Source: Lunularia cruciata
Lineage: Eukaryota; Streptophyta; Marchantiopsida; Lunulariales; Lunulariaceae
DNA length: 64,000 nucleotides
Assembly: GCA_948567375.1 (NCBI GenBank)
Contig: OX419759.1
Location: 56,138,593-56,202,592, forward strand
Reading direction: 5' to 3'
Shown: piece after piece, positions 1 through 64,000 of the stretch
Numbering within the stretch: the first letter of the stretch is position 1
How the letters are laid out: every line of letters begins with the position of its first letter
Notes under the pieces: model-generated
What the model saw: only the letters and a program-made list of their open reading frames with translations
What the model was told of the DNA's origin: nothing
Database searches by the model: none
Program-made: the position numbers and the translations under genes

Positions 1-2
1 CG

Positions 3-1922
3 GATCCGACACAACTATGGGGGGCGCAGACTCGCATGGCGCCATTCCCCACAAATGCACCGTGGCAAAATTTCGTGCTCAACACTGGTACTACTGCAGA
101 GTACCTACATCCATACAGCATTCAGTCTTCCGATGGCAAGCTCGCGATCTGCTACCCCAAGCGCATGGCGGAAATGGCCATTATGTTCCAAGTGATTATA
201 GCTGATCTCATTTTCTCTTGTTTGGAAGAGGGGACTTCTCCTCATACTGTCACCCATTACGATGATCTTAGTGTAACTCTGTCTTATGGTTCTGGGAGAC
301 TCTCTGTTCCCATTGTCCGTGGAAGTCCTTATGTCACTATGATTTATAATGGAGGGACTCCTGTTATTTCCACGTCTCATGCGATTCTGGATGTGTCCTC
401 TAATGCTGACAATACCAAGCATAAGGTGATACTCAACAATGACCAGACGTGGTTGATCTACTGTTCTGCATCTCTACCTATCGACAGGAATTTGGCAATC
501 AACAACAATGGGCAGCTTTACACTGGAACGATCAGGGTCGCTGTGCTACCGACAGGGAACGCAACCGACTCCAATGAGGGTTACCTAGATCAGTACAAGG
601 GTGCATATCCCGTGGGCGGAGATGCCGATTTCTCAGTTCCGTTCCAAGTCAAGTATACCTGGAAGAAGGAGGGGAACGGAGACCTGTTGATTCTCAGTCT
701 TCCTCATCAACGAGAGAGCGCATCTCTGTCAGCTGTACAGTCAATTCCCAGCCTCGCTTACACCAGCATGGATGGATCTTTGCAAGGGGTTGTAGGGGAT
801 ACATGGACCATTACTCTTGCTCCTATTTCGGTAGGATGGTACTCGACCACTGGGTTGGTGAAGCCTGAATATAGGGATCCTATTGTGGCTGCTTTACAGA
901 AGGACGTCGCAAATCTGTCTTCGATAAATACTACATCTACATACTTCTACGGAAAGCTAATAGCTAGAGCTGCGAGATTGGCTCTGATTGCGGAGGAAAT
1001 TGGAGGCTGTGAACCCGAGGTGGAGAAGGTTCGGGAATATCTCGAAACCACTATCACTCCTTGGTTTGACACAAGCTTTGTAGGCAATGCTCTTGTGTAC
1101 GACAGCAAGTGGGGAGGTATTGTGAGTAAAACTGGTGCGACTGATGTAGGTGGGGACTTCGGATTAGCTCTCTACAACGATCACCACTTCCATTTTGGCT
1201 ACTTCGTTTATGCAGGGGCTGTGCTTGCGAAGCTCGATGGAGAATGGGCCCAGAAGTACAAGACATATCTTTACGCTTTGATGATGGATTACATGAACCC
1301 ACTGCCTGCGACGCAAATCTCTCCCCGTCTCAGGAACTTCGATTCGTACAAGCTGCACTCATGGGCTGCGGGTCTCACAGATTTTGTTGACGGCAGAAAT
1401 CAGGAGAGTACCTCAGAAGCGATCAATGCGTACTACGCTGCGTCCCTTCTCGGTTTAGCTTACGGGGATGCAGGACTCACTCAGCTGGGTCTCACTCTGA
1501 CTGCTTTCGAGATCAATGCTGCCCAGGCCCTATGGCACGTACGTCGGCACAGTACCCTGTACGACGATGTTTTTGTGGAGGATAATCGGGTGGTGGGAGT
1601 TTTGTGGGCTAATAAAAGAGACAGTGGTTTGTGGTTTGCTCCACCAACGAGCAAGGAAATGAGATTAGGGATTCAAGTTCTGCCCATATCCCCAGTTACA
1701 GGGTTTGTGTTTACAGACGAGAAATTCGTGCATGAGCTCGTGGACTGGACTCTACCGAGATTGAGCGAACCGGATGTGACTGACGGATGGAGAGGGTTCA
1801 CATATGCGCTTCAATACCTTTACCACCCTCATCCTGCCGTCAACATGATTGATCAGCTGGAAGAGTTCGACGATGGAAACTCAAGGACGAATTTGCTCTG
1901 GTGGATTTACACTCGCTTGTGA
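3..1922 (+). CDS. GH81 endo-1,3-beta-glucanase (beta-glucan-binding-protein type), 5' partial
   Basis: GH81 enzymes hydrolyse internal beta-1,3 linkages of glucan; plant members such as the soybean beta-glucan-binding protein also bind oomycete or fungal wall glucan. Residues are numbered from the ATG at 36. The N-terminal family signature (PFPTNAPWQNFV) lies at residues 3-14. The active-site region has YNDHHFHFGY with Asp382, and further on HSWAAGL followed by DGRNQESTSEA with Glu457 and Glu461, the family's catalytic carboxylates. The gene ends at a TGA (1920-1922) with no intron in 1.9 kb. The frame is open from base 3, and relatives have about 30 residues before the PTN motif, so the true start probably lies outside the window and the ATG at 36 is internal. 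No frameshift or stop is seen, so I read it as functional. Confidence 0.93.
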   Translation, partial: DPTQLWGAQTRMAPFPTNAPWQNFVLNTGTTAEYLHPYSIQSSDGKLAICYPKRMAEMAIMFQVIIADLIFSCLEEGTSPHTVTHYDDLSVTLSYGSGRLSVPIVRGSPYVTMIYNGGTPVISTSHAILDVSSNADNTKHKVILNNDQTWLIYCSASLPIDRNLAINNNGQLYTGTIRVAVLPTGNATDSNEGYLDQYKGAYPVGGDADFSVPFQVKYTWKKEGNGDLLILSLPHQRESASLSAVQSIPSLAYTSMDGSLQGVVGDTWTITLAPISVGWYSTTGLVKPEYRDPIVAALQKDVANLSSINTTSTYFYGKLIARAARLALIAEEIGGCEPEVEKVREYLETTITPWFDTSFVGNALVYDSKWGGIVSKTGATDVGGDFGLALYNDHHFHFGYFVYAGAVLAKLDGEWAQKYKTYLYALMMDYMNPLPATQISPRLRNFDSYKLHSWAAGLTDFVDGRNQESTSEAINAYYAASLLGLAYGDAGLTQLGLTLTAFEINAAQALWHVRRHSTLYDDVFVEDNRVVGVLWANKRDSGLWFAPPTSKEMRLGIQVLPISPVTGFVFTDEKFVHELVDWTLPRLSEPDVTDGWRGFTYALQYLYHPHPAVNMIDQLEEFDDGNSRTNLLWWIYTRL

Positions 1923-3409
1923 TCATATTTGCAATTCCTGAAAAAATTAGCTTAGCAATCTGTTCTGTATCAAAGCATTTTCCAGCCACCCCGGTGTTAT
2001 TTATGATAGGAGAGTCAGTAGTGGATCCGTTCTCTGTCCATTTTTTAAGCTCGAAGATCGAGTTCGGGTTGTTCACAGCTCAATCCCAATGCTGCAACGG
2101 TCAAATGTACCTTTTGTAAGTTCTGACATAATGCATAGCCGTTGTGGGAAAAATCATTTGTTGTTTCTCCAAGTGAGAAACTATGTAATTTATACTACTG
2201 CCAAAGTTGGCAATTTTCCCCGTGGAGATAATCAGAGTTCAATCTCAAAGATTCAGCAAATTGTCGACATTGCTTCCTTCCCACTGTATTTTTATTTCTT
2301 TCCCTGTGTCGTGTACTGAGTTCCCCCACTTTGTCTGTCCTCGTACATCTTGTCAAGTCAACAGAGCAAACAAACAACTTTCGCATGACAAGAACCGAAC
2401 GTAAGGTTCAGGGTCCCACTGGCGTCTTGTCATACACCTGCTTCAGTCCACCGAATCCCTGGTAATCAGTATCTTTAGAGTCAGCAGGCATTACTCTTAA
2501 GATTCATCTTTCTAGACTGGTACATTCCTTTCCTGCCATGAGATAAATCAACATGCCCGGCGGGGTTCTTCATGTTTCTCTTTTAATATTTATACTGTTA
2601 CGAGCATCAAATGGTCATCATCATGGTTCCAACTCCACCAAACGTAGGCCCATAGGCCCACTTTCTGATCATGCTGCTTGGATCTTCCCCAGTGGGCTCC
2701 ATTGTGTGGTTAGTACTGGTGGTCGTGCGATATTTAATTGTATGGGGAGCTGCTACCAGCTGACAGTCAGAAATGTATTTACAATGGTGCAGTATGTTTG
2801 ATCACCTACATTTCTAAGGCTGCAAAATGTCTCATAAGGCAAAGTGAAATGTACATTAGCCTGCAGCATTTTTCCAACGTCTCAACTTCAAACCGTTGCC
2901 GCTGTTGTCTTTCGAGACTATGGGATACGAGAATCCACTGGCAAACTTTTGGAAGATTCAGTGCATGCTAAGTTCATATGTAATTCCTGCGTGTCATTTC
3001 ATAGCGTTAGAAAGAAAACCTCCGTCACAAGGTTGCCTGCATGGCCACATTACCGACGGAAAGAGAAAAGTTGAAGTCGTACCATTCTCCAACGTCCCAA
3101 TACTTACCCAACCGTTGCTCTGGCTTACAAGGGAAACGAAGAAGCAAAAGATAAAGGTACTTTATGTTAATGCAGTTTGATGGGATCAAAGACTTGTCTT
3201 TTGGTTTGTACTCAAAGACTGTAGCTATGGGCATTTGCTTCAGAAGTCACCCGAAACAATTTGAAAGACAAATTTGTCGCAGTTGGTCTTAGATGATAAT
3301 CGACGCTGCATCGACGAGTCTGCATCTGCGACGCGATCAGATCAGCAGGTCCAGGCTGAAATTCGTACCTAGCTTTAAGAACCAGGCTTTATGCATTCAA
3401 GATATGTTT

Positions 3410-3602
3410 CACGTCATTCAGATAGGTTTTCAACGTGACTGTAACATCTTTAGGGGCCATTCTCTGGAGAATCAAAATAACAAGTGATACTTTGATCAAC
3501 CTTCTTGATCATCACGTCATTCAGATAGGTTTTCAACGTGACTGTAACATCTTTAGGGGCCATTCTCTGGAGAATCAAAATAACAAGTGAAACTTTAATC
3601 AG
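3410..3602. repeat. 103-bp tandem duplication
   Basis: About 90 bases starting cacgtcattcagatagg at 3410 recur at 3513 with only a few changes near the end, separated by a 12-base spacer. Both copies are non-coding and the near identity points to a recent event. Confidence 0.85.
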
Positions 3603-4092
3603 GTTGATCATCTGGCAAGATGTGACAACATAACTGTTTCCTCAAGTTTCTTTTGATATAACACCGTGATTAATCATTGATTTTGCTGCATCAAGTTACT
3701 GTAGAATCTGAGCCCAATAGTACCCGGAAGGAAAAACAGAGGGAATACAGTGATACTTGATGCTATGGTACACATACCACTGGTTTATACTGTTCCTAGT
3801 TTTCTAGCAAGAATAAGTCTTTCTCTTTTATCGTTTTTGTGCAGCCATGGTGATTCTACAACAGTGCGCTTGAAAATTGATAATATCGGGCATAAAGTGT
3901 CTCTTCTGACATACGTTCACAAAGAAAAGGATTTATTGTGTAGACTGATAGGCTGCACGTTCATTGCGCAGAACTCCTCTTAAACATGTAGATGACATCA
4001 GTGCAATTCAAGTTTTGGCAGGACGCAAAGTAATGAGCATTGGCACGACGCTCAGTCTTTTGCAATGTATTTAGAGTCGAGATCCAAAACCT

Positions 4093-4161
4093 TATGACAA
4101 GCAGGGGGTCTTCCCATCCTTCGTTTTTCCTTCGCGGTCGCCTTCTTCATATGACAAGCAG
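4093..4161 (-). mobile_element. Short retroposon family, copy 1 (45 bp, 12-bp TSD)
   Basis: A 45-base insert (4105-4149) lies between two exact copies of tatgacaagcag (4093-4104 and 4150-4161). It starts ggggtcttcccatcc and ends cgcggtcgccttcttca. The core matches inserts near 9.86, 10.5, 12.5 and 21.85 kb. Strand is given relative to the 10.5 kb copy as plus. Confidence 0.8.
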
Positions 4162-5323
4162 CGGCACATGAGAAAGTATCTTGACGAGGCAAGCTGATAA
4201 TCCTCATTTCTAGATGTCTAATCGAGGAATAACAAGATCTCAATCATGTTCTTAAGTTTCATTGGATCTAACACCACAGAATGCTTTCCAAAGGCGTAGG
4301 CATAAATTGTAGACCTGTTCCAATCAACCCTTTTACCATGAATAGTGTTCAAGTCAATTGACCCCATCGAACCCGTTAGAAAGCGAATAAGCACCAATAA
4401 AAGTTCACTGTTCAAACCATGAACATCCTAAGGACTTTACCGAGTCCCAGGGACTTATGTCACAACTTTCGTCTTCGTCCATCGTTGGGCCATGAGACCA
4501 AAACAGAAGTAGTGTGGCTTTGTTCTCCGCGGGAGGCGGATGAAGAATATTGCTGTGAACGAGAACAACAACAGCTACGTCCGCAATTTAGACACATTTA
4601 CCACATGATACAAGTTCTTTCCTCGACAGGAAAAACAACCAATCAGACTTCTTAAAAATGAAGAATAAAATATTACCTGCATATCGTTGTGGTCCTCCGG
4701 AGACCAAAGATCCGAAAGTGACGGCTGTATGGGTTTAGCTTTATTGAACGCACTTCGAGTACTTTTATAGCAGGGACTGTGAGCGTTTATAGCGTTGACA
4801 GATCTACTCTTGACTGAATAAAGTTTTTATTCCGTGAGCGAATCATTGATGATTGTTCGTCGGTTTTAGAAACGTCAAATGTCCAAATATGAATGTTCGT
4901 GGAGATCTTTGAAGTGTACTTGTCACGATACAATAGGTCCTCACACGAGGACCTATTCAAAGGAACTAAATCAAGGCTAAACGAAGTCCTGATGAATGCA
5001 TTTTAGACACAAAATCCCAGTTAATGATACTCATAACTGCAATGCTATTCAGAAATTGGAGTGGAATTCTAGTCAAACGGTGAACCAAATTGCAAGGTAG
5101 GTCACAAAATTGCTGCTCGTAAATTTCTGGCGTCTACCTCATAGCATTGTGAGCTGGTATTTGGAGACTTGGTCTCACTTTTTGTATTTTGAATTCATCA
5201 TATCACTTGATTTTAGTTTGCTAGTTTCAGTAAATCTCAGATTTCAGTTTGCTGGTTTCAGTTTCAGTTCACCTTTTTTTTTTGGGGGTCTAAATACATC
5301 CCACCTTATCTAGGGATAAGTGA

Positions 5324-5370
5324 TTAGGGTTAGGGTTAGGGTTAGGGTTAGGGTTAAGGTTAAGGTTAAG
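5324..5370 (+). repeat. Interstitial telomere-like array
   Basis: Five perfect TTAGGG units (5324-5353) run into TTAAGG units (5354-5370). The array is bracketed by direct copies of gataagtgattagggt near 5315 and 5373. Isolated cttagggttaagcag motifs follow near 5410 and 5650. Most land plants use TTTAGGG, so this is either a different telomere type, telomerase-mediated break repair, or a simple repeat. Confidence 0.75.
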
Positions 5371-7868
5371 AAGATAAGTGATTAGGGTAAAGAGGGGCGA
5401 AGCCTCACTTAGGGTTAAGCAGGGCCACTCACTAGCTTCTGCTTCTATGTTTATATGTGTGTTTTCGGGGCTTGTTATTGTGAGTTCTCTTACAAGGGTT
5501 ATCCCTAAAACACCTTGCGTAACATCATCTCATGTGTATTCTATGCTACTTCAGTTTTGGATGTTATTCATGTTGGATGAGTGAACTTGGGTGTACTCTC
5601 TTTGAGAACAGTAGCGCAGAGAGAGGTATAATATCGTTGAGTGCAATCACTTAGGGTTAAGCAGTGTGTCTACTTTGGTGAGACTAGAAGAAACTTGAGT
5701 GGTAGTATGTCAGACAAATCAGAAGTTAGAATGACAGGCAAACCTTCTACTTCGCAAGAGCATAAACAAAAGTTCATAGTTGAACATAGTTGAATATTGA
5801 GATACTTGAGACCTTTCATATTTGATTCTTTGGCTACGTGCTCTCTTGATTCAAGGAACACCATAATAGTTTATAGTTCATAGTTTTCATCGAAGATCTC
5901 TATATGAAACATTCTGAAACTGTAAAGGGGTTTCTTGTAACGGAGAATAAGGAGAGTGAGAACTCTTCTTGACGGTAAGTCTCCTCAATGTTCAGGAGCT
6001 GAAAAGCACCGGAGGTGATATTACCCGCCTTATAGCTAATCTGTATGAAAGCGACAGCCAAAGATAGTTGCGAGTGCCCAGTTATGGTGAAAGTCTTCGA
6101 CTCTAAAGAATCACGTGCAGAAAGAGATGGTGCATAGTTGTCTCTTTTGAGAGAGGATAAATAATCAGGTCGTTCGAAGATAGACATCGACCTCCACCTT
6201 TTCCAAAGTATCAGTGCAGTATGTGCGAACATACTTTCATGGTAGCCAAGGTCTTATGATGTTCTCTTTTCCCTGAAAGCGAAAAGTCTGCCGGTCAGGA
6301 TCAATAAGTGCTTACCGTCGTACCTACTGCATCGTTTCAAAATTAGGATAGTGGAACTTACTTAACTCGTATTAAGCGATCTGGTATGCACTAGTTTGTT
6401 TATGGATTCCAACTCTGGCAAGAGTAGTGCTATTGCTCAACTGAAGCACACCACAAATTGACAAAAAAGGTAATGGCATTTAAGACAGATTTGCATTAGA
6501 TTGTCGACAACTGTTGCTTACCTCAAAGTTACGTCGGAACAACACTCTGAATTGACTCAAATATAAGCTAAATTTAAGACTTGTCTGGAACCCGCAACTC
6601 ATGCTACAAAGCACTAGGGGTATCGAGGAACAGACTCTGGACGTTTTAGCCTTCAGCCTTGTAGCCAAAGCTGTCTTTAGAAAATGATTTCAAAGCGTGT
6701 AAATCAGGTTCAGGCCACTGGTCATATTCTAACGGGAAGTGGTTGACTATTCTAATGATTACACATAGATCGCACTTTCTGCTCATTCCGTAGGTTGGAA
6801 CAAACAACACATCATTCTTTGCGTGTGCATACGATAGACCATAAAAAAAGAAGGATATAAAAGTACTACAAATCGCGTACTTCCATAACCTGAATGCGCT
6901 GAAGATAGAGGATGTTTGACGACCTATGAATATTTGTTGAGCACATGAGTTCGAATTGTACGAGTGGTGATTACAGCAAATCAGGTTGCAATAGAACAGC
7001 GAAGGAAGAAAACTCCAACAAACCAATCCTAACACATCCTTTGAACCCATCCTCTGCTTCCTAGCACATCCCCTGAACCCGTTATCTGGCCACATGTTAT
7101 GCAGTAGGTAAGGCAAACGCTTTAATTCAGGCATCACCAAGCTACCGGTAGAGTTATGTGAGCTGTTCACGACGTTCTTTAGTGCCCACTAGAGTCATCT
7201 TTCTTCTCCCTGGTATCATATGATGAGCAAGCTTGTGCCTGGGAACTCTCCCATCTCTCTTCACGCTCTTTCTCCGCTAAACCCCTCAATCTGCATGTGC
7301 AATTTCTGTGCACATGGATCGGGAGCAGGAGACACCAGTCTTACTGCACAGGTAAGATTCACATTCTCGCATTTCTTACACTCTTCCCCTTTCAGTTTTG
7401 CACCGCCCATACAGCTAGTAGGGAGGCAGTTTCGGTCCATATTTCCCTTGGGTTCTTCTCTTCTCCTCTTCTACGGTAGATCTTTTATGCACTCACATTG
7501 CTATTTCCCAGCTCACTTTCTCTCTTTGTGACCTTTGCACCGTCCATGTAGGTCCGAGCAAAAGGCTACGGAATGGTTTCACTGGGACAGTTGCTGGCAG
7601 ATCGATCTTGGATTAGGGATTTATCATGAGACGCTACCGATTTGGTTGGTATTTACTAACAGCTCGTACTTTTATATGCCTTATTCAGAGTAATGCAATG
7701 AGGTGCTCATTGATGGTAGTAAGTGTGTAGATACTTCCGCAAAATCCTCCATCGGAAAAGTGAGGTTTTATGTGCTCTGACGGAGTCTCTCCACTCTCGA
7801 AACTAGAAACAAAATCTGTCAGAGCACAGTGTATGTTTACAGTGACACCCTATTTCACAAGTTCATGT
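5371..7868. other. No recognisable gene
   Basis: Short ORFs only. A 174-codon minus-strand frame at 6646-7170 lacks an ATG near its start and shows no domain. A pyrimidine-rich plus-strand stretch lies near 7200-7530. Confidence 0.5.
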
Positions 7869-8808
7869 CTATATGAGCAGAACGTATCCTTCTACAACCA
7901 ATTCTGTTGTGGATAAGTACTGAACATCCACCTGTGGTTGCTCGCTGTTCCGATACTCTGTCTTGTTTGACCAATTCGGTTGCTTTATGATATTCTCACG
8001 GGTTACTGCCCCACCATCTTTGGCACCCACGCACTGTGCATAATCCGGAGGATTGCAGTTCTGACAATTGGTGTCCATATAGGCAGAAATATAAATGCTA
8101 GCTGAAATCCATAGTTCCGCGACAGACGTAAGACTAATTGAATTTAGGCACATGTATAGGGCATTCTTGACAGTGAAATCGTCTCACAAGAAGGCAGAGG
8201 ATTCCTAGCCGATCATAATCTTTGAACTGCCTGTAACCCGGGATTTGAGAAATGGATCGGACGGAGAATAAGAAAGTTGATAATAGTTGCGGTCTAGAAT
8301 ACGGATGAACGAGAGGACGGCATTGAGCATCCTATCACCTACTCAAGAAAATTTCACGAAAGTGGCCGATCAGTTGAATACAAAAGCTCTTTACCCGCTT
8401 ACCCAAGGTTCTGGTCCTCGTGATGTTTGATTTGAATGCGATAAGATTATGAATGGCTGAGAACCCTGAGTGGCCAAGGCTTACCAAGCACCAGCTGGAT
8501 TCGTCCCCTTTCGCGATGAGGGCGTTGTTTCGAGCAGCATCTTCCAACAACTTCTCACCACGACAGAACTCACAAGTACTCCAACTATTGATATGGTTTA
8601 AAGCAATTAAGTGTTTGCAGCACTCCTCCTCGGGTGGTTTTGATTGTGCACTTTCACCTTGATTGTAAAATTCATCCAAAGTACTGTAGCCTCCCCACAT
8701 GTCCCTAACGAAATTCGAAGCAGAGGATGTCGCAGTGTGCTGATTTTGAGCAAAATTTCCAAGCGAGAAGAAAGTATGTTTTATTCCATGTTCATCGATC
8801 TGGGCCAT
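7869..8808 (-). CDS. Candidate two-exon gene of unknown function
   Basis: I do not recognise this protein. The ATG at 8808 sits in a strong plant start context (aacaaATGGCC). Exon 1 (8808-8485, 108 codons) ends at a GTAAGC donor; exon 2 (8060-7869) follows a CAG acceptor in phase 0 and ends with TAG, giving 171 residues. Visible features are a CEFC pair with a nearby second Cys cluster in exon 1 and an NCNPPDYAQC stretch at the exon 2 start, which could be metal ligands. No signal peptide or membrane segment is apparent. The case rests on start context, matching splice phase and ordinary amino-acid composition; a chance ORF is possible. Confidence 0.3.
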
Positions 8809-9826
8809 TTGTTGGGTAGCGGCTTCGATTCACCTTCTTCCAGTAAATTATGAAATCGCGATTCCATCACTAGCGAATTTCCTCAAATTTGATGATGTGA
8901 AAGCTGTAAAATGTCGACATCTGCCTTATGCTGATTTTCTTAAATCCTGGACGCGATTGGTTCGTAGTCAATCTCTTCCTGATTTTGAAACAAGAATTCA
9001 GAAGGTCGGAGCCTAACCGTTCGTCTTACACTTCTGTTACTTCTGCGCTCCGTTCGGTATCATAATTCTGAAAGGGCAGACTTCTGCTGAATCCTGAGGG
9101 AATTCGGGTTGCAATCAAGAATCATCAGGCTGAATCCAGTTCAATTGGCAAGCGCAACGTGGAAGTCTTGGAGAAAACAGCGGCAGTGTGGCTGACATTC
9201 ATATCAGCAAGATGGATTTGCGAAGACTTCAGGTGTGAAACTGCCGCACAGAAGGGGTCTGTAGGAGCAAATGACAAGCCTGATTTTTGGGTGGTCACGT
9301 CTTAATATGTTCACAACCCGACTTCGACTCAATTTTCCAGAGCCACTGAGCTCAGCTAAGTGCATGAAAACACGACGCAACATTTTCAGCGAGGAGTTTT
9401 CTTCTGCACTTCCAGCTCAGAACGTTGAGAAACGAAAGTTGCTTACAAAAGATAAAGGTCAAAACTCAATCTTTGACCCTATAATGACACTTCTAACTCA
9501 ACCTCACGCAAACGTAGGTGTGAATCACTGATGTCAATTTTTAGCTCAGCACCCACGTTCAGACCGCAGTCATGCAGAGTGCATGAAACTCTTGTGGCTT
9601 TGAGCTCTCTACATGTAGGAGCGCTGTTACCCATCTCAGTTTAAGCGATTAAGCTGCAATCCAATAGATTATCTGGAGGTTGGAATTGGGTGGGTGAATT
9701 ACATTCTCTCTAGATCGGTGTCCTGACACACTCATTGAGATTACGAATCTACCCATCATCACCTGAGAATTCTGCATTGCTTATTGCGGTCCTTCACTGT
9801 CAAGCATTGAAGTCGATCCATATTAA

Positions 9827-9894
9827 ATAGTATCATGGGGTTTTCCATCCTTCTTGTTATCACACGCGGTCGCGTTCTACGTTTATAGTATCAT
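9827..9894 (-). mobile_element. Short retroposon family, copy 2 (48 bp, 10-bp TSD)
   Basis: A 48-base insert (9837-9884) sits between exact copies of atagtatcat. It begins ggggttttccatcc, the same 5' boundary as copy 1, and ends in the cacacgcggtcgcg version of the tail, a second subtype shared with copy 4. Confidence 0.78.
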
Positions 9895-10470
9895 CGGAAT
9901 GACAGAAACCTGTAGTGTTTGCATATGCAATTCTTTTGAAGTCTGGCACTACCGAACCTCTTTAATGCATTCCAATGATGAGCAACTGAATTACAGATAG
10001 TCCTACCGATGACCAAATACTCATTGGCAGACGTAGGTAACGAGCAATAAGTAAAAAGTTTTGGATTCTTTCTTCTGCATCACTTCACACGTTCCATTTT
10101 CCAGAAGGGCAGAAAGTAATGAGCAAGAATCACTGGTGGTTTGTGCAGAGATAGAGTTAACCGACCCCCATATTTGGCAGACCCTCAAGTTGGCGGGAGA
10201 CTTAGCCAACCCCCCCGGAAGCCTTGACGGGGGCACGTCAGTCCTATGTGGCGATGGATTCACAAACACGTACTATTGTTCCTAAGTTAGTCACTATAAA
10301 GCATAGGACTAAACCTAAGTGGTTGCCAGCTATAGCTCATGGACGCCACGCCGGACCATGTCGCTCTCGGTGGTGGGTGGGGGGACCCTTTGAAGTGTTA
10401 CTCGGATTGTTTGTGGATCAGTCATGAGAGGAACCTGTAAATCACAATTGTGGGGGATAGTTGATGAGTT

Positions 10471-10608
10471 ATAAACATAGCAAGAAAAAGGCGACCGCGT
10501 AGGAAAAATGAAGGATGGGAAGACCCCATCAAGCCGTACAAGGGAGAGACAAAAAAAGGTAACATGGGGCTAAGCCCCACTAGAGTCTGTATGAGAAATA
10601 AACATAGC
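10471..10608 (+). mobile_element. Short retroposon family, copy 3 (116 bp, 11-bp TSD)
   Basis: A 116-base insert (10482-10597) lies between exact copies of ataaacatagc. It holds the common core (ggcgaccgcgtagg, then gaaggatgggaagacccc), a middle part (atcaagccgtacaagg) and a perfect hairpin tggggctaagcccca near the far end. It has no ORF and no terminal inverted repeats. It is one of two long copies. Confidence 0.82.
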
Positions 10609-13600
10609 TAGGATATGAAGAATGTAATCATAGAAGTTTGAGATTGTTCTAGTATTATTTTGAGTTGTTAGTGCCCAGCCAACTCATGCTCATTTAACCA
10701 TTCCTAACTCAACAGTTCGGTTCAAGCGTATGATACAAATACAATCTTTTATAGTTACCTTATTTTTTTTCCTGAGGTTGAGCGAGAGTTATCATTTTAT
10801 AGACATAAATGAATGTTTGAAACTTAGATTTCATCGAGTGTGTTTTATCGTTGTGCGTTTGGGTATGGAAACAAATTTAGTGTAGAACTCGGGAAATCAA
10901 CTAAATGCGAGAAAGAAAAGAATTAGAAATAAGATGATGGGATGACAATGATATCTCCCATTCTATACATGGTTTGGGATACATTTGGGATATTGGGATG
11001 ATGCCAGAAGGTAATTCAAGTGAATGAAACTTCCATCCAGAAACATTTATACATCCTAATCCCATCCATATTACGAAGGAGTAAATTTAGATCAACGATC
11101 GAACCATGCTCAACCTTAAAAGTATTACACCTCAGCATGAAAATCGCATGTGAATATGTGATCCGAGGATACGAGGCTGAAAGAGGTAAAGGGATTCCAT
11201 TGCGTTTATATTTCAAGACGCACGGATCACCCATCTAGCTATAGGACTCGTAATCAATCACAACATCAAGTATGAGAATCGTGGAGTGTAATTCTTACAT
11301 TTATGTACTGGTAGTTTGGTCTGAAACATAGAATTATACTAAATCTCATTAATAGGTGATTAAGATATACGGTTCAAGTAATAATCGTTAAAAATTAGCT
11401 CTTGGGCAAACTTTACCGAAGGAATCAATCAAAATAAGTTAAGCTAAAATATGTTTCATTCAACGATCAATCTAATAATTAACATGCAAGAATAATAATA
11501 GAATTTGACAAGCATGTGAGAAAGCTTTTAGCTAGCATAACTCAACAAAAGAAAGTCGTTGATGAAATAAAGTCGTATACCTCCGCTTATGATCCCGATA
11601 TGACCGTTTCATCCACGCCGGATATAAAGTTCTTCCTTCATATCTTGATTATTAGCTGGAAGAAACGCAACAACTCCTGTGTATGTGCAGCAATGAGTAT
11701 CTATATTTTCCACTTCATTTGTCGGTGAAGCAGCAACCTGTAAGGATTTTTTTCATTTAATTTCCAAAGATCTAATGCTTGTCTAAAACAATTATATCCA
11801 TCTAAATGTACCCTCAAAATACAGATGATTCTTGTAGCTCCTTATCTCCTGTTAAAGGAATGGTAGTGAATTCCACAAAAGGTTGATAAGTTGTTGTACC
11901 TTGATAATGACAAAAGAGACGTTCCTTGGAACGGCCTAACATACGCGCCAATCTACTAATAAAATTTAATCTTAAATTATTATAAATAATCACATACAAC
12001 TATTATTGAAAGACCCGGAAAATATGTCCAGTCAATGGAAAGAGCCTCTATAATCTTATAAATAAATGATTATGCTAATCTGCTTTAAAATTAACCAGGA
12101 AAATATATATAATAGAAAAATGACTCTATAATCTTTTATTATTATCAAGTGATTAGGGTAGAATGATATTGAATGACCATGAATATTCTGTACAATGGAA
12201 AACACCTAAACCTTGAAATATGGAAAATGAAGAAGAGGTAAGGAAAAAAAATTTTAGAACAAATAAAATACGATAGCATTTGAGAAGATGCATTTCCACA
12301 TAAATGACTAATGAAGTCTCCAAATGGAGTTTCAGGAGGTTCAAACTATCGACCAAAAACCTTAGTTTGCAGTTCTAGAGTGATGTAAGATAAAGATATG
12401 GTGTAGGGCAGATTCCTCTCGAGGTTACTATTGGGGCTCAGCCCCATTTTCACCCCTACGTCTTTTCCTTGTACGGCTTGATGGGGGTCTTCCCATCCTG
12501 CATGTTATCACACGCAGTCGCCTTCTTCGTTCTAAAGTTCCAGTTCTTCTTTGCGCAAGATAAAGACATTAGCGTTTGAACTCAAATTATGATTTATGAT
12601 TCTTGATTAGTTCAAAGTTAAGTTAAATTGCTTAATAATAAAATGTTCTTAGATTCTACATTTTTATGCAAAATCTAAGCGCATTTCTCGTTATTATTCA
12701 AGTCCTTTTTCAAGTTCTAAAGTGTAGATTTTATTAATACTAAGTATTCACAAACTTATACACCATGGATGTAACTTTGAAACCAGTAATGTCTTCTTGA
12801 CTCTTATGTTCTTACTCTCACATCGAATACGAACCAGTTCCGAAAGCTAGCTATTACTAAGGTTGAGCCTTATTATACTTATGAGATTTTTAAGCTTATG
12901 GGAAGTTACCTTAAAGTACGTAAGGAGGCACTAGCTAAACATGGGACATGAATTATATACCCTACCTTGCTAATGTGGGATAAGATGAGGTGACTAAACT
13001 TCTAATAGTGTCAAATTTCAGAAAGCATAATATGCATCTTTACTTGGGTGGGTCAAATTTTGATGAAAAGATGAATTTGATACTTGAAAAGTATATTCTC
13101 TTGAATTTTCCCCTATAAAATTATTTCGCTTCATGTATAAAATTTCTTCATATTATATATGTTATTTCAAATAATAATATTCTTTTCCATTTGGCGTGTA
13201 ATCAAGTTTATCTATAATACAACCATAATTATCACAAACTGAAATATGTTTCTGTTGTGAATATGTAAAAATTCTTAGCTTCAGTGTCGTTGTTGAAATT
13301 GATATTGCTTCTTAGATCACTGTTGTTTGTATTGTATATATAATATTGGTATAAAATTATGTAGAAGTATCATAAATTACTATTTAAGTGACTATATAGA
13401 CTCTTCCATGGAAGACATTCTTGATAGAAGACACAAGAAAAGTGTCCCAGATATATTGTAAGTAAAAGAAGATCTTGACAGGTCTTAACTTCAACCTTTA
13501 TGATTCATTCCAGAAATATACCCTTTAATACTAAGAGATCTCTAAATATTATGAGAATATTTGATGAGAATTTTTGAATATCTATTTTTTCTCATTATAA

Positions 13601-13882
13601 GGAACAAACTACACCCTGAATAATATATGATCATTAATCTTACTTACGCGTCTCAATCATAGAAGATGACAATCATTTGGTTTATATATAAGTAGACAAA
13701 AAGGAATATCATTGTTTCTGTAAATGTGGTATATTTTAAGGAGTTTCTACCAATATACATAACAATCCATTGGTAAATCATTTTATTTGTATCAATCAAG
13801 AATTTTATATATAAATATCGCAGTTCATCAGATTAAAATTAGAATATAGATTATAAAAGCTAGTGAGAATACTATGCCTACT
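10609..13882. other. AT-rich intergenic DNA
   Basis: No coding region can be supported. Only short ORFs occur and the sequence is strongly AT-rich from about 11.3 to 13.8 kb. It contains retroposon copy 4. Confidence 0.6.
12387..12566 (-). mobile_element. Short retroposon family, copy 4 (160 bp, 10-bp TSD)
   Basis: A 160-base insert (12397-12556) lies between copies of aagataaaga. It is the reverse-orientation counterpart of copy 3: hairpin ttggggctcagccccat, then cttgtacggcttgatggggg, then tcttcccatcctgc and the cacacgcagtcgcc tail. It extends about 30 bases further at both ends than the other copies, so the true full length may be about 160 bp. Confidence 0.78.
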
Positions 13883-15459
13883 TTATACTCTGCTGCAATC
13901 TTTACGAATGACACCTTTCTTTCCTGTAAGAACACCAATCTGGCCCATCTTCACCATAGACACTCCGAATTCTTTGAGAAACGGTGTGCTTGGATTCGCA
14001 GCAAAGGACTCGACCAGAGAACGGCCAAACGGGTCAGTGATGAGAGCAGAGTCGGAGACGAAAGTGGTCTTATTTGCAAGAACATTTTTATAGTAAAGGC
14101 TGTCAAACACTTGGCCTCCTTTTGTGGGGTCCAGAAGAATATCTTCGTCATTCACTGGTTGATCTTCTGGGCATTTCCTTTTGAGCTGAGCAGCAAATTT
14201 TGGATTCAAAGACGGATCCGTCTTGACAGTGGATGAAAAGTTGTACAAACGGGGCCAGATTACTGTGCAGTGTGTTTCTCCGATTGTGTGTGCACCTGTC
14301 AATGTCCACAAGATCTAGAAACAATCAGGAAAGTGAAATGGAGTGGAGTTCTCACAGTTAAAACAGTATTGCCGCAGTGTAAGGTGGTTTAAGATCTCGT
14401 CAGTGGAGGTCTATTTTCAGCAGACAAACCTTGAGCAACAAGTACCTGATAGTACCACCATATCCTTCGGAGTGAGTCCCGTTGCTTCAAAGTTTTGGAC
14501 AAGCTCAGTGAAGTTCATGAATGGACTGGGAAGGTTGGCCTCTGCCTCTTCTGCGATGGATATCACGCCGTCCCTACGGCCTAAAGGGACAGGAAAGTAA
14601 AGTCCTCTAGTCTGCAAGGAGGTAAATATAGTGCTGGTAAGCGTCTGTGGATGTAAATCATAAGTATACCAATTAGAGCGGGCTAATATGCGAGTTTGAA
14701 CAACGCTATCGGACTTGCACTTACAATGAGAAGCGAATCTCTTGAAGCCAGAGCAACAATGTCAGCACATGAAACAACTCCAGGGCAAATTTTCTCAATT
14801 TCGGATTTGACTTTCTTGATCGCATCAAATCCTTCAAGCGAGTTCTTGTTTGGGGTAGCATCCATCTCAGCCAGATTGTTCGAAGTTGACTCGATCAGTA
14901 CCGAGGCATCGCACCCCTGCAATTCCGGATTGGACAACTGTAAGCAGAAATGAAAGTAGACGTCTGGAGCAGAAAATTTCACGGACATTGGTTCAGTAGC
15001 AGTGAAATAGCTTCTCCTCTGTAGAGGAAATTTCGGATTTGAGAAGTACTTGGGTGTAAAGAATGAAACATAATCAGAAACAGTCAATTCAGGTACTCTT
15101 TATCTGTAAGATTAGTTCAATGGAAAGGCAAGTTCGGCTTAGTGAGAAGAGGTCTGATATTCTCGAAACGACTCATGGTTGCTGCACTCAAGGATTGGTG
15201 TCATTACCCGAACAAAGCAATCGTGGAAGTGCAGACGGACTAGATCTGCTGGAAGATCATCTTCTTTGGAGGTGAGTTTCTTGATCATATTGTAGGCCGT
15301 TATGGTTGCTTTTGGGCAGCTCTTTGCATAATATGATTCTGACAAACCTGGGTGGACTGCACACGGTGAAGCTGCATCTGCTGCAACTGCGAGGGTGATA
15401 ATTAAACCTATTGTCCGTGCAAGCACATGTTCTTGTTTCAATCTGACGAGAGATACCAT
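13883..15459 (-). CDS. Secreted class III peroxidase, four exons
   Basis: Class III peroxidases are haem enzymes of the cell wall and vacuole that oxidise phenolics with hydrogen peroxide. Exons are 15459-15208, 14916-14725, 14611-14446 and 14295-13883, all with GT-AG introns of 291, 113 and 150 bp, giving 340 residues, a normal length. A signal peptide covers about residues 1-30. Distal Arg75 and His79 lie in RLHFHDC and proximal His206 in SGAHTIG. All eight conserved cysteines are visible (48, 81, 86, 128, 134, 213, the RKC site and 337). The three introns match the ancestral land-plant pattern. No stop or frameshift was found, so the gene should be functional. The neighbouring duplicate at 18.6-20.1 kb is broken. 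Confidence 0.93.
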
Positions 15460-16845
15460 TTTTCCTGCGTTGTCAATTGTGTTCAGAATACTGGAGTCAG
15501 AAACTTAATGGTGAGCAATAATCAGTATCGTACTTGTGAATGTGCTAAAATAAAATCACCCTTGTCTATGATAATCAGCTCACAATGCCTCTGATTCAGA
15601 AGAAAAGAGCCACCCTTACATATGTAGAAATGTATGCGTGAGTGTATGATAGACTACTTCTTTGGAAGGTCATGCAAAACCCCCCTGCAATATATTGTAC
15701 CTGTGAAGTTTGCAGTTGTTGACGAGGTTTGGCTTCCTGCTCAACGAACTCGATTATCCACCAGGATATAGATAGCAATTGCCAAATTTGCTGGAGAGAA
15801 GCGCTGCAGATGAAATTAATCTCACAACATTGGCTCTTTATACTCATTGGACAAAATCTGAGTTTAGTACATAATGAATGCCACCGTTACAAACTTATGC
15901 ATGAAGAATCTTAGCCTGTAACCACAGTGATCGTGAAGACATGCCAGACAGCGGAACCAATCCAAAAGATTAAGATAAAGCAGTAAAAAGGTAATGAAAC
16001 AGTTATATAAACTTCAAGAGTTTGATGTTGATAGACACCCTCTGAGAACCTAGTAAACCTGGACATAGCCTTTGGATTACATGTGGTGTGATGGGTGTAA
16101 TGGATACTTCCTCCAGAACCATCTGCAACTGGGGGTACAGTTCATGATCGGCGTTGCTGTAGGTGAAACATTGGGTTGCCAATGTTACAGATGTCAGGAC
16201 TATGGAGAAAATACCGAAATAGGAACGATTCTGGACTCAGGATTTCGAGGAGATGCACTGTACATTGTTCTGTAACTAGTACTTGTGCCGACTCTTGCTA
16301 AACTATATACAAATATACCTGTTCAACTACCCTATCTCAAAACTGCTTCAAAATCTGATGATAAAGATCATCAGATTGGATGTGTATGAAGTGCACACAT
16401 AACGACTAATTGTAGCGTGTTTTTGAAGTACTTCGAATGAACTGTATGTTTCTGAAGTTCACGTTAGTGTTATGAGGAAATATATGAAAAAGCATGTACT
16501 TCTGGCTTTGACATCGATCTGGATGGTATTCTGTGATTGATCCATTACTTAGATTATTTATTCGATCCGGACATTTTTAATAGAGAAGAAGTTATCGATT
16601 GACAAAACAGAAGTTCGACCCAGCTGATTCTTGAACTTCAACCTTTCTGCTGATTGTGGGTGGAATAGTATGTAGATACATTCGGGTCTCCGTAAGATAG
16701 CTCCTCAACGTTTCACAAACTACAGAACTATCCCTGAATTCATTGGGTATATGTCTTGACTGAATTTCACATCGAAGTCAATACTGAACTGGTCAAAAGA
16801 GAGAGGTTGTCGGAAGCTGGTCGCAGAGGATGATCGACGGGAAGA

Positions 16846-17740
16846 TTCAAGCACGCTGTCCCTCGACTGCGCAGATCGATAGGTAATCGCTGCTCGGTCA
16901 CCCGCCTCATGCTCTGCCCTCCACATGATTTCTCAAGACTCCCTCACTTCCGCAGAGGGGCCAAAGTCGAAACTCTACGCTTCGAGTGGACGTGCCTTCC
17001 ACATGTTACCACGGGTCCTCAAGGAGAGCTCAACTTCACAATCTCACACCCCTGCTAGGGTTACAGGAGTACGTCCCCCAGGTGCTAGAGCTTCGGCAAA
17101 CCTGACTTCAATATACTCTGGTGTGCAATCTGCATTAATCATGGTTCTTACGGAATGAACATAGGCAATATGTCGGATTTATAGGAGACGAAATGTGTTC
17201 AGTTCACTTCGAAATGTTCTACCTCATTGTAGACTTATATGGTGAGCACATTGATCCTCAAAAGCATATGCTCACACACCAATCCTGTCTAACCGAAAAT
17301 AACTTCTAATCAAAAGGGACTTCAGGTAAGCGTTAGGCATCCTTGTTGCCCTAATGAATGCAATTTGTTGATTTTATCTTGATTCAAACGTGGAAATATG
17401 GTAATGTGGTAGGTATACTAATACGAGTTTTACGTCATATTTTCAATTCAAGTTAGGTATTTCTCCACACTAACCCCGGAAGCTAGACAATGGACGATTT
17501 TGTGATTCCAGAACTTGAACTATAAGTGAAAACAAATCTAAAGTTTGATCTACTAGATCCCTTTGCGCAGGCTCCAGCATCTGGGTAGTGTAACGGTCGC
17601 CTGTAACTCGAGTGGGAGTGTGAGAATGTAAAACTGGAGCTGTCCTTGCAGACCTGTTGTAATATGTGGAAGGCAAGTCAGGCGGGTAACTGAGCAGCAA
17701 CTACCTTCCTGCATAGTTGAAGGATAGCGTGTTTAAACGT
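16846..17740. repeat. Foldback (inverted repeat) in unit 1
   Basis: The plus arm (about 16846-17090, starting near aagcacgctgtccctcgac) is matched in reverse orientation at about 17570-17740. Shared landmarks include ccttccacatgttac and the stretch ending gttacagg. The spacer is about 480 bp. The inner arm lacks part of the outer one. No transposase ORF is seen. Confidence 0.65.
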
Positions 17741-18558
17741 TTTTCCGTCGATCATCTTATCGAAGCAACTTTTAGCAATTTCTCTCTAAATATCGTTTTG
17801 CGAAAGTTATGCCGGTTGATTGTCTAACAGCTTTGATGCCGCTCTGCAAGTGTAGTTTGGGTTTCGTTGTGCTTACTGATGATTTTCGTGACAGCCTTCC
17901 GGTTTACTGCCAGCTTGCTGTAATACAGAAACGACTCCTGTAAATCTAACACAATCATGAATACCTTCTTACACAAATTCATAGAGTAGAAGTTGCCCAA
18001 TGTGAGCATGCATCAATTCTATGATGGTGCCTAGCTTCAAGCCCAAGCTTCTCAAGTGCATGGTAGAAAGACACAGTGATAGCTATTGCCCTGTCCTGGC
18101 GCGGAAGAGCGCGCAGAGGTGTCATCAATTATGCCTTCTGATCATTTGAAAGTTGACTCGAAATTTAAAATTCCGATGCATTCTTCGTATTTCAAGACAA
18201 CATGAAATTTGCAAGTAGGAGTGGGTGTGACGATTATACATCAGACAACCATAACATATGGTGTCAAGATTATTTTAGCTTATCATCTCTCAGGTGCTCT
18301 GTTTGATTGGGATAGAACCATTTTATTGACAAGAGTCACTGACTCAAATGTACAGAAAATATGGAGATGAAACTTCATATGGATAGTTCCAATAATATTC
18401 CTTTTAGCTTCAGCTGTAGATCCTCTGAGGAGACAGACCAACACTGTAGCCAGTGCCTGCAATACTCAAAATCAGGTCCACATGTAAGAAACGGGATACA
18501 GTACAAAGAGTGAAATTAAGAACTATGCAACCGCAGGAATATGAAAACTATGCCTACG

Positions 18559-20138
18559 TTACACACTGCTGCAAACTTTACGAATGGCACCTTTCTTTCC
18601 TGTAAGAACACCAATCTGGTCCATCTTCACCATAGACACTCCGAATTCTTTGAGAAACAGTGTGCTTGGATTCGCAGCAAAGGACTCGACCAGAGAACGG
18701 CCAAACGGGTCAGTGATGAGAGCAGAGTCGGAGAAGAAAGTGGTCTTATTTGCAAGAATATTTTTATAGTAAAGGCTATCAAATACTTGGCCTCCTTTTG
18801 TGGGGTCCAGAAGAATATCTTCGTCATTTACCGGTTGATCCTCTGGGCATTTCTTCTTGAGCTGAGCAGCAAATTTTGGATTCAAAGACGGATCCGTATT
18901 GAGAGTGGACGAAAAGTTGTACAAACGGGGCCAGATTACTGTGCAGTGTGTATCTCCAATTGTATGTGCACCTGTCAATGTCCACAAGATCTAGAAATAA
19001 TCAGGAAAGTGAAATGGAGTGGAGTCCTCACAGTTAAAACAGTATTGCTGCAGTGTACGGTCGTTCTAGATCTAGTCAGTGGAGGTCTATTTGTAAGAGA
19101 CAAATCCTTGAGCAACAAGTACCTGATACTACCACCATCTCCTTCGGAGTGAGTCCCTTTGCTTCAAAGTTTTGGACAAGCTCAGTGAAGTCCATGAATG
19201 GACTGGGAAGATTGGCCTCTGCCTCTTCTGCGATGGATATCACGCCGTCCCTACGGCCGAAAGGGACAGGAAAGTAAAGTCCTCTATTCTGGAAGGACGT
19301 AAATTTAGTGCTGGTAATCTGTGGATGTAAATCACAAATATACCGATTAGATCGAGCTAATATGCGAGTGTAAACAACGCTATCGGACTTGCAATTACAA
19401 TAAGAACCGAATCTCTTGAAGCCAGAGCAACAATGTCAGCTCATGAAACAACTCCAGGGCAAATTTCCTCAATTTCGGATTTGACTTTCTTGATCACATC
19501 AAATCGTTAAAGTGAGTTCTTGTTTGGGGTAGCATCCATCTCAGCCACATTGCTAGAAGTTGACTCGATCAGTACCGAGGCATCGCACCCCTGCTTTTGC
19601 GGATTGAGCAGAAATGAAAGTAAACGTCTGGAGCACCGACGTTTACAAAAATTTCCCGCACATTGGTTCACTAGCGTATGAAATAGCTTCTCCTCTGTAG
19701 AGAAAATTTCGTATTTGAGAAGTACTTGGTGTAAAGATGAGGGTTATCAGAAACAGTCAATGCTGGTACTGTTTATGTGTATGATTAGTTCAACGGAATG
19801 GGAAGTTCGGCTTAGTAGGAAGAGGTCTGATATCGTCGAAACTGCTCAAGGTTGTTGCACTCGAGGATTGGTGTTATTACCCGAACAAAGCAATCGTGGA
19901 AGTGTAGACGGATTAGATCTGCTGGAAAATCATCTTCTTTGGAGGTGAGTTTCTTGATCGCATTGTAGGCCGTAATGGTTGCATTTGGGCAACTCTCAGT
20001 ATAATACGACTCTGACAAACCTGGGTGGACTGGATACGCTGCAGTTGCATCTGCTGCAACTGTTGCGATGGTGATAAGCAAACCCTACACGATAGTCCGT
20101 GCAAGTATATGTGCTTGTTTCAATCTTAGAGATACCAT
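18559..20138 (-). pseudogene. Class III peroxidase duplicate with three premature stops
   Basis: Exons align with the intact copy as 20138-19881, 19590-19399, 19288-19123 and 18971-18559. Breaks: TAG at codon 18 (20087-20085), created by a 6-base insertion in the signal peptide; TAA at 19509-19507 where the intact copy has Glu112; and TGA at 19443-19441 where it has Cys134, a disulphide cysteine. The exon 2 donor has weakened from GTAAGT to GTAATT. Exons 3 and 4 remain open, including the proximal-His motif and terminal Cys, so loss of function looks fairly recent. Confidence 0.88.
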
Positions 20139-20306
20139 TTTTCCTGCGATGTCAATTTAGTTTAAAATGGTGGAGTCAGACACTGATGGTAAGCAAACCT
20201 ATCGGCCATGCAAGTACATTTGTTCTAATCGTAGAGATACCATTTGGCCTGCGTAGTCAATTTAGCCTCGAATGCTGGAGTCAGAAACGTAAGGTAACTT
20301 AAGGTA

Positions 20307-21185
20307 ATCAAGCACACTGTCCCTCGTTTGCGTAGAGCGAGAGGTAAATGTTACCCGGCCACCCGCCTCACGCTGTGTCCTTCACATTATTTCCCTATAC
20401 GCCACTCACATACGTGGAGGAGCCTAGACTGGAAATTCCACGCTCCGACTGGACTTGACTTGCACATGTTACTACCGATCCTGAAGGCAGCTACACCTTC
20501 ACAATCTCACCCCCGTTAGGATTACAGGAAGACGACCAAGATGAACATAGTGATATCTAGTTCTTCTGATATCGATCAAGTTGGTAACTATATTTAGAAT
20601 CGCTATGTAAACTGTGGTATATGATTACGGAACGATTGATCACCAGTTGGAGCTGGTTGAATTTTACGAGAGAACTATCGTTCACAGAGAATGTGATCCG
20701 TATACATGTAGGTAAGCTTTAGGTTTGCTTGTTGCCCTAATGAATGCAATTTGTCGATTTTATCCCGATTTAAATATGTAAAAGTGGGTGTGTGGTGGTT
20801 GTACTATGTCATATCTCAATCCAAATTAAGTGTTTCTCCACACTAACTTCGGAACCTAGACAATGAACATACGTGATTCCAGCACTTGAAATTTTGAGTG
20901 AAGATGAAGCCACAGTTTAATCTAGTAAAATCCTCTTTTTGCAGGCTCTAGCGTCTTGGTGGAGTAGTGGCCGCTTGTAAACCGAGTGGAAGAATGAGAG
21001 TGTGAAGCTGGAGCTGCTCTTGAGGACCAGTGTGGAAGAAATGCCCATTCGAATCCTGGAGTTTCCGCTGGCCTCCTCCGGGGAAGTGTAAGGGATTTGA
21101 CAAGATGGAGAGTACATCGTCAGTGGGGTGACCGAGCAGCGATTGCCTCCCGCTCTGCGCAGTCGAAGGACAGCGTGCTATCAAT
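20307..21185. repeat. Foldback (inverted repeat) in unit 2
   Basis: The plus arm (about 20307-20535) is matched in reverse at about 20945-21185 with a spacer near 410 bp. The inner arm is closest to the outer arm of unit 1: both share agcacgctgtcc, tcgactgcgcag and aatcgctgctcggtcaccc. The structure therefore predates the duplication. A 78-codon minus-strand frame in the inner arm has no recognisable domain. Confidence 0.65.
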
Positions 21186-21824
21186 GTTTCCCATCGATCA
21201 TTTTCTCTTCGGCAACTCTTCTTTTGCGCACATTAGTTGCCCGTCTAACACCATTGACGCCGCCCTGCAAGTGTAGTTCTGATTTCGTCGTTAGAGTGTA
21301 GTTCCGATATCGTCGTGTTCATTGATAATTTCCATGACAGTCTATTGCTTTGCTACCACGTTGCTGTACGACTGAAACTACTCTTGTGAATCCAATGCAA
21401 TCACAAATGCCTTCTCACACAAGTTCAGGAGTATCATGATCACATAATTCTTCAAAAGAATCGTTACAATCAAATGCTGGACAACATCATACCTTCGGCT
21501 GGAACATCAAATTCTATATCAAGTATTCAAATCAGAGTTTACTCATCAACACCATCAATGTTGTAGTAAGATAGTTGTAAAGGCTCCGAGGATATAAATC
21601 CGGTGTATATACCCTTGCCTTACAGATGTGATGGAGCACTTTTCTTCAACAATTATGTGAAGCGATTCTTTAAAATCGTGTCTGAGAAGGCATTCATAAC
21701 GGTCTGATATTAAAGAGTTCATTTTATTTCATACAGTAACATGTAGGCAGAACAGACGGGAGTCACGGAAACGTAACCTTGGCGATCTAGATTCCCATGC
21801 CAGCTGCTGCTAAGTTGACACTAT

Positions 21825-21881
21825 TGTGAGAGAAGGCGACCGCGTAGGAAAAACGAAGGATGGGAAGAAGTGTGAGAGAAG
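21825..21881 (+). mobile_element. Short retroposon family, copy 5 (35-bp core, 11-bp TSD)
   Basis: The core gcgaccgcgtaggaaaaa plus cgaaggatgggaagaa (21836-21870) lies between exact copies of tgtgagagaag. It is the shortest member and is truncated just before the gacccc block where copies 1 and 2 begin. Confidence 0.75.
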
Positions 21882-23796
21882 TATGTAAACAGAAGAAGTA
21901 CTTCTCTGTAATATTTTCAACAAGACTAAGAACTGGAACAACCTGCAGTATAGCAGAAATAAACACTTCTGTTGTTTATAATGGTAATTGATTGATGATT
22001 GTCGAGCTCAATATCTTTTGGGACCCAGGTCGGGAGACAACCATCTTTGGTATGGAGACACCTTTTCTCAATCGTATGATAGTTTTAATGTTTAATTTCG
22101 AAAAATAATTCTTTTCTTTTATATTATTTTTTCAAATTTAATTAAAAAATAACACGAAATTTTTATAGATCACATTGGCTTTTAAAAAAAAATAAAAAAA
22201 ATAAAAAAATATAGTTATCTTAAAGTGAGAATTTGAACTAATTGAGGAAAAGCTTTGCCCGAGGTCAGGCTGGAATCATGAACACAATTCTATATACATT
22301 ATGTTCATAATCGAATTTTTGTAAATGCGATCCGATTGATATAATAACTAAAGGGTATCTCCCGAGCCAAAGAGGGAGGTCTCCTGACCGGCTCCTATCT
22401 TTTATACAAAATGAACAGAGTTCCCCATTCAGTTCATTCTCATAATTTGGTCAAGTTACATTGGTGTTGGCCCGTTATTTTGTCCATTCATCAAGAATAC
22501 TTCTGCTTCTCGCTTATCTTCGAGCCTTGTAAGAGTCAACCCATTTCTATTAATTTCTATTGCTATTGGATGGTCCAATTTTGATAAAATATTTTAATGT
22601 TCAATATCTTTATCATATATTGGACACAATCCAGAACAGGATGGCTAAACTAATAATGACGTGATGCTGATTTTCATTGTTGCTCTCCACTTGTTTGTGT
22701 ATGTGGAATGTGTTCACTTTACAAACATGAAAAGTTTCACCGTCTCATACACGGAATAATTAGTTGGTGAGAGAAATGTGTGATGTAAAACATACCCACC
22801 ACTTATGTTGCTTTTAGGTATGTGTGACAGTGAAAAGTGCATTCCATTTAGTAATTAAGGATAAGAGATTCTGAAGTTGCATTTGACCTTTAATTCTCTT
22901 GTGGATATGCTTTTCGCATTCCTCATAGATGAATATTATTATAGTACTTGTAGTTAAGTCTGCACTAGATTCTTGGACAAGATTATGATATTAACCTTAC
23001 TATCCTTAATATAGCATTCTTGAAAGGGTGCTTGCAATTCAAAAACTTGTACCAGATTAAACTAGGTCCCATATGGACTTGACCATGTGTACATAGTTCT
23101 AGATACCTACACTCATGAGATCATTGATCTGCTGACGGAATGTTATATGATGTATATCTCTATCATTACTATATATAGCAAGAGATTTATGCCAGTTTTA
23201 TATATTTTTAATAAATTCTACAGAAAACTGCTTTTACATCATTATATTTTGTGTCAAGAAGTATTTGTTGAGTTATAGACATGTATAGATAGTAGTAATT
23301 CCAAATATTTTATCTCTAGATTTCATTTTGATTATTTTTGCTTATTGTATTCCAAGTCCTATACTCTAAAATATGGAATAAATAAATAATTAAAGCAAAG
23401 AACTAAGTAGATATGTGTGATAATTTTAAATATTTGACTTGTAAAATAAATATGAATATTCCTTTCACTGGATATCATGATAATTGTAATAATATCAATT
23501 AAAAAGTTGGACCTAATTTCAATAATTTGAGAGCAATCCATAGATAATATAGAGCTAATAAGAATATTTATTTCTACAATCAGACCTTAGCCGTAAATAT
23601 CATTTTAGATATAAAATTTGTTTATTTTTATGTTATATTTATAAAATTTGAATTCAATGATAATAATAAAATAAAATATTTGTAATAAATCATGTTTGTA
23701 AAATACCTATGACCAGATTATACATTACATTGAATGGAAATTCTAAATCACCTCTTTAGATAAAAGTTAATAAAAGTTATTATAAGTGAATCTTAT
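21882..23796. other. AT-rich DNA without a gene
   Basis: Long A/T runs (for example around 22185-22210) and short ORFs only. No repeat termini were identified. Confidence 0.6.
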
Positions 23797-24300
23797 GTTA
23801 GGAGTTAACTCAGGTCTTGAGTAAATAGAGTTAGTCTGATTGTGATCAGTTAGACTAGACTGGACTACTATATGAGCTGTTAGTTGTATTATCAGTAAAG
23901 GTACTGATGTGTTCATCTGGACTTAGCCTCAATGAGGTGAACCATGTATTTTCTTGTGTCGACCATGCTCCATGCATTTCTTGTGTATTCCTGATTTGGA
24001 CAGTCTAATTGGTATCAGAGCAAATCAGTTGAAAATAGAAAATGAGTGAGAAGGAGGTGGATGAGTTTGCAAAGCAGGAGCAGAAGGGAGAGTTGAGAAG
24101 AAGGTGCACTTCAAGGTTGCAGGTTGTAATCACCAATTGCACACATGTTGGATGTCCATGTAGGTGGTTTCAGTGCACTTTTAGAAGGATCTGCATAAAA
24201 AGGAGGTTTGCACCAAGGAGAATAAAGCAGATAAGATCGTGTTTCAATGTTGGGCAAGCATCGTGGAGGTCATGGAAGGGAGGTAGGAAGGATCTCTAGG
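23797..24300 (+). mobile_element. Ty1/copia-type LTR end with initiator-Met PBS and gag remnant
   Basis: A possible LTR begins tgttaggagttaactc at 23797 and ends ttggaca near 24002. It is followed by tggtatcagagc at 24010-24021, the standard plant primer-binding site for initiator tRNA-Met. An ATG frame of 85 codons starts at 24042, rich in Lys, Arg and Glu, with no recognisable fold. No pol and no second LTR were found, so this is a truncated 5' end. Confidence 0.5.
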
Positions 24301-25270
24301 TGGCATATATAACTGGAGTCTTTGCTCATGAGCGTGGTGTGGTGGGGTCTAGAAAGTGGAGGATGGTTTGGAGGAAGAGAAGACAGTCCAGGTCACTTTG
24401 TCAGGGCTGAAAGTATAATAGGCCTCAATGCACTAAAAAACTCCCCCTTGTCCCAATGTGCCACCGTCCCAACTGTGATTGAACGGTGCAAGTAACATTG
24501 GAAATGGTTGAGAGGGGACTTTGATTGAACTATGGGCTTTGAGCTCTGAATTTCCATGTGGGAGGAGGTACTTGCATAGAGCTTTGGATAGCGGTGCATT
24601 TCATGCCCATTGGACATTATTTGGCAGCATTCTTCAATAAAAAATGGAGTTGAGAGCTGAGAATTTGTTATGTCTCTGCTGCCCTGAATCATCATCACAT
24701 GTGGGTTTTGTGATTAGTGCACATCTCCCTGGTTAACCCACCTAGAACACCCGTTGGACCCATGAGGCATTGGAAAGTGAAGAAAAAATCCAATACATCA
24801 TCTACCTATCAATAAGGTTGTACATATAGTAGTAGTGGACAATGTTGTAAATATACTAGTGTTGGACTGGAGTTGTGGGACACAATTTCCTTCCTGGAAT
24901 TCTTCCCATTCCTCCCTCTATTTATGAGCTTTTCCTCTGTCACCACCCATGTACTCAATCTGTGGTGCAAATCTGGAAATCACAATGAAGTACTAAATGA
25001 ATCTCATCCCGCTGGCAAAAAAATAAAAATCTGGAAATTTGAACAGCATCAAGGAGTTCAGTAGTCAACCGGTTGCCCCGACATTATGAAAGAAGAATGC
25101 AAGTCTCAGAAGGGGGAGAAATCAGCTTGTAGTGGTAGAAGTAGGCAGCATGGAGGACAAGCAACTGATGATATATTGATGACATGAGGTGCAATGCTTC
25201 CTCTGCACAAGCTCTGATCAAAGGTAGTGGGAGATTGAATTGTCCACCGAGTTGGAAGAACATGGGGAAT
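24301..25270. other. Unassigned, probably retrotransposon debris
   Basis: No ORF with a recognisable domain. The sequence just before 25271 (catggggaat) looks like a polypurine tract. Confidence 0.4.
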
Positions 25271-25711
25271 TGTCACATCATTTGTAGTGTCACATCTAGA
25301 TTGCTCGGACACTGGATTTCCAGTGATAGTAGTTAGAGTTATTTCAGCAGTTTCTCAGAGACTACTTTCCGACGGTCAGATTTTGTGTTTGGGGTACTGA
25401 CTTCACAATGGGGCCCACCATCACTTTGCACTGTTTGCACCGTCGAGTGTGCCATCAGCGGGACCATTAGGGTTCAGACCTAGCTCAAGTCCAGGGGGTA
25501 TACTTTTGAAGTGCAGCTCCAGAGAGCTCACTTCTTGGATGTTGAGCCTTCGAGTTCTCGGCTATGGTGGACAGAGGCCAGCGAGTGTCACTTGGATTCT
25601 CTATGCTTGAGTGGGTGTGACCTGACTGTAATCAGTGCCCAGTTGTTGGCAGTTTATAGAGTGACAGATCAAGTACTAATCTAAGTTGAGTTGAGTTGAG
25701 AGTGGTAAACA
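25271..25711 (+). repeat. LTR-like repeat F, copy 1
   Basis: A 441-bp unit from tgtcacatcatttg to ggtaaaca (TG...CA). It is homologous to 45329-45766 (same strand) and 52603-53046 (opposite strand). Shared landmarks include ggctatggtggaca and acagatcaagtacta. Copy 3 lies at the 3' end of gypsy element E5, suggesting F is part or all of its LTR. Confidence 0.6.
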
Positions 25712-25748
25712 ATTTTGCTGTGAGCTGGGCTTAGAAAGTCAAATTGAA

Positions 25749-26170
25749 GGTGGAGTTGTGAAGCTATTCTCATGAATTTGTGATTTGGAGAAACTCGTGT
25801 TGTCAATTTGGCTCGAGTGGAAAGTTAGGAGGGGATTTGGCGGATAGCCAACTTTAGGGTTTATGTCAGATTTTACATCAGAATTTTGCTGGATTTTATG
25901 GCAAATTTTGGCTAGATTTGGAGGAGTTTTGAGGTGGAGTTTGGAGGAGGTTCGAGGTGGAGTTCTGAAGCTATTCTCATGAATTTGTGATTTGGAGAAA
26001 CCCATGTTGTCAATTTGACTCGAGTGGAAAGTTAGCAAGGGATTTGGCAGACAACCAACTTTAGGGTTTACGTTGGATTTTATGTCAGAATTTTTTTGGA
26101 TTTTATGTCAAATTTTGGCCAGATTTGGAGGAGTTTCGCTAGTTTGGAGGACTTTTGCAGATTTTAGAGG
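25749..26170 (+). repeat. Tandem duplication, about 207 bp
   Basis: The block starting ggtggagtt.tgaagctattc at 25749 recurs at 25956 with moderate divergence; both contain atgaatttgtgatttggaga and ccaactttagggttta. Confidence 0.75.
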
Positions 26171-26347
26171 AGGTTCGAAGTGGCAAGAAGAAAGGCCTCA
26201 CTTGGGCATTTTGAGGCATAGGGCTGTGGGCTATGAGAGGCTATGAAGGTCTACAAGGGCCAGCAAGCCAGCTTGTTGGTGTGAGGCTAGCTAGTTTAGA
26301 GTAAATATTGGTCATTGGTTAGCAAAATCTGCCCATCCTGCTAGATT

Positions 26348-26419
26348 GTGCGCAATAGGGTTTGACCCCTAGATCTTTTCTTCCTAGACTGGTGTCCTAG
26401 CCAACTGTTCCACCCTCAC
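26348..26419 (-). pseudogene. tRNA-like relic or SINE head (Pol III A and B boxes)
   Basis: On the minus strand an A-box-like tggaacagttgg is followed 44 bases later by a B-box-like ggggtcaaaccc, exactly tRNA spacing. If numbered as a tRNA it spans 72 nt. The acceptor stem pairs only partly and the D stem is poor, so it is not a working tRNA. It may be a tRNA pseudogene, the 5' part of a SINE, or a coincidence. Confidence 0.35.
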
Positions 26420-27077
26420 TTGTTGTCCTAGTGAGTATGCCACTATTATTTATACACATGTAACTTTGGCTAGGAGAGGCAGTTTGATCCCATTCTTGGT
26501 GATCTTGGTAGCTTAGGACTTAGATACGAACTTCACTTATGTCAAATGCCAAATGGAGGCAAAGTCAATCCCGTGTTGTGTTATGAGATGGAGGGTTTTT
26601 GTTTAGATTTCTTGTGATTGGACCCCCTCCATTCTCCACTTCCTATTTGTGTACCATGTTTATGTGAGGTGCCTTGACTTTTGAGCGTTGGTGCTCTGGT
26701 GTGCTCTCGATAGTGAGGCTGGAGTGATGACCAGTTAGACTACCTTTGTTTCTCTCCGGTGAGGCAAGAAGTGATGACCTGTAGACCGTGAGAGTGCGTG
26801 TTATGATGGCAAGTTATAGGTTGCCCTTTCCCTTAGTGTAGTTATCTCGGTTAGAGTTACATTAGTGGGTGGTGCTTAGTTGATATTGGCACTTGGTGGG
26901 GCACTTGCAATTGCAACTTGTGGTTGCAATTGGTGGTTCGGGTTTGCTGTTGTGGTTACTTGGTCACAATAGAGTTCTTTGGTGATTCCAGAGGAGATAC
27001 CCCTGTAGTACGCAATGGGTTTACTTGAAGTGGCACTCGGTATCAGCCTATATCTCAGGTCCCAGTGAGGGAGGAGA

Positions 27078-28333
27078 TTGACTCTGAGTTGGAGTTCAGC
27101 ACATGAGTTGATTCAGTTGAGAGTGCACTTGGTGTGTCCGCACCGTTGTTGTGGGACATGGACGAGATTAATGGGGCCTCCAAAGGCCCTAGGCATTACT
27201 CTAGTACAGTGGGTACCATTGAGTTGGATGATTTCATCCAGGAGTTTGATAGTTAGTGTGATCTACAGCAGATAAGGAACTCGACTTTTTTTACACCCTT
27301 CATGGCATAGAAGGGGTTGTTTCAACATCTAGAGGGTCCACGATGGATGACTACCATGAGTTTAGGAGAGCTCATTAAGAGGAGATCGAGTTATGGAGAT
27401 AGTATTGGTCTCCATACTATGTCTTCATCACTCCAGGTTTGGTGGCCAAGAGTAGATTGGCTATACCTACGAGTTCTAGCTCAAGTAGTGTTGGTGGAGC
27501 TAGTGGAGGTGCACTAGCTGGAGATAGTGCTATTACGAGTGGAGGTACCACTGCAAGAGATGGTGTGGTACCAGGGTTTAACCCCATGGTGGAGTTCTTC
27601 CTATGTTTGAGGTAGAACTACCAGGGAGTGCGGACTGTCAAGCTGAGGAGCTTGCAAGAGTTTCAGCGGAAGGCTAGAGAGAGCCTATGTGAGGTATACA
27701 CTCGCATGAGGCGGCTGATCAATTTCACTCAGGGAGTTACTGAGGCCCAGGCAGTCCAATTTTGGTATGGGATACTGGATAGGGAGTTGTGACATAGAGT
27801 TTGTGATGCTACGTTATTACACGCTACTTCCCCTACTTTGGCAGTGGTCTTTGGTTTGGCTAAGCGTATTGAGCTCAACATAGTAGAGGAGAGAGTAGTG
27901 ACATTTGGATTTGGTAGGGAGACCTCATCCACGGCTATGACTTCTTCTAGAGTGCAGCAAAGTGCACCACACCCAATTGGTTTTTGAGGATAGGGTGGAC
28001 AGCACAGATCCTATGGAGCGAGTGGAGGGCCTAGTGGAGCTAGACCCTTACCTTCATTTGCGGGTCAGCAACAGCCAGTGAGTAATGGTGTTGCTTGTTG
28101 GACTTGTGGTGGACCTCATTATAGGAGAGAGTGTACTTAGGGCAGCGGACCTGATACCTCTGGTGCATCACAGCCAGCACAGAGGCAGTGTGAGCATTGT
28201 CACAGATTTGGTCACACTAGTGATTGGTGTTTTGAGTTATAGAGTGGTAGGGCTGCTATGGTAGGTAGTAGAGGAGCTCCAATTCATGGAAGACGTGGTG
28301 GTAGAGGATCTAGACCTAGTAGGGATGCAGTAC
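27078..28333 (+). pseudogene. Gypsy-type gag relic with two zinc knuckles
   Basis: Through scattered stops the plus strand encodes a capsid-like helical segment (around FQRKARESLCEVYTRMRR, about 27660-27720). Two zinc knuckles follow: CX2CX3HX4C near 28100 (CWTCGGPHYRREC) and CX2CX4HX4C near 28195 (CEHCHRFGHTSDWC). Several stops are TAG or TGA at likely Gln or Arg codons. It is cut off at 28333 by element E1. With repeat F upstream it may be the 5' part of an E5-type element. Confidence 0.7.
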
Positions 28334-29023
28334 TGTAACACCCATTTGTGCATGTGTGTGGTATTGTGATATTTAGCTTGGTATTACAAGTACTTAAGAG
28401 ATATTATTTATATAGAGATAAAGGATGGTTCTATATTAGTCATGGTTAGCTAAAATTAGTCATAACTAAGATAGAGAGGACCTTACTTTAGAGGAGGTAG
28501 AAAAGATGAGCACCACTATTTTGGATTTTAGTGTATTGACTTGGTATTATTCCTAAGTGTTTGGCTTTGGGGAAAGAGTTGAGAACTCTTAGGCCCGCAA
28601 GCCTTTTTGTTTTGGATTCTTCTATAGTCCAAGGATAGCCCATGTGAAGGAATCCTTGACTTAGTGGTTGGGTCAAGATAAGACCACATGCTTAGGGGAA
28701 TATGCCCATGTGAATGGATATTCCTTTCTACTTTTTGACTTTACTTGAATTTTAGTCTAGTAACTTGAGTTACTACGGTAATTAGTAACTTCGGTACGTA
28801 ACTATTTCACAAGTATATAAACAAGGGGTGAGGAAGTATTCATCATCCTTTCATTTGCAACTATCTCTCTCATTGAGTTCTCTAGTGAGCAATGTCTTGA
28901 GTCTTGGAGTGTTAGCCTTGGAGGAGTATGATGGAGTTCGGGTTCCTTGCCTTCTTAGTCCATGGTGCGCTACCATAATAGCCACCAGAGGTTCATTCTG
29001 AGAGAGAGACAAGCCGGCTCACA
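28334..29023 (+). repeat. E1 5' LTR
   Basis: Runs TGTAACACCC to GGCTCACA, with a TATATAA at 28814-28820. A PBS-like TGGTTCCATTGCCGGGAC follows. Confidence 0.9.
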
Positions 29024-29882
29024 TTTCTGGTTCCATTGCCGGGACCTCTCTAGAAGGCAAGATAATGTTCCGTGTTCAATTCTACATTGGGCAGAAGGAG
29101 AGTATGAGAGCTCACTTGGAGAGAACATTAGGAGAGGAGAGGGTTGAACTTATGTTAGAGAACCAAGATCTATTTGTATACCCTGTGGTTCATTATGATG
29201 TCTTTGAGGTGATGTTGTACATCTTGTACACATGAGAGGAATTGGAGAGATTGTGTGAGGTGGACTGCAGCTTTTGGGGATTAAAGTGATTTTGGGCAAA
29301 ATCTCAAGTTTGAGATCTGGACTTGAGATTTCTACACATGATAGCTTGGGTTATCTTCCAGTTAGCACACTTAAAATTATTGTGAGAGCTTTTATGCGCA
29401 CTGGGTTAGAATTTTTGAAAGTTGATAGGGTAAAGTGCTCCCGCAACTGCATGCTCTCTGGAAAATGATACAGAGTCTGCCATTTCTTCAATTTTCAATG
29501 AATTGTTTTGAAAATTTCCAAGAAAATTTATTAAATTGTATCCTACCTGCTACCACAAAAATAAGAGAGAGATTGTTCTTACACAAGGACTAATGAGTTT
29601 TTGAAGTGAGGGGGGTGGTTTTGAGACCAAATCTGAAATATGTGTGCTGAATAAAAAGATGTCTAGGCCAAATGGCTAAATGAAAAGATCTGAAATTTTG
29701 CAAAGAGAGACGCCATAGAGTTGTGATCAAGTGTGAAAAATTTCAGAGGACTGTGACATACTGGTTGGGAGATTTGAGTGACATTGTGAGGAAGGGTCAA
29801 TTCTACAGAGTGGAGATCTCATGCATGAGGAGTTTGAGATCAACAAAAAGCATGTTTGAGTGTTTAGATTCATCTTGGGAAC

Positions 29883-30356
29883 ATGGAGGGTCATCAAGAG
29901 TGAAAATTGAGATTATGCAAGGTTCCCCAAGGGTTTGAGGTGATTGTAGGGGTGGATTTGAGGAAAAGAGAGTTTACAATAGAATTTGAAGAGAGTGTTG
30001 AGAGGATCCAAAAACCTACACCACTTGGAGGAAAGAGTGAGTCTAAGTGCTTTCTATGTGGAGAGAAGGGACATAAGGCAAGTTCATGTCCATTGACCGT
30101 TGAGAGCAAGAGATTGAGGGAAAGGAGAGGCTTACTTGACTTGGGTTTGCATGTTGGACCTTCTTCACCAAGATTGGGAGAGAGAAGATCTAAGACCAAG
30201 GAGTTGTATGAGGTTTATGGAGTTGAAGGACTTCCAAAAGGACATGAGTGTAGTGGAGTAAAAGTGCTTTTGGAGACTTTGGTGAAGGATCTTGGAGAGA
30301 GCTTTAGTACAGCTACAGAAATACTACCACCTTCATCAACTAGTTCTCAAGATTAG
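29883..30356 (+). pseudogene. E1 leader ORF-B (zinc knuckle), disrupted
   Basis: Homologue of the E2 ORF at 34546-35019. A TGG-to-TGA change soon after the ATG breaks it, and two Cys of a possible second metal site are Tyr here. The main CX2CX4HX4C knuckle (CFLCGEKGHKASSC) is kept. Confidence 0.7.
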
Positions 30357-30588
30357 TGATGGAGATAATCTTTCAACTTATGGATAAACTATCCATGAGA
30401 GTTAGATTAATATGCACTCTGGGATTTGATGTTGCTATAGAAATCTTGGAGCAACCTGAACCTTTTGTGTTCCCTAGAGTGGATTATTCTCAGATATGTT
30501 AGTCATGTATATACTTTATTAGTAATAGAGTGAGAGAAAAGAAAAGAGAAAAAACAATTGAGAGAAAGAAAGATAGCGAGAGGTTAAG

Positions 30589-33007
30589 ATGGGGAAACTT
30601 CCGGTTTTCTTTGGCAAGGATGGAGAAGATGTGGAGGCCTTTGTGAGAGACTTCAAGAGAGCTTGCATAGGAAACAATGAGAGCAGGAAGAAGAGTGGGC
30701 CTCATTATTACCAGATTTCTTTGAGGATGCATCACTTACATGGTATGAGTCAAAATACCAAAAGAGAGAGAGGAGAGATGGGGAAGAGGAGTCTTGGGAG
30801 ACTTTGACTTCAGCACTCATTGAGAACTTTCTTCCTGATGAGAGTTATGAGAGATTGATGAGTGAGGTTACATTTCTCAAGCAAGGAGAAGGAGAGAAAG
30901 TGAGAGTCTATGTGGAAAGAGTGGAAAAGTTAGAGTCCAGATTTTGCATAGTGTTGAGGAAGGGTGGGGATGATGTGGAGACTACAATGATTGCCATAGG
31001 GGCCATGCTCACCAAGAATTTTGTGGGAGGGTTGAGACCACAAATTAGAAGCAAGGTGAGATATGAGAAACCTTCTTCCAAGGTTGAAGCTATCAAGATT
31101 GCAATTTGTATGGAGGAGAGTTTGGAAGGGGATGAGAGTGATTTGGTGGTGAAGGAGGTTGTGCATCCTCCTCAAGGCTACAATTATGGTGGAACTTCTG
31201 ATACTTTGGTGGCAAGGGTTGCACCACAAGTAGTAGTTGCTCCAGTTCTTGCACCTCCACCAAAGGATCCACTTCAAACCATCACAAAACAACTTGCGGA
31301 TCTCAAGATCAATGTGATGCAATTATGGGAGAAGAGAGAGGTGGATCAGATTGTAGGGAGAGGGCCTAGGAGTTATGGAAACCATCCATATAGAGGAGGC
31401 CAACCAGCCAACAATTTCAATGATAGAAATTGTTTTGGTTGTGGGGGAAGAGGCCATATCCAAAGGAATTGCCCAAATTCCACTTACCATGGAGGAAGGG
31501 GTTATGAGGGAGCCAATAGAGGGAAAGAGGGAGGTAGTGAAACCCAAGTGGCTCCTAATCCCAACAAAGGTAAGGGAATAGCATCCATAGATGTGGTTGA
31601 GAGCAAGTTTGAGAAGGGAGAGTGCTCAAACTCCAAGGGTCTTAATTTGGAGCTTTTTGCACAAGAGAAGAAGAGAGCTCGTTTTGCAGAGGATGTTCAC
31701 TCTTCTCAAGGATATATTTCAAGCAAGGATACTCCTATGTCTATTAGGAGCACTCGCACCTCAACACCATCAACAACAAAGACTCCAAGGAAGAAGTTGG
31801 GGATGGAGGACTTCTTGATCTCAAAGCAACAATAGAACTATAATGTGTTGGAGGATGTTGGTAGTCACAAGGCTAACATCACAGTGGGCCAATTAATTGC
31901 TTTGAACCCTACCTTGAGAAAGGAGCTTAGAGGTGGTTTGAGTTCTACAAGGAGCAAGAAGAAGAAGAAGGCAAAAGTTCCAGTATCAATGGGAGTGGTG
32001 GATGCCAAGCCAGCACCATGGGAGGCTTGTGAATATCCCTCCAAGATTGATGTGAGAGTGAATGGTCACAACATCAAGGATGCATTGGTTGATGGAGGAT
32101 CAGCAGTGAATGCCATGTTAGAAAGGTTGATGAAGAAGTTGGGTATGATATCCTCAAGACCTTCAACATTTGTGGTGAGCATGGCAAACAAACAACAAGT
32201 TTGACTAGTAGGGGTGATGGATAAGGTGGTAGTTTCAGTTATGGGAGTTCAAAATCTCATGACTTTCCAAGTCTTGAAGGATTCAAGCTATGACTTACTT
32301 CTTGGGAGGCCATGGTTGAGAGCAGCACGCACAACTGATCGATGGCACAAAGGGTACTTGAGGATTTGGCCATCAAACCATAGAGTCACAGTTCTTGTGA
32401 CTAACACCACCAACACTTCACATTCAGATACACCATCTTCTGATTATTGGGAATCAAATTCTGAAGAAGGAGCTTCAGGTGTGGACACAAGCATGGAAGA
32501 GGAGACTTCCACGGAGGAAGATGAATCTGAATCTGATTCAGATGTGTATCCCTTGTGTGCTATGGATTTTGCACCTAAGCCAAAGGTTTTGAAGGACCCC
32601 GATTGGAGTAAAGCCTTTCATCCTCTAAACCTGATTTCATCCTTTAAACCTGATTGGAGTAAGCCTTTCATCCTCTACACTGATGCTTCTAATGTAGCTA
32701 TAGGATGCACTCTTAGTCAATTAGACCAAGATGGGCATGATCATCCAATAGCTTATGCTAGTAGGCAGATGGTTTTAGCAGAGAAGAACTACTCTGTCAC
32801 GGAGAGAGAAGTGTTGGCAGTGATCTTTGGTCTCAAGAAGTTTAGACACTACTTGATTGGAGGGAAAGCCACCATTTTCACGGATCACAAGGCTTTGAAG
32901 TACATCTTCAACAAGCCTAATGTTGAAGGCTTTGAAGTACATCTTCAACAAGCCTAATGTTGAAGGGAGACTAGCAAGGTGGATGATACTCTTATCTGAG
33001 TATGACT
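30589..33007 (+). pseudogene. E1 gag-protease-RNase H relic, RT deleted
   Basis: The ATG at 30589 starts a Gag matching E2. A one-base deletion near 30697 shifts the frame, TGG became TAG at 31833-31835, and CGA became TGA just before 32214. At about 32600 the sequence jumps from the end of the protease region to RNase H, removing roughly 1.08 kb that includes the whole RT catalytic core. A short imperfect duplication (gattggagtaa.gcctttcatcc) marks the junction. A 37-bp tandem duplication at 32891-32964 adds another frameshift. The frame is then interrupted by E2 at 33008. Confidence 0.88.
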
Positions 33008-33685
33008 TGTAACACCCATTTGTGCATGTGTGTGGTATTGTGATATTTAGCTTGGTATTACAAGTACTTAAGAGATATTATTTATATAGAGATAAAGGAT
33101 GGTTCTATATTAGTCATGGTTAGCTAAAGTTAGTCATAGCTAAGATAGATGGGACCTTACTTTAGAGGAAGTAGAAAAGATGAGCACCACTATTTTGGAT
33201 TTTAGTGTGTTGACTTGGTATTATTCCTAGGTGTTTGGCTTTGGGGAAAGAGTTGAGAACTCTTGGGCCCGCAGCCTTTTTGTTTTGGATTCTTCTTTAG
33301 TCCAAGGATAGCCCATGTGAAGGAATCCTTGCTTTAGTGGTTGGGTCAAGATAAGGGGAATATGCCCATGTGAATGGATATTCCTTTCTACTTTTTGACT
33401 TTACTTGACTTTTAGTCTAGTAACTTGAGTTACTACGGTAATTAGTAACTTTGGTACGTAACTATTTCACAAGTATATAAACAAGGAGTGAGGAGGTACT
33501 CATCATCCTTTCATTTGCAACTATCTCTCTCTCATTGAGTTCTCTAGTGAACAATGTCTTGAGTCTTGGAGTGTTAGCCTTGGAGGAGTATGATGGAGTT
33601 GGGGTTCCTTGCCTTCTTAGTCCATGGTGCGCTACCATAATAGCCATCAGAGGTTCATCTTGAGTGAGAGACAGGCCGGCTCACA
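33008..33685 (+). repeat. E2 5' LTR
   Basis: 678 bp from TGTAACACCC to CCGGCTCACA; 12 bp shorter than the E1 LTRs, mainly by loss of part of a gaccacatgcttag segment. Confidence 0.95.
33474..33480 (+). promoter_or_regulatory. LTR TATA box
   Basis: TATATAA in the context caagtatataaacaagg, about 210 bp before the LTR end and conserved in all four family LTRs. It probably sets the start of the genomic RNA just downstream. Confidence 0.55.
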
Positions 33686-33689
33686 TTTT

Positions 33690-33707
33690 TGGTTCCGTTG
33701 CCGGGAC
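33690..33707 (+). promoter_or_regulatory. E2 primer-binding site
   Basis: TGGTTCCGTTGCCGGGAC begins five bases after the LTR, with the TGG expected opposite a tRNA CCA end. It resembles plant gypsy PBS sequences, but I cannot name the tRNA with certainty. Confidence 0.65.
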
Positions 33708-33726
33708 CTCTCTAGAAGGCAAGATA

Positions 33727-33897
33727 ATGTTCCGCGTCCAATTCTACATTAGGCAGAAGGAGGCTATGAGAGCTCACTTGGAGAGAACATTAGGAGAGGA
33801 GAGGGCTGAACTTATGTTAGAGAACCAAGATCCATTTGTATACCCTGTAGTTCATTATGATGTCTTTGAGGTGATTTTGTACATCTTGTACACATGA
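33727..33897 (+). CDS. E2 leader ORF-A, 56 aa
   Basis: Starts MFRVQFYIRQKEAMRAH and ends at a TGA that is also present in E1 (29062 onward). It is rich in charged and aromatic residues and is not a known domain. Conservation of both the frame and its stop in two diverged copies suggests either a real small ORF or a conserved RNA leader. Confidence 0.35.
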   Translation: MFRVQFYIRQKEAMRAHLERTLGEERAELMLENQDPFVYPVVHYDVFEVILYILYT

Positions 33898-34545
33898 GAG
33901 GAATTGGAGAGATTGTGTGAGGTGGATTGCAGATTTTGGGGATTAAGGTGATTTTGGGCAAAATCTCAAGTTTGAGATCTGGACTTGAGATTTTTACACA
34001 TGATAGCTTGGGTTATCTTTCAGTTAGCACACTTGAAACTATTGAGAGAGCTTCTATGCGCACTGGGCTAGAATTTTTGAAAGTTGATAGGGTAAAGTGC
34101 TCCCGCAACTACATGCTCTCTGGAAAATTGTACAGAGTCTGCCATTTCTTCAATTTTCAGTGAATTGTCCTGAAAATTTCCAAGAAAATTCAGTGCATTG
34201 TATCCTACCTGCTGCCACAAAAATTAGAGAGAGATCGTTTTTGCGCAGGGCGTGATGAGTTTTTGAAGTGAGGGGGGTGGTTTTCAGACCAAATCTGAAA
34301 TATGGGTGCTGAATAGAAAGGTGTCTAGGCCAAATGGCTCAATGAAAAGATCTGAAATTTTGCAGGGAGGGACGCCCTGGAGTTGTGATCAAGTGTGAAA
34401 AATTTCAGAGGACTGTGACGTATTGGTTGGGAGATTTGAATGACATTGTGAGGAAGGGTCAATTCTGCAGAGTGGAGATCTCATGCATGAGAAGTTTGAG
34501 ATCAACAAAAAGCATGTTTGAGTGTTTAGATTCATCTTGGGGAAC

Positions 34546-35019
34546 ATGGAGAGTCATCAAGAGTGGAAATTGAGATTATGCAAGGTTCCCCAAGGTTTTG
34601 AGGTGATTGTAGGGGTGGATTTGAGGAAAAGAGAGTTTACAATAGAATTTGAAGAGAGTGTTGAGAGGATCCAAAAACCTACACCACTTGGAGGAAAGAG
34701 TGAGTCTAAGTGCTTTCTATGTGGAGAGAAGGGACATAAGGCAAGTTCATGTCCATTGACCTTTGAGAGCAAGAGATTGAGGGAAAGGAGAGGCTTACTT
34801 GACTTGGGTTTGCATGTTGGACCTTCTTCACCAAGATTGGGAGGGAGAAGATCTAAGACCAAAGAGTTGTGTGAGGTTTGTGGAGTTGAAGGACTTCCAA
34901 AAGGACATGAGTGTAGTGGAGTAAAAGCACTTTTGGAAACTTTGGTGAAGGATCTTGGAGAGAGTCTTAGTACAGCTACAGAAATACTACCACCTTCATC
35001 AGCTAGTTCTCAAGATTAG
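34546..35019 (+). CDS. E2 leader ORF-B, 157-aa zinc-knuckle protein
   Basis: A separate ATG ORF between the PBS and gag. Near residue 50 it has CFLCGEKGHKASSC, a CX2CX4HX4C nucleic-acid-binding knuckle. A segment GVDLRKREFTIEFEESVER precedes it, an arrangement seen in plant LINE ORF1 proteins with a DUF4283-type domain before a CCHC knuckle. A second cluster (CEVCGVEGLPKGHEC) follows near residue 120. Gag has its own knuckle, so this is an additional RNA-binding candidate. Function unknown. Confidence 0.55.
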   Translation: MESHQEWKLRLCKVPQGFEVIVGVDLRKREFTIEFEESVERIQKPTPLGGKSESKCFLCGEKGHKASSCPLTFESKRLRERRGLLDLGLHVGPSSPRLGGRRSKTKELCEVCGVEGLPKGHECSGVKALLETLVKDLGESLSTATEILPPSSASSQD

Positions 35020-35257
35020 TGATGGAGATAATCTTTCAACTTATGGATAAACTATCCATGAGAGTTAGATTAATATGCACTCTAGGATTTGATGTTGCTA
35101 TAGAAATCTTGGAGCAACCTGAACCTTTTGTGTTCCCTAGAGTGGATTATTCTCAGATGGTGTTAGTCATGTATATACTCTATTAGTAATAGAGTGAGAG
35201 AAAAGAAAAGAGGAAAAAAAAAAATTTGAGAGAAAAGAAAGATAGTGAGGGGTTAAG

Positions 35258-38200
35258 ATGGGGAAACTTCCGGTTTTCTTTGGCAAGGATGGAGAAGATG
35301 TGGAGGCCTTTGTGAGAGACTTCAAGAGAGCTTGCATAGGAAACAATGAGAGGAGGAAGAATGAGTGGGCCTCATTATTACCAGATTTCTTTGAGGATGC
35401 AGCACTTACATGGTATGAGTCAGAATACCAAAAGAGAGAGAGGAGAGAGGGGGAAGAGGAGTCTTGGGAGACTTTGACTTCAGCACTCATTGAGAACTTT
35501 CTTCTTGATGAGAGTTATGAGAGATTGATGAGTGAGGTTACATTTCTCAAGCAAGGAGATGGAGAGAAAGTGAGAGTCTATGTGGAAAGAGTGGAAAAAT
35601 TGGAGTCCAGATTTCGCATAGTGTTGAGGAAGGGTGGGGATGATGTGGAGACTACAATGATTGGCATAGGGGCCATGCTCACCAAGAATTTTGTGGGAGG
35701 ATTGAGACCACAAATTAGAAGCAAGGTGAGATATGAGAAACCTTCTTCCAAGGTTGAAGCTATCAAGATCGCAATTCGTATGGAGGAGAGTTTGGAAGGG
35801 GATGAAAGTGATTTGGTGGTGAAGGAGGTTGTGCATCCTCCTCAAGGCTACAATTATGGTGGAACTTCTGATACTTTGGTGACAAGGGTTGCACCACAAG
35901 TAGTAGTTGCTCCAGTTCTTGCACCTCCACCAAAAGATCCACTCCAAACCATCACATAACAACTTGCGGATCTCAAGATCAATGTGGTGCAATTATGGGA
36001 GAAGAGAGAGGTGGATCAGAATGTAGGGAGAGGGCCTAGGAGTTATGGAAACCATCCATATAGAGGAGGCCAACCAGCCAACAATTTCAATGATAGAAAT
36101 TGTTTTGGTTGTGGGGGAAGAGGCCATATCCAAAGGAATTGCCCAAATTCCACTTACCATGGAGGAAGGGGTTATGAGGGAGCCAATAGAGGGAAAGAGG
36201 GAGGTAGTGAAACCCAAGTGGCTCCTAATCCCAACAAAGGTAAGGGGATAGCATCCATAGATGTGGTTGAGAGCAAGTATGAGAAGGGAGAGTGCTCAAA
36301 CTCCAAGGGTCCTAATTTGGAGCTTTTGGCACAAGAGAAGAAGAGAGCTCGTTTTGCAGAGGATGTTCACTCTTCTCAAGGATTTACTTCAAGCAAGGAT
36401 ACTCCTATGTCTACTAGGAGCACTTGCACCTCAACACCATCAACAACAAAGACTCCAAGGAAGAAGTTGGGGATGGAGGACTTCTTGATCTCCAAGCAAC
36501 AATGGAACTACAATGTGTTGGAGGATGTTGGTAGTCACAAGGCTAACATCACAGTGGGCCAATTAATTGCTTTGAACCCTACCTTGAGAAAGGAGCTTAG
36601 AGGTGGTTTGAGTTCTACAAGGAGCAAGAAGAAGAAGAAGGCAAAAGTTCCAATATCAATGGGGGTGGTGGATGCCAAGCCAGCACCATGGGAAGCTTGT
36701 GAATATGCCTCCAAGATTGATGTGAGAGTGAATGGTCACAACATCAAGGATGCATTGGTTGATGGAGGATCAGCAGTGAATGCCATGTCAGAAAGGTTGA
36801 TGAAGAAGTTGGGTATGATACCCTCAAGAGCTTCAACATTTGTGGTGAGCATGGCAAACAAGCAACAAGTTCGACCAGTAGGAGTGATGGATAAGGTGGT
36901 AGTTTCAGTTATGGGAGTTCAAAATCTCATGACTTTCCAAGTCTTGAAGGATTCAAGCTATGACTTACTTCTTGGGAGGCCATGGTTGAGAGCAGCACGC
37001 ACAACCGATCGATGGCACAAAGGGTACTTAAGGATTGGGCCATCAAACCATAGAGTCACTGTTCTTGTGACTAACACCACCAACACTTCACATTCAGATA
37101 CCCCATCTTCTGATTATTGGGAATCTGATTCTGAAGGAGGAGCTTCAGGTGTGGACACAAGCATGGAAGAGGAGACTTCCACGGAGGAGGATGAATCTGA
37201 ATCTGATTCAGATGTATATCCCTTGTGTGCTATGGATTTTGCACCTAAGCCAGAGGTTTTGAAGGACCCAGATAAATCACCATTGACACTTGAGGAGGTA
37301 GAGAGAAGGTTATCTACCCTCAAGTATGGCCCAAATGTTACCAAGGAGGAGAAGGTGAGATTTGAGGAGATTTTCCGCAAGTTCATCCATGTGTTTGCTT
37401 TTAGTTACAAGGATTTGAAGGAAGTCACCTTAGAGGAGCACAAGATAGAGGTGGAGTCACATGCAAGACCAATCCGCCAAAAGCAACGTCGCATTAGCCC
37501 ACCAATATCTTTGGTTGTGAAGGAGGAGATTGATAAGCTCAAGGAGGCTGGATTTATCTTTGAGGTGGAGAATTCAGAATGGGTGTCTCCAATTGTCATT
37601 GTGAAGAAAAAGAATGGCAAGCTTCGGGTATGTGTGGATTACAAGAAGCTCAATGCTGTTACCAAGAAGGACTACTACCCATTGCCATTCATTGATGAGA
37701 TCTTGGAGGAGGTTGCAGGTCATGAGAGGTACAGTTTTGGAGATGGTTATAGTGGATATAACCAAATCAAGATTGCACCAGAGCATCAACAACTCACCAC
37801 ATTCACCACACCTTGGGGAACTTACGCTTTCAAGGTCATGCCTTTTGGGCTTTGCAATGCTCCAGCCACATTCCAACGGTTCATGAACAAGGTATTTGAA
37901 CCTTTCATTGGGAAATTTGTGAGAGATTTCATTGATGACTTTTGTGTCTATGGGAGCAAGGAGGAGCACTTTGAGCACCTAATCAAAGTCTTGCAACGCT
38001 TGGATGAGGCAAATGCATCACTCAACCCAGAGAAGTGCATTTTTGGATGTGAAGAAGGTCTACTTTTGGGGCACATCATCTCCAAGGATGGAATAGCAGT
38101 TGATCCTGAGAAGGTGAGGAAAATCTCAGACCTTCCATTCCCTTCAAGCTTGACAAAGTTACGCCAATTCTTGGGAATGGTTGGGTACTATAGGAGGTTC

Positions 38201-40084
38201 ATCTTCTCATTTTCCAACAAGGCTTATGCATTGACCATCTACATGAAGAAGGGTGTAGATTACATGGTGATTTTGGAAGACAAGGAGGCTCTCAAAGCTT
38301 TTGAGGAGCTCAAGCAATCCCTTGTTGTAGCTCCAATTCTTGCTAAACCTGATTGGAGTAAGCCTTTCATCCTCTACACTGATGCTTCTAATGTAGCTAT
38401 AGGATGCACTCTTAGTCAATTAGACCAAGATGGGCATGATCATCCAATAGCTTATGCTAGTAGGCAGATGGTTTCAGCAGAGAAGAACTACTCTGTCACA
38501 GAGAGAGAAGGGTTGGCAGTGATCTTTGGTCTCAAGAAGTTTAGACACTACTTGATTGGAGGGAAAGCCACAATTGTCACGGATCACAAGGCTTTGAAGT
38601 ACATCTTCAACAAGCCTAATGTTGAAGGGAGACTAGCAAGGTGGATGATACTCTTGTCTGAGTATGACTACACAATTGAGGATAGGCCAGGAAAGAAACA
38701 TGCAAATGCTGATTTGTTATCTAGAGCCTATGATCATGATGGAGATGAGCCAGTAGATGATTCCTTCCCGGATGAGGAGCTCATGACAATCTCAGTCACT
38801 CAAGAGATTCCAATGGAGTACAAGGAGATTGTGGATTTTGTGACAAGAGGTAACTATCCAGAAGGGATGCATGCTAGGGAGAGGAAGGCCCTTGCAGCAA
38901 GATCTAGACCTTACACAATGGTGGAGGATATTCTTTTTCACCAAGGAGCAGATGGTCTACTTCGAAGAGCAGTGGGTAAGGAAGAGTCTATCCTACTCAT
39001 AAAGGAGTTTCATGAAGGTTTAGTATGTGGAGGACACTTTGCAGGAAAGGTGACTGCTTTCAAGATTCTAGATGCAGGTTACCATTGGAGAGGGATTTTC
39101 AAGGATTGTCTTGATTATTGCAAAACTTGTCATGTTTGTCAAGCTTTTGCTAGAAAGTCTACATCCACTCCACCACTTAGATCAATTCCATTGCTAGGAC
39201 CTTTTGAGAAGTGGGGAATTGATTTTGTAGGACCTCTCAATAGAACCCCAAGGAACAATCGGTACATTGTGGTAGTTACTGATTACCTTACCAAGTGGGT
39301 TGAGGCTAGACCATTGAGGGACAAGAATGAAGATGAAGTGGGTAGATTTCTTTATGAACGCATTATCACTAGGTTTGGATGCCCTTTGGAGTTGGTTTCT
39401 GATAGAGGAGGAGAGTTTACAGGAAGCATTACTACAGCCATGCTACGACATTTCTCTATCACACATAGAGTAACTACATCCTATAAGCCAAATTCCAATG
39501 GCTTGGCAGAGAGAACCAATCAGACCTTGTGCATGATGTTGGCCAAAGATGCAGAAATGGAGGGGGCTAAACATCATTGGGACAAGAGGATTCATGCAGT
39601 TTTGTGGGAGTATAGGACAACCATGAAGACTTCCACTGGATATTCTCCATTCCAATTGGTGTATGGTGTTGAGTCTACTTTACCTATTCACTTTGATCTT
39701 CCTACCTTCCAAAGCATTCATAGGAGATTGAAGAAAGCACAAGGAAGTGATGCAGGGAAGTCAAGGAAGGATCAACTCATGGAGTTGGAAGAGGCAAGAG
39801 CAGTTGCTATGGTTCGAGTGGAGCAAGCCCAAAGGAAACAAAAGGAGAGCTATGACAAGAGGCAAGGCAAGAAGAAGGTGGAGCCTTTCAAAGAAGGTGA
39901 TTGGGTAATGTTGTTTGATTCCATTCGATTCAAGAGAGTGCAAAAGAAGTTTTTGCCTAAGTACTTTGGACCTTTCATAGTAGAGAAGGTGTGGGGAAAT
40001 TACACCTATGATCTCCAGGAGTTGGGAGGAAGACACTTTGATAGGATTTACCATGATAAGTTGAAGATGTACCATAGAAGGTAG
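35258..40084 (+). CDS. E2 Gag-Pol polyprotein (Ty3/gypsy), one internal stop
   Basis: One frame of 1,609 codons from ATG 35258 to TAG. In order: Gag capsid region (about 1-190), zinc knuckle CFGCGGRGHIQRNC from 282, aspartic protease with Asp502 in LVDGGSAVNAM, RT with Asp829 (FGDGYSGYNQI) and Asp893-894 in a FIDD box where YxDD is usual, RNase H (YTDAS; TDHKALKYIF), and integrase. The integrase has an N-terminal HHCC zinc site (CKTCHVCQ), catalytic Asp1322, Asp1382 and Glu1418 (exact DD35E spacing), and a C-terminal domain without a chromodomain. TAA at 35957-35959 interrupts gag where E1 has AAA, so it is probably a new mutation rather than a programmed readthrough site. Confidence 0.93.
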
Positions 40085-40120
40085 AGAGACCCTCACTTTG
40101 AGGACAAAGTGAAAACTTAG

Positions 40121-40132
40121 TCCGGGGGTAAA
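40121..40132 (+). promoter_or_regulatory. E2 polypurine tract
   Basis: tccgggggtaaa directly before the 3' LTR; the E1 counterpart reads gggggcaaa at 42269-42277. Confidence 0.65.
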
Positions 40133-40810
40133 TGTAACACCCATTTGTGCATGTGTGTGGTATTGTGATATTTAGCTTGGTATTACAAGTACTTAAGAGA
40201 TATTATTTATATAGAGATAAAGGATGGTTCTATATTAGTCATGGTTAGCTAAAGTTAGTCATAGCTAAGATAGATGGGACCTTACTTTAGAGGAAGTAGA
40301 AAAGATGAGCACCACTATTTTGGATTTTAGTGTGTTGACTTGGTATTATTCCTAGGTGTTTGGCTTTGGGGAAAGAGTTGAGAACTCTTGGGCCCGCAGC
40401 CTTTTTGTTTTGGATTCTTCTTTAGTCCAAGGATAGCCCATGTGAAGGAATCCTTGCTTTAGTGGTTGGGTCAAGATAAGGGGAATATGCCCATGTGAAT
40501 GGATATTCCTTTCTACTTTTTGACTTTACTTGACTTTTAGTCTAGTAACTTGAGTTACTACGGTAATTAGTAACTTTGGTACGTAACTATTTCACAAGTA
40601 TATAAACAAGGAGTGAGGAGGTACTCATCATCCTTTCATTTGCAACTATCTCTCTCTCATTGAGTTCTCTAGTGAACAATGTCTTGAGTCTTGGAGTGTT
40701 AGCCTTGGAGGAGTATGATGGAGTTGGGGTTCCTTGCCTTCTTAGTCCATGGTGCGCTACCATAATAGCCATCAGAGGTTCATCCTGAGTGAGAGACAGG
40801 CCGGCTCACA
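40133..40810 (+). repeat. E2 3' LTR
   Basis: 678 bp, practically identical to 33008-33685. It is followed at once by GACT and the resumed E1 pol frame. Confidence 0.95.
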
Positions 40811-42229
40811 GACTACACCATTGAGGATAGGCCAGGAAAGAAACATGCAAATGTTGATTTGTTATCAAGAGCCTATGATCATGATGCAGATGAGCCAGTG
40901 GATGATTCCTTCCCGGATGAGGAGCTCATGACAATCTCAGTCACTCAAGAGGTTCCAATGGAGTACAAGGAGATTGTTGATTTTGTGACAAGAGGTAACT
41001 ATCTAGAAGGGATGCATGCTAGGGAGAGGAAGGCCCTTGCAGCAAGATCTAGACCTTACACAATGGCGGAGGATATTCTTTTTCACCAAGGAGCAGATGG
41101 TCTACTTCGAAGAGCAATGAATAAGGAAGAGTCTATCATGCTCATAAAGGAGTTTCATGAAGGTTTAATATGTGGAGGACACTTTGCAGGAAAGGTGACT
41201 GCTTTCAAGATTCTAGATGCAGGTTACCATTGGAGAGGGATTTTCAAGGATTATCTTGATTATTGCAAAACTTGTCATGTTTGTCAAGCTTTTGCTAGAA
41301 AGTCTACATCCACTCCACCACTTAGATCAATTCCATTGCTAGGACCTTTTGAGAAGTGGGGAATTGATTTTATAGGACCTCTCAATAGAACCCCAAGGAA
41401 CAATTGGTACATTGTGGTAGTTATTGATTACCTTACCAAGTGGGTTGAGGCTAGACCATTGAGGGACAAGAATGAAGATGAAGTGGGTAGATTTCTTTAT
41501 GAACGTATTATCACTAGGTTTGGATGCCCTTTGGAGTTGGTTTCTGACAGAGGAGGAGATTTTACAGGAAGCATTACTACAACCATGCTACGACATTTCT
41601 CTATCACACATAGAGTAACTACATCCTATAAGCCAAATTCCAATGGCTTGGTAGAGAGAACCAATCAGACCTTGTGCATGATGTTGGCCAAAGATGCAGA
41701 AATGGAGGGGGCTAAACATCATTGGGACAAGAGGATTCATGCAGTTTTGTGGGAGTATAGGCCAACCATGAAGACTTCCACCGGATATTCTCCATTTCAA
41801 TTGGTATATGGTATTGAGTCTACCTTACCTATTCACTTTGATCTTCCTACCTTCCAAAGCATTCATAGGAGATTGAAGAAAGCACAAGGAGGTGATGCAG
41901 AGAAGTCAAGGAAGGATCAACTCATGGAGTTGGAAGAGGCAAGAGCTGTTGCTATGGTTCGAGCGGAGCAAGCCCAAAGGAAACAAAAGGAGAGCTATGA
42001 CAAGAGGCAAGGCAAGACGAAGGTGGAGCCTTTCAAGGAAGGTGATTGGGTAATGTTGTTTGATTCCATTCGATTCAAGAGAGTTAAAAAGAAGTTTTTG
42101 CCTAAGTACTTTGGACCTTTCATAGTGGAGAAGGTGTGGGGCAATTACACCTATGATCTCAAGGAGTTGGGAGGAAGACACTTTCAAAGGATTAACCATG
42201 ATAAGTTGAAGATGTACCATAGAAGGTAG
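40811..42229 (+). pseudogene. E1 pol 3' part (end of RNase H and integrase)
   Basis: Continues the E1 frame interrupted at 33007. It has the RNase H tail, integrase HHCC site and a DD35E core (IDFIGP, SDRGGDF, GLVERTNQ) with no stop. This segment by itself is intact, but the upstream part of the same gene lacks RT. Confidence 0.9.
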
Positions 42230-42277
42230 AGAGACCTTCATTTTGAGGACAAAGTGAAAACTTAGTCCGGGGGCAAA

Positions 42278-42967
42278 TGTAACACCCATTTGTGCATGTG
42301 TGTGGTATTGTGATATTTAGCTTGGTATTACAAGTACTTAAGAGATATTATTTATATAGAGATAAAGGATGGTTCTATATCAGTCATGGTTAGCTAAAAT
42401 TAGTCATAACTAAGATAGAGGGGACCTTACTTTAGAGGAGGTAGAAAAGATGAGCACCACTATTTTGGATTTTAGTGTGTTGACTTGGTATTATTCCTAA
42501 GTGTTTGGCTTTGGGGAAAGAGTTGAGAACTCTTAGGCCCGCAAGCCTTTTTGTTTTGGATTCTTCTATAGTCCAAGGATAGCCCATGTGAAGGAATCGT
42601 TGACTTAGTGGTTGGGTCAAGATAAGACCACATGCTTAGGGGAATATGCCTATGTGAATGGATATTCCTTTCTACTTTTTGACTTTACTTGAATTTTAGT
42701 CTAGTAACTTGAGTTACTACGGTAATTAGTTACTTTGGTACGTAACTTTTTCACAAGTATATAAACAAGAGGTGAGGAGGTACTCATCATCCTTTCATTT
42801 GCAACTATCTCTCTCATTGAGTTCTCTAGTGAGCAATGTCTTGAGTCTTGGAGTGTTAGCCTTGGAAGAGTATGATGGAGTTCGGGTTCCTTGCCTTCTT
42901 AGTCCATGGTGCGCTACCATAATAGCCACTAGAGGTTCATCCTGAGTGAGAGACAGGCCGGCTCACA
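42278..42967 (+). repeat. E1 3' LTR
   Basis: 690 bp, TGTAACACCC to GGCTCACA, carrying about 2 percent differences from the E1 5' LTR by eye. Confidence 0.9.
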
Positions 42968-42984
42968 GGTCAAGACCAAGTTGT

Positions 42985-43430
42985 CACAACCAAGGAATCA
43001 AAGCACTTAACAAATTGCATGGCTTCCTCCAAGTGTTTGGGTACTTGCATGGTCACTTCAAATTTGGTGTGTGACTTCAAGCCCCTCACAAGTCAATCCA
43101 AAGCTTCATCTTCTAGTATATTTAGAATTTGGATTATGGCATTTTGGAATTGAGTCATGTAGCTTCTCATAGAACCAATTTGCTTCAATTTTGCCGATCC
43201 ATCTTGTGCAGCTTATGCAACATTTATAGCTTGGAATCTCTCAATTATTGCATTCTTTAATTCTTCCCATGTCAAGATTGGCATAAAAATTGCCATTCAA
43301 CTTTTTCCACTCAAAATTGCTACCATAGTTTTGCCACTCCAAAGCTTGAAGCAATTGGCTTAAAGCAAACAGAATCTATCTTCATTCATCTTGAAGATTT
43401 GTTGCTTCAAAATAACATTCACAATCAAAC
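42985..43430 (-). pseudogene. Gag relic (Retrotrans_gag type)
   Basis: Minus-strand translation gives a typical capsid pattern: TWEELKNAIIERFQAINVA, then SMRSYMTQFQNAIIQIL, then LVRGLKSHTKFEV and a Thr-to-Leu-Glu-Glu-Ala-Met stretch, interrupted by several stops. It is truncated by E1 at 42968. It lies downstream of RT/integrase relics on the same strand, the wrong order for one element, so it probably comes from a separate insertion. Confidence 0.65.
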
Positions 43431-43639
43431 ACAAAATTCTTCACTATAAATTCTTGTCTTCAAATACCTTGGGTTTTGGAAATATGATTCACCCTTATTC
43501 ATGTTGCATGAATAGGGGTTTATACTTCTACAATACTCTTATAATTCTTGGCTAATTTGGCCCATTTGCTACTTTGTTAGTCTTGACTAAATTGTCTATA
43601 AACTCCATATTTTTATAGATTGGTTGAAAGTCCATGTAG

Positions 43640-44400
43640 TACCTTCACAAGGGTTTACCCACACATTGACAAGCATCACACATATAGGTGTACCTATTGG
43701 TGTCCTGAGAGATAGATGGCCACCATTATCCAAATAAATACACTTTCTGTTTAGTCATCTAATCTGAGAAATGCCCTCTAGAGTCATCAGAGTGGTATAC
43801 TTTTAGTACAATTGGGACTTCCTCTAGGCTTATGCATCACCAAAGCACACTATCAATGCCCATTCTGTACAAGTCTCCTTGCAATATAGTGAAGGAAGGG
43901 TTGACATGTGAGGTATAGTTCCAATTCCTTTTTGACTTGGTTGAAGGAGTTCATCATGTAGCATTGAAATGAGGCAAGAGCATTCTCTAATCCAAAGGGC
44001 ATCACTTGGTAAGCATAGGTACCCCACTTTGTGACAATGGTGGTCTTGAATTGGTCATTTAGGGCAATAATAATCTAGTTGTAGCTATAATACCCATCCA
44101 TAAATGAGAAGCATTGGCGACAAGCAACCTTATCCAATAGCATATTTTTGGATAGGATTGGAAAGAAGTCTAGATGTTTTGGGCATTTAGCTTCCAAAAG
44201 TCAACATTGATTTGCACCTTGCTTGTATACTTCTTTAGGACTACTAAGATTAGAGAAGCCCACTCTATTTACCTGATAGGATATATGAACCTGTGCTTGA
44301 GTAACTTGTCTTTGCTCCATACCTTTGAGAGTAAAGTGAGTTCAACCAATACGGTTTGGACTTAATTGGAGTGGCATATAGATGGAGTAAAATCTGATAC
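43640..44400 (-). pseudogene. Gypsy RT and integrase relic
   Basis: Minus strand, decayed. RT motifs: YQVNRVGFSNL region near 44270, FMDGYYSYN at about 44100 and VMPFGLENALASFQ near 43990. The integrase zinc finger tail CDACQCVGKPL is at about 43660. RNase H is missing between them, so an internal deletion is present. Confidence 0.65.
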
Positions 44401-44726
44401 TAACACCACTAAGGATCAACACCTTCAATTTCTATATTGTCATAGGCAAATATGCCTCAAAATTTGTGGAAGAAAGCTTGATAGGCAAGTTGGTGCTAAT
44501 CTTCACACATGTTTTTGTTCTTTGTCGGGATATGCAATCTCTAGGTCTTGGAACTCATTTACAACTTGATATGAAGAGGAACAGTCTAGAGGTTTCTCCA
44601 AGAAATATAATTGCAACATGTCCTAGGGAATTTTGGATGGGTTTGTTGTTCCTTTATTAGTTGTTTTGTGGCTTTGTGGTGTTATCCATCATAATGGGAT
44701 GTCTTTTTGTTAAAGTTGGGTATGTG

Positions 44727-46560
44727 AGCTAGCCTATCTCTCACTTAGGATGAAAATTTGATGGCTATTAGGTAGTGCACCATGGACTAAGAAGGCAAGG
44801 AACTACAAGGCATTGTAATACCATTAGCTAAACATACTATCTAGAAATTTGACTTGGTAACATTTAGAAGGATATCATATATGATGGACCAAGTAGATCA
44901 GATAGAGATGTCACCAAAAGAGTACTTCTACTAATAGGGCAAGAATCAAAAACACCCTCAAAACTTTAGAGCCAATTTTGGAGGCCTAAATGGATAAATT
45001 AGGACTCAAAAATGGAAATCAAAATTTCCTTTCAGGGTAAAAGGGTTGTCTTCTCCTCCCATGGTTTGTCTCATTGTGAGATTTCTAATGGTACCTCACC
45101 GATGTGATTCTGAGCTTCCTAGAAGAAGTTTCCCTAAAACTTCCCTTTGGTCAAACTTGTTTGACCAACTAGATAAGACAAGAACCGACATGTCACCCAT
45201 CCACACAATCAATCTAAAGGTGGAGCTCTCTAACATATCACCAATCCATGTATCGGATCCAAGGGTGAAACTTCCTTTGAGTGAATCCTCTTAGCTATAT
45301 AATAAAGACAAGGTGCTCCTTTGGGACATGCCATGCCATTTGTAGCATCACACCTAGATTACTTGAATGTTGGAGTAGTAGTATGGGTAGTTAGAGGTAT
45401 TTTAGCAGTTACTCATTGACTACTTGTTGATGGTTAGATTTTATATTTGGGGTACTGATTACATGGTAGGACCCACCATCACTTGCATTTTTTATAGCAT
45501 CAAGTGTACCATTAGCAAGACCATTAGGGTTAGAGACCTAGGTCAAGATCAATGTTATATTTTTGAAGTGCAACTCTAAAGAGATCACTTCTTTGATGTT
45601 GAGCCTTTGAGTTTTTGGCTATGGTGGACAAAGGCCGGTGAGCATCACCTAGAGTCTCTTAGCTAGAGTGGGTATGGCTTTATTGTAATTAGTGCCGGAT
45701 TGTTGATAGATTGTTGAGTGATAGATCAAGTACTAATCTGATTGAGTGTGATTTGAGGTGAGAACATATTGATTATTGTGGCACTTTAGAGTTCATGTAT
45801 TGATTTATGTGTGAGTTGTGCTTCTATAGTGTATGATGTTGAAAACAATGTATGTTGTGTAGCAATGTATATATGCATGTCAGATATTGGAGTATTGAGT
45901 GTGAAGTTTTGTATTTCTTCTCTTGTGTATCTCTTGAAATTTCTCCTATTCTTTGAAATTACAAGCACCTCCAAGACTCACTACATTGCTTACTAGAGAA
46001 TTCAATGAGAGAGAGATAATTGCAAATGAAAGGATGATAAGTACCTCTTCACCCCCAGTTTATATACTTGTGAAAAAATTACATACCAAAGTTAGTAATT
46101 ACTAGAGTAACTCAAGTTACTAGGCTAAAAGTCAAATAAAGTCAAAATGTCTAAAGAAATATCGAAGCACATGGGAAGAATCTATTAATAAGTGGTCTTA
46201 TTGTCACTTACCAACTAAGTCAAGGATTCACATGGGCTATCTTTGGACTATAGAAAAAGCCTGCACCAACAAGGCTTGTGGGCCCAAAAGCTCTCAACTC
46301 TTTCCTCAAAGTCAAATAACTATGAATAATATCAAGTCCATGCACTAGAAGACAAAATAATGGCATTGACTCTTTTCCCTTCCTTTAAAATAGAGTCACC
46401 TTTACCTTAGCTAGGACTACCTCTAGCTAATCATGACTAATGTAGAAGCTTAGCTGAATCCATATAGATAATATTTTTCCACTACTTGCAATACCAAACT
46501 TAATATCTCTATCAAGCCTACATGCATCAATGGTTGTTATAGGTTGATCTACGGGACTTT
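44727..46560 (-). repeat. Old E1/E2-family LTR, minus orientation, interrupted
   Basis: 44727-44815 matches the last 90 bp of the E1 LTR in reverse complement; about 45965-46560 matches most of the remainder up to the TGTAACA end. The intervening 1.15 kb contains repeat F copy 2, so F inserted into an already old LTR. It may be the 5' LTR of the minus-strand relics at 43-44.4 kb. Confidence 0.65.
45329..45766 (+). repeat. LTR-like repeat F, copy 2
   Basis: 438 bp from tgccatgccatttg to gagaaca. It is followed within about 12 bp by a roughly 110-bp segment starting tgtggcactttagag, also found on both sides of copy 3. Confidence 0.6.
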
Positions 46561-47140
46561 TGAGTGGTCATTCATTGGTTTAGTAGCAATGCCATTCTTG
46601 AGCATAAAAGTTGGAATGACTTTTTTTCATGGAATAAGGGTGTTGTAAGGAAGAGATCCATCAAGAGGAACATGAACTCACCCCTAATTAGATAGGACCC
46701 TTTGATGTCACCCAAATCATCTCTCTTGTTACTTATTGACTTGCCTTGCCTTGTCATAAGCGCATCCACCCTATCTTTCACATTTCCAAGTTTCTTTTTT
46801 CCTAACCCATCTTCTTTTTCCTCTCAAGTCCAACCTCTTCCTCCTCCCATCCCTATCAATGATCAGGAGGGGTATGAAGTTGATCATATCCATGCGCATC
46901 GCCACATTCAACAAGGCCATCGACAACATATGGAGTACAAGATTAGAAACAGTATCCTTCTCATGATGCCACATGGAAACCTCTTTCTCATCTCCAGAAT
47001 GCAAAACAACCATCCAGGAGTTTGAAGCTTCAATGGCAACAAAGACCTCACCAACTGGCATTGGGGGAATATGAAACAATATGGAATTAAGTGACGAAGT
47101 TAGTTAAAGCTAATGAAGTAGCAAATAGGACAAATTAGCC
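46561..47140. other. No recognisable feature
   Basis: A 102-codon minus-strand frame at 46771-47079 has no family resemblance I can name. The region is likely transposon debris. Confidence 0.4.
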
Positions 47141-47162
47141 TAAAATACTCTAAAAGTATCTA

Positions 47163-47377
47163 AGAAGCTTCTTGAGAAGCTTCCTGGCTAGCTTAGCTTG
47201 CACTCTAAGTAGGTAGCTTCTAGGATGAAGCTTCTATGATGAACCTTCTAGAAGCTTCTGACTAGCTTAGCTTGCACGCCAAATAAGCAACTTCTAAAAG
47301 GAAACTTCTTGAGATACTTCCTGATTAACTTGGCTTGCACTCTAAGAAAGTGGCTCAAGGAAGTTTCTTGAGAAGCT
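47163..47377. promoter_or_regulatory. Cluster of heat-shock-element-like pentamers
   Basis: Alternating nGAAn/nTTCn pentamers. Four are perfectly contiguous at 47240-47259 (tGAAccTTCtaGAAgcTTCt), two at 47226-47235, and four with a 2-bp gap at 47163-47184; another group lies near 47363. They sit in a degenerate repeat (gcttagcttgcac at about 47195, 47270 and 47330). Three or more contiguous pentamers is the known HSF binding consensus. Whether anything is driven by them is unknown. Confidence 0.45.
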
Positions 47378-47587
47378 TCTCAAGGCCTTGTATACTCCTT
47401 GTAAATACCAAAGTTGAAGCTCATGCAGAGCATTCGGAGTATCTCTCATTCAAGTGTCCCACTATGATCTTCCATTCTCTTATTTCTCTCCTCGGACTTG
47501 GATCTTTTACAATGAAGGAGGCATCCACAACATCTAAGGTGGTGCAATTGCAAGATGGTTCATCATCCACTCAATGGCTCCTACATT

Positions 47588-47705
47588 GCTTTTGATGGAG
47601 GATATAATGGCCTAGTACTTATATCCTCCATGGCCTAGTTCTTATATCCTCCAGTTATATCTTTATACATTGCTTTTAATGGAGGATATAATTGGAGGAT
47701 ATAAG
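47588..47705. repeat. Short direct and inverted repeat cluster
   Basis: tggaggatata occurs three times and its complement tatatcctcca twice within about 115 bp, inside an 80-bp direct repeat (attgctttt.atggaggata). The arrangement can form several alternative hairpins. Confidence 0.7.
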
Positions 47706-47819
47706 TGTTCTGATGTGTTGGACTACACCATGCTAATCAAGGCTATGCGCAAGCAGGTCTACACTCAGAAAGTCCAGGGAAGACTTGGTGAAGGAGGAGG
47801 TAACATAAGCCAAGGAATA

Positions 47820-48430
47820 GTACAAGACATATGCATTGAAGGTAAGTGCCTTTGATGCAAGAGAACCATGAATTAGAAAAAGGAGAAGTGTCAATGCCAA
47901 GAACAAAAAAGATCATCGAGCATCTAAGCCCAAGAAGTTGAAGGAGGATTAGAAGGCACTCCATCTTGAGTTTGAGTAGTTCAAGAAGGAAGCCAAAGAT
48001 TGATTTTGCAGCAAGTGCCAAGAACTAGACATCACCTAGAGTGCCTTGCATGAGAAGTATGACCAAGTGATGATGTTGGAGCTACATATGTAGGAATACC
48101 GGACAGAAAAGACCATTTAGCTAGAACATCTAGGCAAGGAGGCAATTGAAGAACAAGTGAAGCATGCAAACAGTCTCTAAGTGCTAGAGGAATAGAAGAC
48201 CAACTAGAGCAAGCAATCTAACAACAAGATGAAAATCAATTGAAGGCACAACACCAAGTAGAGGAAACATGTGCCCTGCTCATGGAGATGTTGAAAGAAG
48301 AGGAAGTAGTGTAGGCCCCAAGGAAAAAAAAACCATGAATGGAAGATGTGGGTCCGATGCTTGTAGAATTAGGCTTATTAGGAGGAATGCATGAACAACT
48401 TGTTCTTGCACTTCAAGGAGGACTTGGATA
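47820..48430 (+). pseudogene. Decayed coiled-coil coding region
   Basis: The plus strand reads as a Glu/Lys/Leu-rich coiled coil (for example LEHLGKEAIEEQVKHANSL) broken many times, chiefly by TAG where CAG (Gln) is expected, at roughly 48040, 48090, 48118 and 48190. It may be a retrotransposon gag or accessory protein; the family is not identifiable. Confidence 0.45.
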
Positions 48431-48439
48431 AGCAATTGA

Positions 48440-50480
48440 ATGAAGCATGCCAGACCTTCTTATTAAAAATTACTATGTATCAAGCCTAGGTAATCAATTC
48501 ATCAAATGGATGAGAGGCAAATGGAGTCCTTCATCTCCTAAAGCACTCCCTCAAAAGGGTGCCCTTCAATTAGACATGCATTTGTTAGAAAGGATTATAT
48601 ACTCAGGGTTGTTGTGATACCCCTGTTTTTTTTCTTTTGATAGTTTTTAGAATAAAAAGTATATCTTAAAGTAGAAAAGGAGGTTAGATGAAGAGAATTG
48701 GCATGTTTGGATCTGAAGTAGGAGATTTGATCCAATCCAACCCAAGGAGGTCAACTTTGTATTGAAGGAGATGAGGACTTGGATCAGACTTGGAAGGACA
48801 AAAGACCCAAAGTGAGGACACTTTGTATCAAAATGAAGAACCTGATCCAAGGATCCTTAACAAACTTGACTCAAGTCATACTAACTAAGAAGGTACACTC
48901 AACGTGAATGGTTACTTTGCGTAAGGATAAATTCAAAAGTGAAAGAGAAACACAAGCATTAGATGTGATTCTTGATTGAGGTTTGACTAAAGAATGATTG
49001 CAATCCAAAAGAGTATAACATCAAGACTTCATTGGGAGGATTTTGTAGTGTTGAAAGATTATCCTATGCCTTTGACCTTTGAATAGTTGTTCTAATTGTG
49101 TTAGAATCACAAGCCAAGTCATGGGATTTCTATGTGCAAAGCCAAGTGAGGAGAGAAATATGATGCCATTCAAGGGAGGAAGATAGGTTTCAGCCATCTT
49201 GGTCTGGAATCTTGCAATTAGATGTGTTGATACGATGTCCAGATTTGAGGTCTTGAGCCGACTTAAGATCACTTTCTTGGCATGGAACTTGAATCTTAGT
49301 TTTCCAAGATTCATGATAGAAATTATGGCTAGTAACTATGAGGAAGGTCTGAGCAAGGAGGAGAAGATAGGAAACCTGATTTGATGGACTGAATCTGATT
49401 GGAAGTTAGTTTTTGGACAAGATGCAAGAGAGCTGACAAGGATCACCTTTGATCAAAAGTGTGATCATGTGGAAGAAACAGAGGAACTGAAGGAATCCTT
49501 CAATGAACCTTAAATGAAAAATAGATACAAGGTAGAAATTGATGTAGACCCAATGAGGTGAAGTATCATCAAGGCAATGATGAAGCTAGAGCAGACTACC
49601 TATGTAACAAATTAGTATGCAGCCACCTCATGTCGGTAGGAGAGAGTGTAAACTAGTTGAGGTGTTTCTATGTTAGGATGAGGTAGATGATAGAGCAGTG
49701 GAAGATGGACATGCCACCCCACTAATATTTACCTTTTGCAGCCCTTCACTATTTGGGATTGAATTGAGTCAGCCCCAAGGAGAGAAGGCAGATAATATTG
49801 CACTTCCATTGAAACTTGCATCAAGATGCAGATTAGGAGGAGGAGTGATACATGGTGGAAGTCAAAGAGAGTAATTAGCGTTTCACAAGATCTGGACAAG
49901 AGAAGATCTTGTCGGTTCTAATACCTCAACCTAAGAAGAGAAACCAACTCAAGGACATGATTTCTCCAATGAAGAAGTGGACTACTCGGCAATTGAACCC
50001 AAGTTGGGCTATAACAATGGCTGACCTATCATCAAGGGCTGAGGAAGAGGAAGAAGCACAGGCCAATACAAGGACTTGATGAGGAGCTGACTCTAAAGAG
50101 TAAAGAGTCAAATAGTGAAAGCAAGGGAGAGCTCAAGGTCCATCAACCAAGAAAGGAAGTAGTTGAGGAACAATTGGATCTAGAATTTCACCATGAAATT
50201 GAGAGAATGGAGTGCAAAGATACCACATATATGGACCTATTAGAAGATGAATTTCTAGAGGAGAAGAAGGATGAGCCAAGATGGTGTTCCAAAGGGGAAT
50301 ACAATCTTGGCATCTCAACAAGACTGCTTGTGCCAAACCAAGTGAGCCTGTGGAGGAGGAAGAGAGCTTGGACAAGTTAAGCCTTGTGGTACGATGCTCT
50401 TGACTTTGAGTTGTGGCATAGACATTCAAGAGACAAAGGAGGAATAGACAAGGATACATTTAAAGGCACTAACTATCTTT
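48440..50480. other. Unassigned repetitive-looking DNA
   Basis: No ORF above about 100 codons with a recognisable domain, and no clear termini. It is probably retrotransposon interior, judging from Lys/Glu-rich broken frames around 50.0-50.4 kb. Confidence 0.4.
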
Positions 50481-50484
50481 TTTG

Positions 50485-51305
50485 TCATAGAGGATAGTAG
50501 TCATCAAGCAGGTCATCATCTTCTTCTTCCTTGTAGTCTTTTGCCACATTTGGTGAAGAAGGCTCAACTAATTTGCCACAACAATCTCCCTTGAGGTGGC
50601 CAGCTTTGCCACACTTCCAATAGAGCATGGTCTTATGGTCTTGGGATCTCCTCCTAGACCAAGATCTAGTCTTAGATTTCTGCTCCCCACCATATGCCTG
50701 GTGTTGAGTCCTTCCACGAATCACGTCCAACACTATTCTTGAAGGAGTCAAGGGTTGAGAAGGTAGCATCATCTTCTGTTGAAGATCATCTATTAATAGA
50801 GCACTCACCACCTCATTGTAGGTGATGGTCCTCCTATCACAATGTAGTAATACTTGTGATAAGGACTGATAGGGCATAGGGAGAGAACTCAACAAGTGGA
50901 GAGCCTTTCTCTCATCACTTAGGTACTCTCCAAGATTTTGCAAGTCACAAAAAGATCATTGAAGGCATAGATATGATCTTGGATCTTGGTAACATTGTCC
51001 CTCATCTTGAAGCTCATCAGCTTTAAGGATGTGAAGAGAAAATTTGATAACTCTTTTTTATGGTACTTTTGTTGTAGCTCATCAAAAAGAGTAATGCAGT
51101 CCTTGTACTTACTCAATTTCTTTATGACATGTGGTTAAAAATGTAAAACCACGGTGTGTACTACTCTCTCTTGCATATCATTCCAATCATCCTTTGACAC
51201 CAAATTGGTCTCAACAATTTCCCAAAACCGTTGGCCTTGAGCATGCATTGTACTTGGCAATGTCAACTTTGGGACCTCCAGTCTTCATGACTGCCATCTT
51301 GTTTC
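50485..51305 (-). pseudogene. Ty1/copia gag relic
   Basis: Minus strand. An ATG near 51305 leads, through frameshifts, to a copia Gag of the UBN2 type: EIVETNLVSKDDW, then SDERKALHLLSSLPMPYQSL and TITYNEVVSALL. It ends in a knuckle WKCGKAGHLKGDC whose first Cys is Tyr. An acidic tail follows. No protease, integrase or RT of copia type follows. Confidence 0.75.
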
Positions 51306-52490
51306 TTATCTCTCAAAGAGTGGTCAAAACACTAGCAAAAACAATACCACATAGTGGCACTAGGATGGGAACATGTCCTAGCACGCACTATATAAGGTGA
51401 ATTGCACGCTTGTGGTTAGAATTCAGCCACTTAACTAGAATGAGTGGAAGGCCTGGAAGGAGAAGCAATAATGAAAGTCTCAAATGAGACCAGAAGTGTA
51501 TAGTAGGTGTTGTCATAGGTAGTTGTGTCTTGTAGTTATTGGTCTCCATTAGGCTATCTCTGGCTGATATAGGATGACTTAGTTGATACTCTTCAAAACA
51601 TTTTTCCATAACAATAGCTAAACTCTGGAGATGCCTTAGTAAGCCCTAGTGCAGCCCTCTTTTCTCAACTGATTGTTCTTATGGGTATCTTTTGAAAGGC
51701 ACGAAACTATGTGCAATGAGGGGAAACCTATATTGTCTATCTTGAAGTATGCACTCCAAAGTTTGGTTCAAGATGGGATCACTATGTAAGGCCGGAGCAG
51801 CTAGCGAGTTGATCCTTCCATCTCAAAAGGCCATAACCTTTTTCTATGCATCCTTTTTGTATAACTAACAAAATGGATGAATATTATCAACTACTCATAC
51901 ATTAACTTTGGCAATTATTTTAATTTGAATGTATCACAATTTGGTAGTGGCAGCAGTAACAACTGAGTGATTAAAAATAAAAACAGATTGATAGACACTG
52001 TAGACACAACAACTAATACAAACATTACAAGTTTCCCTCCCCTCCTTATCCTTGGTAGTTTTGCATATTTTCTCCTCCCGTAGATCTTCAAGGATGACAA
52101 CGATGACTGATCTGCTTTGAAAATTCAGATCAACTCCCATTCTATTCCAATTAGAACCCAACAACCAAAAAACAAACTGTCAAAATTCTAGCAATAGATG
52201 GTCCAGACTCCCTATGGCTAGCTTGTATATAGCTGACTATTTAAGATTTGAGAGCTATCAGGAATTTACAACACCAATAATTTGATCAAAATCTTACATA
52301 ATATCTCCTTTGAGATTGCTATGCTTGCAGCTGATAGGTGTCTCTGATCCAACTTGACCGGGTACTATAAGAGCAGACTCCAACAGAAGAGCAATATCTC
52401 TTGAAACAAATCCAAATACCAGCAAGTTCCAAGCAATTTTGCATCTCTACCTATCAACAAGAATTTGCTGTCTGCTCCTTGTTAGACTAC
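51306..52490. other. No recognisable feature
   Basis: Only short ORFs; neither LTR ends nor a PBS were found for the neighbouring copia gag. Confidence 0.4.
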
Positions 52491-52494
52491 TCAC

Positions 52495-53163
52495 CAAGGA
52501 TTCAGTCATGCATATATACATCGATGTCAACATTATACACTATAGAAGCACAACTCACACATAAGTCATACATAGACTCTAAAGTGCCACAATTCATCAT
52601 AGTGTTTACCACTCTCAACTCAACTCAACTCAGATCAGTACTTTATAAATTGCAAACAATTGGGCACTGATTACAATCAAGCCACACCCACTCAAGCATA
52701 GAGAATCCAGGTGACGCTTGCCGGCCTCTGTCCACCATAGCCAAGAACTTGAAGGCTCAACATTAGAGAAGTGAGCTCTCTGGAGCTGCACTTCGAAAGT
52801 ATACCCTCTGGACTTGAGCTAGGTCTGAACCCTAACAGTCCCATTGACAACACAGCGGGACCGTTAGGTACAAACGGTGCAAATGGTGCAAAGTGACGGT
52901 GGGCTCCACCGTGAAGTCAATACCCCAAACACAAAATCTAACTGTCGGAAAGTAGTCTTTGAGAAACTGTTGAAATAACTCTAACTACTATCACTGGAAC
53001 TTCAATGTCCGAGCAATCTAGATGCAACATTACAAATGACATGACAGCTGTTGTGCGTATATACATTGCTACACAACATACATCGCTGTCAATATCATAC
53101 ACTATAGAAACACAACTCACACATAAGTCACACATAAGTCATACATAGACTCTAAAGTGCCAC
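52495..53163 (-). repeat. LTR-like repeat F copy 3 flanked by a 100-bp direct repeat; 3' end of E5
   Basis: F occupies 53046-52603 (TGTCATGTC to GGTAAACA, minus strand). A segment starting tgtggcactttagag is present on both sides (53163-53060 and 52592-52495). A polypurine-like ctgggagggaggcgat (minus strand) ends exactly at 53164, so the E5 3' LTR probably starts with that segment. The second copy then suggests LTR-LTR tandem structure or a rearrangement. Confidence 0.55.
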
Positions 53164-53336
53164 AATCGCCTCCCTCCCAGCTGGCAGTTAGGTCCCTCTA
53201 ACTCTAGATAGCCATCTACTCTAAGTATTTGGTATACCCTATAATGGGCAAAGATCAGGAGGCCGGGTGCTATGGAGCCCTATTGCTAGTTGCTTGTTTG
53301 CAATCTATACCATATAAAGAATGAACTAGCTATAGG

Positions 53337-54546
53337 TCAACTACATCTAGGACATAACCACTGTCCCTGAGGAACCACCATGAGGGGAGGAGTCATACAT
53401 ACCATATGCCATCCTCTCAAATAGCTATCACACACTAACATAGTAGCAGCTCCACTAGAAGAGCCACATAACATACACTTCAAGCCTGCACGTACAAGTG
53501 CCAAGCTTGGGTCCATAGTACCATCAATGTTTGGGAGGTGGCATGGCGCACAATTGTGCACATGATCCTTCCAAAAAACACCATCATGTCCTTCTAACAC
53601 AAGGACTCCAGATGGCAAAACCTCACGCACTCTCAAGATAGTGCAGCCTATCAAAACATCAAGTGTCGCCAGTGCTATCTATTATAGATATACATAATCT
53701 CCTGGATGAAATTGACGGATTGAGGGTCTATAACCTCCTCCTCAAATAGTAACATAGCGTAAAGTATCTCTATGTTGAGCAATCGCCAAGTTCTCAAAGG
53801 CCATTGGCATCACTCTCCAAAAGATCTTTGCCCATTGAGAACATGCACTCATCCATACATCGGGGTCATCCAAGTCCAAAACTATAGTAGCATCTTGACA
53901 AATGGCTGTAGGTAAATCTGGATCTTGTCCATAAAGTAGAAAGTATGGAGAGAAGGATGCTAAGGAGACTTGCCGGCTGAACCGATAGCCCATGGCCAAC
54001 CAAGGTAACTAGAGATCCCAATCTCCCAAGTGGCCTCTCTGCAAACCATACTTTTGCTATCTTCTCTTCACCGTCTGAACCACTCTCTCTGCTAAGCCAT
54101 CTGCCTTAGGGTGATCTCGGGATGTAGTACGATGATCAATCAAAGCCTTGTCACACAAGACCTGAAACTCTCCCAAGAACTCTATACCCTGATCAGTCAA
54201 AACCTCAGCTGGTGCACCAAAATGACTAAGAACTCGATCCAAGAACGAGTAAGCTGTCCCTTCACTAGACTTGTCAAGAAGTGCCACCAACTCAATCCGC
54301 TTGGAGAAGTGTTCCACCATCACCAAAACGTATTGATGATGTCTCACAATCAGCGGTAAAGGTCCAGCAAAGTCCAAACTCCAACAGTAACCCAATCCCA
54401 TGACATGTAATGGGTGTAACTGTGGCATAGGAGCATTGAATGATGCTCTAACTCGGTCACAAACCACACATCTGGCAACAAATTGATGCACCTTGATCTG
54501 CATATCGTGCCACCAATAATGACTCTGGAGTAACCTATATGTACGC
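53337..54546 (-). pseudogene. E5 integrase core and C-terminal PHD finger
   Basis: The integrase zinc site ends in CVVCDRV; the catalytic core shows Asp in WSLDFAGP, Asp in LTDQGIEF and Glu in GLAERVVQT. One continuous frame, with about five stops (TAG, TGA, TAA), runs on through SPYFLLYGQDPDLP and FHPGDYVY to a PHD finger at about 53340-53475. Its motif order is CMLC, VCDSY, GWHMVC, TPPL and WLCPRC. Seven of the eight C4HC3 ligands remain; the fourth is Tyr (TAT, one step from TGT). PHD fingers bind histone H3 tails, so this could steer integration. Confidence 0.8.
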
Positions 54547-54971
54547 TGTCATGGGGAACGTTCGGTCTTGAGAGTGCGCCGAGCACATGGCTGCTTGTGC
54601 TTAGTTTTCTGAGGTTGACTCACCCTGAAGGTTTTGTTTTATCCTTGACTTTTGTAAAACCAATCTTGTCATGCGAGGTTGGTGTTATGGTTTCTACCTC
54701 TGCTTGGTCTCATATCCTATTTTCTTGTGAGGTTCAAGCTATGGTTCGGGATCTGGCAGTTCATAGACCTAGGTCCGGTGGCCCTTTGATAAAATAAAAT
54801 AAACAACAACTGAGTGATCTAACTGAACATAAATCCGGCGCTCAGATCATTTAATTATGCTTTTCACCTGGACCAGACTGAGAGATCCTAGAATGGAGTT
54901 TCCTCAACTCTAGTCACAATTCATAACACAAATCTGCTTCCAAGACTCATTTCACATTTCAAAAATTCCTA

Positions 54972-55452
54972 TCCTGGTTCAAAACACAGTCCTAAGGCAT
55001 CTCCAAAAGCCTTCAGCCCTTCAAGACTCCTTTCACATTTTGAAAATTCCTATCCTGGTCCAAAACACAGTCCTAAGGCATCTCCAAAAGCTTTCAGCCC
55101 TTCAAAACTCTCTTCACATTTCGAAATTTCTGTCCTGGTCCAAAACACAGCCCTCATGCATCTCCAAAAGCCTTCAGCCCTTCAAGACTCCTCTCACATT
55201 TTGGAAAGTTCTCTCCTGGTCCAAAACACAGCCCTTAGGCATCTCCAAAAGCCTTCAGCCCTTCAAGACTCCTTTCACATTTTGAAAATTCCTATCCTGG
55301 TCCAAAACGCAGCCCTAAGGCATCTCCAAAAGCCTTCAGCCTTCAAGACTCCTTTCACATTTCAAAAATTCCTATTCTGGTCCAAAACACAGTCCTAAAG
55401 CATCTCCAAAACCTTCAGCCTTCAAGACTCCTTTCACATTTCAAAATTTCTC
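54972..55452. repeat. E4 LTR minisatellite 1, about 80 bp x 6
   Basis: Units marked by tcctggtccaaaacacag at 54972, 55053, 55133, 55214, 55295 and 55375; periods of 80-81 bp. Repeated in the other LTR at 61061-61541. Confidence 0.9.
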
Positions 55453-56165
55453 TCCTGGTCCAAGCACAGCCCTGCACTCTCACATTTGGAAACTCCTCTC
55501 TTGGTCCAAGCACAGCCCTGCACTCTCACATTTCAGAATTCCTCTCCTGGTCCAAGCACAGCCCTGCACTCTCACATTTCAGAATTCCTCTCCTGGTCCA
55601 AACACAGCCATGCACTCTCACATTTTGAAATTTCTCTCTTGGTCCAAGCACAGCCCTGCACTCTCACATTTCGAAATTCCTCTCCTGGTCCAAGCACAGC
55701 CCTGCACTCTCACATTTTAGAATTCCTCTCCTGGTCCAAACACAGCCTGCACTCTCACATTTTGAAATTGCTCTCCTGGTCCAAGCACAGCTTTGCACTC
55801 TCACATTTTGAAATTGCTCTCCTGGTCCAAGCACAACCATGCACTCTCACATTTCGAAATTCCTCTCTTGGTCCAAGCACAGCCCTGCACTCTTACATTT
55901 CAGAATTCCTCTCCTGGTCCAAACACAGCCTGCACTCTCACATTTTGAAATTGCTCTCCTGGTCCAAGCACAGCCCTGCACTCTCACATTTCAAAATTCC
56001 TCTCCTGGTCCAAACACAGCCTGCACTCTCACATTTTGAAATTGCTCTCCTGGTCCAAGCACAGCCCTGCACTCTCACATTTCAAAATTCCTCTCCTGGT
56101 CCAAACACAGCCTGCACTCTCACATTTCGAAATTGCTCTCCTGGTCCAAGCACAGCCCTGCACTT
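55453..56165. repeat. E4 LTR minisatellite 2, about 47 bp x 15
   Basis: Units of the form ctggtccaagcacagccctg then cactctcacattt. It shares the ctggtccaa.cacag block with array 1, so array 2 probably arose from it by shortening. Counterpart at 61542-62254. Confidence 0.88.
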
Positions 56166-56220
56166 TCAAGCCCCTTCCTGTCCAACTCGAAAATTCCTCT
56201 CCTCTGTGTGTGTTCCTCTG

Positions 56221-56735
56221 TCCAAACCCTCCAGCTTCTCGAGAATTTCTCCTCCTGCCAAACCCCCTCCTGTCCAACTCAAAAATTTCTCTCTTGTGTG
56301 TGTTCCTCTGTCCAAACCCTCCAGCTTCTCGAGCATTTCTCCTCCTGCCAAACCCCCTCCTGTCCAACTCGAAAATTTCTCTCCTCTGTGTGTGTTCCTC
56401 TGTCCAAACCCTCCAGCTTCTCGAGCATTTCTCCTCCTGCCAAACCCCCTCCTGTCCAACTTGAAAATTTCTCTCCTGTGTGTGTTCCTCTGTCCAAACC
56501 CTCCAGCTTCTCGAGAATTTCTCCTCCTGCCAAACCCTCTCCTGTCCAACTCGAAAATTTCTCTCCTGTGTGTGTTCCTCTGTCCAAACCCTCCAGCTTC
56601 TCGAGAATTTCTCCTCCTGCCAAACCCTCTCCTGTCCAACTCGAAAATTTCTCTCCTGTGTGTGTTCCTCTGTCCAAACCCTCCAGCTTCTTGGGAATTT
56701 CTCCTCCTGCCAAACCCTCTCCTGTCCAACTCAAA
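56221..56735. repeat. E4 LTR minisatellite 3, about 90 bp x 6
   Basis: Units marked by tccaaaccctccagcttct at 56221, 56311, 56403, 56493, 56583 and 56673, very homogeneous. Counterpart at 62310-62824. Confidence 0.9.
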
Positions 56736-57169
56736 ATTTCCTCTGTCCCTAAAAAGCCTTCCTGACTACTCCTTCATGATCATTCCAATCCCTTTCGATT
56801 CCCTTCCTTCCTGCCCACCTTCTGTCCTCTGCCCCCAAACTCCTCCTGTCATTCCCCGAAAAAAAAAAACCCCTTGCTCTCTCGACACTCCTCTGTCCCT
56901 TTTCAAAAAAAAACCCTACTCCTTTCTTCTCCTGAAAATTTCTGCCACTCCTCTCGAAATCCTCTGCCAAACCCTCTTGAAATCTTTTGGCATTTTGTGA
57001 AAACCCTCAGCCCTTCTCTGTCTCCTCACTTTCTCCCAAAACCAGGTAGCAAAACCACACCCGAGACATATTATCATAAATCCCTGTTTCTTACAACAAA
57101 TAAAAGAGAAAAGAAAATTTATCACACCAAAAGCCTCAAGGGTACATGTGGGCTTTTTTCCCGACGACA

Positions 57170-57184
57170 TTCACCCCCACCAAT
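57170..57184 (-). promoter_or_regulatory. E4 polypurine tract
   Basis: Minus strand ggtgggggtgaa immediately before TGTCGTCGGG. Confidence 0.7.
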
Positions 57185-57209
57185 CCTGTGCAGCCTCCGG
57201 TCTGCACCA

Positions 57210-58721
57210 TCAAGCCTCTAGAAATCTAGTGCAAACCTTCCTCCAAAACATGATCAGGTACTTCTTCCAAGTTGCTTCTTTTCTGTTACCTCCTTCTGCA
57301 ACTCCAATATTGTGTTGGAACGTATCTCTCTTGTTCTCTTTCAAATCTTGCAGTTTGTTGTAGAGCTTATGGTTTCTCACAAGTAACTTCTGATATCCTC
57401 CTGTTGCTGCTTTGGTAGGCTCTTGGATTCTAATACAAACATCTGCAACAGAGTCATGCCATGCATTATGGAACCCCACAACCAAAAGTCTACTATTTCG
57501 TGATGCAACTTGGAGATTCTTTAGCTTCTTGAGAAAACTTTGCAGGCTGTTCTTGAAGGACCCCTGCTCCTCTTGCAAAATCTTGGCAGCTGCCTTTGAA
57601 CTGGTCCCCAAAGCACAATATTTGTTCTTGGACTCCTGGAGCTGAAGTTCAATGCTCACCATTCTTTGTTCCATTTCTAGCCCCAACTCTTCTTTCTGCA
57701 ATTTGTACAACTGTGCGTGCCCTTCACTCAATTGCTTCAGTGCACCGATATCGGTCAAAGCAGTGGTTTTATCCAAAAGCTGCATCTTCTCTTCAGCAAG
57801 TATTACTAGCTCCTGATCTGACCCTTTGAGAGTGTTGATATCCTTCATGAGTAGACTAATTGTTGACAAAAACTCCTTCCTTTTGTTGGCAAGCTGTACT
57901 CTCTTCTGATCCAATAGCTTGAATGTACTTGTCCCTTCAGCCAACATTTCCTTTTCCTCCAAAACATCTTCTTGTACATCAACCAATTTGCCTTTTCTTC
58001 TGTTCTTCCTTCTTTGACAAGTCCTTTTGTGGCTTTGATTCGGTCTGGCCATTTCGCACCATATCGGCATCCATGAGCAGCAACTCAAGCTCTGCCTTCC
58101 TCTTCTTCTCTTCCTTCTTTTGGAAGGCTGCCTCTTCCTTCTTCTTCTTCTTCTCTTGCGCAGGTAGGCTTCCAATACCATTTCACCACTCTTGGTCTTC
58201 CTCATCTTCTCCATAAGTTCCTCACTAAGCTCACCTAGTCCTGTGTGAAACTTTCTCTCAATGTTTCCTTTCTCTGATTTCTTGCCCACCACCTTTTCCT
58301 CGTCCAATCCTCCTGTCTTAGACAACAAGAACAGATACTTTGCTTGCAACTTATCTTTCTCCTTACCAATAACCTTCTCAATATTGCTATTCCCATCCTC
58401 TTTGACTCTACCGCCTTCTTGCTCAGAGTCAGAACTTGATGCCACATAGCCTTTGAAGTCTTGTTCATTCAGTTGGTCAAGATTGAACTTCTGCCTCAAA
58501 GCTTTCTCATACTCCTGCAGCTTCTTAGGATCAACTTCATCATCAATTTTGTTGTCGTTGTGGCTGTAAGTACCTTGAGGTCCCTGCATTGCTTCCTTTG
58601 CTATCTGCTCCACCCCAAATTCAGATGAATATATTGTCAAAGACTTGACTTTCCCTCCTTTCAGTTGGAAAGAGCACAGCCCTAGAGGCAAGTCTAATGC
58701 TGTGGTGTGGCCCCAATCCAT
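57210..58721 (-). pseudogene. ESF1: Captured ESF1 fragment fused to a coiled-coil protein (E4 ORF3)
   Basis: ESF1 is a nucleolar factor for 18S pre-rRNA processing. The 503-codon frame begins in its RRM-like part (MDWGH, then IYSSEFGVEQIA and QGPQG), jumps over roughly 150 residues after KKLQEYEKA, and resumes at LRQKFNLDQLNEQDFKGY, ASSSDSEQEGG, AKYLFLL, FHTGLGELSEEL and EAYLRKR. The next stretch is read out of frame as Arg-rich sequence; the ESF1-like reading (KAELELLLMDAD) is in another frame, and frame is regained near KLVDVQEDV. The second half, about residues 240-500, is a Leu/Lys/Glu coiled coil of unknown origin. The unit has no introns, suggesting capture through RNA. Confidence 0.82.
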
Positions 58722-58748
58722 GTTTGTGAGTGCAAGTCTTTTAGTTCC

Positions 58749-59441
58749 CTAATTTGTGGTAGGAACCTTCTCCTCTTCATTTCGCACCTTTTTGGCATCA
58801 CTCTCACTATCTGAAGACGATGACAACGAGCATGACTCTTCTTCCTCCTCTGCATCTTCATAAAGTCCTGATCCTTCTTCTTCTTCACCCAAAGGGAAAA
58901 ACAAAGCCCTCATTTGATGCATTTTAAGTGGATCTTGTCTCAGTTCAGAAGGTAACAAGTGAAGCAATGCTGCTTGAGAAGCAACACTATGAATCTGGTC
59001 ATACCTTTCCTCATCTTTGTCAACTTCCACAGCTTCCTTACCAATGTCAGGACCTTTTGGTGAGAGATCTTCAGAATTCTCCTCCACACCTTCCATCACA
59101 TCTTTTCCTAAAAGAACTAGCTCCTTGCTAGACCCTTGTTGAGGAGTTTCTTCCTTGTCAGAGTCATCCAACCTGTTTCTGCTGAAGTGATTCCCTTGAA
59201 ACCTCCATTCTCCCCTTAGACAGTCGTGCAAGATAAAATCAGCACCATGTTCTTCAGTTTTCTTCTTCAATCTCTTCTCAAATTTATCTGCCTCTATTCC
59301 TCCAATAAAATGTTGCACACTCTTCTTGTCAATGGTAAGAGCTTTCCCTACCTTTGCTTTTGGTGGCCATTCCACCCCCGACTCCTTTACAGCAAACCCT
59401 ACTTCATGTGTGCCCAAGTGTCTCTCCAGCAGTGCCTTCAT
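58749..59441 (-). pseudogene. E4 ORF2: Gag continuation leading into ESF1
   Basis: 230 codons, in the same frame as ORF3 and separated from it by one TAG (58751-58749). The first part (GGMKALLERHLG, then KSVQHFIGGIEADKFEKR) appears to continue Gag: an 8-bp tandem duplication ccgctgaaccgctgaa near 59463 shifts the Gag frame just before it. The last part is acidic and Ser-rich (YEDAEEEEES, SSSSDSESDA) and leads directly to the ESF1 NMDW motif, as in genuine ESF1. Confidence 0.65.
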
Positions 59442-59458
59442 GCCTCCTCTGTTCCAGT

Positions 59459-60505
59459 TCAGCGGTTCAGCGGTATTGGCTCCCCAGTGTCAAAGAAGGC
59501 AACCTTCTTCATTCCGGGCTCTCCCACAAATTTCACCAGCTGCTTATGCAACGCTTCTGATAGCTCATGGCAATCTCTCTTGGCATGACTTTTACTATCA
59601 CACCACATGCACCCATAGAGCTGTCTCTTCTCTCCGATTGTTCTCGCAGTACTACTCCCACTCTGCAGCTGGTCGACCTTGGTGGTCAGAGCTTTCAGCC
59701 CCTCCATTAGTCGTGATATCTTGTCAACAGCTCCTTCCTTAGCCACCTCGCTCACTCGCTGTTCCATCTTCTCTCTCCCGGACCCAACCATGCTACTCCA
59801 AATAGGCGCTTTGGCTATTGCTTCTTCATCCAGCTCTCTCTGCCTCCGCTTGCGGCTTACCCAGACAACCGCCTCCTCAATCTTTCCCCACTCTACCGTT
59901 CCCAACCGATCAGGTTGGAGCAAATCAAGTGCATACTCCAACTCATCCCGCAAATGACTATCTGCAGCTCGTAGAAAGTAGTTAGACCTCTGTAGTCTAA
60001 TGGCCTCAGCTTCACAAGCTGATAGATGCCCCAGTCTCTTGTTAAACTCTCTTAGGAGATCTTGAGGCCCCAAGTTTTTACTCCTATCATTCACCCAATC
60101 CAAGAACATGGCCTGGGTGACCCGATCTGCATCCTGCAGCAAGAATTCCTCCTTCATCATCTGGGAGAACTCCTCCCATGTCTCTGCCCCTCTCACCAAG
60201 CCCTCAACCACCTTCTTGATTTCAAGCTCCACCAGCTTAGGGAACCTTGCAATGGCAACCTTCTCATCAAGACCATGAAGCTTAACCTCTCTCCAGTAGA
60301 CCTTCAGGTACTTAGTCACGTCCTTACCATCAAATTCCCCCCGCTGGTCCACCACAGCACGCAAACATTTTGTGACTTGCAAAGACTGCACCTTCACCCT
60401 GTCTCTTTCCTCATCCTGATCCTTCATGGCTCTCATGGTTGCCATGACAATCAGTGAGATCTCCTGTTCCCTTGTCATAACTGCAGATGAAGCCTCTGGG
60501 CCCAT
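59459..60505 (-). CDS. E4 Gag, 348 aa
   Basis: A TTG-initiated frame extends to 60580, but the first ATG is at 60505. The capsid-type helical region contains VTKYLKVYWREVKLHGLDEK, WEEFSQMMKEEF and LLREFNKRLGHLSACEAEAI. A zinc knuckle CMWCDSKSHAKRDC (CX2CX4HX4C) lies near the end. Termination follows the 8-bp duplication, so the ancestral protein was longer. This would package the element RNA into particles supplied with enzymes in trans. Confidence 0.8.
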   Translation of the reverse strand: MGPEASSAVMTREQEISLIVMATMRAMKDQDEERDRVKVQSLQVTKCLRAVVDQRGEFDGKDVTKYLKVYWREVKLHGLDEKVAIARFPKLVELEIKKVVEGLVRGAETWEEFSQMMKEEFLLQDADRVTQAMFLDWVNDRSKNLGPQDLLREFNKRLGHLSACEAEAIRLQRSNYFLRAADSHLRDELEYALDLLQPDRLGTVEWGKIEEAVVWVSRKRRQRELDEEAIAKAPIWSSMVGSGREKMEQRVSEVAKEGAVDKISRLMEGLKALTTKVDQLQSGSSTARTIGEKRQLYGCMWCDSKSHAKRDCHELSEALHKQLVKFVGEPGMKKVAFFDTGEPIPLNR

Positions 60506-60613
60506 CTCTACCTCAGCACAGCTCACCTCCTCTCCACTTAGATCAGTCCAATCTGTCCTTGTTCCCTTCCCCAACTCCAACTAGTCGTAACGTCTAAGCA
60601 CAAGCCTCGAGAT

Positions 60614-60631
60614 TCCCCAGCATGGTCGCCA
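60614..60631 (-). promoter_or_regulatory. E4 primer-binding site
   Basis: Minus strand TGGCGACCATGCTGGGGA, four bases inside the LTR end. It resembles the TGGCGAC...CTGGGGA type of PBS seen in plant Tat/Ogre-like gypsy elements. Confidence 0.7.
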
Positions 60632-60635
60632 CTTA

Positions 60636-63258
60636 TGTCGTGGGGAACGTTCGGTCTTGAGAGTGCGCCGAGCACATGGCTGCTTGTGCTTAGTTTTCTG
60701 AGGTTGACTCACCCTGAAGGTTTTGTTTTATCCTTGACTTTTGTAAAACCAATCTTGTCATGCGAGGTTGGTGTTATGGTTTCTACCTCTGCTTGGTCTC
60801 ATATCCTATTTTCTTGTGAGGTTCAAGCTATGGTTCGGGATCTGGCAGTTCATAGACCTAGGTCCGGTGGCCCTTTGATAAAATAAAATAAACAACAACT
60901 GAGTGATCTAACTGAACATAAATCCGGCGCTCAGATCATTTAATTATGCTTTTCACCTGGACCAGACTGAGAGATCCTAGAATGGAGTTTCCTCAACTCT
61001 AGTCACAATTCATAACACAAATCTGCTTCCAAGACTCATTTCACATTTCAAAAATTCCTATCCTGGTTCAAAACACAGTCCTAAGGCATCTCCAAAAGCC
61101 TTCAGCCCTTCAAGACTCCTTTCACATTTTGAAAATTCCTATCCTGGTCCAAAACACAGTCCTAAGGCATCTCCAAAAGCTTTCAGCCCTTCAAAACTCC
61201 CTTCACATTTCGAAATTTCTGTCCTGGTCCAAAACACAGCCCTCATGCATCTCCAAAAGCCTTCAGCCCTTCAAGACTCCTCTCACATTTTGGAAAGTTC
61301 TCTCCTGGTCCAAAACACAGCCCTTAGGCATCTCCAAAAGCCTTCAGCCCTTCAAGACTCCTTTCACATTTTGAAAATTCCTATCCTGGTCCAAAACGCA
61401 GCCCTAAGGCATCTCCAAAAGCCTTCAGCCTTCAAGACTCCTTTCACATTTCAAAAATTCCTATTCTGGTCCAAAACACAGTCCTAAAGCATCTCCAAAA
61501 CCTTCAGCCTTCAAGACTCCTTTCACATTTCAAAATTTCTCTCCTGGTCCAAGCACAGCCCTGCACTCTCACATTTGGAAACTCCTCTCTTGGTCCAAGC
61601 ACAGCCCTGCACTCTCACATTTCAGAATTCCTCTCCTGGTCCAAGCACAGCCCTGCACTCTCACATTTCAGAATTCCTCTCCTGGTCCAAACACAGCCAT
61701 GCACTCTCACATTTTGAAATTTCTCTCTTGGTCCAAGCACAGCCCTGCACTCTCACATTTCGAAATTCCTCTCCTGGTCCAAGCACAGCCCTGCACTCTC
61801 ACATTTTAGAATTCCTCTCCTGGTCCAAACACAGCCTGCACTCTCACATTTTGAAATTGCTCTCCTGGTCCAAGCACAGCTTTGCACTCTCACATTTTGA
61901 AATTGCTCTCCTGGTCCAAGCACAACCATGCACTCTCACATTTCGAAATTCCTCTCTTGGTCCAAGCACAGCCCTGCACTCTTACATTTCAGAATTCCTC
62001 TCCTGGTCCAAACACAGCCTGCACTCTCACATTTTGAAATTGCTCTCCTGGTCCAAGCACAGCCCTGCACTCTCACATTTCAAAATTCCTCTCCTGGTCC
62101 AAACACAGCCTGCACTCTCACATTTTGAAATTGCTCTCCTGGTCCAAGCACAGCCCTGCACTCTCACATTTCAAAATTCCTCTCCTGGTCCAAACACAGC
62201 CTGCACTCTCACATTTCGAAATTGCTCTCCTGGTCCAAGCACAGCCCTGCACTTTCAAGCCCCTTCCTGTCCAACTCGAAAATTCCTCTCCTCTGTGTGT
62301 GTTCCTCTGTCCAAACCCTCCAGCTTCTCGAGAATTTCTCCTCCTGCCAAACCCCCTCCTGTCCAACTCAAAAATTTCTCTCTTGTGTGTGTTCCTCTGT
62401 CCAAACCCTCCAGCTTCTCGAGCATTTCTCCTCCTGCCAAACCCCCTCCTGTCCAACTCGAAAATTTCTCTCCTCTGTGTGTGTTCCTCTGTCCAAACCC
62501 TCCAGCTTCTCGAGCATTTCTCCTCCTGCCAAACCCCCTCCTGTCCAACTTGAAAATTTCTCTCCTGTGTGTGTTCCTCTGTCCAAACCCTCCAGCTTCT
62601 CGAGAATTTCTCCTCCTGCCAAACCCTCTCCTGTCCAACTCGAAAATTTCTCTCCTGTGTGTGTTCCTCTGTCCAAACCCTCCAGCTTCTCGAGAATTTC
62701 TCCTCCTGCCAAACCCTCTCCTGTCCAACTCGAAAATTTCTCTCCTGTGTGTGTTCCTCTGTCCAAACCCTCCAGCTTCTTGGGAATTTCTCCTCCTGCC
62801 AAACCCTCTCCTGTCCAACTCAAAATTTCCTCTGTCCCTAAAAAGCCTTCCTGACTACTCCTTCATGATCATTCCAATCCCTTTCGATTCCCTTCCTTCC
62901 TGCCCACCTTCTGTCCTCTGCCCCCAAACTCCTCCTGTCATTCCCCGAAAAAAAAAAACCCCTTGCTCTCTCGACACTCCTCTGTCCCTTTTCAAAAAAA
63001 AACCCTACTCCTTTCTTCTCCTGAAAATTTCTGCCACTCCTCTCGAAATCCTCTGCCAAACCCTCTTGAAATCTTTTGGCATTTTGTGAAAACCCTCAGC
63101 CCTTCTCTGTCTCCTCACTTTCTCCCAAAACCAGGTAGCAAAACCACACCCGAGACATATTATCATAAATCCCTGTTTCTTACAACAAATAAAAGAGAAA
63201 AGAAAATTTATCACACCAAAAGCCTCAAGGGTACATGTGGGCTTTTTTCCCGACGACA
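60636..63258 (-). repeat. E4 LTR (5' LTR in element orientation)
   Basis: Second 2,623-bp LTR with the same three arrays at 61061-61541, 61542-62254 and 62310-62824. It supplies the promoter in element orientation; I could not place a TATA box confidently. Confidence 0.93.
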
Positions 63259-63262
63259 ACGC

Positions 63263-64000
63263 TTTACTCCAAAATGTCCTAGCTCCTCATGAGCATGACG
63301 GACCAACTGTGGTCTCTGTGATGGAAGTAGAACTACTCGCACTCTACCATCTTCCCATACATGCAAAAGGTTTTTGCCCTCCAATCTGAACCGTCTGGCT
63401 CGTTGAAGAACTCGGTCTCTCTCCTTGGCCCCAACTGTGCCACCCACAACACCAGTGCAAAGATAGTCCATCACTAAGACATCATCATGAATGTCTCGCT
63501 GAACTATACCAATATCTTCACTCTTTGGATTTGTGACCTCAATAACTCCTCTTGTATGCGCTGAGAGAGATACCACCAAAGCCTCTGAAAATATACAAAG
63601 AAAGGGCAATGCATGCCAACCTGGCACCATCTCCTCATCTGTCTCACCATGCCAACATGCTCTGGTCTGATCCTGCTGGCTGGGACATGGGTTTCTACTC
63701 AACCCATCTACATCACGGTTCACCACTCCAGGTCTGTGAACAACCGTGAAATCATACTCCTGTAAAATCAAAGCCCATCGTGCAAGCTTCCCTGAAAGCT
63801 TGTCAAACTCCATCAACCACTTCAGTGGCTGATGATCAGTGATGAGAGTGAAGGGGTTACCAAATAGGTAACATCAGAAATGTGCTATTGCCCAAACTGC
63901 TGCCAAGCACTCTCCCTCATATGAACTTTACTTTGCCTCCGCTGAATTGTTGGAGCAACTAGCATAGACCACCACAAACGCCTTCCCCTCATCATCATGC
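63263..64000 (-). pseudogene. E5 RNase H end and integrase N-terminus
   Basis: Shows ECLAAVWAIAHF, LITDHQPLKWL and VNRDVDGLSRNP, the usual end of gypsy RNase H, then a linker and HAHEELGHFGVKR, the His pair of the integrase zinc finger. The codon for the last Arg is split by E4; the matching continuation (TYRLLQSHYWW) is at 54545 downward. A stop replaces a residue near 63910. Runs off the window. Confidence 0.85.

Follow-up and report, generated by a model that had tools for sequence, protein, structure and literature searches.

Short duplication-flanked inserts in Lunularia cruciata read as truncated copies of a probable R2-like LINE

The R2 elements of animals are non-LTR retrotransposons that insert at a single site in the 28S rDNA (PMC13188248), and 5'-truncated R2 copies are described (PMC7650587). 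The R2-related BLAG element of the German cockroach is non-site-specific and dispersed through the genome (PMC7650587), and Utopia and NeSL are non-LTR elements with a restriction-like endonuclease (RLE) outside the 28S site, with Utopia targeting U2 snRNA genes with varying strictness (PMC4640811). For land plants, the account of LINEs in a 2022 review (PMC9033089) names only L1 and RTE, whose copies are often 5'-incomplete and end in (A)n or (GTT)n. An R2-like LINE is a kind of element not expected in land plants.

The window analysed here is a stretch of 64,000 nucleotides of the Lunularia cruciata genome (OX419759.1, positions 56,138,593 to 56,202,592). Five short inserts with a common core had been predicted in it, each between exact direct repeats of 10, 10, 11, 11 and 12 bp, and interpreted as a separate family of ultra-short retroposons. 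All five were read at their predicted positions, and a script recovered repeats of the same lengths (Table 1). Terminal inverted repeats are absent, as judged by eye, and the inserts lie outside the gypsy nest, all below 22 kb, with the long pol-like ORFs of the window at ~30-42 kb. When 4,000 random 32-bp cores per setting were placed at window positions 200-24000, chance repeats of at least 10 bp occurred for 0.45% of them within 40 bp on either side and for 5.3% within 130 bp.

Table 1 Inserts of the window and their flanking duplications
Feature	Position	Strand	Length (bp)	Content
Insert 1	4105..4149	+	45	LINE 3' UTR end and tail CTTCTTCA
Duplication of insert 1	4093-4104 and 4150-4161		12	TATGACAAGCAG
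Insert 2	9837..9884	+	48	3' UTR end, TTGTTATCACA spacer type, tail GTTCTACGTTT
Duplication of insert 2	9827-9836 and 9885-9894		10	ATAGTATCAT
Insert 3	10482..10597	-	116	Final LINE ORF codons, stop, complete 3' UTR, tail CTTTTTCTT
Duplication of insert 3	10471-10481 and 10598-10608		11	ATAAACATAGC
Insert 4	12397..12556	+	160	Final ORF codons, 3' UTR, 35-nt 3' extension
Duplication of insert 4	12387-12396 and 12557-12566		10	AAGATAAAGA
Insert 5	21836..21870	-	35	Last part of 3' UTR, no separate tail
Duplication of insert 5	21825-21835 and 21871-21881		11	TGTGAGAGAAG

The core proved to be a genuinely repeated unit. An exact search with the pattern CTTCCCATCCN{0,30}CGCGGTCGC yielded 1,601 + 1,613 = 3,214 matches in the 566-Mb genome, and the reversed core yielded 0 + 0. 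The core forms the 3' terminus of a non-LTR retrotransposon of 3.7 kb; two long copies that carry it at their 3' end are 97.5% identical across 3,722 bp and have their own duplications of 10 and 11 bp. The 3' UTR of this element measures ~90 nt, and it is mostly this part that the window inserts cover. In BLAST comparisons with the long copy L018, inserts 3, 4 and 5 showed 96.3%, 78.3% and 97.0% identity, and insert 2, being short and diverged, stayed above the E 1e-4 cut-off. We therefore consider it very probable that an R2-like element, abundant and recently active, gave rise to the five inserts as copies with extreme 5' truncation. The idea of a separate ultra-short family is not supported; a core lying within a longer transposon is what the original prediction had itself named as speaking against it.

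The assignment to the R2-like type is a reading of the translated element, which appears to combine an N-terminal CCHH motif, a reverse transcriptase (RT), a CCHC knuckle and a predicted RLE. The RT matches Pfam RVT_1 with E 2.1e-14. A profile search of solved structures gave R2 proteins as the best matches. For 9nl3 the E value was 6.5e-36, and a second matching stretch covered the CCHC/RLE region (element residues 776-928, i-E 6e-5), whereas the match to L1 ORF2 (E 7.9e-10) was confined to the RT. A non-LTR-type RT followed by a C-terminal CCHC (at residue 753) and a putative RLE, with a RAD-x-D motif at 811, is the arrangement of RLE elements, and profile matches give the same succession for animal R2 (9nl2, 9nl3, 9dou, 8gh6, 8ibw), which also shares the single type of ORF and may share an N-terminal finger motif. 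The putative finger of the Lunularia element, C-x2-C-x12-H-x4-H, was noted by eye in the translation, and Pfam zf matches stayed under the cut-off. L1 and RTE carry an APE-type endonuclease; no Pfam family of this type was found in the frames of L018 (973 and 122 aa) or L023 (808 aa). The sub-threshold finger matches count against the reading, as do two further observations: the RLE-type motif is RAD instead of RPD, and with a single-sequence query the match to the R2 RLE region was weak (i-E 95). At the 5' end of L018, Rfam yielded no ribozyme, only one weak miRNA match far below the gathering score.

The element looks recently active. From 26,637 first-look candidates, 47 genome matches were scored; all of them cover the 973-aa ORF at 97-100% identity, and 32 have no internal stop over it. 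A common 5' start was found in eight of ten sampled long copies; only three of these ten, plus L018 and L023, have a 9-12 bp duplication near the 5' end, which counts against the R2-like reading. Relatives were found in Riccia and Closterium, and the nearest named ones are liverwort proteins. The RT tree comprised database proteins that carry no clade labels.

The extracted flanks were scored for duplications throughout the sampled copies. An exact duplication of at least 10 bp was present in 43 of 114 copies, compared with 110 of 4,000 mispaired controls, and among the truncated copies in 38 of 90, compared with 22 of 1,781. In the remaining 71 of 114 it was absent under this loose test, which counts against the R2-like reading and may be due to age and mutation. 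The prediction of one constant and one variable end can now be made specific: it is at the 3' side that the copies are constant, with CGCGGTCGC and a tail, and the 5' cut points are scattered. Poly(A) is indeed lacking, and a pyrimidine tail with a median of 9.5 nt stands in its place (89% C+T over 402 nt of 42 copies; 58% T, 31% C, 7% A and 4% G), unlike the (A)n or (GTT)n ends of plant L1 and RTE elements. One paralogous empty site, L018:658-801, shows that the 43-bp insert of L021 was gained together with a 12-bp duplication. Together, the constant 3' end, the variable 5' truncation, the duplications of variable length and the empty site support the suggested LINE-driven retroposition.

The varied lengths, and boundaries that at first sight both differ among copies, would also fit fragments taken up while broken chromosomes were being repaired, with no link to retroposition; we regard this as extremely improbable, because in the 42 duplication-bearing copies the junction is no more than about 20 nt away from the core and is accompanied by the C/T-rich tail. 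Coverage of the element over the window and 20 loci also speaks against capture, rising from 2-5 over most of the length to 46 near the 3' end, though these loci were chosen by the core and a shared 3' part is to be expected in copies picked in this way.

The insertion sites of the same 42 copies have no common motif beyond a weak T bias. All 42 copies lie at different sites, and in this the element differs from animal R2 with its fixed 28S site, as it does in its plant host and C/T-rich tail. Likewise it differs from Utopia in having no fixed target, and the comparison with Utopia and NeSL is one by description. BLAG is alike in its dispersal and R2 kinship, on which the likeness rests rather than on duplications or tails, and has an animal host.

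By analogy with R2 biochemistry, the element protein would nick ordinary DNA of the chromosomes at no fixed target, and target-primed reverse transcription would start from the 3' end of its RNA. Most events would yield a copy that stops inside the 3' UTR or close to it, and a cut of the second strand some 10-12 bp away would give rise to the target-site duplication.

Of 114 copies, 91 end before 250 nt, so that very short copies far outnumber long ones, and several spacer types occur among the core copies. Both observations could suggest a separate SINE-like family, that is, a short RNA gene with a borrowed LINE 3' end, mobilised in trans. Such a family is very unlikely, given that the 5' ends are scattered instead of defined, that longer copies run on into the LINE ORF and that the fetched copies have no common non-LINE 5' head. 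A tRNA, 5S or 7SL head was also sought: a scan of 57 of 75 small loci (the other 18 being loci with long LINE copies, or others) and of the window found no tRNA, and no Rfam family matched the element 3' end or the window inserts. For an origin of the core from a known RNA, too, there was no match.

For a truncated LINE, the distribution of lengths is itself informative. Per base, the chance of ending is 0.0132 at 32-120 nt, 0.0029 at 120-250 nt and 0.00078 at 250-1,282 nt. It is ~17 times higher in the first 120 nt from the core end than in the part past 250 nt, and a single constant drop-off rate therefore does not fit. Short copies might come from the same LINE working in a distinct mode, which we regard as possible but rather doubtful: instead of failing midway on full-length RNA, the enzyme would copy 3' UTR pieces left by decay of the element RNA. 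Work on R2 discusses degradation of the template from its 5' end and truncated insertions that are end-joined (PMC11331408). Among the 86 copies that have 60 or more aligned bases, however, the least diverged third is longer (median 282 nt, compared with 93.5 and 89.5 nt in the others), which argues against the excess of short copies being wholly a property of insertion. Selective loss or decay of older long copies may contribute to it, and diverged copies such as L028 may seem truncated at points where the alignment breaks off.

Combining these observations under the preferred reading of truncated R2-like copies, we tentatively propose, a little short of favouring it, that R2-like RLE LINEs without a fixed target form a lineage passed on vertically in land plants, extending from streptophyte algae, with Closterium, to liverworts, with Riccia, and to Lunularia cruciata. 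Its members would insert in two modes, one ending almost immediately inside the 3' UTR and littering the genome with thousands of duplication-flanked stumps, perhaps with 3' UTR fragments of decayed RNA as template, and one proceeding processively up to full length. In place of a new class of mini-retroposons, the inserts thus point to a LINE of R2-like type, with an RLE, in the genome of a plant. The many dispersed copies of this LINE record how enzymes of the R2-like type begin and end their synthesis, a matter of interest for the use of R2 proteins as gene-insertion tools.

A stop at a GGGGCTTAGCCCC hairpin was considered and rejected: the 5' ends defined by alignment seemed clustered near it, but those defined by duplications are spread, and some diverged copies (L028) only appear truncated at this place. 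A conserved structure of the 3' UTR was not supported: four longer sequences had fold z-scores from -1.08 to -1.95, two short inserts scored 1.12 and 0.18, and the first hairpin showed no compensatory change among 42 copies.

The joined-flank search, with 43 queries against the sampled loci, gave the L021 site as its one clean empty site. Many matches of L029 were rejected as element copies, and the remaining ones as the query's own locus. Weaker junction-spanning matches were set aside, namely L021 with a second place in L018 (80.4%) and elsewhere in L021 (82.2%), L036 with L010 (81.6%) and L022 with L020 (83.6%). Within the window, the 3' extension of insert 4 is unusually long.

The original prediction had described exact direct repeats around five short inserts in the window; all five inserts were located at the stated positions, and a script recovered repeats of 12, 10, 11, 10 and 11 bp, in agreement with the predicted numbers. 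When random 32-bp cores were placed in the same 24 kb (4,000 for each distance), repeats of at least 10 bp were found within 40 bp in 0.45% of cases and within 130 bp in 5.3%; therefore, repeats at all five inserts are not a chance result. The genome-wide search that had been proposed for the shared core, covering 565.8 Mb in 74 contigs, showed it to be abundant, with 1,601 forward and 1,613 reverse exact matches (reversed control, 0). The 19-mer immediately upstream of the core gave 3,061 matches (control, 0) and a 24-mer about 1,000 nt upstream gave 2,623 (control, 0), but mismatches (up to three) were permitted only for the latter, so these counts do not give the relative abundance of long and short copies.

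A comparison of the left flanks of fetched copies identified two long copies, at loci L018 and L023, that are similar far upstream of the core (97.5% identity over 3,722 bp), each with its own target-site duplication (10 and 11 bp). The L018 copy contains a 973-aa open frame ending about 80 nt ahead of the core end, preceded by a short frame with a C-x2-C-x12-H-x4-H motif. RVT_1 (E 2.1e-14) was the only Pfam family above cut-off in the long frame. Searched as a single sequence against solved structures, the protein ranked R2 proteins first (E 6.9e-8), with a weak match in the restriction-like endonuclease (RLE) region (i-E 95). A 16-sequence profile matched the R2 protein 9nl3 (E 6.5e-36) in two stretches, the reverse transcriptase (RT) and the CCHC/RLE region (i-E 6e-5 for the second), whereas L1 ORF2 was matched in the RT only (E 7.9e-10). 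The protein carries the motifs C-x-C-x9-H-x4-C and RAD-x-D; among 45 relatives scanned, P0006, P0007 and P0019 have RPD in place of RAD.

The family appears to be young, since all 47 scored genome matches, a lower bound drawn from 26,637 first-look candidates, span the 973-aa frame in full at 97-100% identity, 32 of them free of internal stops. Eight of ten long copies sampled at both ends share a 5' start at a GAGGAGCTGC block, and in three of the ten a duplication (9, 11 or 12 bp) lies no more than 30 nt from that block; in a fourth, L104, an 11-bp duplication 46 nt away is doubtful.

Among named proteins, the nearest are four from the liverwort Riccia fluitans, at 44-52% identity across 32-39% of the ORF; proteins of the alga Closterium follow at 30-38%. 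The proteins that score best over the whole ORF are unnamed. In a 25-row tree, the Lunularia LINE, the four Riccia proteins and one further protein formed a group (98/98); three Closterium proteins lay further out, and a fourth sat unplaced on a long branch. Passages of a 2022 review of land-plant elements mention no LINEs other than L1 and RTE (PMC9033089), and we recognized no report of an RLE-type LINE in land plants in a literature search covering few subscription journals. As far as we have seen, the Lunularia LINE is an uncommon host record and a variant of an already known element type.

Short copies were characterized in a set of 114 distinct copies, comprising 100 places listed for the first 18.9 Mb of contig C1 (of which two are a single overlapping match), neighbours whose core carries up to two mismatches in its first block and up to one in its second, as well as the window's five; 102 carry the exact core. 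The spacer between CTTCCCATCC and CGCGGTCGC was most commonly TTCATTTTTCCTA (34/114), other copies carrying types similar to TTCGTTTTTCCTA or TTCTTGTTATC, and this multiplicity suggests several LINE subfamilies. Alignment ran through the entire 250-bp left flank in 24 copies and stopped short in 90; one of the 24, L015, aligned via an adjacent copy and was reclassed as short in the later length count. Scoring of flanks, also proposed earlier, placed duplications above the control: at least 10 bp in 43/114 copies versus 110/4,000 mispaired flanks, and at least 9 bp at the boundary of 38/90 truncated copies versus 22/1,781. Where a duplication of at least 10 bp was accompanied by a tail of at most 20 nt (42 copies), inserts measured 35-210 bp and tails 0-19 nt (median 9.5), and C+T content was 89% in tails, 46% in right flanks and 55% in duplications. 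The insertion sites of these copies shared no motif, except that T is weakly favoured near the beginning of the duplication (21/42 and 25/42).

Of 43 queries made from joined flanks, one returned a clean paralog, L018:658-801, which aligns with the L021 insert's flanks at 93.8% identity over 146 bp. ACTTGTAAGTGT occurs once at this L018 site and twice in L021, where the two occurrences enclose a 43-bp insert. The empty-site comparison suggested originally, made here against a paralogous site, is thus direct evidence for insertion with duplication.

The short inserts are an extreme form of LINE truncation. From the core end, 87 of the 114 copies reach 60 nt, 53 reach 90, 33 reach 120, 23 reach 250, 15 reach 600 and 11 reach 1,282, in a sample that, apart from the window copies, comes from one region of one chromosome; the lengths of the long copies were measured separately. 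The per-base chance of ending falls from 0.0132 (32-120 nt) to 0.0029 (120-250) and 0.00078 (250-1,282), and a constant rate fitted on 32-250 nt predicts 0.0008 copies at 1,282 nt against the 11 observed, although alignment failure may make diverged copies appear truncated. Part of the excess of short copies may reflect the loss of old long ones, because among 86 copies the least diverged third has a median aligned length of 282, against 93.5 and 89.5 in the others. The lengths would also fit the use of 3' UTR fragments of decayed LINE RNA as templates, which agrees with passages of work on R2 that discuss template 5' degradation and end-joined truncated insertions (PMC11331408); RNA structure in the 3' UTR had no support beyond chance.

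Inserts and 7SL-like stretches in the window
Feature	Position	Strand	Remark
Insert 1	4105-4149	+	
Insert 2	9837-9884	+	
Insert 3	10482-10597	-	
Insert 4	12397-12556	+	
3' extension of insert 4	12522-12556		35 nt after core; exceptional, duplication-bearing copies usually about 10 nt
Insert 5	21836-21870	-	
Plant_SRP (7SL)-like	16803-17083	-	81 bits; also over Metazoa_SRP threshold (70.4 vs 70)
Plant_SRP (7SL)-like	17580-17744	+	23.3 bits
Plant_SRP (7SL)-like	20270-20536	-	29.8 bits
Plant_SRP (7SL)-like	20954-21235	+	58.4 bits

All four 7SL-like stretches fall under the Plant_SRP gathering score of 105; they may represent 7SL copies in decay, or else a repeat derived from 7SL. Positions 13867-15518 and 18543-20196 form a direct duplication (about 1.65 kb, 89.6% identity, 4.68 kb apart), which is continued by weaker similar stretches that include the 7SL-like copies. 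Elsewhere in the window, 54547-57221 and 60636-63310 are near-identical at an offset of 6,089 bp and harbour internal tandem repeats with units of roughly 46, 80 and 90 bp.
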